Shown piece by piece: positions 1 to 57,757 of a stretch of 57,757 bases of DNA. Both the position numbers and the translations under genes were made by a program. The DNA comes from a bacterium. Its GTDB lineage: Bacteria > Bacteroidota > Rhodothermia > Balneolales > M1805. Where the stretch lies: assembly GCA_006226965.1 (NCBI GenBank), contig SBGQ01000065.1, forward strand, positions 1 through 57,757, read 5' to 3'. Under the pieces are notes generated by a model. It did no database searches. It was not told where the DNA came from and saw nothing but the letters and a program-made list of their open reading frames with translations. Position 1 is the first letter of the stretch. The number at the start of each line of letters is the position of its first letter.

Positions 1-813
1 TGTAGAAGATTTCAACTCTGATAAAAAGAATTTATAAAAAGGATGTTCATAATTATAAGAATTATAATATGTATTTGTTTCGCTGTTTAGATCATCAAAT
101 ATTTGTTCGAAAAAATTTCCAAACTGAGATATTGAAGTGTTGATTTGATCTTTATTCTTTTTATAGCTATTGAATTTATCAAGAAGTAATTGTAAAGCAA
201 CATTAGTTGCAATGTCCTCAATATATTCTCCTTGATAGCCGTTTTCTATTAATGGGTCTTCAATTTTTAGCAATTCTAAATATCTATTAAAGACGCTTTC
301 GCCCAACACACGCATTTGGCGTCCGGCGTTGTTGAAATAATATTCACGGGTTACTTCTGCGCCGTTCCATTCATATAATCTGGAAATGGTATCGCCTAAA
401 ACGGCATTTCTACCGTGGCCAACGGTTAATGGACCGGTTGGATTGGCACTTACGAATTCAACTAATACTTTTTTACCGGCGTGAACATCGGTTTTGCCAA
501 ACTCAGCACCTTTTTCCAAAATAAAAGCGAGTTGGTCTTGCACCCATTTATTGGTGAGTTTAAAGTTGATGAAACCCTGCCCTGCAATTTCAACTTTGGA
601 GATATACTCCGGATTGTATTGTAGTTTCTCAACCAATTCCTGTGCTATTTGGCGCGGATTTTTTCGGAGAGGTTTCGAAAGCATCATCGCAACATTTGTT
701 GATAAATCGCCATGTTCGGCAATTTTTGGCTGTTCGATAATAAAATCTGGTTTGCTTTCGAGCTCGAATCCGTTTAAAGCTGCATCAATTAATTGAGCGA
801 TATAGGTTTTCAT
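1..813 (-). CDS. argS: Arginyl-tRNA synthetase, N-terminal part (cut by window edge)
   Basis: Charges tRNA-Arg with arginine in the cytoplasm; a class I synthetase. The frame opens with ATG at 813 and stays open to base 1, giving about 271 residues, so the C-terminal half lies outside the window. Residues 1-100 look like the N-terminal tRNA-binding (Add-1) domain. The class I signature follows at residues 123-140, with the core NPTGPLTVGHGR. The first His of the usual HVGH/HIGH motif is Thr130 here (TVGH), while His133 is kept. The downstream segment with REYYFNNAGRQM is typical of ArgS. It is transcribed in the same direction as radC, 66 bp downstream of it. The family call is certain; activity cannot be judged from half a gene. 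Confidence 0.96.
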   Translation of the reverse strand, partial: MKTYIAQLIDAALNGFELESKPDFIIEQPKIAEHGDLSTNVAMMLSKPLRKNPRQIAQELVEKLQYNPEYISKVEIAGQGFINFKLTNKWVQDQLAFILEKGAEFGKTDVHAGKKVLVEFVSANPTGPLTVGHGRNAVLGDTISRLYEWNGAEVTREYYFNNAGRQMRVLGESVFNRYLELLKIEDPLIENGYQGEYIEDIATNVALQLLLDKFNSYKKNKDQINTSISQFGNFFEQIFDDLNSETNTYYNSYNYEHPFYKFFLSELKSST

Positions 814-879
814 GGGTTGGAAACACAATAAAAGGTTAAAAAATCGCACAAAATATACGGTTCTTTTCCTGCTTTTGGG

Positions 880-1596
880 TCAAAAATCCATGAGTCCCAA
901 ACTGGAAAGACTTACGTAAGAATTTCCGGCAATGATAAGGTGGTCAATCAAGTCAATTTCGAAGAGTTTTAAAGCTTGGTGAATCCGTTTGGTGATAACT
1001 TTATCAGCCTGAGAAGGATTTTGGTTTCCGCCGGGATGATTGTGAATAACAACTACACTTCTAGCAGAATCAAATAAAGCCTCTTTTACAATGCGTTGTA
1101 TGTCAATTGTAGTACCTGAAAGATTTCCGGCGGTAAGTTGTTTTTCAGAAATAATGCGAAGCTGACTATCCAGCGTAACCACAATGAACGCTTCGTAAGT
1201 TAAATCTCGGAGTTTACTTATATATCGTTCGCCGATAGCTTCAGGTGAATTCATCTGTTGTTTTATTTTTGAACCGCTTCGTTGAATTCTTCTGCTTAAT
1301 TCGAAAGCTGCCTCCAGCGTTACGGCTTTTACAGAACCAATGCCCGGAATCGTGGATAATTCTTTCCAACTTTTTTTAAATAAACCTTCAAGATTATTGG
1401 ATTTTTGTAAGATAAATCGGGATGTATCTAACACATTCCTGCTTTTTGACCCCGTTCTGATTAATATGGCTAAAAGCTCTGCATCCGTTAAATATTCCGC
1501 ACCAAATTGCATCAATTTTTCACGCGGTTGTTCTTCTGATGGAAGCTCTTTTACGGTTTGTAAGGAAATTGGAATATCATCAACTGAATAGTGCAT
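880..1596 (-). CDS. radC: RadC family JAMM/MPN protein
   Basis: A 238-residue protein of normal family length. Residues 20-110 carry the UPF0758 N-terminal helix-hairpin-helix region (LTDAELLAILIRTG; IPGIGSVKA). Residues 115-238 form the MPN/JAMM domain, with the putative zinc and catalytic residues Glu135, His185 and His187 in HNHPGG, and Asp198. RadC was historically linked to DNA repair, but that role is doubtful. The JAMM motif predicts a metalloprotease-like or DNA-related hydrolase whose true substrate is unknown. The start is the ATG at 1596. An antisense frame across its 5' half is a shadow. It is the first gene of a minus-strand pair with argS and diverges from the giant adhesin gene. 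Confidence 0.95.
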   Translation of the reverse strand: MHYSVDDIPISLQTVKELPSEEQPREKLMQFGAEYLTDAELLAILIRTGSKSRNVLDTSRFILQKSNNLEGLFKKSWKELSTIPGIGSVKAVTLEAAFELSRRIQRSGSKIKQQMNSPEAIGERYISKLRDLTYEAFIVVTLDSQLRIISEKQLTAGNLSGTTIDIQRIVKEALFDSARSVVVIHNHPGGNQNPSQADKVITKRIHQALKLFEIDLIDHLIIAGNSYVSLSSLGLMDF

Positions 1597-1685
1597 TACA
1601 TTACGCTTAATTTATTTAGGAAGTAGATGCTCTTGTTAAATAAATCTTACAGGTTTGATGCGATGAAATACTCTTGGTTACCAGG

Positions 1686-1715
1686 TATTTCTTTTTAAAT
1701 ACTTAAAAAGAAATA
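1686..1715. promoter_or_regulatory. 13-bp perfect inverted repeat in the radC/adhesin divergent region
   Basis: The left arm is TATTTCTTTTTAA (1686-1698) and the right arm is its exact reverse complement (1703-1715), separated by 4 bases (ATAC). It lies about 90 bp upstream of radC and 154 bp upstream of the adhesin start, between divergent genes, so it does not end either gene. A T6 run follows on the plus side, so a plus-strand terminator shape exists but has no gene to serve. It may be an operator or an mRNA leader hairpin. AT-rich palindromes also arise by chance, so the role is open. Confidence 0.4.
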
Positions 1716-1868
1716 AGTTTTTTCAGAAACCCGTTTTAGTGCTTAGCGTTAATGGTTTCATAAAATCAACTTTGTTACTACCTAATTAATAATTTTTGAT
1801 TTAACTAAGCTCAATTTTGCCGATATTTACAAATCTGTGAATATGATGGTTGAGCTATAATCCTGTTG

Positions 1869-4800
1869 ATGAAAATCTTTAATCAAATAGCAATTGCATT
1901 TATTTTGGTGCTCGTTGGGGTATCGACTGGTTTGGCACAAACCGGATACTATAGAAGTGTGGTTGCGGGCTCGGGAAATTGGTCAAATACGGCTTCTTGG
2001 GAATATTCCGCAGATAATATTTCGTTTGGTGTAATTACTACAGAAGGATATCCGGGGGAGTTGGGTATTCCTACATCCGTTTTAGTACGAGACGGTGATA
2101 CCATTGTATTAGAAGTGAGTCCTGCAAATGCAATCGGTGCGTTAACAGTTGGAGAAGGTGCTTCAGGTGTGTTAAGTTTTGGTGATGATGCAACAGTAAG
2201 GACGTTAACGATAAGTAATAGTGTTACAATCGCTTCCGGTGCATCGGCATCTTCAGCATCATCCGCCGTTCATGTCTTAACAATTGGCGATGATTTAACT
2301 GTAAACGGAACATTCGATGGGTTTACATCAGGTACTCAAGCGATTAATGTGAACTTAACGGGTGCGGCATCAATTATTTCGGGCTCAGGAACCATCGAGT
2401 TTAACACCGTTACATTTAATCATACAGGAACAACTACAGTAAGCACTAACTTTAGCGTACAAAATCAATTTTCAATTACCAATACAGGTACTGTTAATTT
2501 AGGCACTTCAACCATTAGCGGCACCGGAGCTACAGACACCTTTTCGATGAGTACCGGAACTTTGGTAATTGGTGGTACTAATACATTTCCGGGCGGTTTT
2601 GAAACCATCACATTAACCGGGGGAACCGTTCACTATGCGGGTTTAGCGCAGACCGTTGCACATCAGGAGAGTGATGGCGGTCCAATTGCTTATAATAATA
2701 TTCAAATTTCAGAATCTGTCGCAGCTGCAAATGCCAAAACCTTAGGCGGTAATTTAGATATTAACGGTTCGCTTACATTGGAAACCGGTGTTGATTTTAA
2801 CCTTGGAACATCAACCATAAATATTGCCGGAAGTTGGGTTCAAAACGGAACAATTAACTACACGGTTGGTACCTCGCACGTTGTTTTCGATGGCGCCGGA
2901 TTTCAACAAATAAACAACCCGATAAATGCCGATCCGATTGAGTTCTACACATTTACGGCATCCGGTGGAGGAATAATTAGTATTGGCGCTGCTAGTACAA
3001 CATATATTCATGAAGATTTCTCTTTAACTAGCAATACAGGAATTACATCCGCTTCTAATGTGTATGTAAGAGGAGATTATTCAGTTGCATCGGGAAGTTC
3101 TTATCAGCAAACTGCAGGGGTAATTGTTTTTGATGGTAGCGGAGCTCAAAATATTGACGTCAATAATTCAACATTTATCAATACATATTTTGATAATGGT
3201 GCCCCTTCGCAAAAAACACTTTCCGGAAATTTGAGTTTATCTGGGTTGTTTTATGTTTACAATGATGCTGATGTGACAGATGCAGGAATTGGTCAAGCGC
3301 ATACACTCGTAAATATTCGAATTGATGGCGCGGTGAATTTTCAGGGAACAGTAATGGCTTCTGGGCAGATTTACGATAACATTGATAATGCAATCGATTT
3401 TGGAACTGCCGATTTAATTATGAACGCCGGTCAGATTAATACCAATAATGCGTTAACTGTACACGGAGACGTAACAATTAATTCCGGAACGTTTAATATT
3501 CTTTCAGGCGCATCACTCACGGGTAATACTCAATCATTTACGGTTAATTCCGGAGCAGTTTTGGATATTGATGCGAATGATGGATTCCCGACAGGGTTCT
3601 CTAGTTATTCCTTAAGTCCAACATCGACGGTTTCTTATACTTTAAACGGAGCACAAGTAGTTCGCGGTGGTTTAAGCTACGGTGAATTAGAACTGGGCGG
3701 CGGAGGTACAAAAACACTCGACGGTGCTGTTACCGTTTCATATTTTGTTGATTTGAACAATGCGGTTACAGCCGATTTTTCAACATTCACGCATACAATC
3801 AGAGATAGAATCTATAATAACTCAGGTTCAACATTTACTTCATCAGGAACAGTAAATCTGTTTATTAGTGATGGTGCTAATTATGAACTCATCGATGAGG
3901 GAACGTACACGTTTTCAAATTTGGTGATTGATACCGATGCGTTAACAGGTTCTTATATCTATGATATCAGTGCAGATTTAACGGTAAACGGTAATTTAAC
4001 GATTCAAAACTCAGGCGGAGATGCTATAAATATTGCCGTTATCGACATGAACACATACACCTATTCCAATGATGGTGGTGATGTATTAACTGTTGGTGAT
4101 CATCTTGAGATAAGAACGGCAGGAGCGAGTTCGCTAGAATCAACCGTCAATTCGTTTTTATCGAATTCATTTAGTTCTCAATCCATTGTGCATTACAATG
4201 GTACAACAGATCAAAATGTTACCAATGTTATAAGTCCGTACGGAGCATTACACTTTAGCGGTAGCGGAAATCGAATCGCAACCGGTGCATTAGATGTAAA
4301 TGGTTTAATCTCTGATAGAGGCGGTGCGTTTTTATTTGATTTAGGAACCTTTACACACAACTTTGCCGGGGATTTTTCATTTGATGGTGATAATACAACC
4401 ATTGGAACATCAACGGTAATTTTTGACGGTGGTAGCCAGTTAATTTCTGATGTCGGCAACCCGGGAACACTCTTTTTCTACAATGTTACTTTTGCAGGAA
4501 CAGGTACAAAAACACTTGATGATAATTATAACATTGAAGGTACAGTAACAATAAATCCAAGTATTACTGTTGATGCATCTTCTAACGATGTTGATATCTA
4601 TTTAGCCGGAGACTGGACGAATAACGGAACGTTTACCCAATTAACAGGCGAGTTTTATTTCGACGGAACCGGCGGAAATCAAAATATCAGCAACGCTGTA
4701 AATTCATTTGGAAACGTGTTTGTTCAAAAACCTTCCGGTGTGCAACAAATTACGTTACTGAACGATTTGGTTATCTCCGGTTCACTCCAAGTGAATGCAT

Positions 4801-7800
4801 CCAATACATTTACAACAGGTACAAATGATGTATATATCGGCAATGATTTAACAATTCAGGCCGGCGCTGTCTGGGATCAAGATATTGCATCTGTATTGTT
4901 TTTTAACGGAACAACACTTCAAGAATTAAACTTATTAGAACCTACTTCTGTTTTTACGAATATTACATTTCAAAACAGCGGTGAAAAACGAAATGACAAT
5001 AATGCATTAAATGTAGATGGAGATTTAATAATCGAGTCGGGAAGTACATTTAATGCAGGAGCATTTGTAATAACAGTTGCCGGAGACTGGACAAACAATG
5101 GTTCATTTACACAAACAGGTTCAGTTCAGTTTGATGGTATTGCCCAAACTATTAACGCCTCGACTTTTAACAGGGTTTTGTTTTCAAATTCCGGTACTAA
5201 AACGCTGGGCGGCGGTATTACAGTTACGGATGATATTATAATCGATGCAACCGTAACATTAGATGTATCGGCATCAAATTATGCGATTACAGTAGGAGAT
5301 GATTTTACCAATAACGGGACATTTAACGCCCGAAACGGTCTTGTTACGTTTAATGGATTGACTGGGTTTCTAACTACTGGCGGAAGCAGTTTCTACACCG
5401 TAAATTTCAACAAAAATGCAGGCCAAATCATGAATTTGGCGGATAATTTGGATGTGAACAACAATTTGAGTGTTTCATCGGGAGAGGTTGAAATGGACGG
5501 CAACGATATTACTTTGTTTGGTTCATTAACCATTGCTTCCGGTGCTGTATTAGATCCGAATTCTACTGCTTCTGATATCACTTTTGACGGAACATCCGGT
5601 TCACATACCATCCAAACATCAGGGAATTTACTCCGAACGATAACCGTTAATGCTTCTGGCGCAAGTTATTCCTTGGCTGATGATTTAACATTGTATGCCA
5701 ATCATAGTTTTACGCTCACAAATGGTTCTTTCAGTTTAAATACAAATACGTTTTCCTTACAAGGCACGGGTGATGTAATAGTAAACGGCGGAACATTTGA
5801 TATTGATGAAAACGCCATACTTCAAATTCCAAACGGCAGAAGCATCACAAATAATGGCGGGGTTTTCAGAGTTGTCGGAACGGCAGGAAATCCAGCAAGA
5901 ATACAAAGAAACGGTGCAACAGGCGGATATACAATTACACAAACTTCCGGAACATTTCATGCTTTGTATTATGAAATATTCAATACTCAAACCACGGGTT
6001 TAACCATTTCCGGAGGCTCAATTGATGCTACAAACAATTTTAGCAACGGTACATTTTCGAGCGGCTCAGGTACTCAATACCTGAATGTGTCCGGCATCAC
6101 CATTACCGGAATAATTGCAGATAATGTCATTTTTGGTTCCGGCCCTACCTATAACGTTACAAGAACTTCCGGAACGGGTGTTATTACTTTTGAAGACGCA
6201 ACGGGAACACTTGCCGGAGAGGCATACGAAAACGATGGCGGTTCTTTAATTGACTGGACCTTTCCTGCGGGTATTTATTGGGATGGCGGCGGAGATGCCC
6301 TAACCTGGTCTGATGATTTAAACTGGAGCGGTAATACTGCGCCGACATCAGGAAGTAATGTATATCTAAACCATGATTTTGTTGGAACAACATATAGTGT
6401 TTCCATTGATGACTCTGATGCAGAAGCAAACAGAGTAATACTTGACGCACAAGGCGGTAATCCAATTACATTAACCATAACCTCAGGATTTGATTTAACG
6501 GTTACTACCAGTTTTCAAATTGGTGCTTCAACTACGGTTGTGTTAAACGATGCGTCATCCGTTCTTTCAATAGCTGAGTCGTTCCAGAACGCAGGAACTT
6601 TTACACATACTAACGGCTTACTTCGTTTTAACGGTAGTTCAGGGAGTCATTTATTAAACTTCGGCGGTAGTTCAGTCTATAATTTTGAGATGGATGCCAA
6701 TGGAACAACGTACACCTTAGCATCTGCACTAGATGTAAATAATGACATCACCTTAACCGATGGAACGCTTAATGTCTCAACCAGTAATTTTGCTCTTACC
6801 GTTGGCGGCGATTGGACAAACGTAGGATTGTCAACCTTTCAGGCACAATCTGGTACAGTAACTTTCGATTTGGGCGGAACCGGTACACAGACGATTTCCG
6901 GCGGACCGTTTTACAACTTAACACTAACGAACGGAACGGGTTCGGGAACAGCTACCAAGCAACTTACTGGAAACGTCGATATCAATAACACGGTTATTAT
7001 TAATGCGAATACCATTTTCGATGCGCAGACGAATAACTTATATGTAGGCGGAAACTGGACAAACAATTCTTCAACAGGTGCCCTTACACAATCCGGAACA
7101 GGGTCTGTAACGTTCGATGGAAGCGGAAATCAAACCATTGATAACGGAAGTTTTGCAACAACATTCAATAACCTGATAATTACTAATACGGGAACGGTAA
7201 CCTTAGCGGCAAACTCAAGTGTAAACGGTAACGCTCAAGTAAGTTTTAGTACGGGTACCTTTAATCTTTCAACATTTACATTAAACGGTGTAGGCGGCTC
7301 GAACTCATTTACGGTTTCAGACGGGTCTATAATTCAATTGTATGGAAGCAATTTTCCTTCAACTTTTGAAAGTATTGATTTAGCAGCAAACTCAACGGTT
7401 CAATATCGAGCAAACAGTAACCAAAACGTAGCTGCTGCAACGTATGGAAACTTACAATTCTTAAGAAGTAATGCAGGAAATCTTCAAACAAAAACAGCTT
7501 TAGGAGATATTTCTGTTGTAGGTGCACTTACAATTGTTGACACCGATACCGAATTTAACTTAAATGGAAACACACTCACCCTAACAGGAAATCTTTCGCT
7601 ACCAACGGGTGGACGTGCGATAGTTTGGGGCGGCGGAACAGTAGAGCAAAATAATACTGTCGATTTCAATTTTGATGCTGATATTACAGAGTGGCCAAGC
7701 TTAGTTTTAAGCGGTTCCGGTACAAAAGATTTATTTACCAATATTAATGTTACAGGTGATATTACCGTTCAAAATGGGGTGAATTTTAGAATGGACGCTT

Positions 7801-10800
7801 TTACTGTAACAGGAACAGGTGGCGTTCAGGATTTTACAGTTGATAATGGTGGTCAATTAAGGGTAAGAGTGCCGTCGGCTACATCAGTAGCGTTCCCTAC
7901 AAACTTTGATACCTACGGTTTGGGTGCTAATTCAACCGTGACAATCGACGCTTCAATACCTCAAACTATTTATACAGCTGTTACTTACGGAAATCTGACT
8001 TTGGGCGGAGGGTCAACCGCAACTATTGACGGAGACCTTTATGTAACCGGTAATTTTACATCTGGAACGGCAACATTTTTAGATAATAACTTCGATTTAT
8101 ACTTCTCGGGCAGCGATATCCAATTGAATAATTACACGGCATCAGTTGGTACAAAAGTAACTTTAGACGGAACGGCACAAACCTTAAGAGAATCGGTTAC
8201 AAACACATTTAACCTACAAGAAATCGTATTTGCAGGTTCCGGTACAAAAACACTAGCTGACAATGACACCTATGATGTAAACGGAAATATTACCGTAAAC
8301 CCTGGTGTAACGGTAGATTTTTCAAGAAATATGACGTTTTCCGGATCAACGTTTACCGATAACGGAACATTCAATCACACATTAAATACGATAACATTTG
8401 ACGGTGCGGCACAAAGCATAATTACCAATTCGAGTACAGCCTTTTATTCATTGGTATTTACAAACGGAACGGCTAAAACGTTTACTACACACGGAGCCGA
8501 TATTAATGGAAATATCACGATTGATATTGGCGCGAGTCTGAACTTGGGCTCATTTGATTATACATTGGGCTATACCGGAGCAAACTTTATTGTAAACGGA
8601 ACTCTAAATGCAGCATCAGCCAATTTAACATTAGATGGCGCGAATCCGGATTTACCGGCTGGTTTTACAGTTAATGATTTAACGCTTAGTACCACCGGTG
8701 ATGTTGATATGACCGGAAGTATAGATGTAAACGGCGATCTTACTATTGGTCAGCAATTGGATGTGAATAACGCAGCCTATACGATTAATATAGGTGGCGA
8801 TTTCATTAACAACGGGATTTTTAATGATTTTAATGGTGATATAACATTTGACGGTGCGAATGCCAGTGTTTCCATTCAATCAAATGGTGCTTCGTTTTAC
8901 AATGCAACCTTTTCGCCATCGGTAGGAACGGTTTATTCATTGACATCAGCATCCAATCAAATAGAAGCGGGTTTAACAATTGGAGCCAACACCAATCTGG
9001 ATTTAAATGGTAAGGCATTAACACTAGGTTCCAATATTGCCGCCGGAAAAACTGCTACTGTAAACGGAACGCTAACAATCGATGATAATTCAGTATTAAC
9101 GATTGATAACAACAATACAGCCTATTCAATTACGGTAAACGGAACCTTGAACATGGTTGGTTCGGCGTTGAATATTGCAACTCTTACCAGCATAAATCAA
9201 GCAAATACAAGAAGAACAGCGTTAACGGTATCAGCAACCGGAACTGTACATGCGAGATATTATTTAATAGAATATTTAGATAATAATGGATTGGTTTTAA
9301 CCGATGGGGCAACTGTTGACGGTACAAATAACTTTAGTGATGGTTCATGGACGAATATTGTTACAGCAACAGGTGGTCCATACTATTATTTACAGACAAA
9401 TTCGGTTCCGATTGGCGGCACTATTTCAAATGTAAGTTTCGGATTCTCTGGTACACCAATTCCCGCAACTCATTATAACGTTCAACGTGATCCGGCTGCC
9501 GGAACAACTATTACATTTGGAGGAACAATTTCAGGCACCTTGGGCGGTGAAGCTTATGAAGATGATAGCGGTTCTAAAATTACTTGGCCAGCAGCTTCAA
9601 GTGCCATTTGGACAGGTTCGTTCAATACGGATTGGAATCAGGCTGCAAACTGGAACACGCTTTCAGTTCCACTATCAACAACTGATGTAACCATTCCACT
9701 GGTAACGAATAACCCGAGAGTTACAACTGCAAATGCAACCTGTAAAGATTTAACGATTACAAACGGCGCATTAACACTAGAAAATGGATTCGATTTAGCC
9801 ATAACCGGAAACTTAGTAATCGGTACGAGCACAAATGCCGGGGCTTTAATTGTGGCTTCATCAACATCTGAAATTGATATTGCAGGAAGTTGGACAAAAG
9901 GAAGCAATGGTATTTTCACAAATGGTAGTTCAACCGTAACCTTTAACGCTTCGTCAGGTTCTGTAACGATAACACCTGGAACATCTGCCTTTAACGATGT
10001 CGTTTTTGACGGAGCGGCCACATTTATATTAGCCGGTACTATACTAGATTTTAACGGTGATATAACCATAAATAGCGGAGTTGTAAATCCATCAACAGGG
10101 AATTATACCATTACGCTAGCCGGAGATTTGAATAATGCGGGCGGTTCAATAAACAATGTAACAAACGGTTTAATAACACTCGATGGTGCCGCTCAGGCAA
10201 TAACAGGAGTCACAATAGACCAATTAACAGTTGCCGGTACTGGAAGTAAAACATTTAATGGTTCCAACACCATAAACGACAATTTAATTGTTTCTTCAAC
10301 ACTGGTTACTGCTGTTGGAGCAACCTTGGATATAAACGGAACGGTTACAATAAATACAGGCGGAACGTTTAATAATCTTGGCGGCGGAACACATACGGTT
10401 GCCGGTGCTTCTTGGTCGAATTCAGGAACCTACTCAGGAACAGGTACCATTAATTTTGACGGCGGAAATCAAACAATAAATGCATCTGCTTTTGCAGGGC
10501 TGGAGCTCTCCGGTACTGGTGTTAAAACATTGGGCGGCAACCTTACATTGTCGGGCGATTTAACTCTTAGAAGTACATTTACAAGATTAGAATTAGTTAC
10601 TTATACCCTTACACATTCAGGTTCCGGAACAATGACTGTTGAAGGGGCTCAGACCATTTATGTGAATGGTTCAAACAATTTTCCAAGTGGTTTTGCCAGT
10701 TATGTGTTGGATGCTACATCAAATGTATATTACAGAAGTACAAGTGGCCAGACAATTCGTGGAGGCATTTCATATGGAAACCTGCATTTAAATAATGCAA

Positions 10801-13800
10801 ATACAAAAACACTTGGTGGGAATATAATTGTACAAACCGATATTACTTTTAATGATGCCACATTAGATGTTTCTGTAAATAACTATTCCATTAATGTTGG
10901 CGATGACTGGAATAATCAAAGTACAGGTTCTTTTATTGCCCGTTTAGGTGATGTTACGTTTGATGGTTCGAACTCGGTTGATGTACAGGAAATAAACTCG
11001 TCCCTGTCAGGTACAAAATCATTTTATAAACTCACAGTAAACAAAACGAATGGTTCACTTCGTGTTGATGACCAAAACTTAACTGTTGCCGATAACCTTT
11101 CAATTATTGACGGAACATTTAACCCCAATAACTTACAGATAAATATCGGTGGTTCATTAGACAATACAGGCGGAGATTTTTCACAATCCGGAATCGTTGT
11201 TTTTACATCAACAAGCGGAGCAGAAAATATTAGAAGTAATGGTTCAAGTTTCCTTGATGTAACAATAAACGGTACAGGAACCATCTTTACGATTCAGGAT
11301 AATTTTACAGCGAACGGAAATTTCTTATTAACGGCTGGTACATTAGATGCAAACGGTAAAACAGTTACACTAGGGGATGGCGCAACAGATATTGTAACAA
11401 TTGACGGTACACTTGATATTGATGCAAATGCAATTTTGGCAATCGGAAATACTGTAAATATTACCGTGAACTCCGGCGGAACAATTCGTGCCGTTGGAAC
11501 CGCAGGAAATCCGGCGACTGTAACCCGCTCAATCACAGGTAACTATGCTTTTCTTGTAAATGGTACTATTCATGCCAATAACTATGTATTTGAGTATATG
11601 GATGCAAGCGGCATTCAAATCAGTAATTCGGGCACTGTTGATGCAACCAATAACTTTAGCAACGGTACATTCACAAACGGAGTGGCGAGTGGAACCTTTT
11701 TACGAATAGAAAACACCCAAACCTTAGCAATCGATAATATAAGTTTTCCTACTAATCCGGGTGGAGCGGCATCAAATGTTACAAAGGTATCTTCACTTTC
11801 CGGAGTAATAACTCTAACAAATGCATCTGGTGCCTTTTCCGGTGAAGTTTACGATGATGATCCGAACGATTTAATTGATTGGCCAACTCCTGTAATATTA
11901 ACATGGACGGGCGGAACAAGTACAAACTGGTTTACAGCTACTAACTGGTCGGCAAACTCTGGGCCTAATATTGTTCCCACCGGTGCTGAAGATGTTATTA
12001 TTGCTACAGCAACTAATCAACCAATTATCAATACTTCCGGTGCTATCACCAAAAATATAACAATCAATTCAGGTGCTGTTTTAACTATAAACACAGCTAA
12101 TGAAACAGGTAATGATTTTGAAATTCAGGGAAATTTAACCTTAAACGGTACATTGGCCGGAACCAGTAGCTCTGATACCATTTTAGTTGCAGGTAGTTGG
12201 ACACGTGGTGGTTCAGGAGTGTTTACTCCGGCATCGGGGACGGTGATTTTTAATGGTACATCTGGAGCGTATACCATTAGTAATGGCGGAACCGGATTCT
12301 ACAATTTTGCCGTAAATGCTACGGCTTCTTATACACTTGCATCTAATATGCTCATCTCAAATAATCTGAGCATTGTTTCAGGTACACTAGATGCTTCTGC
12401 TTCGAACTATTCGATTTCAGTTGGTAACACTTGGACAAATGCAGGAACATTTACTCCACGCTCAGGAACAGTAACATTTACTCGTGCAACGGCCGGAACA
12501 GTTAATGTAAATAACGGAAGTTCTGCATTTAATAACTTAACTATAAATGGCGGTGCATCAACTATTTTTACCCAGAATACCAATGGTTTGACCATCAACG
12601 GAAATTTAACAATTACGAATTCAACCTTAGATTTGAATAGTTTGAATTTGGTGATGGGCGACGGAACAGGCTCTGATATTTTAACCGTAAACGGTACGAT
12701 TGATATTGATGCAAACGCACAATTAAAAATGGGTGCAAGCTCTACTATTCAGGTTCAGAGTGGAGGGGTGTTTAGAGTTGTTGGTTCAGATGAATCTAAT
12801 ATTGCAACTATTACTAGGAATTCAACAGGTACATACACTTTTATAGCTTCTAGCGGATCAACAGTACATGCCCGTTATTATGCGTTAAGTTATATGGGTG
12901 CCAATGGAATACAAATTCAAAGTGGTGCCACAATAAACGCTGTTAACAATTTTTCTGACGGAACGTTTTCGAATGGAACGAGTGGCGGAAGGTATCTGGA
13001 AATCATTTCTTTAGGTACAAATCATATTGCATCAAATGTTACATTTAATTCCGGCCCGACAAAAAACGTGAGAGCTACAAGCGGAACCGGAAATTATATT
13101 GAGTTTGAAGATGCTACAGGTCTGCTTTCTGGTCCCGCTTATGAAGATGATGATGCTTCGGCAACTACAGGAGCCGTTCGTTGGTCTTCAACTTCAACAA
13201 TTTATACATGGACAGGTGCTTCCAATACAGATTGGAATACTTTAGCAAATTGGGATGACGGAATAGGAGTTCCTCTTTCTTTACCTGATGCAAGTATTGA
13301 TGTAGTAATTCCAAATGTGGCCAACGACCCGATAATTTCAGCCGCTGATGCAAATGCAAACAATCTAACTATTCAGTCGGGTGGTGTGTTAGTAATTAAT
13401 TCAAACAGAAGTTTAACCTTGGCCTCAAGTTTTACAAATGGTGGTACACTAACCATTTCCAATGGCTCAACATCAACTTTATCTGTTGGTAATAACTATT
13501 CGAATTCCGGAACAGTGACATTTGGAAACGCATCAACAGTAGAGTTTACCGCTGCCACGGGTATTAAGTCCTTAGCATTTGGCGGATCATCACTAAACAA
13601 TCTAACTCTAAACGGCGCTGCGACATTTAACCTGACATCAAACTTAGATGTAAATGGAAATTTGACTATTTCCGCCGGTGTTTTAGACGTAACAACAAGT
13701 AACTATCAAATTAATGTTGCCGGAAATTGGACAAACTCAGCAACGTTTACATCTCGCTCCGGCCGTGTCATTTTTGATGGATCTGGTGCGCAAAATATTG

Positions 13801-15743
13801 ATGGCGGTGGTTTAACGAGTGATAAACGTTTCTATAATCTTCGTATAGCAAAATCGAATACAGCAACGTTTACTTCAGATATATATGTACTGAGTAGTTT
13901 AGAGTTAATCAGCGGAAGTTTAAATCTTGGCACAGGATCGATTGAAACAACAGGAACATGGAGTAATACAAACGTTACTATTGTTCCTTCAACGAGTACA
14001 GTAGTCTTTTCCGGTTCTAGTTCAACATCAATAGCACCAAACACCCAGTCTTTCAACAACGTAACGGTTAATAAAACGGGTGGAAACCAAGTTAGTTTAA
14101 CAGGTAATACTACGATTAATGGGGTGTTAACCGTAACCGCAGGAACGTTTTACCTGAATGGTCGCAGACTCAATTACGGAGACGGTGCAGATGCAATGAG
14201 TATAACCGGAACCTTATATATTGACGCCGGAGCGATTCTTGGCATGCACCAAAATGCATCAGCTGTGGTAAATTCAGGAGGTGTGTTACGAGTAACAGGT
14301 TCAAATGCATCAAATGTGGCAACAGTAACTCGTCAGGCAACAACAGCGGGTTGGCAAATGACTGTAAACGGTGAGTTAAGAGCACAATTTGCCTTATTCG
14401 AATATTCGGGTGGAGATGGTATTACACTTGGTGCAACAGCTACACTAAACGCAACTCAAAACCTAAGCAATACAACTTTCCAAAATGGAATCGGGGCTTC
14501 GTATGTAACGAATAACGCACCGATTACGAGTACCTTAAGTCAGGTAACAATAAATGCCGGCCCGACTTACAATTTTTCAGCAACAGACGGAGCTATTAGT
14601 TTTGATAATTATACAGGAACACTTGCAGGCAGCCGATTTGAAAATGACGGCGGCGCAGATCAAGGATACCTGTTATGGGCGTTTAATGGTTCGCAAAGTA
14701 TAGCCGGAATAGGTACATATAACTTTGGAAACGAAGTTGTAGTAAATGTTACCGGAATTGCGGGTTTAACCGACTTAGAGGTTGATTTGCGAAACGAGCT
14801 TTATGAATCAGACTACAATGCATTGCCAAGATATTACAGACTCATTTATACAGGTGGAACTGCTACTGGTGATATTACATTTGGATATTCTGAAAGCGAA
14901 TTAGGTACAATTAATGAATCAAATTTAAGAGTCTGGGTCCATAAAGGAGGATTAGTTTGGGCAAATCTTGGTGGTGTTGTTGATGAAGTAAACAATACAA
15001 TTACCGTTTCCGGATATACACTTGGCGAAGGTACAGCAGCGGAAACCATGAATAAAGCCAATCCGAATAACCCCAATGTTTTAGATGGAAGCGAAGACTT
15101 TTTGTTATCTGATGAAAATAGCCAAGCGTCATTACCGGTTGAGCTTACTCGTTTTGAAGTTATTGATGAACATGAGCCGGGTTTAACAAAACTTGAGTGG
15201 GAAACAGCTACCGAAACCGAAAACTACGGTTTCTATTTAAGCAGAACATACATCGGCTCGGATAATGTTGATTTGGAAAAACCAACAATGCCTAGAGATA
15301 CAACTTGGATTGAATTAGCATTTGTTGAAGGCGCAGGAAATTCCGTTGAAAAACAAGTGTATTCATTCGAAGATGGCGATGTTCAAGAAGCAGGAAAGTA
15401 CCTCTATCGTTTAATTCAAATGGATTTTGACGGAAAAACGACAGCTTATGACCCGATTGAGTTTTTATATACCGGTCCTGAGACATTCAGCCTAAAGAAT
15501 AATTATCCCAACCCGTTTAATCCTGTTACGGTTATTCCTTACGATGTAGCTGAAAGAACGGCTGTTCGAATCGAAATCTTTAATGTATTGGGTCAGCGAG
15601 TAAGTACACTCGTTAATGAAGTTAAAAACCCGGGTACGTATAAAATCGAGTTCAGAGCAAGCGGTTATGCTAGCGGCGTGTATATCGTTAGATATTCAGC
15701 ACAGGGTAGGTCGTTCGTTAAAAAAATGCTGCTCGTTAAATAG
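1869..15743 (+). CDS. Giant repetitive T9SS-secreted surface protein (4,624 aa)
   Basis: Probably a cell-surface adhesin or matrix protein exported by the Sec and type IX systems. The start is ATG at 1869, preceded in frame by a TTG; residues 1-24 are a signal peptide ending in GLAQ. The body is Gly/Thr/Asn/Ser-rich beta-strand repeat, with about twenty units built around GDWTNNGTF, VTFDG, a YNLTI-type strand and VNGNLTI. It is divided by five W-x(n)-NW modules (about 1980, 6300, 9600, 11900 and 13200). Each block ends with an ATNNFSNGTF-like element (about 6025, 9320, 11640, 12945, 14455) and a YEDDGG...W linker. A non-repeat domain (about residues 4290-4540) precedes the type A T9SS sorting domain, which has NNYPNPFNP, a VLGQRVSTLV segment and the terminal KKMLLVK. 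The frame is intact over 13.9 kb. No enzyme motif was recognised. Confidence 0.9.
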   Translation: MKIFNQIAIAFILVLVGVSTGLAQTGYYRSVVAGSGNWSNTASWEYSADNISFGVITTEGYPGELGIPTSVLVRDGDTIVLEVSPANAIGALTVGEGASGVLSFGDDATVRTLTISNSVTIASGASASSASSAVHVLTIGDDLTVNGTFDGFTSGTQAINVNLTGAASIISGSGTIEFNTVTFNHTGTTTVSTNFSVQNQFSITNTGTVNLGTSTISGTGATDTFSMSTGTLVIGGTNTFPGGFETITLTGGTVHYAGLAQTVAHQESDGGPIAYNNIQISESVAAANAKTLGGNLDINGSLTLETGVDFNLGTSTINIAGSWVQNGTINYTVGTSHVVFDGAGFQQINNPINADPIEFYTFTASGGGIISIGAASTTYIHEDFSLTSNTGITSASNVYVRGDYSVASGSSYQQTAGVIVFDGSGAQNIDVNNSTFINTYFDNGAPSQKTLSGNLSLSGLFYVYNDADVTDAGIGQAHTLVNIRIDGAVNFQGTVMASGQIYDNIDNAIDFGTADLIMNAGQINTNNALTVHGDVTINSGTFNILSGASLTGNTQSFTVNSGAVLDIDANDGFPTGFSSYSLSPTSTVSYTLNGAQVVRGGLSYGELELGGGGTKTLDGAVTVSYFVDLNNAVTADFSTFTHTIRDRIYNNSGSTFTSSGTVNLFISDGANYELIDEGTYTFSNLVIDTDALTGSYIYDISADLTVNGNLTIQNSGGDAINIAVIDMNTYTYSNDGGDVLTVGDHLEIRTAGASSLESTVNSFLSNSFSSQSIVHYNGTTDQNVTNVISPYGALHFSGSGNRIATGALDVNGLISDRGGAFLFDLGTFTHNFAGDFSFDGDNTTIGTSTVIFDGGSQLISDVGNPGTLFFYNVTFAGTGTKTLDDNYNIEGTVTINPSITVDASSNDVDIYLAGDWTNNGTFTQLTGEFYFDGTGGNQNISNAVNSFGNVFVQKPSGVQQITLLNDLVISGSLQVNASNTFTTGTNDVYIGNDLTIQAGAVWDQDIASVLFFNGTTLQELNLLEPTSVFTNITFQNSGEKRNDNNALNVDGDLIIESGSTFNAGAFVITVAGDWTNNGSFTQTGSVQFDGIAQTINASTFNRVLFSNSGTKTLGGGITVTDDIIIDATVTLDVSASNYAITVGDDFTNNGTFNARNGLVTFNGLTGFLTTGGSSFYTVNFNKNAGQIMNLADNLDVNNNLSVSSGEVEMDGNDITLFGSLTIASGAVLDPNSTASDITFDGTSGSHTIQTSGNLLRTITVNASGASYSLADDLTLYANHSFTLTNGSFSLNTNTFSLQGTGDVIVNGGTFDIDENAILQIPNGRSITNNGGVFRVVGTAGNPARIQRNGATGGYTITQTSGTFHALYYEIFNTQTTGLTISGGSIDATNNFSNGTFSSGSGTQYLNVSGITITGIIADNVIFGSGPTYNVTRTSGTGVITFEDATGTLAGEAYENDGGSLIDWTFPAGIYWDGGGDALTWSDDLNWSGNTAPTSGSNVYLNHDFVGTTYSVSIDDSDAEANRVILDAQGGNPITLTITSGFDLTVTTSFQIGASTTVVLNDASSVLSIAESFQNAGTFTHTNGLLRFNGSSGSHLLNFGGSSVYNFEMDANGTTYTLASALDVNNDITLTDGTLNVSTSNFALTVGGDWTNVGLSTFQAQSGTVTFDLGGTGTQTISGGPFYNLTLTNGTGSGTATKQLTGNVDINNTVIINANTIFDAQTNNLYVGGNWTNNSSTGALTQSGTGSVTFDGSGNQTIDNGSFATTFNNLIITNTGTVTLAANSSVNGNAQVSFSTGTFNLSTFTLNGVGGSNSFTVSDGSIIQLYGSNFPSTFESIDLAANSTVQYRANSNQNVAAATYGNLQFLRSNAGNLQTKTALGDISVVGALTIVDTDTEFNLNGNTLTLTGNLSLPTGGRAIVWGGGTVEQNNTVDFNFDADITEWPSLVLSGSGTKDLFTNINVTGDITVQNGVNFRMDAFTVTGTGGVQDFTVDNGGQLRVRVPSATSVAFPTNFDTYGLGANSTVTIDASIPQTIYTAVTYGNLTLGGGSTATIDGDLYVTGNFTSGTATFLDNNFDLYFSGSDIQLNNYTASVGTKVTLDGTAQTLRESVTNTFNLQEIVFAGSGTKTLADNDTYDVNGNITVNPGVTVDFSRNMTFSGSTFTDNGTFNHTLNTITFDGAAQSIITNSSTAFYSLVFTNGTAKTFTTHGADINGNITIDIGASLNLGSFDYTLGYTGANFIVNGTLNAASANLTLDGANPDLPAGFTVNDLTLSTTGDVDMTGSIDVNGDLTIGQQLDVNNAAYTINIGGDFINNGIFNDFNGDITFDGANASVSIQSNGASFYNATFSPSVGTVYSLTSASNQIEAGLTIGANTNLDLNGKALTLGSNIAAGKTATVNGTLTIDDNSVLTIDNNNTAYSITVNGTLNMVGSALNIATLTSINQANTRRTALTVSATGTVHARYYLIEYLDNNGLVLTDGATVDGTNNFSDGSWTNIVTATGGPYYYLQTNSVPIGGTISNVSFGFSGTPIPATHYNVQRDPAAGTTITFGGTISGTLGGEAYEDDSGSKITWPAASSAIWTGSFNTDWNQAANWNTLSVPLSTTDVTIPLVTNNPRVTTANATCKDLTITNGALTLENGFDLAITGNLVIGTSTNAGALIVASSTSEIDIAGSWTKGSNGIFTNGSSTVTFNASSGSVTITPGTSAFNDVVFDGAATFILAGTILDFNGDITINSGVVNPSTGNYTITLAGDLNNAGGSINNVTNGLITLDGAAQAITGVTIDQLTVAGTGSKTFNGSNTINDNLIVSSTLVTAVGATLDINGTVTINTGGTFNNLGGGTHTVAGASWSNSGTYSGTGTINFDGGNQTINASAFAGLELSGTGVKTLGGNLTLSGDLTLRSTFTRLELVTYTLTHSGSGTMTVEGAQTIYVNGSNNFPSGFASYVLDATSNVYYRSTSGQTIRGGISYGNLHLNNANTKTLGGNIIVQTDITFNDATLDVSVNNYSINVGDDWNNQSTGSFIARLGDVTFDGSNSVDVQEINSSLSGTKSFYKLTVNKTNGSLRVDDQNLTVADNLSIIDGTFNPNNLQINIGGSLDNTGGDFSQSGIVVFTSTSGAENIRSNGSSFLDVTINGTGTIFTIQDNFTANGNFLLTAGTLDANGKTVTLGDGATDIVTIDGTLDIDANAILAIGNTVNITVNSGGTIRAVGTAGNPATVTRSITGNYAFLVNGTIHANNYVFEYMDASGIQISNSGTVDATNNFSNGTFTNGVASGTFLRIENTQTLAIDNISFPTNPGGAASNVTKVSSLSGVITLTNASGAFSGEVYDDDPNDLIDWPTPVILTWTGGTSTNWFTATNWSANSGPNIVPTGAEDVIIATATNQPIINTSGAITKNITINSGAVLTINTANETGNDFEIQGNLTLNGTLAGTSSSDTILVAGSWTRGGSGVFTPASGTVIFNGTSGAYTISNGGTGFYNFAVNATASYTLASNMLISNNLSIVSGTLDASASNYSISVGNTWTNAGTFTPRSGTVTFTRATAGTVNVNNGSSAFNNLTINGGASTIFTQNTNGLTINGNLTITNSTLDLNSLNLVMGDGTGSDILTVNGTIDIDANAQLKMGASSTIQVQSGGVFRVVGSDESNIATITRNSTGTYTFIASSGSTVHARYYALSYMGANGIQIQSGATINAVNNFSDGTFSNGTSGGRYLEIISLGTNHIASNVTFNSGPTKNVRATSGTGNYIEFEDATGLLSGPAYEDDDASATTGAVRWSSTSTIYTWTGASNTDWNTLANWDDGIGVPLSLPDASIDVVIPNVANDPIISAADANANNLTIQSGGVLVINSNRSLTLASSFTNGGTLTISNGSTSTLSVGNNYSNSGTVTFGNASTVEFTAATGIKSLAFGGSSLNNLTLNGAATFNLTSNLDVNGNLTISAGVLDVTTSNYQINVAGNWTNSATFTSRSGRVIFDGSGAQNIDGGGLTSDKRFYNLRIAKSNTATFTSDIYVLSSLELISGSLNLGTGSIETTGTWSNTNVTIVPSTSTVVFSGSSSTSIAPNTQSFNNVTVNKTGGNQVSLTGNTTINGVLTVTAGTFYLNGRRLNYGDGADAMSITGTLYIDAGAILGMHQNASAVVNSGGVLRVTGSNASNVATVTRQATTAGWQMTVNGELRAQFALFEYSGGDGITLGATATLNATQNLSNTTFQNGIGASYVTNNAPITSTLSQVTINAGPTYNFSATDGAISFDNYTGTLAGSRFENDGGADQGYLLWAFNGSQSIAGIGTYNFGNEVVVNVTGIAGLTDLEVDLRNELYESDYNALPRYYRLIYTGGTATGDITFGYSESELGTINESNLRVWVHKGGLVWANLGGVVDEVNNTITVSGYTLGEGTAAETMNKANPNNPNVLDGSEDFLLSDENSQASLPVELTRFEVIDEHEPGLTKLEWETATETENYGFYLSRTYIGSDNVDLEKPTMPRDTTWIELAFVEGAGNSVEKQVYSFEDGDVQEAGKYLYRLIQMDFDGKTTAYDPIEFLYTGPETFSLKNNYPNPFNPVTVIPYDVAERTAVRIEIFNVLGQRVSTLVNEVKNPGTYKIEFRASGYASGVYIVRYSAQGRSFVKKMLLVK

Positions 15744-15782
15744 CTTAAAAAGAACGAAGCAAAACCATTTCAAATCAATCCA

Positions 15783-16634
15783 TTAGTCATTTAAAAAGCG
15801 GTACACTAAAATTCCTTCTACCGACTTTGTGTTTTTGATGTAATCCTTAAGCGATTTTTCGGAGATTTCAACTTTATTGGATTTGCTGGATGCATGCAAA
15901 AGATGGCTCACGCCGTTTTTTTTGTAAATAAACCCGGTATGAGTTACATCAATCCCTTTAATTGTAGCAACAAGCGCAATTAAATCCCCATGTTTTAAAA
16001 CGGACTCAGCCTCGGAAATAGTTGCTTTTGGTAAAACAAATAATGTTGGTTTAAAACTCTTTTCTGTCTGTTTGATAGCCTCAAAATTAGCATCATCAGC
16101 TAAATGCTCGTACGACTCACGATGTGTACTCATGAAGTCTAAGTTGATGGATTTTGGTTTGAAAAACTGTGATTCAACACGTTTGATTAATCCCTTTTTC
16201 TGATTGTTATCCAACCATTCAGAGTAATAATGTAATCGGGATGGATAGCCATCTCTTTTACCGTCTCGGTATCTAATAAACTCCAAAACGTCTTTAAAAT
16301 CCTCAAAACTAGGATTTTCAATTTTCTGATAAGCAAAAAATGTAGCCAGTACATATTCAACATAAGTAGTGCAATCTACATTCAATAGATTAATTACCAA
16401 GGATGTATCAGCGGTAACTTCAAGTGTATGGGCAACATAGGGTTTGTCAATAAAGGTTAAAGCTATTTGTTCCCATTTTTTAACAGGTTCTGCCTGATTG
16501 TCAACCTTTATGGTTCCCCAGAATGATACATCGTTTGGTGTACAATAAACTTGCGCGAGGCTCACTTTTGTTTGTAAAGCTAATAGCGTGAGCAGAACTA
16601 GGAAAACGGGACGAAAAATTTTAGGCGTTGCCAT
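15783..16634 (-). CDS. DUF1460 family, N-acetylmuramoyl-L-Ala amidase-like cysteine hydrolase
   Basis: A 283-residue exported protein with a signal peptide (residues 1-27, ending SLAQ). The DUF1460 hallmarks are visible in order: KPYVAHTLE, the NVDCTTYVE nucleophile motif (Cys88), IRYRDGKRDGYPSRLHYYSEW, the VTHTGF motif with the likely catalytic His232, and HLLHASS. The family has an NlpC/P60-like papain fold and is associated with cutting N-acetylmuramoyl-L-alanine bonds in peptidoglycan fragments, which suggests periplasmic wall recycling. It converges on the adhesin gene with a 39-bp gap that shows no clear hairpin, and it diverges from the peptide transporter 233 bp away. Peptidoglycan peptides released in the periplasm would be plausible substrates for that transporter, but this link is inference. 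Confidence 0.88.
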   Translation of the reverse strand: MATPKIFRPVFLVLLTLLALQTKVSLAQVYCTPNDVSFWGTIKVDNQAEPVKKWEQIALTFIDKPYVAHTLEVTADTSLVINLLNVDCTTYVEYVLATFFAYQKIENPSFEDFKDVLEFIRYRDGKRDGYPSRLHYYSEWLDNNQKKGLIKRVESQFFKPKSINLDFMSTHRESYEHLADDANFEAIKQTEKSFKPTLFVLPKATISEAESVLKHGDLIALVATIKGIDVTHTGFIYKKNGVSHLLHASSKSNKVEISEKSLKDYIKNTKSVEGILVYRFLND

Positions 16635-16867
16635 CTGAAATACCTCAAATTGATATAAAGGAACTCATCAAGAATAAAATATTCTCCGATTAAGGTCACG
16701 TAAAATAAATTTTATCGCCAATTTGATGCGAAATTATCCTCATTTTGCTACTTTCCAATGTTTTGTATTCAATACAGGCATACTAAAAGTTGTTGGGTTA
16801 GTAAATCAAATCAATAAAGCCTGAAATTGAATTACTGAATTAATTTTCAACATTTAAATTTTAAAGC

Positions 16868-18364
16868 ATGGAAAACAACGTGTCGGGTGGAGCAACCTTT
16901 TTTGGGCACCCAAGAGGTTTAGCAACGCTTTTCTTCACTGAAATGTGGGAGCGTTTCTCTTATTACGGAATGCGCGCAATTCTCATTTTATTTATGGTAA
17001 CAGATACCGCGAAAGAAGGTTTAGGCTTAGATTCAGAGACGGCCGGCGCAGTTTACGGTTTATATACAGCAGGCGTTTACCTGTTAACTTTACCCGGTGG
17101 CTGGTTAGCAGATAACATTTTTGGCCAAAGAAAAGCGATTTGGTACGGTGGTATACTCATTATGATTGGTCACTTATTGTTAGCCGTTCCGGGTAGCACA
17201 ACCATTTTCTTTGCCGGTTTATGTTTTGTAGCGATGGGTACAGGTTTGTTAAAGCCAAATATTTCTTCCATTGTTGGTGATTTATATCCTGAAGGAGGCG
17301 CAAAACGCGATGCCGGATTCTCCATTTTTTATATGGGTATAAACATTGGTTCAATCTTAGGGCAAACTCTAGTTTCTTTATTAGCAGAAAAAATTAACTG
17401 GCACTACGGTTTTGGTTTAGCTGCAATCGGGATGTTTGCCGGATTAGTTCAATATCGTTTAACACAAAATCACTTGTTTGATATCGGTTTAGAGCCGAAA
17501 GCAAAAGACAAGTCTGTTGCTGATGAAAAATCTAGTCCTTTATTAGCTGTAATCTTCGTTGTTACATTGGTTGCGTTTATTTCGGGATTACAATTCTTAG
17601 GATATATCGACTTAGCGACAGCAAGAGGTTTAGCTGAGGCCGTTGGTGTTCTTATTGTTTCTGTAACCGTGTTTTACTTTGCCTACATTTTTATTGCTGG
17701 CGGTTTGCACGAAGAAGAAAGAAAACAAGTATTTGTCATTTTCTTGTTATTCATCGGTGCTGCATTATTCTGGTCAGGTTTTGAACAAGCCGGTTCTACG
17801 TTAAACCTATTTGCTTTCCAGCATACCGATAGAATGTTATTCGGTTGGGAAGTTCCGGCTGGTTGGTTACAAAGCGTGAATCCAATTCTTATCGTAATTT
17901 TAGCTCCGATAGTTGGCGCTTTATGGGTTCGATTGGCTGCAAAAAATATGAACCCGTCAACACCTGTGAAATTTGGATTTGGCTTAATTCTGATGGCAGT
18001 TGGTTTCTTCGTAATGTACCTCGCAGCAGGTTATGTAACACAAGGGATGCAGGTGGGAATGACATGGTTAGTAATGACCTATTTCTTCCATTCAGTCGGT
18101 GAATTAGCACTAAGCCCTGTTGGTTTAAGTGCAACCACTAAGTTAGCACCTCGAAAATATTATGGCCAAATGATGGGAATCTGGTTCGTAGGTGCATCTT
18201 TAGGCAACCTGATTGCAGGTTTATTCGCAGGAGAATTCGACCCGAACAATACAGCCGGTTTACCGGATTTATTCTTTAGCGTTGTGATTTTTGGTGGAAT
18301 TGCCGGTGTGGTATTCTTCTTAATCAGTCCGTTTGTAAATAAATGGATTGGTAATCACAATTAA
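16868..18364 (+). CDS. POT/PTR family proton-coupled oligopeptide transporter
   Basis: A 498-residue inner-membrane transporter that imports di- and tripeptides with protons. The family signature ExxERFxYYG is exact at residues 25-34 (EMWERFSYYG) in helix 1, followed by LPGGWLAD and about 13-14 hydrophobic segments. A second signature-like FWSGFEQAGSTLNLFA lies near residue 300. The length is normal for the bacterial DtpT/YdgR-like branch. It stands alone on the plus strand and ends at a strong intrinsic terminator. Three secreted peptidases in the window (31360, 36202, 39652) could supply peptides. Confidence 0.95.
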   Translation: MENNVSGGATFFGHPRGLATLFFTEMWERFSYYGMRAILILFMVTDTAKEGLGLDSETAGAVYGLYTAGVYLLTLPGGWLADNIFGQRKAIWYGGILIMIGHLLLAVPGSTTIFFAGLCFVAMGTGLLKPNISSIVGDLYPEGGAKRDAGFSIFYMGINIGSILGQTLVSLLAEKINWHYGFGLAAIGMFAGLVQYRLTQNHLFDIGLEPKAKDKSVADEKSSPLLAVIFVVTLVAFISGLQFLGYIDLATARGLAEAVGVLIVSVTVFYFAYIFIAGGLHEEERKQVFVIFLLFIGAALFWSGFEQAGSTLNLFAFQHTDRMLFGWEVPAGWLQSVNPILIVILAPIVGALWVRLAAKNMNPSTPVKFGFGLILMAVGFFVMYLAAGYVTQGMQVGMTWLVMTYFFHSVGELALSPVGLSATTKLAPRKYYGQMMGIWFVGASLGNLIAGLFAGEFDPNNTAGLPDLFFSVVIFGGIAGVVFFLISPFVNKWIGNHN

Positions 18365-18382
18365 ACGGATTAAAATCGTTTT

Positions 18383-18412
18383 AAAAGCCGACAGAAACTG
18401 TCGGCTTTTTTT
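18383..18412 (+). terminator. Intrinsic terminator after the POT transporter
   Basis: A perfect 12-bp stem (AAAAGCCGACAG / CTGTCGGCTTTT) with an AAA loop runs on into TTT, 18 bp after the transporter stop codon. It cleanly separates the transporter from the PKD gene. Confidence 0.92.
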
Positions 18413-18567
18413 ATTTCAGGTAAATGATGTCCTCAAAAGTGCCTGAAATCCCATTATATTTAGTGTTTTATCAACAAAGACTAAAACTGGTCTAAATTTT
18501 GATAAATACTTATATGAGGGTGTAATCGTAGGTTAAGCGCCCGTATTTAGAAATCTCGCATATCGGT

Positions 18568-21500
18568 TTGAAACTAAAACTCTGTCTCAGTGCAATTATT
18601 TTGGCAATTCTTGCCACAACATCCTATGCTCAGCAAGGGAGAGGCTTGTTTTTATCTACATTCGGGGTAGATGCGCCAAATACTTATGGCGATTTTGACA
18701 ATATCCAAGCATTCTATTTCGACATCCCAAAATCAGAAACAAAACCCATTTACTTACGCTTATTTGATGCGGATATAGGCGGAGCTTATGATGAAAAACA
18801 CGGCGAATTTGACACAGAAACACAGTTTATTGTTTTAGGCGGTGCATCAGCTAATAAAACTTACGGAGCTGGTTTTCAAAATGAATACAACCGAATTGAA
18901 TTCGCAAAAGAGGACGAATTACTAAAACGTATTTTCACAAATCGAGGTCCGGGTGATTCCAGATGGTACAGTTTACTACAGCTGCCTCTTGAAAAAGGTT
19001 TTGATTTGGGGAACGGGTTTGTACGATTTGCATTAATCTCAAAAGGTCTTAAAGGAGATGACGGTAACTTCTTCGATTTAGCTCTGAGTTATTCTGAAAC
19101 AGAGAAAGTCCCGCCGACGAGTACTAAAACCTTTGTCTATGATTTATCTCTGAGAATTCCTTCACTTTTATTATATGATTGGACGGAGTTTACCGGGCAA
19201 ATTAAAATCCCGGTCACAGGGTCTGATACATACTATATCAATACGTTTGATATGGATGATGTGCCGATGAATGCATTTATTCCATTGCAGGGTTTACAAG
19301 AGCTAACTCCATCCGGCGACGGAAACTGGGTTGAATCGAAAATCGAAATGCAAAAAAACACAGGTGTTGAGTGGTTTGGATTTACATTTTATGGTCGTCC
19401 GTTTAATAACACATTCAGTTTGTTGGTTTTAGATGATGATAGGAAACCGGTGCCCATCTTACTTCCAATCACCGATTATGAACCACCCGTTTATCCGCAA
19501 TTTGCTTATCACACCAAATACAAGCCTGAAGATTGTTATACCATTAATTTTTCTACTGAAATCGCGAATAAAGATTTGGTTCAGTCTCTACAAACAAAAT
19601 GGATTTTTGAACAAGACACGTTGAGCGGCGAGTCTATTTCAAAACGTTTTGATTCTCTGGGCTATCATCATTTTTCATTAGAAATTTCTGCACGAATTGC
19701 CGGAGCAATGCAGCTCTTACAATTTCAAGATTCCGTTTTAATTAATACTCCGCCGGTTGCTTGGGCAGGAGGAGACAGAGCAAGTGTTGCAAACTTTACA
19801 ATGGCATTCGACGGTACAGTTTCTTACGACCCAGACGGGAAAATAAAACGATACGTTTGGGATTTTGGCGACGGAACAAACGGTTCAGGTGCGAGAGTCG
19901 ATAAAAAGTATAATGAAACAGGTGTTTATAATGTAAAGCTCACCGTTTACGATGACTCAGGTACAGAATGCGGAGTTGCTGTTTCAGAAGCAAAAGTGAA
20001 AATAAACCGCCCGCCGGTGCCAAAGATAATAGCACCAAATTGGGTTCAGCTTGGAGAAGAGTTTACTTTAGATGGTAGAGAATCCAAAGACCCAGACGGA
20101 ATTATAACCGATTATTTATGGCAAATTGGAAACGACACTCTGATTGAAGGTCCGGTGATTCAATATGCCTTGAGAGAAGAAAAGAACACGGATATCACCC
20201 TTCAAATTACAGATGATTCCCGAACCTTTAACTCCTCACAAAGAACAAATTTCACCATTCGTGTAAACAAAAAGCCATGGGCATCAGCGGGTGACGACAA
20301 AATAATTTCGCCGAACAGACCTGCAACATTTTCCGGTAGATTTTCTCGTGACCCTGACGGCGAAATTATAGATTACCAATGGCGTTTTCCTGATGGAAGT
20401 ATACAAAACGGTGAGTCGGTACAACAGTCGTTCACTGAACCAGGTGTGTACAAAGTGTATTTGAAAGTTACAGACAACACCCAAAAAGCATTTGGTTATG
20501 ACTCATTAACTGTTACAGTTAATGCCCCTCCGGTTGCCGTAATCAAAGGAGAAAAAATCTTTAATACAGGCCGTGTAATACTAGATGCCAGTGAGAGTTT
20601 CGACCCTGATGGCGAAATAAACGATCAGTTTTGGGTTATTGACGGAAAGTCTATCAATGGCTCGAAGCTGAATTATGCGTTTGATAAACCGGGAACATAC
20701 ACAATTCAATACACCGTAATCGATAATTCCGGCACGTATTCTGCGGTTCAATCGCAAGACCTTACCGTTGTTGTTAACGATTTGCCACAACCGGTTTTCG
20801 AATTACCATCCCAAAAAGCACCCGGAGAAAAAATTCAGTTTTCAGCTGCAAAGTCGAAAGATTCCGATGGTGAAATTATTGCATACTTGTGGGACTTTGG
20901 TGACGGTAACAAAGCAGAAGGAATTGAACTCGAGCATAAATTTGACTTTCCGGGAACGTATCAGGTTAGTTTAACCGTGCAAGATAACTTAGGGAAAGAA
21001 GCATCAAGTGTAATCTTAACCAAAGAAATTAAAATAAACGCAGCGCCCTATATAGATTACACCATTCCTGAACGAGTATCACCCGGGCAAACCATCCCGA
21101 TAGATTTATCTCGATCGTTTGATGTTGACGGGAAAATCATCAGCTATGAACTATTGAAAGATTCAGTTTGGGTGAAATCATCAAATCCCAAATTGGAAGC
21201 CACAATCAGTTACACACAATCCGAAATTCGTTTAGCAGTTGTTGATAATTCCGGTCAAAGTAACGACCGCAGTGAAGTGAGTATCCCGTTAGCTTTTAAC
21301 TTATCTCCTGTTGCAATCGGAAACGGAACCATTCGTTCAGCTTCACCTATTATTCAGTTTGATGCGACCAAAAGTTATGACCCAGATGGAGATGAACTAG
21401 CTTATTACTGGGATTTTGGTGATGGCAAAAGTATGAAGGGGCCATTGGTAATGCACAAATATAAATTTGGGGGCTCTTTTAAAGCGGTTCTTACAGTAGA

Positions 21501-23496
21501 TGACCAAAGAGGATTAAACAATTCCTTAGCAGTTGATACTGTTTTTGTATTTATTAATCGTCCACCGGAGCCCTATTTCGAACTTCCATCCATTGTTTGT
21601 GTTGGCGATACCTTGTATTACGACGGAACGAATTCGTATGAACCTGATGGCGGATTATTGCGCTATGAGTGGATTTTTGGCGACGGAAAATCATCACTTG
21701 GCGGAAAAGGAAAACACGTTTACGAACAAGAAGGGCGTTATCAGATTGTGCTTACTTTAGATGATAACGAAGGAATGCCGAATTCAATCGTTAGTTATTC
21801 TGTACCGATTGAAGTGGTTGGTGCTCCTGAAGCGTATGCAGGAGAAGATTTTACAGCTTGCGAAGGTGAATTGGTTCAGTTTGATGGATCAGCATCTTCC
21901 GTTCCGAGTGAGTCCTATCAGGAATATAGTTGGGATTTTGGTGATGGAAATCAAGAGATTGGGGTTGCCCCGTCACACATATTTAATAAAGCCGGTCGCT
22001 ACAAAGTTACATTAACAGTAAAAGGCGATATACAGGGTAGTTGTAAGAGTTCTGATACAGATGTGGTTTATGTAACTGTGATTCCAAAGCCACAAGCAAA
22101 ATTCGAGTTACCTAGTATTGTTCGTTTAGAAGACCCGATTGTGTTCGACCCGACTCCATCAATAGTTGAAGGGCAGCAAATTTCGCAAATTACATGGCAA
22201 ATTGGCGAAGACGAAACGGTATCCTTTAGAAGAATTCAAAACGAAAATGGTTCTGAGTGGCAGATGTCATCAACAAAACCATTAGAAGGCAGAACTACTT
22301 ATCCAGATCGTTCAGGATTAGGACAATTGCCAACTTTTGAACGTGTATTACCTGCAGGAGATTATCAAATTAGTTTGATGATAGAGACTCAGTCCGTGGC
22401 AAACTGTAATACAGCACAGCAAGTGAAGTATGTAACGATAAAAGATCGTCCACAGTTGGCAGTCGAAGACATTCCGGTATTAGTACCCGGTGTTCCATTT
22501 CAGTTTTCAGCCGCCGATGTATCAACAGGATTAAACGAAGTAAAGACGGCTTATTGGAACTTTGGTGATGGCACTACTAAACAAGGCGTATTTGTTTCTC
22601 ACACTTACAACAAACCCGGTAATTATTCTATTGAATTTATCGCAGATGATGGTTCTGGCGGGGCTTCAGCAATAACCCGTATCGAGAAAAAAGTAAAAGT
22701 AAATGCACAACCGAAAGCAGTATTTACTGGTGCTGACAGAGCATTGCCGGGCGACGTAATTACGTTTGATGCTTCTGAAAGCTCTGACGAAGACGGTACA
22801 ATTACACAATACTACTGGTTCTTCTCTGATGGCGGTAGAGCAGAAGGGGCTGTCGTCGCACACGAATTTAAAAGAAATGGAAATTTCACAGTAACTCTAA
22901 GTGTATCTGATGATGCCAATGCACCAAACTCTTTGCATAGTGTTTCTAAGTCTATTCGAGTAGCAAATGCTCCAGATTTGAGTTTATCCGTGCCTAATAT
23001 TATCTGTCCGGGTACAGAGTTGAATTTAGTTCGCGCATTATCTGTTCCAACAAATGATACTTCACGAGTTCAGTTCTTTATCGGTAATAAGCGAGTTTCT
23101 TACAAAGAAGCAGAGAATTTATCGTTCACTTTCCCGGGTGTGTACAATATTCGTGTAGTTTTATCGAGTCTTGGAACCGACGGAACGAATGTATTACGCC
23201 ATACACTAGTCGTGAACGGTTCTCCGGAAGTATATGCCACTGTTCCTGAATTAATTACTATCGGTGCAGCCAATGAGTTTGCTACATTTGATGCGTCAAA
23301 TAGCTTTGACCCAAACGGAGATTTAGTGCGAATAACTTGGGATTTTGGTGATGGAAATACTGCATATGGTAAAAAAGTGCAGCATTTATATAAGCGCCCG
23401 GGTACCTATACTGTGAAACTCAGTATCATGGATGATAAACAGTTACCATGTAGCACATCAGAAAAAACATTTACAGTTAAAGTTGTAAAAGAATAA
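18568..23496 (+). CDS. Large secreted PKD-repeat protein (1,642 aa)
   Basis: The start is TTG at 18568: it opens directly onto a signal peptide (MKLKLCLSAIILAILATTSYAQ), and an in-frame stop at 18529-18531 with no ATG between leaves no better choice. Residues about 25-385 form an N-terminal region I do not recognise. From about residue 390 to the end there are roughly 14 PKD-like Ig domains, most with DPDGxIxxYxWDFGDG. Three or four are degenerate (for example around 21060-21240, 22090-22440 and 22970-23220). No T9SS sorting domain, LPxTG or C-terminal membrane anchor is seen. PKD arrays act as extracellular spacers or binding modules, so a surface or periplasmic structural role is likely. 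The TPR gene follows after 4 bp, so the two are probably co-transcribed. Confidence 0.85.
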   Translation: MKLKLCLSAIILAILATTSYAQQGRGLFLSTFGVDAPNTYGDFDNIQAFYFDIPKSETKPIYLRLFDADIGGAYDEKHGEFDTETQFIVLGGASANKTYGAGFQNEYNRIEFAKEDELLKRIFTNRGPGDSRWYSLLQLPLEKGFDLGNGFVRFALISKGLKGDDGNFFDLALSYSETEKVPPTSTKTFVYDLSLRIPSLLLYDWTEFTGQIKIPVTGSDTYYINTFDMDDVPMNAFIPLQGLQELTPSGDGNWVESKIEMQKNTGVEWFGFTFYGRPFNNTFSLLVLDDDRKPVPILLPITDYEPPVYPQFAYHTKYKPEDCYTINFSTEIANKDLVQSLQTKWIFEQDTLSGESISKRFDSLGYHHFSLEISARIAGAMQLLQFQDSVLINTPPVAWAGGDRASVANFTMAFDGTVSYDPDGKIKRYVWDFGDGTNGSGARVDKKYNETGVYNVKLTVYDDSGTECGVAVSEAKVKINRPPVPKIIAPNWVQLGEEFTLDGRESKDPDGIITDYLWQIGNDTLIEGPVIQYALREEKNTDITLQITDDSRTFNSSQRTNFTIRVNKKPWASAGDDKIISPNRPATFSGRFSRDPDGEIIDYQWRFPDGSIQNGESVQQSFTEPGVYKVYLKVTDNTQKAFGYDSLTVTVNAPPVAVIKGEKIFNTGRVILDASESFDPDGEINDQFWVIDGKSINGSKLNYAFDKPGTYTIQYTVIDNSGTYSAVQSQDLTVVVNDLPQPVFELPSQKAPGEKIQFSAAKSKDSDGEIIAYLWDFGDGNKAEGIELEHKFDFPGTYQVSLTVQDNLGKEASSVILTKEIKINAAPYIDYTIPERVSPGQTIPIDLSRSFDVDGKIISYELLKDSVWVKSSNPKLEATISYTQSEIRLAVVDNSGQSNDRSEVSIPLAFNLSPVAIGNGTIRSASPIIQFDATKSYDPDGDELAYYWDFGDGKSMKGPLVMHKYKFGGSFKAVLTVDDQRGLNNSLAVDTVFVFINRPPEPYFELPSIVCVGDTLYYDGTNSYEPDGGLLRYEWIFGDGKSSLGGKGKHVYEQEGRYQIVLTLDDNEGMPNSIVSYSVPIEVVGAPEAYAGEDFTACEGELVQFDGSASSVPSESYQEYSWDFGDGNQEIGVAPSHIFNKAGRYKVTLTVKGDIQGSCKSSDTDVVYVTVIPKPQAKFELPSIVRLEDPIVFDPTPSIVEGQQISQITWQIGEDETVSFRRIQNENGSEWQMSSTKPLEGRTTYPDRSGLGQLPTFERVLPAGDYQISLMIETQSVANCNTAQQVKYVTIKDRPQLAVEDIPVLVPGVPFQFSAADVSTGLNEVKTAYWNFGDGTTKQGVFVSHTYNKPGNYSIEFIADDGSGGASAITRIEKKVKVNAQPKAVFTGADRALPGDVITFDASESSDEDGTITQYYWFFSDGGRAEGAVVAHEFKRNGNFTVTLSVSDDANAPNSLHSVSKSIRVANAPDLSLSVPNIICPGTELNLVRALSVPTNDTSRVQFFIGNKRVSYKEAENLSFTFPGVYNIRVVLSSLGTDGTNVLRHTLVVNGSPEVYATVPELITIGAANEFATFDASNSFDPNGDLVRITWDFGDGNTAYGKKVQHLYKRPGTYTVKLSIMDDKQLPCSTSEKTFTVKVVKE

Positions 23497-23500
23497 AACC

Positions 23501-24028
23501 ATGCCTGAAATTAAACCCTATTTAATCGAGAAATCAGAGGCTTTAGTAGATTTGATGGAAGCCTTAGAACAAGCAGTTGAACAAAACGACGAAGCGAAAT
23601 CGACTGAAATAGTAAAGAAATTAAATGATATGGGTAACGAGCTTGTTGAGCTGGTTATCAATTTAAAAGGGGATGACCAAGCCTACGTGAATTTTATGTT
23701 AGGCTCTTTGTGCAGCTCTTTAAGAATGTGGCCTGAGGCGGAAGATGCGTATTTACAAGCCTTAAAGGTTTGGCCGGATCATGTAGGGATATTGAACGAA
23801 TTATTTGCCGCTCAATTTGAACTTACCAAATATGATTCAGCAGTCGAGACTATCAAAAAAAGCTTAGAAATCGGGGGAGAAACTCCGGATGTATTACACA
23901 ATTTAGCAGCGGCAACCTGGCAAACCGGGAAAAAAGCTGAAGCTAAAATTATTGTAATGAATGCGATGGCAAAATATCCGCAGTCACATAGTTTTTATGA
24001 GTTGTTAAACGATATGGATCAGGCCTAA
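23501..24028 (+). CDS. TPR-repeat protein
   Basis: A 175-residue protein with no signal peptide, hence predicted cytoplasmic. After an acidic helical N-terminus (residues 1-55), residues 60-170 hold about three tetratricopeptide units (for example YVNFMLGSLCSSLRMWPEAEDAYLQALKVWP and ILNELFAAQFELTKYDSAVETIKKSLEIG), typical protein-interaction scaffolds. It begins 4 bp after the PKD gene, which implies an operon. The two products appear to be in different compartments, so it may not bind the PKD protein directly. Its last 4 bases overlap the 3' end of the convergent response-regulator gene. No specific function can be assigned. Confidence 0.8.
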   Translation: MPEIKPYLIEKSEALVDLMEALEQAVEQNDEAKSTEIVKKLNDMGNELVELVINLKGDDQAYVNFMLGSLCSSLRMWPEAEDAYLQALKVWPDHVGILNELFAAQFELTKYDSAVETIKKSLEIGGETPDVLHNLAAATWQTGKKAEAKIIVMNAMAKYPQSHSFYELLNDMDQA

Positions 24029-24663
24029 CTTGAAGAAGACCCTAGGTATTTTAAAACGGCTTCAGTGCGTGAACGCACGTGCAATTTTGTATAAATAGTA
24101 TGTACGTGTCGGCGTACGGTTTCCACGCTAATAAATAAATTTTCAGCTATTTCCTTATTTCTGAATCCTTTTGATAATTGCTGTAACACCTCTTCTTCTC
24201 GTGAGGATAGTTCAGCCAAAGGGTCTGGTTTTGATAAAGGCGTGTGAAAAGATTGTACAACTTTTCGTGCGATGGCACTGCTCATTGGGGCGCCACCATT
24301 CATGCAGTCGTGAATAGCTTCGATAAGTTCAGAAGGTGAGCTTCGCTTTAACATATACCCGGTAGCGCCGGCACGTAAAGCGTTAAAAACTAAATCAGCA
24401 TCTTCATAAACAGTTTGGATGAGTACCTGGATTGTTGGTCTGTGTTCTTTAATAAAAACAGTGCAATCAATACCGGAACGATTAGGTAGATTGATATCCA
24501 TTAAAACAATATTCGGGGTGTTTACGAGAATGTCATCCATGGCCGCTTCTGCGTTTGGATAAGCTTTGCAAAGTTCAAAACCATCGGTGGAATCAATTAA
24601 CAAAGAAAGGCTTTCTCGTATTCCGGGATTATCTTCAACTATCGAAATTTTAATAGTACTCAT
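24025..24663 (-). CDS. NarL/LuxR-type response regulator
   Basis: The start is taken at ATG 24663 (212 aa) rather than the in-frame TTG two codons upstream. Residues 1-120 form a receiver domain with acidic residues Glu10/Asp11, the phosphoacceptor Asp56 in VLMDINLP, and a conserved Lys in the YMLKRSSPSE region. Residues about 147-205 form a LuxR helix-turn-helix (LSSREEEVLQQLSKGFRNKEIA, then VETVRRHVHTIYTKLHVRSRTEA). It lies 77 bp downstream of the sensor kinase on the same strand, which strongly suggests a cognate two-component pair controlling transcription. The regulon is unknown. Confidence 0.93.
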   Translation of the reverse strand: MSTIKISIVEDNPGIRESLSLLIDSTDGFELCKAYPNAEAAMDDILVNTPNIVLMDINLPNRSGIDCTVFIKEHRPTIQVLIQTVYEDADLVFNALRAGATGYMLKRSSPSELIEAIHDCMNGGAPMSSAIARKVVQSFHTPLSKPDPLAELSSREEEVLQQLSKGFRNKEIAENLFISVETVRRHVHTIYTKLHVRSRTEAVLKYLGSSSS

Positions 24664-24740
24664 TTCCAAAAATGTGTAATTGATGATTGTTTAACAATAG
24701 CACATTTGATGCAATTTGTAATTGTTTCTTGTGGTCTTCT

Positions 24741-27700
24741 TTACGTTACTATGGTGATTATTGTCTCACAACCATAGCCGGGTCTGGAATCAATAACAAC
24801 AGTTCCATTGTAAGCCTTTAAACGAGTGAGTTGGTGAAAAATCCCATTTCCTTTATCCATGCTTTCTGATACATCAAAGCCTTTTCCGTTGTCTTGGATA
24901 TGAATAGTAAGAACGGGGTTTTCGTAATGAATTCTCATCCAAATGGTATCGGCTTCAGAATATTTTAAAGCATTATTTAAACACTCTTTTATGGTCATTA
25001 ATAAGGCGTGGCGTAAATCTGACGCAATATTTATGGTTGGAAACGATTCATCAATTTCAAATAAAACACGAATGGTTGAACCATTAAAATAACCTTCGGA
25101 GTATTCCTGTATATAAGCAACAACTTGTTCAAGAGAATCATTTTTTGGGTTCAGCGACCAAACAATTTCAGAAAGATTAGTAACTCCGGTTTTAGCCGCT
25201 TCGGCCACTTTTTTCAAGGGTATAGAAGTTTTACCGGTTGATTGAATTTCTCTGTTTACTAATTCGCTAAGCAAAGAGATTTGTGTAAGATTGGCGCCGA
25301 GCTCATCATGCAAATCTTTGGCAATCCGTGCCCGTTCGTTATTAATCATCTCCCGTTTCTCCAACTCTTGCAGCAGTTTTTTGTATTTACGGGCAGAGAA
25401 GTATTTCACCATTAAAAATATGAGGCCGATAATTGCCAATCCGACTAAAATTAAGAACCATGTTTTTAGCCAAAATGGGGCTTCTACTCGTATCAAAATT
25501 GATTTCGGCTCACTCCAAATTCCATCATAGTTGGCTGCTTTAACTTTGAATTCGTACAAATTTGGACTCAAATTGGTATATCGGGCACGGGTTTCTTTGC
25601 CGGATTGAATCCAATCCGCATCTTGACCAACAAGCTGATAGGCATAAGTAACTTCATCTGAACGGCGAAAGGTAATACCGGTAAACTCTATGGAGAAGTC
25701 GGATTCTTCATAATCTAAGGTATAACTTTTCTTAAATGGATATAATGTGTCTGTCTCGACAGGTTTATTGAATACGTTTACTTGCTTGATGATAGGACTT
25801 GGTGTTTCAAAATCATCTTTGATGGAGTCGGGATTAAACCAATTGATTCCTCCAACTCCGGAAAACCAAAACTGCCCTTTTTCATCTTCATGATAACCAA
25901 AACTATTAAACTCGTTGCTTTGCAAACCGTCTTTCATGGTATAATTACGAAAGGTTAAAACGGGAAGGTTTTCTTTGTCAACAGTGATGTGTGCTTTACT
26001 TAATCCTTTATTCGTAGAAAGCCACAAATCTCCACGTTTGTCGGTCAATAAACCGTAGATGAAATTATTGGGTAGGCCGTCTTTTGTAGAGAAGTAGCGC
26101 CTACGTTTTGTTTCGGGTTCATAGTACATGAGTCCGTTTTCGGCAGTAATCCACAAGTTATTGTTAAGTGCATCATCCCGTTCAATAAGGCTGATATGCT
26201 TCGTATCGTTTGAAAGAAATTCGGGTAATGTATGAGCTGATTGTTCTTCTGTTTTAAAATCAAAAAATCGGATGGTATTGGCAACGGTTAACCACAATCC
26301 ATTCCGAACGGTATCTGCAAAACCTCCCATTTGCCACATGAAGTTTCCATTTGAGTTTTTTTCAAATGCAAAAGTTTTATCAACTAAATGATTTGAAGTG
26401 ATATGATAAACTAAAAAACGGCCTGCACCCCAAACACCTGTTTTGTCTTTATCAATGATTCCTGAGAAATAGGTGACTTTATTAAACACATTTTTATCAA
26501 AAAGACCACGTTGCATTTTTCCATCATAGGAAAGTGCCAAGGTTCGGCCTGATAAAAATCCAACATAAATCCAATTGTTCTCTGCAATCTCAAGATCAAC
26601 CGGGGCAAGTGTTTGATAAGAGTCGCCAAATGTGAATAAAGCCCCCGTTCGTTTTTTCAAATTCATTTTTTGAACGCCAAATGGCTCATTGTGATTCACT
26701 ACCCAAATATCATCTTCATGAGTTCGTATAGTTTTTATTAAGTTACTAATGGTAATGTCGCCCACATTTGTACCAGTTGAGAGTTTATTAAACTTTCTTG
26801 ATTTCAAATCAACTTTGATTAAACCTGTTCCATTACCAGCTATCCAAATCACATTGTCTATAAAATAAATTTTACGCGGTAAAAATTGATCAAAGTAAGA
26901 TTGTAAAGAGGGCACCTCAGACACATTGATTTTTTGTTTTGTTTTGGCATCAAGAATATAAACTCCACTATACTCTGTTGAAACCCAAATTATATTCGGA
27001 CTCGTTTCTATCAATCCATTGATATCTGATGACGTATCGAGTAGAACAGACCGTATTTGTTCATTTGCTAAATGAAGCAAATAAACGTTAGATATTCGCC
27101 TATCAGTTGTAGCAATTTGTCTTGTGTAGGCATAGAAGTCGTTCCCATAGCTACTTTTTCGAATGCTAAGGGAACTCGCATTAATAGGAATTGGGAGTTT
27201 ATGAGCGTATCGCGTGTGTTTAAATTCGGGGTCTATCCGAATAATATCTGTTAATGAAGCAGTCCATAGCGTATCATTCTTAACATCAAAATCATAAACC
27301 ACATCACTTAAGAATAGTCTGGGTTCTCCATTTGGCAAGATAAAAGTAATTCCTGTTGGACCATTTACGGTGGTATAGGTTGATAAAATGGAATCCGAAA
27401 AAGCTTGCATATAGCTTGATGGTAAACCAGAGTACACCAAATATCCGGAATCAGATAATACTTCCCATTGGCCGGAATGTATATGATAGATATAGTGTCT
27501 TGTTTTTGTTGAGACTGCTAAACCCATTTTTGGAATGTAGCGTACATTAGTTACAAACACATCCGATGAGCCATTTATGGAATCGCCCGGAACTAAAACC
27601 GTTTCGAATTGATGTCCATCGAATCTTGCTAATCCGCCAGCAGTTGCAAACCAAAGATAACCGAGGGAGTCTTTTGCAATCGCATTTACCGTATTTCCCG

Positions 27701-27848
27701 GGAGCCCGTCATCAACGGTAAATTTTTGCACATCGAATTGGAAATCTATATAGGGGTTAATTTGAGCAGAGATTGTTCTTATGCCAATCAGCGCCAAAAA
27801 AACGGTTTGTATTACAACGTATTTAAATCCCTTATTACCCCATTTCAT
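24741..27848 (-). CDS. Propeller-sensor histidine kinase (Reg_prop, Y_Y_Y, HisKA_3)
   Basis: A 1,035-residue membrane sensor kinase. It has a signal peptide (1-28), then about 650 residues of two-component-regulator propeller repeats (LGYLWFATAGGLARFDG; GDLWLSTNKGLSKAH), forming a large periplasmic sensor. A Y_Y_Y domain (around 700-780), one transmembrane helix (about 790-812), a short coiled coil, a HisKA_3 domain with phosphoacceptor His847 in DLHDELGA, and a HATPase domain with Asn958/959 and DNGKGFD (about 969-975 in the G1 box region) follow. Unlike the hybrid one-component SusR/HTCS regulators of Bacteroides, it has no fused receiver or AraC domain and uses the separate LuxR regulator downstream. 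Such sensors often detect carbohydrates, but the ligand here is unknown. Confidence 0.93.
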   Translation of the reverse strand: MKWGNKGFKYVVIQTVFLALIGIRTISAQINPYIDFQFDVQKFTVDDGLPGNTVNAIAKDSLGYLWFATAGGLARFDGHQFETVLVPGDSINGSSDVFVTNVRYIPKMGLAVSTKTRHYIYHIHSGQWEVLSDSGYLVYSGLPSSYMQAFSDSILSTYTTVNGPTGITFILPNGEPRLFLSDVVYDFDVKNDTLWTASLTDIIRIDPEFKHTRYAHKLPIPINASSLSIRKSSYGNDFYAYTRQIATTDRRISNVYLLHLANEQIRSVLLDTSSDINGLIETSPNIIWVSTEYSGVYILDAKTKQKINVSEVPSLQSYFDQFLPRKIYFIDNVIWIAGNGTGLIKVDLKSRKFNKLSTGTNVGDITISNLIKTIRTHEDDIWVVNHNEPFGVQKMNLKKRTGALFTFGDSYQTLAPVDLEIAENNWIYVGFLSGRTLALSYDGKMQRGLFDKNVFNKVTYFSGIIDKDKTGVWGAGRFLVYHITSNHLVDKTFAFEKNSNGNFMWQMGGFADTVRNGLWLTVANTIRFFDFKTEEQSAHTLPEFLSNDTKHISLIERDDALNNNLWITAENGLMYYEPETKRRRYFSTKDGLPNNFIYGLLTDKRGDLWLSTNKGLSKAHITVDKENLPVLTFRNYTMKDGLQSNEFNSFGYHEDEKGQFWFSGVGGINWFNPDSIKDDFETPSPIIKQVNVFNKPVETDTLYPFKKSYTLDYEESDFSIEFTGITFRRSDEVTYAYQLVGQDADWIQSGKETRARYTNLSPNLYEFKVKAANYDGIWSEPKSILIRVEAPFWLKTWFLILVGLAIIGLIFLMVKYFSARKYKKLLQELEKREMINNERARIAKDLHDELGANLTQISLLSELVNREIQSTGKTSIPLKKVAEAAKTGVTNLSEIVWSLNPKNDSLEQVVAYIQEYSEGYFNGSTIRVLFEIDESFPTINIASDLRHALLMTIKECLNNALKYSEADTIWMRIHYENPVLTIHIQDNGKGFDVSESMDKGNGIFHQLTRLKAYNGTVVIDSRPGYGCETIITIVT

Positions 27849-27910
27849 GCTTCAAATTAATCAAATATTGAGGTTTATTAATCACACAAAAGGGTTAAAT
27901 TCAAAAAAAA

Positions 27911-28339
27911 ATGTGCACTATGGAAAAGTCGATAGAACGGATAATTCAACAATTAGAATTGCAACCGCATCCTGAAGGCGGATGGTATAGAGAAACTTGG
28001 AGAAGTGATGAAGTATTGATTCGCGAAGACGGTAAGAGTCGTTCAAGCGGAACAGCTATCTATTTCTTAGTTCCTCAAGGAATTATTACAAGCTGGCACA
28101 AGGTTAAATCGGCAGAAATGTGGCATTTTTATGCAGGTTCGCCGTTGATTCTGGAATTGGAAACAGAATTAGGTGATGTGGAAGAAGTTATTATGAGTTC
28201 GAATCTTGATGGAGGTTTTGTTCCTCAGGTCTTGGTTAAGCCTAATCAGTGGCAGCGTGCCTATTCAACCGGATTGTATTCCTTAGTCGGGTGCACGGTT
28301 TCGCCCGGATTCGATTTTGAGGATTTTGAAATGAGGTAA
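27911..28339 (+). CDS. DUF985 (cupin_5) family protein
   Basis: A 142-residue small beta-barrel cupin. The family core is plain: LQPHPEGGWYRETWRS near the N-terminus, then GTAIYFLVPQG, SWHKVKSAEMWHFYAGSPL, and a C-terminal LVGCTVSPGFDFEDFEM. The His and Glu residues of the WHKV...EMWHFY region line the presumed ligand pocket. ATG at 27911 and ATG at 27920 are both possible starts; the shorter form (139 aa) loses nothing conserved. Family members are poorly characterised, with sugar-related or epimerase-like binding proposed. It diverges from the sensor kinase 62 bp away and ends in a hairpin overlapping its stop codon. Confidence 0.85.
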   Translation: MCTMEKSIERIIQQLELQPHPEGGWYRETWRSDEVLIREDGKSRSSGTAIYFLVPQGIITSWHKVKSAEMWHFYAGSPLILELETELGDVEEVIMSSNLDGGFVPQVLVKPNQWQRAYSTGLYSLVGCTVSPGFDFEDFEMR

Positions 28340-28367
28340 AGCCATAGTTTTGACCTATGGCTTTAAG
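28338..28367. terminator. Hairpin between convergent cupin and barrel genes
   Basis: A 10-bp perfect stem (AAAGCCATAG / CTATGGCTTT) has a 7-base loop and overlaps the last bases of the cupin stop codon. The T tract is short on both strands, so termination may be modest. It is placed to serve both convergent genes. Confidence 0.6.
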
Positions 28368-28372
28368 TATAA

Positions 28373-28954
28373 TTAGAAATAATAGCGAATAAAAAAGATA
28401 CTTCTAGTTCTTGTTATTGTATTCTCAGAAGTGTCCTCTGAATTATAATTTCCTATAAGTAGATAATTCAATTGTATTTCTCCTCCCATTGCAAAATTTG
28501 AATCAAAGATATATTCGAAGCCTATTGTAGGAGCAATGAAAGTATCATTTCTTTTGTCTTCATCATCGTAATAATCGTCCTTATATGTTTCTGATTGAAA
28601 AATCTTTCCTAATCTGGCGCCTGCGTAAAAGTCAGTATTCACATTTTTTTTAGTATAAAAGGCGCCAATGCCTATCGTATAACCGGCAAGTGTAACTTCA
28701 TATGAGTCATCTTCAGAGTCAGTAGAATTAATAGAGAATAAGCCAAACTCGCCTTCCAGCCTTAACTGGTTGAGTTTATAAATGAAGTAAGCACTTGCAG
28801 GTGCAAGATTAACTTCAGAATCCAGAGTTGTTGAATTGGTAATAATACTTCCACTCGAAGCAACTCCTACTCCAATTCCGAACTGTGCAAATGCTGAATG
28901 TGTAAGCATAAATAAGCTCATCAATAAAAAGCTTATAGTTAATTTTTTTTTCAT
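28373..28954 (-). CDS. Small outer-membrane beta-barrel protein
   Basis: 193 residues with a signal peptide (MKKKLTISFLLMSLFMLTHS, cleaved after AFAQ). The mature part shows alternating polar and hydrophobic strands with Gly and aromatic residues (FGIGVGVASSG; GYTIGIGAFYTKK; FYAGARLGKIF; TIGFEYIFD) and ends in RSIFFIRYYF. The terminal Phe is a typical outer-membrane assembly signal. It looks like an eight-stranded OmpA/OmpW-sized barrel. Acidic loops (SEDDSYE; YKDDYYDDEDKRND) face outward. The exact family and function are unknown. Confidence 0.75.
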   Translation of the reverse strand: MKKKLTISFLLMSLFMLTHSAFAQFGIGVGVASSGSIITNSTTLDSEVNLAPASAYFIYKLNQLRLEGEFGLFSINSTDSEDDSYEVTLAGYTIGIGAFYTKKNVNTDFYAGARLGKIFQSETYKDDYYDDEDKRNDTFIAPTIGFEYIFDSNFAMGGEIQLNYLLIGNYNSEDTSENTITRTRSIFFIRYYF

Positions 28955-29074
28955 GTACCGTTTTTATTAAAGTTAAATAGTTGATTGTAATTTAAGGATA
29001 GTTTTTTGAATAGTTAGCAGAGCAAGCAAAATTTTTCACTTGTTTTTTATTCATCAAAACGCTACAATACAAAT

Positions 29075-29104
29075 AAGACAAATGAGTCTTAATAGATCGA
29101 TCTA
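29075..29104. promoter_or_regulatory. Palindromes in the EF-G paralog upstream region
   Basis: Two adjacent dyads are seen. AAGAC-6 bases-GTCTT lies at 29075-29090, and a perfect 12-bp palindrome TAGATCGATCTA lies at 29093-29104, 53 bp before the ATG. They could be operator or leader structure. No match to a known box is claimed. Confidence 0.35.
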
Positions 29105-29145
29105 AGCACGACCGACCTATCTCCAAAACAATAATTTTATCTTAT

Positions 29146-29151
29146 GGAGGT
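29146..29151 (+). promoter_or_regulatory. Strong Shine-Dalgarno of the EF-G paralog
   Basis: GGAGGT lies 6 bases before the ATG at 29158 and fixes that start. It stands out because most genes in this window show no obvious Shine-Dalgarno, as is usual in Bacteroidota. Confidence 0.75.
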
Positions 29152-29157
29152 CAAATT

Positions 29158-31281
29158 ATGGCTTACGACACGCAAAACATCCGTAACGTCGTCTTGTTAG
29201 GTCACTCCGGAGCTGGGAAAACTACCCTGGCAGAAACCATGCTTTTCGAATCCGGGGTTATTCACAGAATGGGAAAAGTAGAAGATGGCACAACGGTATC
29301 AGATTATCATGAAATAGAAAAGGAAAAACAAAAATCTGTTTTTTCCTCAGTTATGGCGCTTGATTGGCGGAATTATCGCATAAATGTAATAGACACACCC
29401 GGTACTTTAGATTACGTTGGTGAAGTAATCGGGGCTTTAAAAGTAGCAGCAACGGCTTGTTTTGTAGTAGATGCTGAATTTGGTGTTGAAGTAGGAACCG
29501 ACCGATTATGGCAATACACCTTAAAATATCAGAAACCATCGCTTTTTGTTATTAATAAAGTTGATAAAGAAAACGCAGATTTCGATAATGCGGTAGAACA
29601 AATTAAGGAGCATTTCGGACGCGAAGCGGTTGTTGTTCAATATCCTTACAATCAGGGAATCGGATTTAATGCCATTATCGATGTACTGAAAATGACGATG
29701 TACAAATTCCCTTATGAAGGAGGAAAACCGGAAAAATTTCCGATTCCGGATTCAGAGCTTGAAAAAGCAAATGCCTTGCATAACGAACTCATCGAATTAA
29801 TAGCAGAAAACGATGAAACGTTGATGGATAAATACTTTGAAAAAGGCTCGTTAGACGAAGATGAAATGCGCGAAGGCTTACGTCTCGCCATGGTAAAACA
29901 TCAAATTTTTCCGATTTTCACCGTTTCTTCTGTTCGAAATATGGGAACGGGACGTTTAATGGGATTTATTGATAATGTAGCTCCTTCACCAGTTGATGCA
30001 GAAGGTCCAACTTTAGACGACGGTTCAAAATTTGCACTGGATCCAAGCGGAAAAACGGTGATTTATTTATTCAAAGATCATTTGGAGCAACATGTCGGCG
30101 ATTTGATGTACTTCAAAGTATATAGCGGAACAGTTAAGTCGGGTATGGATTTAGTTAATCATACGAACGGAAATTCCAGTCGTATCGCGAATATCTTTAC
30201 TACTGTAGGTGGTAAACGTACAGAAGTTCAGGAATTAAAGACCGGTGATATCGGTGCTGTTGTAAAACTGAAAGACGCAAACATCAGCGATACATTGCAT
30301 GATAAATCCTTGAATATTGGATTGCGTGCATTAAGCTTCCCGGAACCGGTTTATTCGATGGCTGTAAAACCACAGAAATCAGGTGAAGAAGAAAAATTGA
30401 TGACTGCATTGTTAGCCATTCACCACGAAGATCCGTCTTTAGTGATTGAAAACAGCGGTGAGCTAAATCAAGTGATTATTCATACCCAAGGTGAAGAACA
30501 CTTGAATGTTGCTAAATACGATTTGGAAGAACGTTTTAAAATTCTTGTTGAATTTGCCGAACCTAAGATTCCGTATCGCGAGACCATCACAAAAACAGTA
30601 AAATCGCATCATAAACACAAAAAACAATCAGGCGGAGCCGGACAATACGGTGAAGTGTATTTTGTACTTGAACCCTATTTCGAAGGAATGCCTGCAACGG
30701 AAGGCGTAAACGTTCGCGATACTCAGGTTATCGAATTAGCTTGGGGAGGAAAACTGGTTTTCCAAAACTGTATAGTCGGTGGAGTAATTGATACTCGATT
30801 TATGCCTGCAATTTTGAAAGGAATCATGGATAAAATGCAAAATGGCCCGATTGTAGGCGGTTTTGTGCGCGATGTTCGCGTTTCTGTTTACGATGGCAGT
30901 ATGCACTCTGTAGATTCCAATGATGCAGCGTTTAAAATGGCAGCGTTGAAAGCGTTTAAAGAAGGATTTTTAAACGGCGGTCCACAAATTATGGAGCCTG
31001 TATATGATGTGGAAGTGCTCGTTCCGCAAGAATATATGGGTGATATTTTCTCTGATTTGAATACTCGCCGTGCTCAAATTCAGGGTATGGACCAAGCCGG
31101 TGCTTTCCAGAAAATTAAAGCAGTAGTACCACTTGCTGAGTTGCACAGATACGCAACATATTTGAAATCAGCTTCACAAGGAAAAGCGGTATTTACCAAA
31201 AAATTCAACCGTTACGATAAAGTTCCACACGATGTGCAACAACGCATTGCTAAGGAAGCTCAGGTTGAAGTAGAAGAGTAG
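29158..31281 (+). CDS. Elongation factor G paralog (EF-G2-like)
   Basis: 707 residues with full EF-G architecture (GTPase, domain II, and domains III-V near the end with YMGDIFSDLNTRRAQIQGM). The G domain is divergent. The P-loop is GHSGAGKTTL (15-24) instead of the AHIDAGKTT type. Switch I lacks the RGITI motif. G3 is DTPGTLDY (79-86), so the catalytic His of DTPGHVDF is Thr83. G4 NKVD (133-136) is kept, so nucleotide binding is likely. The pattern fits the second EF-G of Bacteroidota; in Bacteroides thetaiotaomicron such a factor supports translation in starvation with little GTP hydrolysis. Lone gene with a strong Shine-Dalgarno and its own terminator. The usual str-operon neighbours (rpsL, rpsG, tuf) are absent, which supports paralog status. 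Confidence 0.9.
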   Translation: MAYDTQNIRNVVLLGHSGAGKTTLAETMLFESGVIHRMGKVEDGTTVSDYHEIEKEKQKSVFSSVMALDWRNYRINVIDTPGTLDYVGEVIGALKVAATACFVVDAEFGVEVGTDRLWQYTLKYQKPSLFVINKVDKENADFDNAVEQIKEHFGREAVVVQYPYNQGIGFNAIIDVLKMTMYKFPYEGGKPEKFPIPDSELEKANALHNELIELIAENDETLMDKYFEKGSLDEDEMREGLRLAMVKHQIFPIFTVSSVRNMGTGRLMGFIDNVAPSPVDAEGPTLDDGSKFALDPSGKTVIYLFKDHLEQHVGDLMYFKVYSGTVKSGMDLVNHTNGNSSRIANIFTTVGGKRTEVQELKTGDIGAVVKLKDANISDTLHDKSLNIGLRALSFPEPVYSMAVKPQKSGEEEKLMTALLAIHHEDPSLVIENSGELNQVIIHTQGEEHLNVAKYDLEERFKILVEFAEPKIPYRETITKTVKSHHKHKKQSGGAGQYGEVYFVLEPYFEGMPATEGVNVRDTQVIELAWGGKLVFQNCIVGGVIDTRFMPAILKGIMDKMQNGPIVGGFVRDVRVSVYDGSMHSVDSNDAAFKMAALKAFKEGFLNGGPQIMEPVYDVEVLVPQEYMGDIFSDLNTRRAQIQGMDQAGAFQKIKAVVPLAELHRYATYLKSASQGKAVFTKKFNRYDKVPHDVQQRIAKEAQVEVEE

Positions 31282-31322
31282 TAAACTATTCTGAGGTATT
31301 CTGAACAAAAGGTTCGGAATCA

Positions 31323-31352
31323 AAAAAAGGTCGGGGAAACCCGACCTTTTTT
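31323..31352. terminator. Bidirectional intrinsic terminator (EF-G paralog / M14 peptidase)
   Basis: A perfect 13-bp stem, AAAAAAGGTCGGG / CCCGACCTTTTTT, has a GAAA tetraloop. T runs follow on both strands. It serves the convergent genes ending at 31281 and 31360. Confidence 0.93.
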
Positions 31353-31359
31353 GTTAATA

Positions 31360-33927
31360 CTATCGTTGTACCGTTCCGCTACTGATTGTATTTCCAAAGA
31401 AAATAGCATTCATCAGTACTTTGTTTGGGCCGTACCAAAACGCGCGGAAGTTTGGATTATCAAGCAAAGCAATTACTTTACCGCGGCCTTTGCCAAAAAC
31501 AGTAACGGCAGCGGTATTGCCTAAACGAGCCAAATTAGGTTTGGAAATGTATCCGCTTAATAATGGTTTTGCCGTGTACATGAACGGGTTCGCAAACGGA
31601 TTTGAAGCCGGTTTCATGAACAAGGTGTGGTCTCGAAAAACGGGCATTTTATCTGAGTTGAGTCCGTAAGCTAAGGGGTGTGTTAAATCTACCTTTGTTT
31701 CAAAAATTGAACCGCCGATAACTTGAGCACCTGTTAAGTTCCCGTAATCTGAATACGCTTGTGATTTGGATGTATCTATACCGGATGATTTTTCAAATTT
31801 AATTGAAGCTAAGCCGACACTATTCAACCAACGCACGGCTTGGGTCATCGCAACCAAAGTTCCACCTTTAGATACCCAGTCTTTTATAGCTTCTTCACCC
31901 GATTTACCCAATTCACGATATCCGCCGCCTGCCATTAAAATGACAGTATATTTGCTTAAGTCAGCTGAGCCGACACGATCTACATCCATCAATACAGTTG
32001 GAATTTCCATTCGAGTATCTAAAAGATGCCATAATTCACCTGCATCGTTAGAGTTTACACCTTGCCCCGTTAGTAAAAGTACAGTTGGTTTTTGAACGGG
32101 TTCATGCGTTCTTGAACCGAAATCAACACCTGATGGAGTTAAGCCGCTTTCTAAACCGTAAATAGTAACCAAGTTTTTCTCGGCAACGGTTTTTATGGTT
32201 GCATGAATTAACTCTTCAGAAACGTCTTGCCCGCCAAAACTAATGAGTATAGTTCCAACCGGAAATTTGCGCGCCGAACCATTCACAACCCCTGAAAATG
32301 GCTCTTGACTCACTTTTACACGAATTCCTTTTTGTTGGATTTGAAGAATGGCGCGATGTGCAAAATAGTCGTTGGTTTCAAAAACATAGCCTACCATTTT
32401 AGCACTTTTTAAAACGCCGCCGATTGGTTTTTGAACATCACCAAAACTTAAACTGCGCATTTCCTTCGTGTCGATTTCCTCGTAAGGTAAATTGAACGCT
32501 AATGGCATGGTCCAGGCAGAAACATCATAAAATAAACTATCCTGAAACTGAGTGTTCTTTTCGAAAATAGCTCGAATTAATCGGTATTGAGGCTGTTCAG
32601 TAAGAACAAAAAAGGCAGTTCCGGCAGCAAAATATTTTCCGTTAACGGTTACGTCTTTAGTGATTCCTTGTACTTCAATTTTGTGGTGTTTCAGCATTTC
32701 AACCAAAGCAAAACCTCGGTAAGCATCTTTAGAATCGCCGAATAGATATCCTTTTGTTGAGGACTTCCGTGATTCCGCTAAGGCGTCTTTATAAAAATCT
32801 CGCTGATAATTCAGGATTTCTGTACTGTTTTCATGCACCGCTTTCAAGGTTGAAAAAACGGCTTCAAACTGATTCTTAATAGTGAAAGAAAAGGCTAAAT
32901 CGCCGTTTATACTTTCTTGAACGTGTCCGCGAGAGCTCGCTTGCTCGAATAGAATTCCGATTGAACCGTTTACATCGGGATAAGTGGAACCTTTGCCGTA
33001 ATAGAAATCATCGAAACTTTCTTCGGAATAATAAAGCGCATTTCGGGAGTCGAATGCTTTTGCATGATACGTCGCAATTTTAGCAGTTAACTCTTGGTTT
33101 TTTTTAGGCGTGATAGGATTCGTGCGTGATTGAATTCCCGGCTGAAAAAAGAACGTCGCATCGGTTCCCATTTCATGATGGTCGGTTAATACATTCGGTT
33201 TCCATTCATGGAATAAGGCAATTCTACCCACCATTTCTACATGTTGAACAGGTAACCAATCACGGTTCAAATCGAACCAATAATGATTGGTTCTTCCATA
33301 AGGCCATGCTTCGTTATGTTCACGAGATTGTCTGTCGGCTACTAATTGCATGCCTCTGTTTGTGTTTGCCCAGTGAGCAAAACGAGCTAAGCCATCCGGA
33401 TTGAAAGAGGGGTCGAATAGGATAACGGTGTTTTTTAAAGCTTCTAAAATCTCTGGTTCATTAGAAGCAGCCAGTCGATAAGCAGCTAACAAACCGGCAT
33501 TTGCACCACTTGGTTCATTACCGTGAACACTAAAGCCCATATAGATTACAGCAGGCATAGTTGCAGTGTTTAAATCACCGGAAACGGAGGGATTTGTAAG
33601 AGAAACATGTGCTTTTTTTATGTCTTCAATTTGAGCTTGATTTTCCGGAGAGGTAATCGTTAAAGCTAGTAAAGGACGTTTTTCATAGGTTCTGCCATAC
33701 TCTTTTATACTTACTCTGTCTGAAGCCTTAGCAAGTGCATACATATATTCCACAATTTGTCCGTGACGAGCATGCCATTCACCAACCTCAAATCCAAGAA
33801 TGTCAGATGGCTTCGGAACTTCCTTATTATATTGGGAGTTATCCAAATAGTAATCCAGTGTTACCTGTGCTTGAGATGTAATCGTACACACGAACACCAT
33901 CAAATAAATAAATACGACTTTAACCAT
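31360..33927 (-). CDS. Secreted M14 family zinc carboxypeptidase
   Basis: An 855-residue exported peptidase with a signal peptide (1-21, ending SQAQ). The M14 domain covers about residues 45-380: the zinc pair is in HGNEPSG (His135, Glu138), the third ligand is in TDHHEMG (His250/251), the substrate-binding stretch FDLNRDW is present, and the general base is probably the Glu of ILFEQASS. The C-terminal third has a glutamine-amidotransferase-like fold (VLLLTGQGV; YTVILMAGGGYRELG; GGTLVAMTQA). This combination is common in large M14 peptidases of Bacteroidota. It probably trims peptides in the periplasm or outside the cell. It diverges from the cytochrome operon across 187 bp. Confidence 0.92.
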   Translation of the reverse strand: MVKVVFIYLMVFVCTITSQAQVTLDYYLDNSQYNKEVPKPSDILGFEVGEWHARHGQIVEYMYALAKASDRVSIKEYGRTYEKRPLLALTITSPENQAQIEDIKKAHVSLTNPSVSGDLNTATMPAVIYMGFSVHGNEPSGANAGLLAAYRLAASNEPEILEALKNTVILFDPSFNPDGLARFAHWANTNRGMQLVADRQSREHNEAWPYGRTNHYWFDLNRDWLPVQHVEMVGRIALFHEWKPNVLTDHHEMGTDATFFFQPGIQSRTNPITPKKNQELTAKIATYHAKAFDSRNALYYSEESFDDFYYGKGSTYPDVNGSIGILFEQASSRGHVQESINGDLAFSFTIKNQFEAVFSTLKAVHENSTEILNYQRDFYKDALAESRKSSTKGYLFGDSKDAYRGFALVEMLKHHKIEVQGITKDVTVNGKYFAAGTAFFVLTEQPQYRLIRAIFEKNTQFQDSLFYDVSAWTMPLAFNLPYEEIDTKEMRSLSFGDVQKPIGGVLKSAKMVGYVFETNDYFAHRAILQIQQKGIRVKVSQEPFSGVVNGSARKFPVGTILISFGGQDVSEELIHATIKTVAEKNLVTIYGLESGLTPSGVDFGSRTHEPVQKPTVLLLTGQGVNSNDAGELWHLLDTRMEIPTVLMDVDRVGSADLSKYTVILMAGGGYRELGKSGEEAIKDWVSKGGTLVAMTQAVRWLNSVGLASIKFEKSSGIDTSKSQAYSDYGNLTGAQVIGGSIFETKVDLTHPLAYGLNSDKMPVFRDHTLFMKPASNPFANPFMYTAKPLLSGYISKPNLARLGNTAAVTVFGKGRGKVIALLDNPNFRAFWYGPNKVLMNAIFFGNTISSGTVQR

Positions 33928-34052
33928 ATACCTTAAGCTTTGATTTGATTTTTGGGATGATAATGAAAATGAACCGTTCGTATTTTTAAAAATCGTAATT
34001 AAAGTGAATAAAAGTTTGAGAATTCGTAGCCGCGCAGAAAAGTGTTGTATGT

Positions 34053-34089
34053 ATTAGTACATCACTAAAAATTATTGTTAATTAGTACA
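34053..34089 (+). promoter_or_regulatory. Two 9-bp direct repeats upstream of the cytochrome operon
   Basis: ATTAGTACA occurs at 34053-34061 and again at 34081-34089, 28 bp apart from start to start, with the second ending 25 bp before the ATG at 34115. Direct repeats close to a start may be activator or repressor sites. A separate 12-bp palindrome ATTTTTAAAAAT lies at 33982-33993 in the same divergent region. Confidence 0.35.
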
Positions 34090-34114
34090 GAGCTTGAACC
34101 TAAATACATAACAT

Positions 34115-34495
34115 ATGAATAGAAAAATAACCGTCATTAGTCTGTCAGCATTATTTATTTTCGCATCTTGCGCAGATAATACAACCGATCCAAACGTATC
34201 AGAGGAATCATTTTTTGCGACTGAGGTGCAACCCATATTAACCACGCATTGCGTTTCATGCCATGGTGGTACAAATGGAGTAACACTTAGTTCTTATGCC
34301 TCAATCATGAGTTCAACAGGTTCTGATCTAGGTAAAACCGTTATTGCAGGCGACGCTGATAATAGTCCGTTAGTACAAGTTTTAGAAGGAACAGCAAACG
34401 GTATTGTTAGAATGCCACAAGGAGGAGCTGCACTTAGTGAATCACAAATCAATAGTATTCGAGCATGGATTAATGATGGAGCCAAGAATGAATAA
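34115..34495 (+). CDS. Mono-heme cytochrome c lipoprotein
   Basis: 126 residues. The signal peptide ends in a lipobox (IFASC, lipidated Cys19). Residues 33-126 form a small class I cytochrome c domain of the PSCyt1-like type: EVQPILTTHCVSCHGG with heme-binding Cys46, Cys49 and His50, a likely distal Met100 in RMPQGG, and the closing helix INSIRAWINDGA. It should be a lipid-anchored electron carrier on the periplasmic or outer-membrane leaflet. Its last 8 bases overlap the start of the YceI gene, so the two are translationally coupled. First gene of a three-gene operon. Confidence 0.9.
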   Translation: MNRKITVISLSALFIFASCADNTTDPNVSEESFFATEVQPILTTHCVSCHGGTNGVTLSSYASIMSSTGSDLGKTVIAGDADNSPLVQVLEGTANGIVRMPQGGAALSESQINSIRAWINDGAKNE

Positions 34496-35030
34496 AATTC
34501 TTGTTTTATGTTTGATTGTTTGTTCAGGGATTTCAGAATGGGCTGTGGCTCAGACTTACAAAACAGAAAAAGGTGAAGTTGAGTTTTTTTCCGAAGCATC
34601 TGTGGAGAGCTTTTCCGGAAAATCCAATAAAGTAATCGGTCAGATTAATTTAGCCGATAGTACGGTAGATTTTTATGTAGATACGAATACCCTGGAAACC
34701 GGAATTAAACTTCGTGATGAGCATATGAGAGAAAACCATTTGAATACGGAGGAATTCCCATTCATTGAGTTTTTTGGAAAGCTTAATGGATTTGACCCCG
34801 CTGTAAAAGATACACAACGAGTATCTGCTGTTGGCAATTTCACATTACGCGGAGTTACAAAAGAAATAAAAGTTGATGCAAAAGCCATTATGAAAGGCTA
34901 TAACTTATATGTTTTTGCAAACTGGAAGATTAAACTTCAGGACTATAACATACCCAGACCGGAGTTCCTCTTTTTAAAATTGAGTGAAGAACAGAAAATA
35001 TCTTTAAAAGTTAATTTGATACGAAAATGA
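34488..35030 (+). CDS. YceI family periplasmic lipid-binding protein
   Basis: The start is placed at ATG 34488 (180 aa) because it opens directly on a signal peptide (MNKILVLCLIVCSGISEWAV, cleaved after AQ). An upstream in-frame ATG at 34404 would run inside the cytochrome gene and bury the signal. The mature part is a lipocalin-like YceI barrel with VEFFSEASVESFSGKS, MRENHLNTEEFPFIEF and FTLRGVTKEIKVDA. YceI proteins bind polyisoprenoid or quinone-like lipids in the periplasm. It overlaps the cytochrome gene by 8 bases and the DUF5777 gene by 4 (ATGA), so the order is translationally coupled. Confidence 0.92.
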   Translation: MNKILVLCLIVCSGISEWAVAQTYKTEKGEVEFFSEASVESFSGKSNKVIGQINLADSTVDFYVDTNTLETGIKLRDEHMRENHLNTEEFPFIEFFGKLNGFDPAVKDTQRVSAVGNFTLRGVTKEIKVDAKAIMKGYNLYVFANWKIKLQDYNIPRPEFLFLKLSEEQKISLKVNLIRK

Positions 35031-35881
35031 AAAAATTACTTGCCATTGTTATTCTAAGCATGTTCGCGGGTTCATCGTTTGCGCAAATGAAACGAGAACG
35101 AGTTTCAGCAGACGGACCTGTAGATGCAGTATTTAAAGCTCAACGTTTAATTACCCTCAGTACTACTAAAAATGTGAATCCGGGAACCATTCAATTTATG
35201 ATTCAACATAGTTTTGGACCGATTGAATCCCTTACAAACTCGCAAGAATTATGGGGTATTGACGGCGCCGCAAATATTCGTTTTTCACTTGATTGGGGAA
35301 TTTCAGAAAATCTTTCGTTGGGTTTTGGAAGAACGAAATACGAAAAAGCTTACGATTTTCGTGGAAAATACACACTGGCTAAACAAACACGTTCTGGCTC
35401 GGTTCCTCTGGGTGTTGCAATCGATGCCACATTGGGAATAAGAACGGATGATGCTCCGGGTTATTCATTTAATGATAGGTTGTTTGGTGGTGTTTCCATC
35501 CCTGTCTCCAGAAAAGTAAACGAGGAGTTTAGTATGTTGATTTCTCCTTCGATAGCCTTTTTTCAAAAAACAGATTTTATTTCCCCGTTTTATTCATTCA
35601 AGGATATTTATTACGGAGTAGGCTTGGGCGCGCGATATAAAGTTTCAAAACGAATGGTTTTAATGGGCGAATTTTCTCCGGTTTATTCTGATGGTTTACG
35701 CACAAACTTTGGAATGGGTCTCGAAATGGAAACGGGAAGCCATGTGTTTCAATTATTTGTAACAACTTCACAGTTTTATACTGAACCATATATGATGCGT
35801 TACGCAACCAATTTAGACGGCGGGGTTTTAGAGCATTTACGAATTGGATTTAACGTAAATCGTCTGTTTTGGTACGATTGA
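35027..35881 (+). CDS. DUF5777 family outer-membrane beta-barrel protein
   Basis: 284 residues with a signal peptide (MKKLLAIVILSMFAGSSFAQ). The DUF5777 pattern is visible: LITLSTTKNVNPGTIQFMIQHSFG, then WGIDGAANIRFSLDWGISENLSLGFGRTKYEKAYD, and repeated amphipathic strands to the C-terminus (GVGLGARYKVSKR; VFQLFVTTSQF; LRIGFNVNRLFWYD). The family is a predicted outer-membrane barrel of unknown function. The ATGA overlap with YceI and the upstream cytochrome suggest the three act together. No internal heme motif is present. Confidence 0.85.
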   Translation: MKKLLAIVILSMFAGSSFAQMKRERVSADGPVDAVFKAQRLITLSTTKNVNPGTIQFMIQHSFGPIESLTNSQELWGIDGAANIRFSLDWGISENLSLGFGRTKYEKAYDFRGKYTLAKQTRSGSVPLGVAIDATLGIRTDDAPGYSFNDRLFGGVSIPVSRKVNEEFSMLISPSIAFFQKTDFISPFYSFKDIYYGVGLGARYKVSKRMVLMGEFSPVYSDGLRTNFGMGLEMETGSHVFQLFVTTSQFYTEPYMMRYATNLDGGVLEHLRIGFNVNRLFWYD

Positions 35882-35996
35882 TTGTCACAATCCCGTGCAT
35901 ACGGGATTCTCCAATTATTTAGGAGTTATACCAAGTCATTAATCGTTAACTACTTCGTAAGTAACAAGAGATACCCTCATTCGAGGGTATGACACA
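35881..35996 (+). repeat. Hairpin-rich intergenic repeat, copy A (116 bp)
   Basis: The copy starts ATTGTCA and ends TATGACACA. It contains two strong dyads, AATCCCGT-GCAT-ACGGGATT and ATACCCTC-ATTC-GAGGGTAT, with a weaker TACTT-CGT-AAGTA between them. It shares almost all of its sequence with copy B. The GTCA/TGAC ends and paired hairpins resemble REP/BIME-type elements. The start of the copy overlaps the last codon of the barrel gene by one base. No coding potential. Confidence 0.9.
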
Positions 35997-36022
35997 ATCT
36001 AGCACGAGTATATAGATACTTC

Positions 36023-36143
36023 ATTGTCAATCCCGTGCATACGGGATTCTACAATTATTTAGGAGTTATACCAAGTCATTAATCATTAATCGTTAACTAC
36101 TTCGTAAGTAACAAGAGATACCCTCATTCGAGGGTATGACACA
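36023..36143 (+). repeat. Hairpin-rich intergenic repeat, copy B (121 bp)
   Basis: This is a direct copy of the element at 35881-35996. I count three differences: CA is absent after ATTGTCA, one C-to-A change occurs after the first hairpin, and a 7-bp CATTAAT duplication sits in the middle. The copies are separated by 26 bp of unrelated sequence. Together with the terminator that follows, they fill the 320-bp gap between the DUF5777 and M28 genes. Confidence 0.9.
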
Positions 36144-36180
36144 TAAAACAAAAAAAGGCGCGAATGTTAATCCGCGCCTT
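36144..36180 (-). terminator. Intrinsic terminator of the M28 peptidase gene
   Basis: Read on the minus strand, the 8-bp stem AAGGCGCG / CGCGCCTT with a 10-base loop is followed by a run of T7 GTTTT. It lies 22 bp past the stop codon of the M28 gene. The plus strand has no T tract here. Confidence 0.85.
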
Positions 36181-36201
36181 AATCAAATCAATTCAGCAAA
36201 A

Positions 36202-37872
36202 TTATCTCGGATTAGCTTTAGTCTTGTTGATGAACTCTTGGTTATCAACAACCGGACGGCCATTCATATTCGCTAATTCAATCGCATAAGCATAAAGTAA
36301 TTGCGCTCTTTTAGCCATTGCATTAAATGCGATTTTTTCAATGGAGTCACTTGGGCGGTGATAATCTTCATGTACACCGTTAAAGAAGAATGAAAACGGT
36401 ACGCCTAAACGTCCGAAGTTCCAATGGTCAGAACGACGATAAAATTGATTAGGATCGTTTAAATCATTGTATTTCATATCCAATTTAATCTTCACAGTTT
36501 TGTTGTTGGCAACTTGTAATAAGCTATCCATAGTAGAAGAAATAATACTTGCACCAATAATGTAGATGTAATCACCATCATTAGTTTTTTGGTAATCGGT
36601 ATCAATACGACCAATCATATCCGCATTAACGTTAGCAATAGTGCTTTCAATTGGCCAAGTTGGATGGTCTGAATAATAACGAGAGCCTAACAATCCTTTT
36701 TCTTCACCGGTAACGTGTAAAATCATTACAGAACGTTTTGGACCAACTCCGGCTGCTTTTGCTTTTGTTAAAGCAGTTGCAACACCTAATAAACCTACAG
36801 TACCTGAACCATCATCGTCAGCTCCATTGTAGATTTTATCTCCTTTATCGTCAGGATTTCCGATACCAACGTGGTCGTAGTGAGAGCTCATAACAACAAG
36901 TTCGTCTTTTTTAACCGGGTCAGAACCGTCTAAAATCGCTACGATATTGTAAGACATAACCTTAACAGGAGTAACATCGGTTTTAATGCTCAACTGATAT
37001 GGTGTAGAAGTAGCTTTAAACGTTTTAGCTGATTTTGCAATTACATCATACTCAGCTTTTAAAGCGATGGTATCAGCTAAGCCTAACATCATTGCAGCAG
37101 TATTGGGGCGAACTAATCCATAAGAGAATCCTAAATCGTTGCCTTCATCCAAATAGGCTAAACGAAGACCGCCGGTTTTACCCAAATTATCTTTAGAAGT
37201 AGCTGCATTGCGGTCGAAACGTCCGTCTGTAGATGGAATTAATAAAACACCTTTAGCACCGTGAGCCATAACAACTTCGCGGAAACGAACATTATTTGTA
37301 ATGCCTTGTGAGTAAACGGTATCTTCGCCAACTACCGTTGGGATATCAAGAAACGCCATTACCCATTTGTCTTTTACATCAACGCCTTCAAAAGGATTAA
37401 TACCTTTTTTCTCGTCAGTTACACCAAATCCGGCAAATACTACATCAGCAGTAAAGGAAACGTTTCCGCCATAGAGTTGGATAAAATCTGGAGTTGACTC
37501 AGGAGATAACACAGAGGTTAACACCTCGGTTGTGTCTTTATCCGTCTTTTTAAAAACGGTATAAGTAGAGCCATTTAATTTTGTGGAGTTAAGTTCGATG
37601 GGCTGAAGGAAAGATCCATCAGGCATACCGCCACGTAATCCCAATTTCTTGTATTGACTGATTAAATAATCAGCTGCTTTTTCTTGTCCTTTAGAACCGG
37701 TGTCGCGACCTTCCAAAGAATCGTGAGCAACAACAGTTAAATGCTTAAGTACATAAGCAGAGTCTATAACAGATGCAAAGCTAAGTGCATCAGCAGGCAT
37801 TTTTTCAGCTTCTTTTGAAGAAGAACATGCCAATACCCCGCCAGCTAACAGGGGGAGTAACCATTTTTTCAT
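36202..37872 (-). CDS. M28 family zinc peptidase, lipoprotein
   Basis: 556 residues. The lipobox GGVLACSS lipidates Cys16, so the enzyme is membrane-anchored. A protease-associated (PA) insert lies around residues 130-270 (GVTDEKKGINPFEGVDVKDKWVMAFLD; VMAHGAKGVLLIPS). The M28 catalytic part follows with all five zinc-ligand motifs: SSHYDHVG, NGADDDGSGTVG, VTGEEKGLLGSRYY (which also holds the general base), NADMIGRID and DYHRPSDS. It is an aminopeptidase or carboxypeptidase acting in the periplasm or on the outer membrane. It is the last gene of the long minus-strand block and ends at a terminator. Confidence 0.94.
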   Translation of the reverse strand: MKKWLLPLLAGGVLACSSSKEAEKMPADALSFASVIDSAYVLKHLTVVAHDSLEGRDTGSKGQEKAADYLISQYKKLGLRGGMPDGSFLQPIELNSTKLNGSTYTVFKKTDKDTTEVLTSVLSPESTPDFIQLYGGNVSFTADVVFAGFGVTDEKKGINPFEGVDVKDKWVMAFLDIPTVVGEDTVYSQGITNNVRFREVVMAHGAKGVLLIPSTDGRFDRNAATSKDNLGKTGGLRLAYLDEGNDLGFSYGLVRPNTAAMMLGLADTIALKAEYDVIAKSAKTFKATSTPYQLSIKTDVTPVKVMSYNIVAILDGSDPVKKDELVVMSSHYDHVGIGNPDDKGDKIYNGADDDGSGTVGLLGVATALTKAKAAGVGPKRSVMILHVTGEEKGLLGSRYYSDHPTWPIESTIANVNADMIGRIDTDYQKTNDGDYIYIIGASIISSTMDSLLQVANNKTVKIKLDMKYNDLNDPNQFYRRSDHWNFGRLGVPFSFFFNGVHEDYHRPSDSIEKIAFNAMAKRAQLLYAYAIELANMNGRPVVDNQEFINKTKANPR

Positions 37873-37899
37873 GTGGTAACGGTTTAGTTTAGAGTTTTG

Positions 37900-38661
37900 T
37901 TAATTGTAAGAATCTATCTCAAAATCGAGCGTTGGATCGGCAGAGCTCAATTCTAAATGAAAATCCAACGGAGTGTCGCCAATATACAAATTCAATTTGT
38001 GTTCTTTAACCATTTCAAGGATTGCCAAAAAGGTAACAACTAGTGCAATTCGGGAGCGCACATCTTCACATAGTTGAATAAACGAACTGCGGCCTTTACG
38101 TTTAAGTGATTCCACCACAAAGTGCATTTGTTGTTCAATGGTGGTTTCAAACTTTTCAATTTTATGTTTAACCGGTTCTTTTTTGTGAATAAGCATTACC
38201 TGCTTGAAAGCGGCCATCAAATCGAATAGAGAAATATCTCGCAAGGCTTCACCGCTGTCAACTTCGGGTTCAACTGTATCGGTTTCATGAAATCCGCGGC
38301 TATACTTTAATTGAGCTTTTTGGTCGAGTACGGAAAGTTCTTCACCCACTTCTTTATAACGTTTGTATTCCAAAAGTGCTTGAACGAGTTCGTAACGCGG
38401 GTCTTCTTCCGGCTCTAATTCATCTTCCGATTTTTCACTCGGAATCATCATTTTAGCTTTTATGGACATCAACATACTTGCCATATAAATAAACTCAGAG
38501 GCAACTTGTAAATCGAGTTCATCTAAAAAGTGAATGTATTCCAGAAATTGATCGGTAATGTAAGCGATGGGAATATTGTACACATCGAGTTCATCCCGCT
38601 TTATGAAAAAGAGGAGCAAGTCTAACGGACCCTCAAAATTCTGGAGCTGAACCCGGTACAT
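37900..38661 (-). CDS. scpA: Segregation and condensation protein A
   Basis: 253 residues matching ScpA (kleisin) over its length: the N-terminal YRVQLQNFEGPLDLLLFFIKRDELDVYNIPIAYITDQFLEYI signature, the acidic middle (EKSEDELEPEEDP), and the C-terminal winged helix (FIQLCEDVRSRIALVVTFLAILEMVKEHKLNL). It bridges SMC heads in the condensin complex with ScpB. No scpB or smc gene is in the window. The start lies 3 bp after the stop of the epimerase gene, so the two are co-transcribed. The M28 gene is 27 bp downstream. Confidence 0.96.
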   Translation of the reverse strand: MYRVQLQNFEGPLDLLLFFIKRDELDVYNIPIAYITDQFLEYIHFLDELDLQVASEFIYMASMLMSIKAKMMIPSEKSEDELEPEEDPRYELVQALLEYKRYKEVGEELSVLDQKAQLKYSRGFHETDTVEPEVDSGEALRDISLFDLMAAFKQVMLIHKKEPVKHKIEKFETTIEQQMHFVVESLKRKGRSSFIQLCEDVRSRIALVVTFLAILEMVKEHKLNLYIGDTPLDFHLELSSADPTLDFEIDSYN

Positions 38662-38664
38662 GAA

Positions 38665-39591
38665 TTACGATTTTAACTTCTTTTTAAACCAACCAACCGT
38701 TTCGGCTAATCCGATTTTTAAATCATACTGACATTTCCAGCCTAATTCCGATTCAATTTTTTTGGTTGATATCACACTCCTCATTTGTTCACCGGCTTTT
38801 GCAGGTTTGTATTCTTCCGGAGTTGATGTAAGCGTAAGTTGTTTGATGTTTCTGAACAGCGTTACAACAGAAGTTTCTTTTTGCGTACCCACGTTAAAAA
38901 TGCCTGATTTTGAATAATGTAAAGCTTTGAGGTTAGCCTGAACCACATCTTTTACATACACATAATCACGTGTTTGTAATCCGTTTCCGTTTATAAATAC
39001 AGGTTCGTTTTGTAACATTTTTTCAATGAAAATGGCAACAACACCAGCTTCACCGTGCGGATTTTGACGAGGCCCGTACACGTTGGCATAACGTAACGCA
39101 TTCCATTGAATACCATACGTTTGTTCATAGAAAAACAAATAGCGCTCGGTTACTAATTTGGTAATTCCATAAGGAGAAAGTGGCTGTAAGGGATGATTTT
39201 CGTCCTGAGGTGTGTATTCTGGTTCTCCGTAAATAGCACCACCGGTGGATGCAAACATCACTTTTTTGAGTCCGTTTTTTCTGCCGGATTCCATCAGATT
39301 AAGAAAACCTTTTACATTGATATCCGCATCAAAAATGGGGTCGGCAACAGAACGGCGAACATCCATTTGTGCAGCCTGATGAATAAGTACTTCGAATTGT
39401 TCTTTTTCCCACAGATGAGCTATTTCTTCACTACGAATATCCAACTTATGAAAAATGGCACCGGGATTTAAGTTGGCCACAAAACCGCCGCTTAAATCGT
39501 CGATAATGTGAACTTCATGCCCTTCATTTACTAAGCCGTCAACAATGTGAGAACCGATAAAACCGGCGCCGCCGGATACTACAATTTTCAT
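38665..39591 (-). CDS. NAD-dependent sugar-nucleotide epimerase (extended SDR)
   Basis: 308 residues, Rossmann fold. The cofactor motif GGAGFIGS is at residues 7-14, Asp31/Asp32 after the second strand favours NAD, HQAA is at 71-74, and the catalytic triad is Ser115/Thr116 with Tyr141 and Lys145 in YGITK. The C-terminal half carries LRYANVYGPRQNPHGEAGVVAIF and NGNGLQTRDYVYVKDV. It is closest to UDP-glucose 4-epimerase (GalE-like) and to dTDP-sugar dehydratase relatives. The substrate, probably a UDP- or dTDP-hexose for envelope glycans, cannot be told apart here. Upstream partner of scpA. Confidence 0.9.
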   Translation of the reverse strand: MKIVVSGGAGFIGSHIVDGLVNEGHEVHIIDDLSGGFVANLNPGAIFHKLDIRSEEIAHLWEKEQFEVLIHQAAQMDVRRSVADPIFDADINVKGFLNLMESGRKNGLKKVMFASTGGAIYGEPEYTPQDENHPLQPLSPYGITKLVTERYLFFYEQTYGIQWNALRYANVYGPRQNPHGEAGVVAIFIEKMLQNEPVFINGNGLQTRDYVYVKDVVQANLKALHYSKSGIFNVGTQKETSVVTLFRNIKQLTLTSTPEEYKPAKAGEQMRSVISTKKIESELGWKCQYDLKIGLAETVGWFKKKLKS

Positions 39592-39651
39592 GTAAAATGG
39601 ATATTTCTTGATTTAAAATTCAGCCCAAAATAGGCAATAATCGTTTAAAAC

Positions 39652-42087
39652 TTAAATCTCACCGCAGCTTCCGATTGGTGATCCCGGCGGTAAAGATTCC
39701 TGTTTACGCTTAGGCAACTTTTCCGGATGTTCATTCATTTCTCGGATGAAATTTAACGCATCATAAATCGCATCAACCGAAGTATCTCCGGCTTTCATTT
39801 TCGACTTTTTGGTGAATTTTTGAAACTCATCAACAATATAGCTAAGACTTTTTTTCGCCTCGTTTTGTGCTACAATAGAAACAGAATTGGAATGTGCTGT
39901 TGCTAAAAGTTCTTCTAAAAGCGTTTGTGCGGCTATTCGGTTTATAGATGCTGCATAGTCGGTTTTTGTAATGGATTTATATAATTCAACAATCGGTTTT
40001 GCATAAAGTTCAATAACTCCGGGCATTGAATTATCTAGCATAAATTGTTGTGTAACGCGTTCGAAGCGAGCCGGATGGTATAACAAATTTGCTGTTTGTT
40101 GTATATGTGCTTCGGCAGCCGCAATTGGGTCGAAAAGAGGTAATGTTCTGCCTTTAAACAACTCGCGGCGGTCGTAATAACCGGGTGTTCTTGGGTTTAA
40201 CTGAGCTAATAATTCTTTTTTCAACATGAGGTTTTCAGGACTCATACTTGCTAAAATTGCTTGTAATGCTTCTACTTGATCTTTAGCTGAAACAGGTGTT
40301 ACACTTGTTTCATTATCACCTCGAGAAGCATATCGGTAATTCGCACCGCCTATTAATTTTACGGTCGCTTCTGTTTGATAGCGATGGAAATAATAAAGCG
40401 GAACAAGAACTTCCTGAATGGTTGTCATCGGCATAGATTGCTGAATAGATTGTTCGTTAAAACGGTCTAGAGCTAGTTTTCGGATTGTTAAAACCCGTGA
40501 AAGTTCTTCTGAAGCAGAAACACCGTTATCCCATAAATGAGCTTGCGGATGCGCACCGCCTTGTGCTCTGGCATCCCAATCGGAAATAAATTGAAGATTT
40601 AAATCGGCGGTTTCCTGAATCGTTTTTTCTCTGAATTCTTGGTCTGCCTTTGCACTTCCTTCATCAGAATAGCCGAATTTTACGACTTGTTTATCCCACT
40701 CGCCGATTCCGGTATCATAGGAATCATCAAAAACAATAACTCCGTTTTTTATAGTTACATACGGATGTGGATAATCCATTACGGATGCTCGATTCGAAAC
40801 ACTTGCCGCAAAATTATGCTGAATACCCAGTGTATGTCCCACTTCATGCGCCGATAATTGGCGTAAACGAGCTAAAGCTAATTCCGTCATCGGATTGTTT
40901 TTTGAGTCAAAACCATCGTTAAAGGGCGATAATAATCCGGTTGCAATCAAATAATCCTGACGAACACGAAGGGAACCTAAAGAAACATGGCCTTTTATGA
41001 TTTCACCTGTTCGAGGATCGCTAATCGCTGAACCGTAACTCCAGCCTCGGGTTGAACGATGAACCCATTGAATGACATTGTAACGAACATCAAGCGGATC
41101 TGCGGAATCGGGTAAAACGTTCACTTGAAACGCATTTATAAAACCCGCTGCTTCAAAAGCTTGATTCCACCACCTTGCGCCTTCAATTAATGCAGAACGA
41201 ACTGGTTCAGGTGCGCCGCTATCCACATAATAGACAATCGGTTCAACGGCTTCACTTGGGGCTGTTCCAGGATTTTTCTTTTTGAGGCGATGTTTCATGA
41301 TGAACTGCTTAACCAAAGGCGCTTCAATTGGAGTTGCATAGTCTTGATAACTGATGCCGAAATAACCGCCTTGCGGATGAGATTCTACCGGAGTGAAATC
41401 AGCGTCGGGTAAACGAACGAATGAATGGCGAACGCGAAAGCTCACAAATTCTGCGCTTGGAGTAACAGATCTGATTTGTTGTCCGCTTGGCTGACCCTTT
41501 AAGGTGATAAGAGCTTCCATTTCCACATTGTCCGGAAATGCTTTTTGAACTTCTAACCACAAACTGGAACGGGATGCATCCATAGAATACGAGCCTTGCT
41601 CATTTCTTTTAAGTGTTTGAGCAACTCCGTGTACATCTTGAACGATAAATCCGGTTAAATCAATTAAGACGGAGCCTTTCGTTTCTGCTTCGATGGAAAA
41701 TCCGCCCAAAACGGATTGTGCAAAAGCTTCAGATACGGATTTTGCTTCAGCGGGATTATCAGAAATAGCACGATAGCCAAGGTTGGGTTGAATAAGTAAA
41801 ACTTTGTTACCTATTCGTTTGAAATAAACCACACGATTATCGCCGATTTGACCCCTATCGAGCTCTAAATCATTTGAGCCGATTCCTGTTACTAAAAAAT
41901 TGGCATACAAAAACTCTTTTTCGAATTCATCAATCTGCAAGAAGAGCTTTCCCGATTTTTCATCGGGGTAAATGGTGAAAAATCCTTTTTTTGGCGTGAT
42001 TCCCTTCGTTTTTTCCTGAATAGTTTGCGCCCAAATTGATGATTGAGAAATAAACAAAGCTAATAGTAGAGTAAGAAAAGATTTCAT
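39652..42087 (-). CDS. Secreted HExxHxxGxxH zinc metalloprotease (DUF5117/DUF5118-like)
   Basis: The start is set at ATG 42087 (811 aa) because it opens on a clean signal peptide (MKSFLTLLLALFISQSSIWA, then Q); the longer frame adds 28 hydrophobic residues ahead of it. The N-terminal region GFFTIYPDEKSGKLFLQI matches the DUF5118/DUF5117 family. The active site is HEVGHTLGIQH (414-424), with a likely Met-turn Met437 in SVMDYP, a metzincin-like arrangement. The C-terminal helical region (500-780) includes VPLYYFHRYQTEATVKLIGG. The family is a group of uncharacterised exported proteases common in Bacteroidota. A C-rich SCGEI end is noted without explanation. Confidence 0.9.
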   Translation of the reverse strand: MKSFLTLLLALFISQSSIWAQTIQEKTKGITPKKGFFTIYPDEKSGKLFLQIDEFEKEFLYANFLVTGIGSNDLELDRGQIGDNRVVYFKRIGNKVLLIQPNLGYRAISDNPAEAKSVSEAFAQSVLGGFSIEAETKGSVLIDLTGFIVQDVHGVAQTLKRNEQGSYSMDASRSSLWLEVQKAFPDNVEMEALITLKGQPSGQQIRSVTPSAEFVSFRVRHSFVRLPDADFTPVESHPQGGYFGISYQDYATPIEAPLVKQFIMKHRLKKKNPGTAPSEAVEPIVYYVDSGAPEPVRSALIEGARWWNQAFEAAGFINAFQVNVLPDSADPLDVRYNVIQWVHRSTRGWSYGSAISDPRTGEIIKGHVSLGSLRVRQDYLIATGLLSPFNDGFDSKNNPMTELALARLRQLSAHEVGHTLGIQHNFAASVSNRASVMDYPHPYVTIKNGVIVFDDSYDTGIGEWDKQVVKFGYSDEGSAKADQEFREKTIQETADLNLQFISDWDARAQGGAHPQAHLWDNGVSASEELSRVLTIRKLALDRFNEQSIQQSMPMTTIQEVLVPLYYFHRYQTEATVKLIGGANYRYASRGDNETSVTPVSAKDQVEALQAILASMSPENLMLKKELLAQLNPRTPGYYDRRELFKGRTLPLFDPIAAAEAHIQQTANLLYHPARFERVTQQFMLDNSMPGVIELYAKPIVELYKSITKTDYAASINRIAAQTLLEELLATAHSNSVSIVAQNEAKKSLSYIVDEFQKFTKKSKMKAGDTSVDAIYDALNFIREMNEHPEKLPKRKQESLPPGSPIGSCGEI

Positions 42088-42188
42088 AGAACTCAGTTTT
42101 AAGAAATGAAAAAGCAAAAGCAAAATAGTAAAAGAGAATGGCTTAAAAACAGTTTTTAAAACTCTTAACAAGTAGTAAGAATTAACTA

Positions 42189-43079
42189 TCAGTTTGGAGA
42201 AAGAATACTGCTTAAACGATTAGGGTAATCGGTGATAATTCCATCAACACCCATTATCAGGAGGTTTTCCATGTCCTTTTTTTCATTGACAGTCCACGGA
42301 ATTACGGTCATACCCAGTTGGTGCGCATGAGCTAAGACGGAATCGTTCACATTGGTGAAATAAGGGTTCCATGAATAGGGTGTAAAACCAAGTTTTTCTG
42401 TCAGCGATTCTAAAGATTCACCGCCTCCGTTTAACACATCTAATCGTATTGAGGGGTCTTGAGCGCGCATTTGTCTCAGAATTTCTAAATCGAAAGACTG
42501 AACATTACAACGTTTTGCGATGCCTAGTTCATAAATAGCTGCTATGGTTAATTTGGCAAATTCATCCGGTTGAGGAACGAGTTCGCCATACCATGATTTG
42601 GAACTTTTGATTTCGATATTATAACGAACAGATTTTAATCCTTTTTTTTTGGTGTAAGCGTCTATTTGTTGAACCATTTCTTTGAATAATGGTTTTGCAG
42701 AAGGAATAGATTGTTGTTCAGGAAATTTCGGATTGGTTCGCAGGCCGACATCAAAGGCACTGATTTCATCATAATTCATCTGATAAAACAAATACTTTTT
42801 TTCTTCGGTCGAGTCCAATGCCGTTCCGTCCGGTTTGGTTGTGAAAACGGGATTAAACCAAGGTTCATGAGAAATCACTAATTGTCCGTCTTTCGAAACC
42901 GCTACATCTAATTCTAAAGTTGTAGATCCGTGGTCAACAGCCAGTTTAAAAGCAGGAATGGTATTTTCAGGTGCTAATCCGCGTGTTCCGCGATGTCCCT
43001 GAATATCGAACGTAGATTTTGAATCAGAACAGCCGTAAACAATTACCGAAATCAATAAAAATCGAAAAAAAGAATTCAT
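42189..43079 (-). CDS. Glycerophosphodiester phosphodiesterase lipoprotein
   Basis: 296 residues. The lipobox VIVYGC lipidates Cys17. The GDPD TIM-barrel motifs are intact: QGHRGTRGLAPENT (His29, Arg30, Glu39), LELDVAVSKDGQLVISHEP (Glu57, Asp59, His71), YNIEIKSSK, and WTVNEKKDMENLLIMGVDGIITDYP. It hydrolyses deacylated phospholipids to glycerol-3-phosphate and an alcohol in the periplasm, and may feed phosphate or glycerol recovery. The ATG follows directly on the stop codon of the upstream kinase gene with no spacer, so the two are coupled. Confidence 0.93.
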   Translation of the reverse strand: MNSFFRFLLISVIVYGCSDSKSTFDIQGHRGTRGLAPENTIPAFKLAVDHGSTTLELDVAVSKDGQLVISHEPWFNPVFTTKPDGTALDSTEEKKYLFYQMNYDEISAFDVGLRTNPKFPEQQSIPSAKPLFKEMVQQIDAYTKKKGLKSVRYNIEIKSSKSWYGELVPQPDEFAKLTIAAIYELGIAKRCNVQSFDLEILRQMRAQDPSIRLDVLNGGGESLESLTEKLGFTPYSWNPYFTNVNDSVLAHAHQLGMTVIPWTVNEKKDMENLLIMGVDGIITDYPNRLSSILSPN

Positions 43080-44261
43080 CTAAAACTCAATGCTTTGTAA
43101 TGGCAAATGAACGGTAAATGTAGAGCCGATTTTTGGTTCACTTTCAACAGAAATCGACCCTTTGAATAGTTGAATAAAATAACTGCTGGTGAACAATCCA
43201 AGTCCGGTTGCGGATTCTCCGTTGGTACCGTATTGGTTTATTTTGTGAAACGGCTCAAAAATAGCTTCCTGTTTTTCCTTTGGAATTCCGATTCCGTTAT
43301 CACGCACGCTAACATGTGCCATTCTTTTTTCTTGTGATAAAGACACCTCGATTATACCGCCGTTTGAGGTGTATTTAATGGCGTTGTTAATCAAGTTAAA
43401 TAATACACGTTTTGCTTTCGGAATATCAACCTCAACATAAAGAGGTATGTGCGCTCTTTTAAATACAAGTTGATGTTTTTTGGCCAAAGCGGGTCCGTGC
43501 ATAACGTCGCAAACTTCTTGCGCAAGCCAGTTTAAATCAACTTTTATTGTGTTTAATTCGATGCGTTCGAGCTCTAAAAGGGCAATTTCATTTAGCTGGT
43601 CTACCAAGTCAGCTACGTTGGAAAGTCCAAATCGCATTCGTTTCAGAATGTCGAGTTTATAATCAATCGGTTGCTGATGGCGAATTCCTTGCTCCAACAT
43701 ATCCATGAAACCGATTACGGCAGAAAGCGGACTCCTGATATCGTGCGTGGTTAAACTGAGAATGTTGTTTTTAAATCCGATTACCTGTTCAAGCTGCTTT
43801 TGTTTTCTGCTGATAGATTCATTTTGATAACGTAGAGTCGCTGTTTGGTTTGCTAATTCCAATTCTTTTGCCATCAAACAAGAATAAACTTCCATGAGCG
43901 CTAAAATCTGTAATGACTCGCTTTTAGGTAAACCGATGTAACCAACAGTTACATTTCCGATTAATATGGGCGCACATACAGCTTCACGGGTTACACAAAT
44001 TTCTCCGTGGAACAGCTTGTCTTCTTGCTCAGCTTCAAAATGGACTTCAAGTGGAAATGGCGGTACAAAAGCAAGAGGTACATCATCTTCAACACTTAGA
44101 AAAACAGCACCACCGGTGGAATTAGTAAAGTTAATTAATTTCTTAAGGTGCTTTTCGAGGGCAATAAGGGGTTCGGCATCCCTAACCTGAACATCTTGTG
44201 CAGCTTTGAGACGATCGGGATGATTCCTGAATGATTCGGTGATAATAGTAGCTTGCGACAT
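43080..44261 (-). CDS. GAF-type sensor histidine kinase
   Basis: The start chosen is ATG 44261 (393 aa); an in-frame TTG at 44324 would add 21 residues without a recognisable feature. There is no transmembrane segment, so it is cytosolic. Residues about 30-135 form a GAF-like sensor (STGGAVFLSVEDD; VCAPILIGNVTVGYIGLP), 135-165 a coiled coil, then HisKA with His173 in LTTHDIRSPLSAVIGF, and HATPase with NLINNAIKYT, DNGIGIP and GLGLFTSSYFI. No response regulator is adjacent, so its partner is elsewhere. It lies in the middle of the minus-strand block and abuts the GDPD gene. Confidence 0.92.
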   Translation of the reverse strand: MSQATIITESFRNHPDRLKAAQDVQVRDAEPLIALEKHLKKLINFTNSTGGAVFLSVEDDVPLAFVPPFPLEVHFEAEQEDKLFHGEICVTREAVCAPILIGNVTVGYIGLPKSESLQILALMEVYSCLMAKELELANQTATLRYQNESISRKQKQLEQVIGFKNNILSLTTHDIRSPLSAVIGFMDMLEQGIRHQQPIDYKLDILKRMRFGLSNVADLVDQLNEIALLELERIELNTIKVDLNWLAQEVCDVMHGPALAKKHQLVFKRAHIPLYVEVDIPKAKRVLFNLINNAIKYTSNGGIIEVSLSQEKRMAHVSVRDNGIGIPKEKQEAIFEPFHKINQYGTNGESATGLGLFTSSYFIQLFKGSISVESEPKIGSTFTVHLPLQSIEF

Positions 44262-44400
44262 CTGTACGTTTCGAATTACCCTAAAGCGTTCACCGAACGT
44301 ACAAAATTCAACAGGGTTTGACAAGCCGATACGCCGAAAAAATCGGCTAAATATGCAAAATAAAACAAGTTTTAAGGATCTAACGAAAAGCGGAATAGTG

Positions 44401-46461
44401 TTAATACCCGGTAACTAAACGATATTCTCTTTGAATTAAGTAGCGATGTTGTTCTCTATCAGAAGCTAATTCCAGTTTACTTAAAAATAATTTTGCCGCT
44501 TCTTTTTGCTGATTCATCCATAAATAATGCGCCCATCGAAGGTATGCCCGAATGTAGTCGAAATCTGGTTTTCCTTGCATCAGTTGGGTGGTAAGCTTTT
44601 GTGTAAGCTTTGTGTCCTTAGTTTGAATCACAAAATCAATTAATAAGGCATGAAATAAGGTTGATGATGATGCTAAAGCAAATTCCGGGTTGTGTTTATA
44701 AACCAACTGTAAGAAAGTTTCTAGATGGTCTGTATTTCGATAATCCCAAAATGAGGAGGTTTCCGAGATTTTTGGAATTAAAACGGTTTTGATAGAATCG
44801 GCTTTTTCAGATTGCCTGATTACAAGAAAGTAATCGTACAAGGCGAGTAAAGACCGGGTGTCAGGGTGTGTATTAAGTAATGCAAAAACAGAATCGGTCT
44901 CTTCGGATTTTAACAAACGAATCGCTTTTTGATAACGAAACCATGAATTCCAAGTTGAATCACTTAATTCTATTCCATTATTCAAAATGGAATTTTGTGC
45001 AACGCTATCGCTTTCGGCAACAGCTTTTTGGTATAAATCATACAATTGATACCCGGGTGAGATTTTTCTCGGACACGATTTTTCGAAAAGTGATGGTCTG
45101 GCGAAAACAAGTTGTGCCTGCTTTTTTTCTGTGCTGTCTATAAGAATAGCAGATTGATATTCTTGCCATTTATTGAAGGTGTTTTCGAATAAATTGTGAT
45201 CCCAGTTTCCGGCATAAAACGATTTTACAGTTTCGTATTCCTCGTTTTGCTCCATAAATTGGATAAATGCTCCGGTTTTGTAATAGGCATTTGAGCTTGA
45301 GCGAGTATAAAAACCGAAGAAACTAAACAGGTCTTTCATTTCCTCTTTACCGGGTGAGCCGCCCGCGGCTACAAACTCCTGCAAGGTGAGGTTGCTCGAA
45401 ACATCAGGGTCGGAGGCGGTTGCTAAACCTTCAACCAAGCCCATGTTCCAGTTGGCGTGAATGAGATTGTTTGACCAATTTTTTGCCAAAAGATGAGCAA
45501 GTTCATGGCGTATCACACCCCTGAAACTTAGATAATCGATATGAATTTGATGGTCATCGAGCCAAACAGGTGTGTATTGCGTGTACTTAGCTCCTGTTAA
45601 TTCTTTTTTTTGCCAAGGGTGATTGTACAAGAAAATCTGAATAGGTTTTTCATCCACGGTATTCCATTGTAGTTGGAGTTCATCCCAATGAAAGCGAGTT
45701 TCTTTTACTAAAAAGGCAATCTCAGTACTGTCAATAAATGAAGAATCGTAATGGATATAAATATTTTTGTTGAACTGTAAACCCTTGAGTTCCGACGCCA
45801 ATTCTTTGGAGGTGCGAATAATTCCCAAACTCCTGAAATTGATAAACAATACACTTAAGGTGATAAAAAATAAGAGTACTCGTTTTATATCAATAGTTGT
45901 TCGTTGTAATTCATGTAATAAAACAGCCCAAATTAATATGTAAAATCTGTAGATGATTAATGCTGTAGGGAATCGTAGCTGTTCATCATAAATCGGCCCG
46001 GGCCAATATGCCCAAATGGGATTGTACAGATAAACAACAGGACTGTTTAAAAACTCAACGCCGGGTAAAATTACACTAATGAATAAAAGAAGTAATGCCG
46101 ATACCGTTTTTGGAAAAGCAGTATATCTAAAACAAATTCGAACAATAGACTGCGCCAGTAAAACACTCGTTATGGGTATGCTCAGCCAAAACAAACTTCC
46201 TGAAACATCAAAACACCCTTTAAAAACATCGGATACAAACAGCGGAACGGCACTTAATAAAGGCAGAACGAGATGTGAATTGATAAACCGTGATTGAGAA
46301 GAAACGGTTTTAATTTGTAGAAAAGCCGCGATTAATGAGATGATTGCCGCAGATTCCAGATTCAAATTTCTGATAAGCGGGAAAAAAAGAAAGCCTATTC
46401 CTAGAAAGAAATAGGCTAAAACGTAGAATTTGTATGTTGAAAAAAAGTGTTTAACAGACAT
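44401..46461 (-). CDS. Integral-membrane HExxH (gluzincin-like) peptidase, unknown
   Basis: The start is set at ATG 46461 (686 aa), one codon after a TTG. Residues 10-215 contain about six or seven hydrophobic helices. A soluble part follows with a peptidase-MA-like domain: GVIRHELAHLLAKNW (HELAH at 319-323) and a third-ligand candidate Glu344 in NMGLVEGLA, the spacing of gluzincins. Residues 430-686 are helical with TPR-like units (WFRYQKAIRLLKSEETDSVFALLNTHPDTRSLLALYDYF). This arrangement of membrane domain, zinc peptidase and helical repeats could place the protease in the periplasm for envelope protein turnover. I do not recognise the family. Confidence 0.72.
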   Translation of the reverse strand: MSVKHFFSTYKFYVLAYFFLGIGFLFFPLIRNLNLESAAIISLIAAFLQIKTVSSQSRFINSHLVLPLLSAVPLFVSDVFKGCFDVSGSLFWLSIPITSVLLAQSIVRICFRYTAFPKTVSALLLLFISVILPGVEFLNSPVVYLYNPIWAYWPGPIYDEQLRFPTALIIYRFYILIWAVLLHELQRTTIDIKRVLLFFITLSVLFINFRSLGIIRTSKELASELKGLQFNKNIYIHYDSSFIDSTEIAFLVKETRFHWDELQLQWNTVDEKPIQIFLYNHPWQKKELTGAKYTQYTPVWLDDHQIHIDYLSFRGVIRHELAHLLAKNWSNNLIHANWNMGLVEGLATASDPDVSSNLTLQEFVAAGGSPGKEEMKDLFSFFGFYTRSSSNAYYKTGAFIQFMEQNEEYETVKSFYAGNWDHNLFENTFNKWQEYQSAILIDSTEKKQAQLVFARPSLFEKSCPRKISPGYQLYDLYQKAVAESDSVAQNSILNNGIELSDSTWNSWFRYQKAIRLLKSEETDSVFALLNTHPDTRSLLALYDYFLVIRQSEKADSIKTVLIPKISETSSFWDYRNTDHLETFLQLVYKHNPEFALASSSTLFHALLIDFVIQTKDTKLTQKLTTQLMQGKPDFDYIRAYLRWAHYLWMNQQKEAAKLFLSKLELASDREQHRYLIQREYRLVTGY

Positions 46462-46512
46462 CAAAAAAAGAATCTAATTCTAAGGTGAATGTTGTAAAAG
46501 CACCGTTACAAA

Positions 46513-47367
46513 TCAACTCTTAAATAGATTCAATAAAACGAAGAAAATGTTTTCTTTTCGTTCTGCTAAACGGCGAGTGAAATAGGGCACCCACATAGTA
46601 CCGTAAGGAACGTAAACGCGAACATTATAGCCTTCAGAAGCCAATTTTTCCATGGTTGACATTCGCATTCCGTATAACATTTGAAACTCAAAACGCTCTT
46701 TGGAAACACCTTTTTGTTTGGTGTAATCAATTACATATTGAATGAGCTCATCATCATGAGAAGCAATTCGCGGGTAAGCCGTATTGTCTATTAAATGTTT
46801 TGCATAAGCTTTATAGGCTTCGCGAATCGACGGCATATCTTTAATGGCAATCGAGGCATCTTCTTTATAGGCTCCCTTACAAATACGAACATCGCCGCCT
46901 AATTTGGCTAAATCTTCGATATCGGCTTTGGTTCTTTTTAAATACGCTTGAATTACAATGCCGACAACTTTGCTGCCATATTTAGATAATGCTTCTTTGT
47001 ATAGGTCGATAGTTACTTGAGTATAAGGCGAGCCTTCCATATCGATGCGAACAAACTGTTTGTTTACTTTTGCGACATCTAAAAGCTTAAATAAATTCGT
47101 CTTGCAATATTCGCGGTCGATATCTAAGCCCATCATGGTTAATTTGATGGAGATGGTTGAATCGAGTCCGTTTGCTTCAATATTCTTAATTAAATCGATG
47201 TATTCCTGAACGGTATCATCCGCAACCTTACGATCGGTTACGTTTTCGCCAAGCAAATCCAGAGTGACTTTAATTTTCTTTGAGTTTAACTCTTTAACCT
47301 TTGAAATACATTGGTTAAAGGTTTCTCCGGCTACAAATCGCTTTGCAAAAATAAAAGGTAGTTTCAT
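46513..47367 (-). CDS. Proline dehydrogenase
   Basis: 284 residues, monofunctional. The FAD-binding TIM-barrel motifs are in order: LDLLGENV, DSTISIKLTMMG, FVRIDMEGSPY, VGIVIQAYLKRT, DVRICKGAYKE, PRIASHDDELI, EFQMLYGMR, and the C-terminal VRVYVPYGTMWVPYFTRRLAERKEN. It oxidises L-proline to pyrroline-5-carboxylate and passes electrons to the quinone pool. The partner P5C dehydrogenase is not nearby; the biosynthetic ProC is at 53091. The gene starts the long minus-strand block and diverges from the chemoreceptor across 218 bp. Confidence 0.95.
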   Translation of the reverse strand: MKLPFIFAKRFVAGETFNQCISKVKELNSKKIKVTLDLLGENVTDRKVADDTVQEYIDLIKNIEANGLDSTISIKLTMMGLDIDREYCKTNLFKLLDVAKVNKQFVRIDMEGSPYTQVTIDLYKEALSKYGSKVVGIVIQAYLKRTKADIEDLAKLGGDVRICKGAYKEDASIAIKDMPSIREAYKAYAKHLIDNTAYPRIASHDDELIQYVIDYTKQKGVSKERFEFQMLYGMRMSTMEKLASEGYNVRVYVPYGTMWVPYFTRRLAERKENIFFVLLNLFKS

Positions 47368-47585
47368 ATATGTAGGCTATCCTGCTGGTCAATTTTTCAA
47401 GTTGCAAATATCGCTATTTTTTAAGCGAAAAGCGCTATTTCAAGGAAAAGGGTGTAATTAATTTTTTTAGTAAAATCGAGCAAAAATTTTACAAGATTTG
47501 AGTATTTATATAAGTGTTTCGAGGAATTAAGACTAAAAAATCTTATATCTTACACGTTTAGATTATCACACAATTTTGATTTGGT

Positions 47586-49055
47586 ATGAATTGGTTAAAT
47601 GTCCACAGCGTTTGGAGTGCAATTTCTCTTAGGTCGAAGATATTACTCAGTGTTTTATCCATTTTATTCATTATATCAGTTTATGTAAGTATTACTTTGT
47701 ACAGATTGTACCTTATTGAGGATGAGGCTGAGCAACTGCTTGTTCAGCAAAAAGTAAATAACCAGTTAACGAATATTGAAGTTTCTCATTTAAGCTGGCT
47801 CAATGGTTTAAATAACTATTTATTACAGGATGCAGGGACTGATTTAACTATCGAATTAGATCATACCAAGTGCCTGATGGGAAAGTTTTTAGCAGGTCAA
47901 TCAAAGGAACTAATTCAAAGAATTCCTGAGGCCGCTGTATTGATTAACAGCTTAAAAGAACCCCATGAAAGATTACATCGCTCAGCTAAGGATATTGTTG
48001 ATTTAGTGAATTTTGGGAGTGATGGTAAACGCAGAGCTATTTCGATGTATAAGAACCAAAGTGTTCCGGAGTTGGAAGAAATTCGATCGAAGCTAATCGA
48101 GTTGAAATCTGTTACTCAGACAAAGTTAGTTTCTGCCGAGCGCTTAAAAGGAAATATCGACAGTTTAAATATTACTACATGGTGGTTTAGTGTAATTCAG
48201 GCTATTGTATTAACCGTATTTGGTTTTCAGGCGATATTAACATTATCCAGCTCATTTAGAAGTATTTCGAAAGAATTATCCAGTTCACTTCAAGAGTTAT
48301 TTATTTCAACCGAAGAGATTAATCAGGCGAGCAGCGCCATTGCCGATGGTGCTAACCAACAAGCGGCGGGAATTGAAGAAACCTCAGCAACACTGGAAGA
48401 AATCAATTCAAGTACAAAAATTAATCAGGCAAATGTTGAAGCTTTATCTGATTTGATTAAAAGTATGAGTGATTCCATCAATAAATCGAATGAAAATCTA
48501 CGTGAACTGGTTCAAGTGATGAGCAACATGCAATCTTCCGGCGAGGAAACCAAACGTATCAACAAAACCATTGATGAAATCGCGTTTCAAACCAATATGT
48601 TAGCATTAAATGCCGCTGTTGAAGCTGCCAGAGCAGGCGCTGCCGGTGCGGGTTTTGCAGTTGTTGCGGAAGAAGTTCGCCGTTTAGCTTTACGATCTTC
48701 TGATGCTGCTAAACAAACGGAACAGATTTTGGATGAAATTACCCTTCGGATTGATAATAGTTCGAACTTAATTACCACAACCAATGGTAGATTTGCGAAT
48801 GTCAGCAAGGAATTCGCCAAGGTTTCGGCATTACTTACTGATATCTCTTTCGCGAGTATTGAGCAGACAAAAGCCATTGAACAAATTGCATTAACCGTAC
48901 ACTCTATCGACCAGATTACACAGTCGAACGCCGCCAGTTCTGAAGAACATGCAGCAACGGCAAATCATATTCAAGGATTAGCTTCAAATTTGCAGGACGA
49001 AGCAGATAACTTTAAGAAGCAGGTATTAGGAACGAAGAGTTACTTCGGATTATAA
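47586..49055 (+). CDS. Methyl-accepting chemotaxis protein with extracytoplasmic CZB domain
   Basis: 489 residues. TM1 is at about 18-42 and TM2 at about 199-221. Between them, residues 60-140 fit a CZB chemoreceptor zinc-binding domain: His68 (SHLSWLNGL), Cys96 ([12 protein letters not shown]), and His127/His131 (HERLH). The spacing (28, 31 and 4) is close to the zinc site of DgcZ (His22, Cys52, His79, His83). No clear HAMP follows TM2; a helical linker leads to the signalling hairpin ([22 protein letters not shown], then [12 protein letters not shown]). It should sense zinc or an oxidant such as hypochlorous acid in the periplasm and signal to CheA/CheW. The 3' end overlaps the convergent FeoB-associated gene by 16 bases. 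Confidence 0.88.
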
Positions 49056-49186
49056 GTAGTCCGTTTGGGCTCGCAGCTACAATCTGGCCCGCATTTATTG
49101 CCTTTTTTGATGAACTTAAACCACCATGTTGAGCTTAGAAACACAAATGCGGCTATCAAAAATAATATGGCAATAAACTCTTGCAT
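49040..49186 (-). CDS. FeoB-associated Cys-rich membrane protein (48 aa)
   Basis: A short gene that starts at ATG 49186, whose A is shared with the FeoB stop codon (TAATG). It encodes [16 protein letters not shown], a single transmembrane helix, then a basic stretch and KCGPDCSC, the Cys cluster of the FeoB_associated family. The longer frame beginning at 49282 lies inside feoB and is not supported. It probably assists ferrous iron passage or FeoB assembly at the inner membrane. Translationally coupled to feoB, it overlaps the convergent chemoreceptor end by 16 bases. Confidence 0.87.
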
Positions 49187-51300
49187 TAATAACCCAATGC
49201 GGTTCCTAGTTGGTATAATAGTAATGAGCTTAGGTAAGCAACGCTGGTCATATACACAAACATGACGGCTGGCCACTGCCACGAATTTGTCTCTCGCTTA
49301 ACTATGGCTAAGGTACTCATACATTGCATGGCTAAGGCAAAAAAGACCATCAATGAAAGTGCCGTTAAAGCTGTGTAAACAGGTTTCCCGCTTGAGTCTT
49401 TATCAGAAATAAGTTTTTGTTTTAAACCCAGGTTTTCTCCGCCGTCATCTTCAATGCTGTAAATAGTGTTGAGCGTTCCGACCATAACTTCACGAGCGGC
49501 AAATGATGTTATTAAGCCAATTCCGATTTTCCAGTCGAAGCCTAAAGGTTTTACAACAGGTTCAATTAGCTGACCAACTTGCCCGGCAAAACTGTTTCTG
49601 AGTTGTACAGATTGCAAGGTTTCGCCATCCGGAATTGGGTGCTGAGTTACATCATATTTTGGAAAGGAAGCCAAAAACCAAAGCACAATTGAAATCGCCA
49701 TAATAACTTTTCCGGCCTCGCTTACGAAAATCCATCCGCGCTCGAACATGTTATGAAATACGAGTTTCCAGTTGGGCATTTTATAAGATGGAAGTTCCAT
49801 AATAAACGGACTCGATTTATCCGTTTTGAATATTTTTTTCATAATCCAAGCTGAGAAAATCGCCATCACAATACCAAACAAATACAAACCGAAGAAGGTA
49901 AGTCCTTGTAGAGGAATAAAGCCTAAAACAGTTTTTGATGGTACAAATGCTGCAATCATTAAAGCGTAAACAGGCAGACGTGCAGAGCAAGCCATAAAAG
50001 GTAAAACCATCATGGTAATGAGTCGGTCTCGCCAGTTTTCTATGGTTCTGGTCGCCATAATTCCGGGAACAGCACAGGCAAAGCCGGACATTAGCGGGAC
50101 AACTGAGCGCCCGTGCAAACCAATACGGTTCATAAATCCATCCATCACAAAAGCCGCACGAGCCATATATCCGGTGCTTTCCAGAATGGAAATAAAGAAG
50201 AATAAGAACATGATTTGCGGTAAGAAAATAATTACACCGCCTAAACCTGCGATTATTCCTTCCACAATTAAATCGTTGAGCATTCCTTCCGGCATCGCAT
50301 TTGCAACCCAGTCTCCTAAATGAATAAAAGCCCAGTCGATTAAATCCATAATGGGTTCAGCCCATGTAAAAATGGACTGGAACATCACCAATAAAACCAA
50401 AACAAATATGACAGGTCCGAAAACTTTATGAGTTACAACTTTATCAATATGGTCGGTTTTGGTAAGACGTGGTTCCGATTTTTCGGTTGATTCCGTTGAG
50501 ATATCGCCAATAAATTGATAACGACTTAATACTTCTTCCGCCATCCAGTTTTTGCGGGAATCATCTAAAATGCGTCTTGCGCGAGTAATTGATTTTACTA
50601 AATCGTTTTTGGATGGGTGTAAACGGTAGGTGTCTGAAGCTTGTTCATTACTCAATAAGCGCAGAGCTTCAATTTTGTGGGAATATTCGGGTAATTTGGT
50701 ATGCGGTTTTAAAAACTCATCATCAATAAGATTAATCGCTTTTTTTAGTTCTTCGGATGGATTCCAGCGAAAACGTTGAGGAGCAATTAAGGTATGATTG
50801 GAAATAGCTTCTTTAACTTTTTGAACTTCTTTGTCATTTTTGGCAATTAAAGGAAGAACCGGAGCTCCTAATTTTCTGCTGAGTTGAAGAGCATTTATTT
50901 TGGTTCCTCGATCTTCGGCAACGTCCATCATGTTCATAATTACCAAAGCCGGTAAGCCCAAGTCTAACACTTGAGAAGCTAAATAAAGATTTCGCTCTAA
51001 GTTGGAAGCATCTAAAATCACCAATACTAAATCAGGAATCGGGTCCGCAGGATTCGAGCCAATCAACGATTCAAAAGCAATTTTTTCGTCGAGTGTTTTA
51101 GGATTTAACGAATATGTACCGGGTAAATCAATAATGGTGTGAGTTACACCGTCAATTTCGGCAGAGCCGGTTTTACGCTCAACAGTAACTCCGGGATAGT
51201 TCCCGATTTTTTGACGCAAGCCTGTTAATGCGTTAAATAAAGTAGATTTTCCAGTGTTGGGATTTCCAACTAAAGCGATGTTTAGCGATTTCTGTATCAA
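49186..51300 (-). CDS. feoB: Ferrous iron transporter FeoB
   Basis: 704 residues. The N-terminal G domain has G1 GNPNTGKST (12-20), G3 DLPGTYSL (58-65) and G4 NMMD (123-126). A helical linker follows, then two Gate-type membrane halves (GLGGVIIFLPQIMFLFFFISILESTGYMARAAF; FAAREVMVGTLNTIYS) with 8 or more helices. It imports Fe2+ across the inner membrane. It starts 2 bp after the feoA stop and overlaps the Cys-rich gene. Full-length and intact. Confidence 0.96.
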   Translation of the reverse strand: MIQKSLNIALVGNPNTGKSTLFNALTGLRQKIGNYPGVTVERKTGSAEIDGVTHTIIDLPGTYSLNPKTLDEKIAFESLIGSNPADPIPDLVLVILDASNLERNLYLASQVLDLGLPALVIMNMMDVAEDRGTKINALQLSRKLGAPVLPLIAKNDKEVQKVKEAISNHTLIAPQRFRWNPSEELKKAINLIDDEFLKPHTKLPEYSHKIEALRLLSNEQASDTYRLHPSKNDLVKSITRARRILDDSRKNWMAEEVLSRYQFIGDISTESTEKSEPRLTKTDHIDKVVTHKVFGPVIFVLVLLVMFQSIFTWAEPIMDLIDWAFIHLGDWVANAMPEGMLNDLIVEGIIAGLGGVIIFLPQIMFLFFFISILESTGYMARAAFVMDGFMNRIGLHGRSVVPLMSGFACAVPGIMATRTIENWRDRLITMMVLPFMACSARLPVYALMIAAFVPSKTVLGFIPLQGLTFFGLYLFGIVMAIFSAWIMKKIFKTDKSSPFIMELPSYKMPNWKLVFHNMFERGWIFVSEAGKVIMAISIVLWFLASFPKYDVTQHPIPDGETLQSVQLRNSFAGQVGQLIEPVVKPLGFDWKIGIGLITSFAAREVMVGTLNTIYSIEDDGGENLGLKQKLISDKDSSGKPVYTALTALSLMVFFALAMQCMSTLAIVKRETNSWQWPAVMFVYMTSVAYLSSLLLYQLGTALGY

Positions 51301-51302
51301 GA

Positions 51303-51515
51303 CTAATCCAATTCTATACAGGTTGCTTCTTCTTCGCGCAGACTCAACATATAGCCGCGAACTTTAATTTCTATCGGGTAACCTAAAGGTGCTGTTCGAA
51401 TAACTTCGATTCCCATTCCGGGTGTTAAACCCATTTCTAAAAGACGAATAGTTCCGGTGCCGTTTATGGCTTTGATAAGATGTTTTCCGGGCTTCTTGAT
51501 ATCAGATAAAAGCAT
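51303..51515 (-). CDS. feoA: FeoA family protein
   Basis: A 70-residue SH3-like FeoA domain: MLLSDIKKPGKHLIKAINGTG, LLEMGLTPGMGIEVIRTAPLGYPIEIKVRGYMLSLREEEA. It is the canonical regulator or partner of FeoB in the cytoplasm. It lies between a second FeoA-like gene (7 bp upstream) and feoB (2 bp downstream), so all are in one operon. Confidence 0.95.
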   Translation of the reverse strand: MLLSDIKKPGKHLIKAINGTGTIRLLEMGLTPGMGIEVIRTAPLGYPIEIKVRGYMLSLREEEATCIELD

Positions 51516-51522
51516 ACGTTTC

Positions 51523-51741
51523 TTACATAGGTAAAACCAGAATGCTTCGCGCTAAATCTCCGTTAATGGCTAATCTGGTTTCTCCAACTTGTAAAATTAC
51601 GTGGTTTTGTTTGGATAAAATGGTGCCGTTTGCACCTTCAACACAGCCTAACTCTCGTAATCTGCAAGCGTCTTCGTTGCTACAGCCAAGACATTGAATG
51701 GAAATAATTTCGCCAACTTTTGATGTACTAAGCGGAAACAT
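51523..51741 (-). CDS. Second FeoA-domain protein, Cys-containing
   Basis: 72 residues, also an SH3-like FeoA domain (RELGCVEGANGTILSKQNHVILQVGETRLAINGDLARSILV). It differs from the canonical copy by a cluster of cysteines (CLGCSNEDACRLRELGC, near residues 17-33) that could bind a metal or iron-sulfur cluster. It is the first gene of the feo operon. Two FeoA domains in tandem ahead of feoB occur in several Bacteroidota. The Cys cluster suggests a sensing role, but this is inference. Confidence 0.9.
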   Translation of the reverse strand: MFPLSTSKVGEIISIQCLGCSNEDACRLRELGCVEGANGTILSKQNHVILQVGETRLAINGDLARSILVLPM

Positions 51742-51751
51742 ATCTATCTAT

Positions 51752-51775
51752 TTTGATTCAGTCTAAACAAATATA
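51752..51775 (-). promoter_or_regulatory. Possible feo promoter and operator
   Basis: Read on the minus strand, TATATTTG (51775-51768) fits the Bacteroidota -7 box TAnnTTTG. It is joined to an imperfect inverted repeat TTTAGACTGAA (51767-51757) that ends 15 bp before the first feo ATG. No convincing -33 box was found at the usual distance. The TTTAG/CTGAA dyad is loosely like DtxR-family operators. Confidence 0.35.
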
Positions 51776-51897
51776 AGAAAGTTTTCGTCAATGATTCCTC
51801 ACATTGCTCATTTAATTGTGGCGAGAAAAGGTTGAAATCTATTGACCGAATAAAATATAGGAGTCTTTTGTCCGAATGGCAATAATCTGTTGTACGA

Positions 51898-53079
51898 CTA
51901 AACTTTCCAAAAAATTTTCTTTTTGTACAGCCAATACATTACGCTGTATAAAATGCTCATAAACACCACGCTGAATGCAATTGAGCCGATGTAATTACCA
52001 AAGTATGGAGCAAAAACCGTATCGAAAATCCAAGATTTTAAACGCATTCCATTTATTTGTGGCATTAGAATAAGCCGTCCAAATAAACCGGACAGCATAA
52101 AAAAAGCAATGGCATTCGAGCCGAATACAATGAATAAGGCCGACCAGTTTTTGATGCCTTTTAAATCAACCAAAAACATACACATGGCGAGAAAGAGTAA
52201 AGCCATCCCGCTCATAAATATCACATAACTTGGTGTCCAAATGGTTTTGTTGATGGGGAAACCATAGTCCATAATTTCACCAATAACCAATAACAAAACG
52301 CCCCAAAAAAACAGCGTTGAAATTTTAACTTCAAGTTTCTCTGAATTGGATAGGTAGTATCCGGTCAACACTCCGGCAATACAACTTACAACCGCCGTAA
52401 ATGTGGAAAATAATCCCTCAGGATCGTAAGGCAACGGTAGGTTTTTGAAATACACATGATTGGTACCGAATACATGAAAGTCGATATACGCAGCGAGGTT
52501 TTTTCCGTGTTCTAAACTTCCGGTTAAATCGACTTGTTCACCGTCAATTTGGGCAGAAAACGGGAAATAGTTCATCATCAACCAATAAAAAACTAAAGTG
52601 CCGACACCAATATAAAACAATTGCTTGGGCTTAAAATGCAGGTACAAAATAGCTGTAATGGCATAAACTAATGCCAAACGCTGTAAAACACCCATATAGC
52701 GAACATTCAAAAACGTATCGTTAAACCAATGGTGTTCCGGCATTAAAAGGTTTATTGAAAACAGATTCAAAAACAGACCTAAGCCGAATAGTTTCCATGT
52801 TCTGTTAAATATTGACTTGTATAGTTCCGATTTCGGAGTGTTGTGTTCCAGCTTTTTTTGAAAGGCAAGCACAATGGAAACGCCCATAATGAACACAAAA
52901 AACGGAAAAATAAAATCAGTTGGGGTCCACCCGTTCCATTCGGCATGTTTTAAAGGAGCATACATGTAAGACCATGAGCCCGGATTGTTTACAAAAATCA
53001 TCATGGTAATGGTGATTCCCCTGAAAACATCTAAAGACAACATTCTGCCTTTAGGTAAGGATGCCATAATGGAACTCAT
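51898..53079 (-). CDS. NagX/HGSNAT-like transmembrane acyltransferase
   Basis: 393 residues with about 10 membrane helices. The family core is clear at the N-terminus: LSLDVFRGITITMMIFVNN, then PLKHAEWNGWTPTDF and IFPFFVFIMGVSIVLAF, matching heparan-alpha-glucosaminide N-acetyltransferase. His45 (KHAEWNG) aligns with the catalytic His. It probably moves an acetyl group across the inner membrane onto an amino sugar such as glucosamine or a wall fragment. It starts 11 bp after proC and is co-transcribed with it, although no functional link to proline is obvious. Confidence 0.88.
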   Translation of the reverse strand: MSSIMASLPKGRMLSLDVFRGITITMMIFVNNPGSWSYMYAPLKHAEWNGWTPTDFIFPFFVFIMGVSIVLAFQKKLEHNTPKSELYKSIFNRTWKLFGLGLFLNLFSINLLMPEHHWFNDTFLNVRYMGVLQRLALVYAITAILYLHFKPKQLFYIGVGTLVFYWLMMNYFPFSAQIDGEQVDLTGSLEHGKNLAAYIDFHVFGTNHVYFKNLPLPYDPEGLFSTFTAVVSCIAGVLTGYYLSNSEKLEVKISTLFFWGVLLLVIGEIMDYGFPINKTIWTPSYVIFMSGMALLFLAMCMFLVDLKGIKNWSALFIVFGSNAIAFFMLSGLFGRLILMPQINGMRLKSWIFDTVFAPYFGNYIGSIAFSVVFMSILYSVMYWLYKKKIFWKV

Positions 53080-53090
53080 GAAAACTCCTT

Positions 53091-53894
53091 TTAATCGGTG
53101 TATAATAAATTGGCTTTATCTGATGAGGTTACGATGCCTTTTATCAAAGCAGAACTGAATCCATCATGTTCCATCTGATTTAAACCCGCAATCGTACATC
53201 CCATCGGTGTGGTAACGCGGTCAATTTCATGTTCAGGGTGGTTTCCTGTTTGTTTGAGCAAGGTTGCTGCACCTCGTGCTGTTTGTGCCGCAATTTTTAA
53301 AGCAATATCAGCGTGGAAGCCTATTTGAATACCGCCTTGTGATGCCGCACGAATAGCTCTCAGAAAAAAAGCAATGCCGCATGCCGCTAATGCTGTTGCC
53401 GGATTCATTTGGTCTTCCCGAATAATGACAGATTCACCCACACAGTTAAAGATTTCTTCTGTTTTTATTACGGCATCGGAGCCTTCTTCACCACAAATAC
53501 ATGTCATAGATTCGCGTATGGAAATCGCCGTGTTTGGCATGGCTCGAACCACAGACAAATTTTCGTGTGTATGTGCCTTTATCGTTTTAATCGGTAAGCC
53601 GGTGATAACGGAAATCAGGGTGTGTTTACCGGGTACTAGAACGGGCTTAATTTCATCTAAAACATGATTAGCATGATGCGGTTCAACTGCTAAAATGACA
53701 ATATCCGATTGTTCAACGGCGGATATATTATCGTTTAACGTGATGCAGCCCTTCTCTTTAAATCGCGCAATCTTTTGAATATGTCGGCGGGTTAAAATTA
53801 GCTGAGAAGGTTGTACAAAAGCTGATGTCAATAATCCGTCTGCGATGGAGCTTCCTAAATTTCCGGCTCCTAAAATGGTAATGGTTCCGTTCAT
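53091..53894 (-). CDS. proC: Pyrroline-5-carboxylate reductase
   Basis: 267 residues, normal length. The Rossmann motif GAGNLGSS is at 9-16, and VRAMPNTA (around 118-125) is typical of P5CR. The C-terminal helical dimer domain with TPMGCTIAGLNQMEHDGF is conserved. It reduces P5C to L-proline with NAD(P)H, the last step of proline synthesis. The start is ATG 53894, 81 bp downstream of the methyltransferase gene. It precedes the acyltransferase gene by 11 bp. Confidence 0.95.
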   Translation of the reverse strand: MNGTITILGAGNLGSSIADGLLTSAFVQPSQLILTRRHIQKIARFKEKGCITLNDNISAVEQSDIVILAVEPHHANHVLDEIKPVLVPGKHTLISVITGLPIKTIKAHTHENLSVVRAMPNTAISIRESMTCICGEEGSDAVIKTEEIFNCVGESVIIREDQMNPATALAACGIAFFLRAIRAASQGGIQIGFHADIALKIAAQTARGAATLLKQTGNHPEHEIDRVTTPMGCTIAGLNQMEHDGFSSALIKGIVTSSDKANLLYTD

Positions 53895-53975
53895 GGTTTC
53901 TTGGGTTGATGTGTTTCATCCGCAATATAATGAAGAAGCCTTTTCGAATGGAAAGAAAATAACGAATAGAAAAAA

Positions 53976-55157
53976 TTAGCTAATAGATTGGCAGACAATA
54001 AGAATGGGTTTGTTCTGATTGTCTTTTACAGCAAATACGAAGTAGTCATCGCCGGTTTGTAGACCTGTTTTTTTGCGTATTTCCGATTCAGAATCCGGAA
54101 AATTTCTGGGAACGATATTGGCTTTTAGGGCTGAGAGTCCTTTTTTGTAAGGATGCGTTTCTATAACGCGAAAAACGCGTCCGGGAAAATGGGAAAGATG
54201 TTTTTCGGATGTAAATACATGCGTTTGCGGTGCTAATTTGTGTAACTCAAACGCTTCACAAACAGGGGAATAAGCCTGAGCTTTGTGGATAGAAGCATGC
54301 ACATCATATAAAAAACTCAAAGGCGCAGAATACCTGAATTCAGTTGAATGTAATGGCCACTTGGTTTCAAAGGTTTGGTTTTCGTGTTCTGAACTACTAT
54401 TCCAAAGTTGTAACGAAATGTTCGAGCCCGATTTTTTCTTTAGCTTGATGACGAGTTCTTTACACTCGTTTTTTACCGAAACCACACGTATTGTATGGAT
54501 AAACCAATCCGGATTTCCTGCCTCCTCAAGTTCTGAAACAGCTTTATGAATATCGAGCATCGGAGATAATTTCAGAACAATGCTGGAAGTTGTGTTTTTC
54601 AAAACAGGTAGAAGTTTTAACACATTTGGAACGCAATCGTGCAGACTAACCAGTTTTCGATTGTGTTCATCGCGACGTGAGGGGTCGATTAAAACGGAAT
54701 CAAATACCCGGGTTTTGTGAGTATGTAGAAAGTGTTCAGCAGTGCTGTTTTCAAAATAGAATTCGGTAAGTTCCAGTTTCTTAGCATTTTCTTGAACAAG
54801 ATGCTGAAGTTCCAAATTGGGCTCGACATGTGTAACCGTAAAACCGTTTTTTGCAGCTAGGGTTGAATCAACCCCAAATCCGCCGGTTAAATCGAGCAGC
54901 GTTTTCCCATCAAATAAATCCAACTTTAAATGAGCTGTTTTTTCCGATGAACATTGTTCCAAATTGATACTTGGCGGAAATAAAAGTTCACGATCCACCC
55001 AAAGAGGCAGTTTCTCTTTTCCTTTTTGATAGCCGTTAATCTGATCTAAAATAAAGCTCCGCTCTTGAATGGGCAGTTTAGATAATAGTAAAGCCAGTTT
55101 GGCTTTCGGCTGATTTTTATGAGTATCAATAAATAATTTTTGTTCGGCTGAAATCAT
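53976..55157 (-). CDS. THUMP-like class I SAM-dependent methyltransferase
   Basis: 393 residues. An N-terminal helical region (1-75) precedes the Rossmann methyltransferase with SAM motif I LLDLTGGFGVDST (87-99), VTHVEPN (acidic Glu for the ribose), a DSVLIDPSRRDEHNRK motif, and a C-terminal THUMP-like/ferredoxin-like segment (FSFLYDVHASIHKAQ; RVFRVIETHPYKKGLSALKANIVPRNFP). This is the PG_1098-type family of Bacteroidota, thought to act on RNA. The target is not known. Its start lies 1 bp after the stop of the CoA-transferase gene, so the two are coupled. Confidence 0.9.
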   Translation of the reverse strand: MISAEQKLFIDTHKNQPKAKLALLLSKLPIQERSFILDQINGYQKGKEKLPLWVDRELLFPPSINLEQCSSEKTAHLKLDLFDGKTLLDLTGGFGVDSTLAAKNGFTVTHVEPNLELQHLVQENAKKLELTEFYFENSTAEHFLHTHKTRVFDSVLIDPSRRDEHNRKLVSLHDCVPNVLKLLPVLKNTTSSIVLKLSPMLDIHKAVSELEEAGNPDWFIHTIRVVSVKNECKELVIKLKKKSGSNISLQLWNSSSEHENQTFETKWPLHSTEFRYSAPLSFLYDVHASIHKAQAYSPVCEAFELHKLAPQTHVFTSEKHLSHFPGRVFRVIETHPYKKGLSALKANIVPRNFPDSESEIRKKTGLQTGDDYFVFAVKDNQNKPILIVCQSIS

Positions 55158-55158
55158 G

Positions 55159-57030
55159 TTACGACTTAGGTTTATCGTCTTCTTTGAAGAGCATCACGAT
55201 TTCATACACGCCATCGCTGGCTTGTTTCTGAAGGGTTGTGCCAAGTTTTTCATTGAGCGCCATTACCGCTTTATTTTCAACCAAAGCTGATGCTGTAAAA
55301 CCTCGTATTCCGCGTTCCATGGCAATGTATTTCAGATAACTTGCCAACGTAAAACCAATTCCCTGGCGTTGCCACGAATCGGAGGTTGTAATGGCAAATT
55401 CAGCGAGATTTGTGGATTCATCCAAAACATATTGTGCTAAACCGATAACCTCTTCATGTTCCTGATTTTGCACAACACCGATAATGGCAAGGTGTTTACG
55501 GTAATCAACATCCACAAAATGCTGAATATCTCTGGCTTTCATTCCGATTCGCATTCCGGTAAATCTCATTTTCATGGATTTATCCGAAAGTTTGGCAAAA
55601 AACGATTTAATGAGGCGTTCATCAGTTATTTTAACCGGACGAATAAGCATTTCCGAGCCGTCCGGTAAAAAGCGTTTTGTAATCAGTTTTTCAGGATAAA
55701 TACCGTTAATGCCCGAGCGTAAATCAACCATCGGAGGAATAACGCCTCGCGCTTTTCCTTCGGTAAATAAACCGTCGCGAAATTTCGGATGGGCAATGGA
55801 GATGAGTTCTAAAGCGCGTTCTTTAAAATTTTTACCGTGTAAATAAGCAATTCCGTATTCGGTAATTACATAGTGAATATCTCCGCGACCCAATGTAACT
55901 CCCGTTCCTTCACGCAAAAAGGGAACTATGCGAGATAGGGTTTCATCTTTTGCGGTTGATTCAAGAACCAAGATGTTTTTTCCGTCAGGATTTAAGGTTG
56001 CACCTCTCATGAAATCCGTTATCCCGCCAATTCCGCTAAACTGGAATCCGTCCAAGGTTTCGGTAGTTGCCTGACCCGTTAAATCAATTTCCAAAGCCGT
56101 ATTAATGGCCGTCATATGGTTATTTCGTGCAATCACTAAAGGCTGATTTACGTAATCAATTTCACGAAACTCAATAGTCGGGTTTTTGTGGATGTATCGA
56201 TAGGTTTCTTCGTTGCCAATACAAAATGAAGCGATTGACTTCCCGCGATTTATGCTTTTTTGGGAATTGTTGATAACACCTTTTTTCATCAACTCAACCA
56301 TTACAGGTGAGAGCAATTCGGAGTGAAGGCCTAAGTTTTTTTTGCCTGATAAACCTCGTAAAGCAAAGTTCGGAAGTCTGCCATAACCGGCCTGTATAGT
56401 ATCACCGTCTTTCACAACTTGCGCTAAATACTCTCCGATTTTATCGGCGGATTTTGGGGTTTTAAAGCTTGGAATTTGCAAAATGGGTTCATCATAACGA
56501 AAAGCAAAATCGATATCGTCCATTGAAATAAATCCGTCGCCCCAAACTTCCGGCATGTGTTGGTTCATCTGTGCAATTACGATATCCGCTGAATCTATAG
56601 CCGCCTTAACAATATCGACACTAACCCCGAGTGATACATTTCCGTGCATATCCGGCAAGGACGTTTGGATGAGCGCCACATGAACATGAATGCGTTTTGA
56701 GCGGAATAAATGCGGAACCTGAGAAATAAATATGGGCGAATAATCGGCCAGACCGGTGTTTACGGCGTTTCGGAAAACGGGTGAAATAAAAAACGTATTG
56801 AAGCGAAGTAAATCTTTAAACCGTTCTTCTTCAAAATTGAACAAACCTAAAGTCCAGACTTGCAACAATTCATTTCCCCAGTGCGATTTGGGATGGGAGC
56901 CTACATATTCTGAAAATTGTTTGATGAGATATTGAGGTTCCGCACAGCCTGTACTAACAAAAATGCGTGAGCTTGCCCGAATTTTTTCAAACGCTTTGTG
57001 CAATTCATGTATAGGAAGCTCTTTTGCCAT
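55159..57030 (-). CDS. Acetyl-CoA hydrolase/CoA-transferase fused to a GNAT domain
   Basis: 623 residues. Residues 1-430 form a family I acetyl-CoA hydrolase/4-hydroxybutyrate-type CoA-transferase (TSLPDMHGNVSLGVS; TIQAGYGRLPNFALRGL; the NTALEIDLTGQ stretch carrying the probable catalytic Glu; FSGIGGITDFMRGA; VITEYGIAYLHGKN). Residues 455-615 form a GNAT acetyltransferase (MLIRPVKITDE; AEFAITTSDSWQRQGIGFTLASYLKYIAMERGI with the acetyl-CoA loop QRQGIG). The fused form is recurrent in bacteria. The first half could move CoA between acetate and another acid; the GNAT half could acetylate a protein or metabolite. Coupled to the methyltransferase gene. Confidence 0.92.
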   Translation of the reverse strand: MAKELPIHELHKAFEKIRASSRIFVSTGCAEPQYLIKQFSEYVGSHPKSHWGNELLQVWTLGLFNFEEERFKDLLRFNTFFISPVFRNAVNTGLADYSPIFISQVPHLFRSKRIHVHVALIQTSLPDMHGNVSLGVSVDIVKAAIDSADIVIAQMNQHMPEVWGDGFISMDDIDFAFRYDEPILQIPSFKTPKSADKIGEYLAQVVKDGDTIQAGYGRLPNFALRGLSGKKNLGLHSELLSPVMVELMKKGVINNSQKSINRGKSIASFCIGNEETYRYIHKNPTIEFREIDYVNQPLVIARNNHMTAINTALEIDLTGQATTETLDGFQFSGIGGITDFMRGATLNPDGKNILVLESTAKDETLSRIVPFLREGTGVTLGRGDIHYVITEYGIAYLHGKNFKERALELISIAHPKFRDGLFTEGKARGVIPPMVDLRSGINGIYPEKLITKRFLPDGSEMLIRPVKITDERLIKSFFAKLSDKSMKMRFTGMRIGMKARDIQHFVDVDYRKHLAIIGVVQNQEHEEVIGLAQYVLDESTNLAEFAITTSDSWQRQGIGFTLASYLKYIAMERGIRGFTASALVENKAVMALNEKLGTTLQKQASDGVYEIVMLFKEDDKPKS

Positions 57031-57102
57031 AAACAGGTAATTTATTCTAAATGAAGGTACTAAAAGATAGGCAAGAGTCTTAAAACTGAATGATTATTAC
57101 AC

Positions 57103-57141
57103 AGAAACAAAAAAAGCTCCGCGTCATCACACGGAGCTTTT
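57103..57141 (-). terminator. Intrinsic terminator of the cytosolic yceI gene
   Basis: Read on the minus strand, a 10-bp stem AAAAGCTCCG / CGGAGCTTTT with a 10-base loop is followed by T7 G TTT. It begins 22 bp past the YceI stop codon at 57163. The plus strand has a short TTTT only. Confidence 0.88.
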
Positions 57142-57162
57142 CTCAAAGTTGAGTACATGCAA

Positions 57163-57705
57163 TTACGCTGGCACTGCTACTTGTTCAATAAGTTCAGCTG
57201 TAATTTCTAATTTCACTTCGTCAGCTACTACAACGCCGCCGGCTTCGGTTAAAGCGCTCCAGTTTAAGCCAAAATCTTTACGGTTTATTTTACCGCTGAT
57301 TTCAAAACCTGCAACATTAAAGTCACCGCCGAAACCTTTTACCGTTCCGTTATAAATCACATCAAGAATTACCATTTTGGTAGTTCCACGGATGGTTAAA
57401 TCGCCGGATAATAAATAGTGATCATCGGTTTTTTTGCTGAACGTAACAGATTTGAACGTCAATTTTGGGTGGTTTTCAGCATCGAAGAAATCCGCTGATT
57501 TTAAGTGACCGTCACGTTGAGCTTGTTTGGTGTTGATGCTGTTAACATCAGCTTCGAAATACACTTTAGCGTTGGTAAAATCATTTCCTTCTGTTTGAAC
57601 ATATCCTGAGAAGGTGTCGAAATGACCGGTTACAGTAGAAACAACTAAGTGTTTTACTTTGAATTTAATTTCTGAGTGAGCAGTGTCAATATTCCAAGTT
57701 TTCAT
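57163..57705 (-). CDS. YceI family protein, cytoplasmic form
   Basis: 180 residues without a signal peptide (it starts MKTWNIDTAHSEIKF), so it is predicted cytoplasmic, unlike the exported YceI at 34488. The YceI features are complete: DTAHSEIKFKVKHLVVSTVTGHFDTFSG, SINTKQAQRDGHLKSADFFDAENHPKLTF, LTIRGTTKMVILDV, and RKDFGLNWSALTEAGGVVVADEVKL. It is a lipocalin-like barrel that binds isoprenoid-type lipids in characterised relatives. The gene stands alone with its own terminator. The upstream region holds a palindrome (57729-57740), so the promoter runs to the window edge. Confidence 0.94.
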   Translation of the reverse strand: MKTWNIDTAHSEIKFKVKHLVVSTVTGHFDTFSGYVQTEGNDFTNAKVYFEADVNSINTKQAQRDGHLKSADFFDAENHPKLTFKSVTFSKKTDDHYLLSGDLTIRGTTKMVILDVIYNGTVKGFGGDFNVAGFEISGKINRKDFGLNWSALTEAGGVVVADEVKLEITAELIEQVAVPA

Positions 57706-57757
57706 AATGGTAGGGGATTTATTGTTAGATGATTATCATTGAATATGATATAATTTA

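Follow-up and report, generated by a model that had tools for sequence, protein, structure and literature searches.

Cyc2 is an iron oxidase in which a mono-heme cytochrome with a CXXCH motif is fused to a porin of 16 strands, and conduits of the MtrCAB type consist of a 26-strand barrel around a decaheme cytochrome (PMC8406198). In Burkholderia, the YceI lipocalin BcnA and the membrane cytochrome b561 LcoA are encoded by linked genes and detoxify lipid peroxyl radicals, which guards the envelope against them (PMC9113575). Cbp2D of Cellvibrio combines YceI-like and cytochrome c domains in one protein, the cytochrome domain of which reduces an LPMO, and electron delivery outside the cell has been proposed for it (PMC12542752).

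Here we describe an operon that encodes a mono-heme cytochrome c, a YceI-family protein and an outer-membrane barrel of the family DUF5777. It lies in a stretch of 57,757 nucleotides from a member of the Balneolales (Bacteroidota), which is referred to below as the window. Like MtrCAB, MtoAB and PioAB, the locus places a barrel gene beside a cytochrome gene, but its barrel has 12 predicted strands, as opposed to the approximately 26 of an MtrCAB-type conduit, and its cytochrome has one heme motif rather than many. Like BcnA-LcoA, it encodes a YceI lipocalin together with a cytochrome in an envelope setting; unlike in that system, YceI in the window is paired with a cytochrome c lipoprotein and not with a cytochrome b561, and no extra same-strand gene adjoins the trio. 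Across the family, a conserved barrel is accompanied by a c-type cytochrome, a Rieske protein or possibly a cupredoxin, whereas no barrel has been described with LcoA. Cbp2D differs from the trio in being one large cellulose-binding protein that lacks a barrel. The original prediction for this locus had called the function of the barrel undescribed, and we likewise found no description of DUF5777 or of the trio in the literature searched, which mostly excluded subscription papers and preprints, such that earlier notice elsewhere is possible. We propose, with a probability of roughly 55%, that the operon encodes an outer-membrane redox module composed of a small barrel with a docked one-electron carrier and YceI as an accessory.

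Results

Three overlapping genes form a self-contained operon

The three overlapping reading frames of the original prediction are present on the + strand of the window at exactly the coordinates claimed, with the following features.

34115-34495, + strand: mono-heme c-type cytochrome, predicted lipoprotein, 126 aa (CVSCH and RMP methionine; Cytochrome_CBB3, 26 bits; cytochrome c6 match)
34169-34171, + strand: lipobox cysteine Cys19 (LFIFAS-C), read by eye
34250-34264, + strand: heme-binding motif CVSCH, read directly
34412-34414, + strand: putative axial Met100 (RMP)
34488-34495, + strand: overlap of the cytochrome and YceI genes, 8 bp, from the ORF coordinates
34488-35030, + strand: YceI-family lipocalin-like exported protein, 180 aa (PF04264, E 3e-19; PDB 1y0g, 5ixg, 1wub, 7bwl)
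35027-35030, + strand: overlap of the YceI and DUF5777 genes, ATGA, 4 bp, from the ORF coordinates
35027-35881, + strand: DUF5777 outer-membrane beta-barrel, 284 aa, 12 predicted strands (PF19089, E 8e-56; AlphaFold2; Foldseek)

The longest open reading frame at the YceI gene begins earlier, at TTG 34404, but we prefer ATG 34488 as the start because a proper signal peptide follows from it, and DUF5777 starts at ATG 35027 within the ATGA overlap. Both flanking genes (31360-33927 upstream and 36202-37872 downstream) lie on the opposite strand, which indicates that the trio is a self-contained operon.

Two of the three family assignments are clear by profile score. The barrel matches PF19089 with 189 bits against a cut-off of 23.1, over positions 1-247 of the 247 in the profile, and the YceI protein matches PF04264 with 70 bits against a cut-off of 23.7, over positions 5-149 of 150, in addition to matching the solved YceI lipocalins listed above in a PDB search. 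The cytochrome narrowly missed the Cytochrome_CBB3 cut-off of 27 bits; however, it has the CVSCH motif, the downstream methionine and a match to cytochrome c6 in a phmmer search of the PDB (E 3e-5), which together place it among the class I c-type cytochromes. The genome that contains the window has one DUF5777 gene, five YceI matches and 12 Cytochrome_CBB3 matches, weak ones included.

Other features of the window were also recorded. A second, canonical YceI gene at 57163-57705 scores 166 bits against the Pfam YceI profile, and the operon YceI shares only 27% identity with it, across 88 residues, which suggests that the operon protein represents a divergent subfamily. The operon is followed by two copies of a repeat of approximately 115 bp (35888-36143, spacing 140-147), which has 29 scattered matches across the genome at 70-100% identity and is of an interspersed kind with small palindromes. 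Positions 1866-15743 form a single open frame of 4625 codons.

DUF5777 is linked to YceI and to a redox carrier across the phylum

DUF5777 is present in 116 of 297 genomes sampled across Bacteroidota and in 144 of 244 genomes of the class to which the window belongs, and it also occurs in Marinimicrobia (L142 and L152). We examined the neighbourhoods of 214 distinct DUF5777 genes, 199 of which have at least 1 kb of sequence on each side, and counted partners within 2.5 kb; the sampled genomes are related, so the locus counts given here represent non-independent events. YceI was found at 174 of the 199 loci, and 186 had a Rieske protein or a heme cytochrome, the latter either as a neighbour or as part of the barrel protein. 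The other 13 comprise five loci with only a cupredoxin-type match, two with a cytochrome-like ORF that lacks a heme motif, and six with no recognised redox carrier within 2.5 kb. As a control, 30 DUF5777 loci were compared with 60 loci of equal size that surround genes of two different outer-membrane barrel families in Bacteroidota. Neither YceI nor a redox carrier appeared at any control locus (0/60 for each), whereas the DUF5777 loci had a redox carrier in 28/30, YceI in 25/30 and both partners in 25/30. The linkage of DUF5777 with YceI and a carrier is thus far beyond chance, and the persistence of the association across genomes, on which the original prediction depended, is confirmed. Furthermore, in 173 of the 214 neighbourhoods the distance between DUF5777 and the nearest same-strand gene for YceI or a cytochrome is 30 bp at most, or the two genes overlap, which indicates that the tight coupling seen in the window characterises the family as a whole. 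Cultured bacteria with the trio include Tenacibaculum discolor DSM 18842, Polaribacter sp. Hel1_85 and Cytophaga aurantiaca DSM 3654. A gene for a small OB-fold protein (tRNA_anti-like, PF12869) is present at 26 of the first 113 loci, often between the cytochrome and YceI genes or beside DUF5777 (L002-L116).

YceI is absent from the remaining 25 of the 199 loci, 24 of which have a cytochrome (20 adjacent, four fused) and one of which has only a soft cupredoxin-type match. YceI is therefore an accessory of the module. This distribution bears on the strongest rival to our reading, which is an envelope antioxidant module resembling BcnA-LcoA: YceI would carry a reduced prenyl lipid of the menaquinol type to the outer membrane and quench lipid peroxyl radicals there, the cytochrome or Rieske protein would re-reduce or re-oxidise the lipid, and the barrel would serve as a docking site. 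The precedent in Burkholderia, the 174 loci that have YceI and the prenyl lipid or ubiquinone-8 often held in YceI structures (PMC9113575) are all consistent with such a role, and by likeness to these relatives the window YceI may itself bind a prenyl lipid or quinone (PMC9113575). Yet the loss of YceI from loci that keep their carrier is the reverse of what an effector role for YceI would predict, the partner of BcnA is a membrane b-type and not a c-type cytochrome, and the variants linked to NrfD and T9SS described below point instead to respiration or surface electron transfer. We consider the antioxidant account unlikely, and a redox module in which YceI assists the barrel and its carrier remains our preferred reading.

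Different redox carriers replace one another beside the same barrel

The carriers encoded beside DUF5777 include CX2CH cytochromes, CX4CH cytochromes, Rieske proteins (PF00355) and a few cupredoxins (PF00127, with a T9SS tail), the counts of which are soft because the cupredoxin profile also catches T9SS tails. Carrier labels were mapped onto a FastTree phylogeny of 202 DUF5777 domains. The Rieske label changes five times on this tree, with at least four of the changes forced by well-supported branches, and at least 15 changes of the CX4CH label are forced in the same way. The cytochrome profile was built from small cytochromes alone, with the fused protein and the barrel columns excluded. A heme motif is present in 169 neighbouring cytochromes; in 166 of these it is followed by Met-Pro or Met-Gly, and 151 of them have a lipobox-like site, as does the cytochrome of the window. 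These patterns suggest that the conserved partner is a redox carrier and not one fixed protein. Because non-homologous carriers replace each other beside the same barrel, the partner is probably needed for electron transfer, and we regard carrier swapping as the strongest sign that it serves this function.

Fused forms suggest a cytochrome at the mouth of the barrel

Six genomes from three families of the window's class encode a cytochrome and DUF5777 in a single ORF (L113 and L227-L231). The fusion ORFs are 407-440 aa in length and encode a signal peptide, a CX4CH cytochrome domain with Met-Pro and then a complete DUF5777 domain, as assigned by Pfam. Standard barrel topology has the N terminus in the periplasm, which suggests that the fused cytochrome is located at the periplasmic opening of the barrel. 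The fusions offer Rosetta-stone evidence of contact between cytochrome and barrel, although this evidence is indirect for the unfused form in the window: the fused DUF5777 forms make up one group on the tree, in one class, and their heme motif is CX4CH and not the CX2CH of the window. At the four fused loci whose flanks are complete, no neighbouring YceI was found. Several other long frames were rejected as fusions. The apparent YceI fusion in L232 (487 aa) has an extra N-terminal part that looks like out-of-gene reading and lacks CXXCH, and the long DUF5777 frames of L126, L233 and L234 represent open reading upstream of the true start, over YceI.

The original prediction had taken the tight coupling of the three genes as a sign of one complex. 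For cytochrome and barrel, the fusions argue in favour of this idea; a fixed three-part complex is disfavoured by the absence of YceI from 25 of 199 loci, fused loci with flanks among them. The broader claim that the genes act as one functional unit with redox content is supported by the conserved linkage, the carrier swapping and the fusions.

The fused forms also permit a comparison with Cyc2. In both, a mono-heme c-type cytochrome lies N-terminal to a small barrel, on the periplasmic side, and the fused DUF5777 proteins have the same domain order as Cyc2. Unlike Cyc2, DUF5777 has 12 predicted strands instead of 16 and constitutes a Pfam family of its own, CX4CH takes the place of CXXCH in the fused forms, and most DUF5777 forms are unfused, usually with YceI present. 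The window itself has separate genes, fusion being confined to the six loci named above, and a 12-strand barrel. We therefore describe the relation to Cyc2, which was compared by description, as a working resemblance and not as membership.

The predicted barrel is small and lacks an evident cofactor site

An AlphaFold2 model of the DUF5777 barrel, made from 67 sequences, has 12 strands with a pLDDT of 90.7 and a pTM of 0.84. A confident non-strand segment precedes strand 1 in the model (approximately residues 31-53), which could be a plug. The nearest Foldseek match is NanC (TM 0.52 on query, 0.70 on target), with FapF and KdgM also matched; these are small channel or secretion barrels, and the similarity is one of fold only. 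A PDB sequence search with the DUF5777 profile returned nothing useful, and a viral fold library returned only generic barrels. The facing of strand residues was deduced by parity, from alternating hydrophobic and polar columns and without coordinates, and conserved Arg, Lys, Asp, Glu and Gln are abundant at the positions assigned to the inside.

These features could fit a channel for the uptake or export of one particular substrate, such as an acidic solute or a metal ion, which would undergo a redox change at the periplasmic mouth; the module would then consist of a transporter to which a reductase or oxidase is attached and would not serve as an energy-conserving electron route. The Foldseek matches and the charged and polar interior favour this account, as do CusB-like efflux genes near DUF5777 in L055 and L093. 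However, the matches hold at the level of fold only, with a TM of about 0.5 on the query and about 10% identity, and no substrate gene is recurrently linked across loci. NanC and KdgM are the closest solved channel folds but share only approximately 6-10% identity with DUF5777, and we know of no redox partner for either. We judge a channel of this kind quite unlikely and prefer a barrel that receives a docked carrier.

The original prediction also likened the locus to a porin-cytochrome conduit, with electrons that could reach the barrel from the cytochrome. Parity analysis revealed no conserved cluster of His, Met or Cys resembling a cofactor site in the strands, which leaves an electron without an obvious route across the barrel. 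Two histidines, His61 and His239, are nearly invariant in DUF5777 and were considered as a metal or heme site; this candidate was rejected, as His61 lies high on strand 1, His239 lies in the periplasmic turn before strand 11, and both have lipid-side parity. With 12 strands and no evident cofactor site, an Mtr-type conduit that holds its cytochrome within the barrel, as MtrB holds MtrA, is not expected from the model, and passage of electrons through the barrel appears unlikely on the predicted structure. A true transmembrane conduit, in which electrons would cross the barrel via a bound cofactor to extracellular acceptors as in a small counterpart of MtrCAB, gains something from those loci that encode, within 2.5 kb, possible redox partners on either side of the membrane (T9SS-tailed cupredoxin, DOMON-like or CX2CH proteins) and from a hexaheme lipoprotein encoded near one of the NrfD-linked clusters described below. 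Against it stand the 12 strands, which leave no room for an internal cytochrome, and the lack of visible conserved cofactor ligands, such that we consider it highly improbable. The idea of a porin-cytochrome analogue thus fares best in its Cyc2-like form, with the carrier docked at the barrel, and not as an Mtr-type conduit.

Some loci add putative quinone-linked or surface redox genes

In five genomes (L085, L088, L092, L093 and L116; also L249-L253), the cytochrome and DUF5777 genes are followed by genes for an Fe-S protein and NrfD. These clusters have a second small cytochrome and lack YceI, and in three of the five a lipoprotein with a single heme-like motif is encoded upstream, assigned by Pfam to EB_dh in the one case scanned. 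NrfD proteins are quinone-interacting membrane subunits, which makes the clusters look respiratory and suggests that they are possibly a respiratory version of the DUF5777 module. In addition, approximately 16 of the 214 loci encode a T9SS-tailed cupredoxin, DOMON-like or CX2CH protein on the same strand within 2.5 kb, and such neighbours could act as extracellular redox partners. L097, L101, L102 and L105 have, beside the module, a gene for a T9SS-tailed protein (about 545 aa) whose single CX2CH falls in a region assigned by Pfam to Temptin_C. Neither an NrfD cluster nor a T9SS-tailed redox gene lies beside the operon in the window.

Discussion

Our preferred reading is that DUF5777 is a 12-strand outer-membrane protein whose near-constant partner would be a one-electron carrier: a lipid-anchored cytochrome c in the window and, at other loci, a Rieske protein, a cytochrome within the same polypeptide as the barrel or perhaps a cupredoxin. 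This carrier would dock at the periplasmic mouth of the barrel in a Cyc2-like arrangement and trade electrons with a target at or through the outer membrane, which might be a small solute that enters the pore or a redox protein at the surface. YceI would bring a prenyl-lipid or quinone-type ligand that charges or discharges the carrier. The route from quinone to cytochrome to barrel that was originally envisaged could be one form of this scheme. Judged from gene content and its variation across genomes, it is very probable that this unstudied barrel takes part in electron transfer at the cell surface.

A broader view, which we hold tentatively and at somewhat short of even odds, is that DUF5777 modules represent unrecognised outer-membrane electron-transfer machines found throughout Bacteroidota, their allies and Marinimicrobia. 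Such machines would be unrelated to MtrCAB and Cyc2 and would consist of a minimal barrel with interchangeable carriers, to which some lineages would add NrfD-type quinol oxidation or surface redox proteins exported by T9SS.

The tie between DUF5777 and a carrier makes a large set of genes of undescribed function testable. Bacteroidota are known mainly for polymer degradation. If the proposal is true, the module would be a candidate route for feeding electrons to secreted copper or heme enzymes, and should electrons reach or traverse the outer membrane in this system, surface electron exchange would be a common trait of the phylum.
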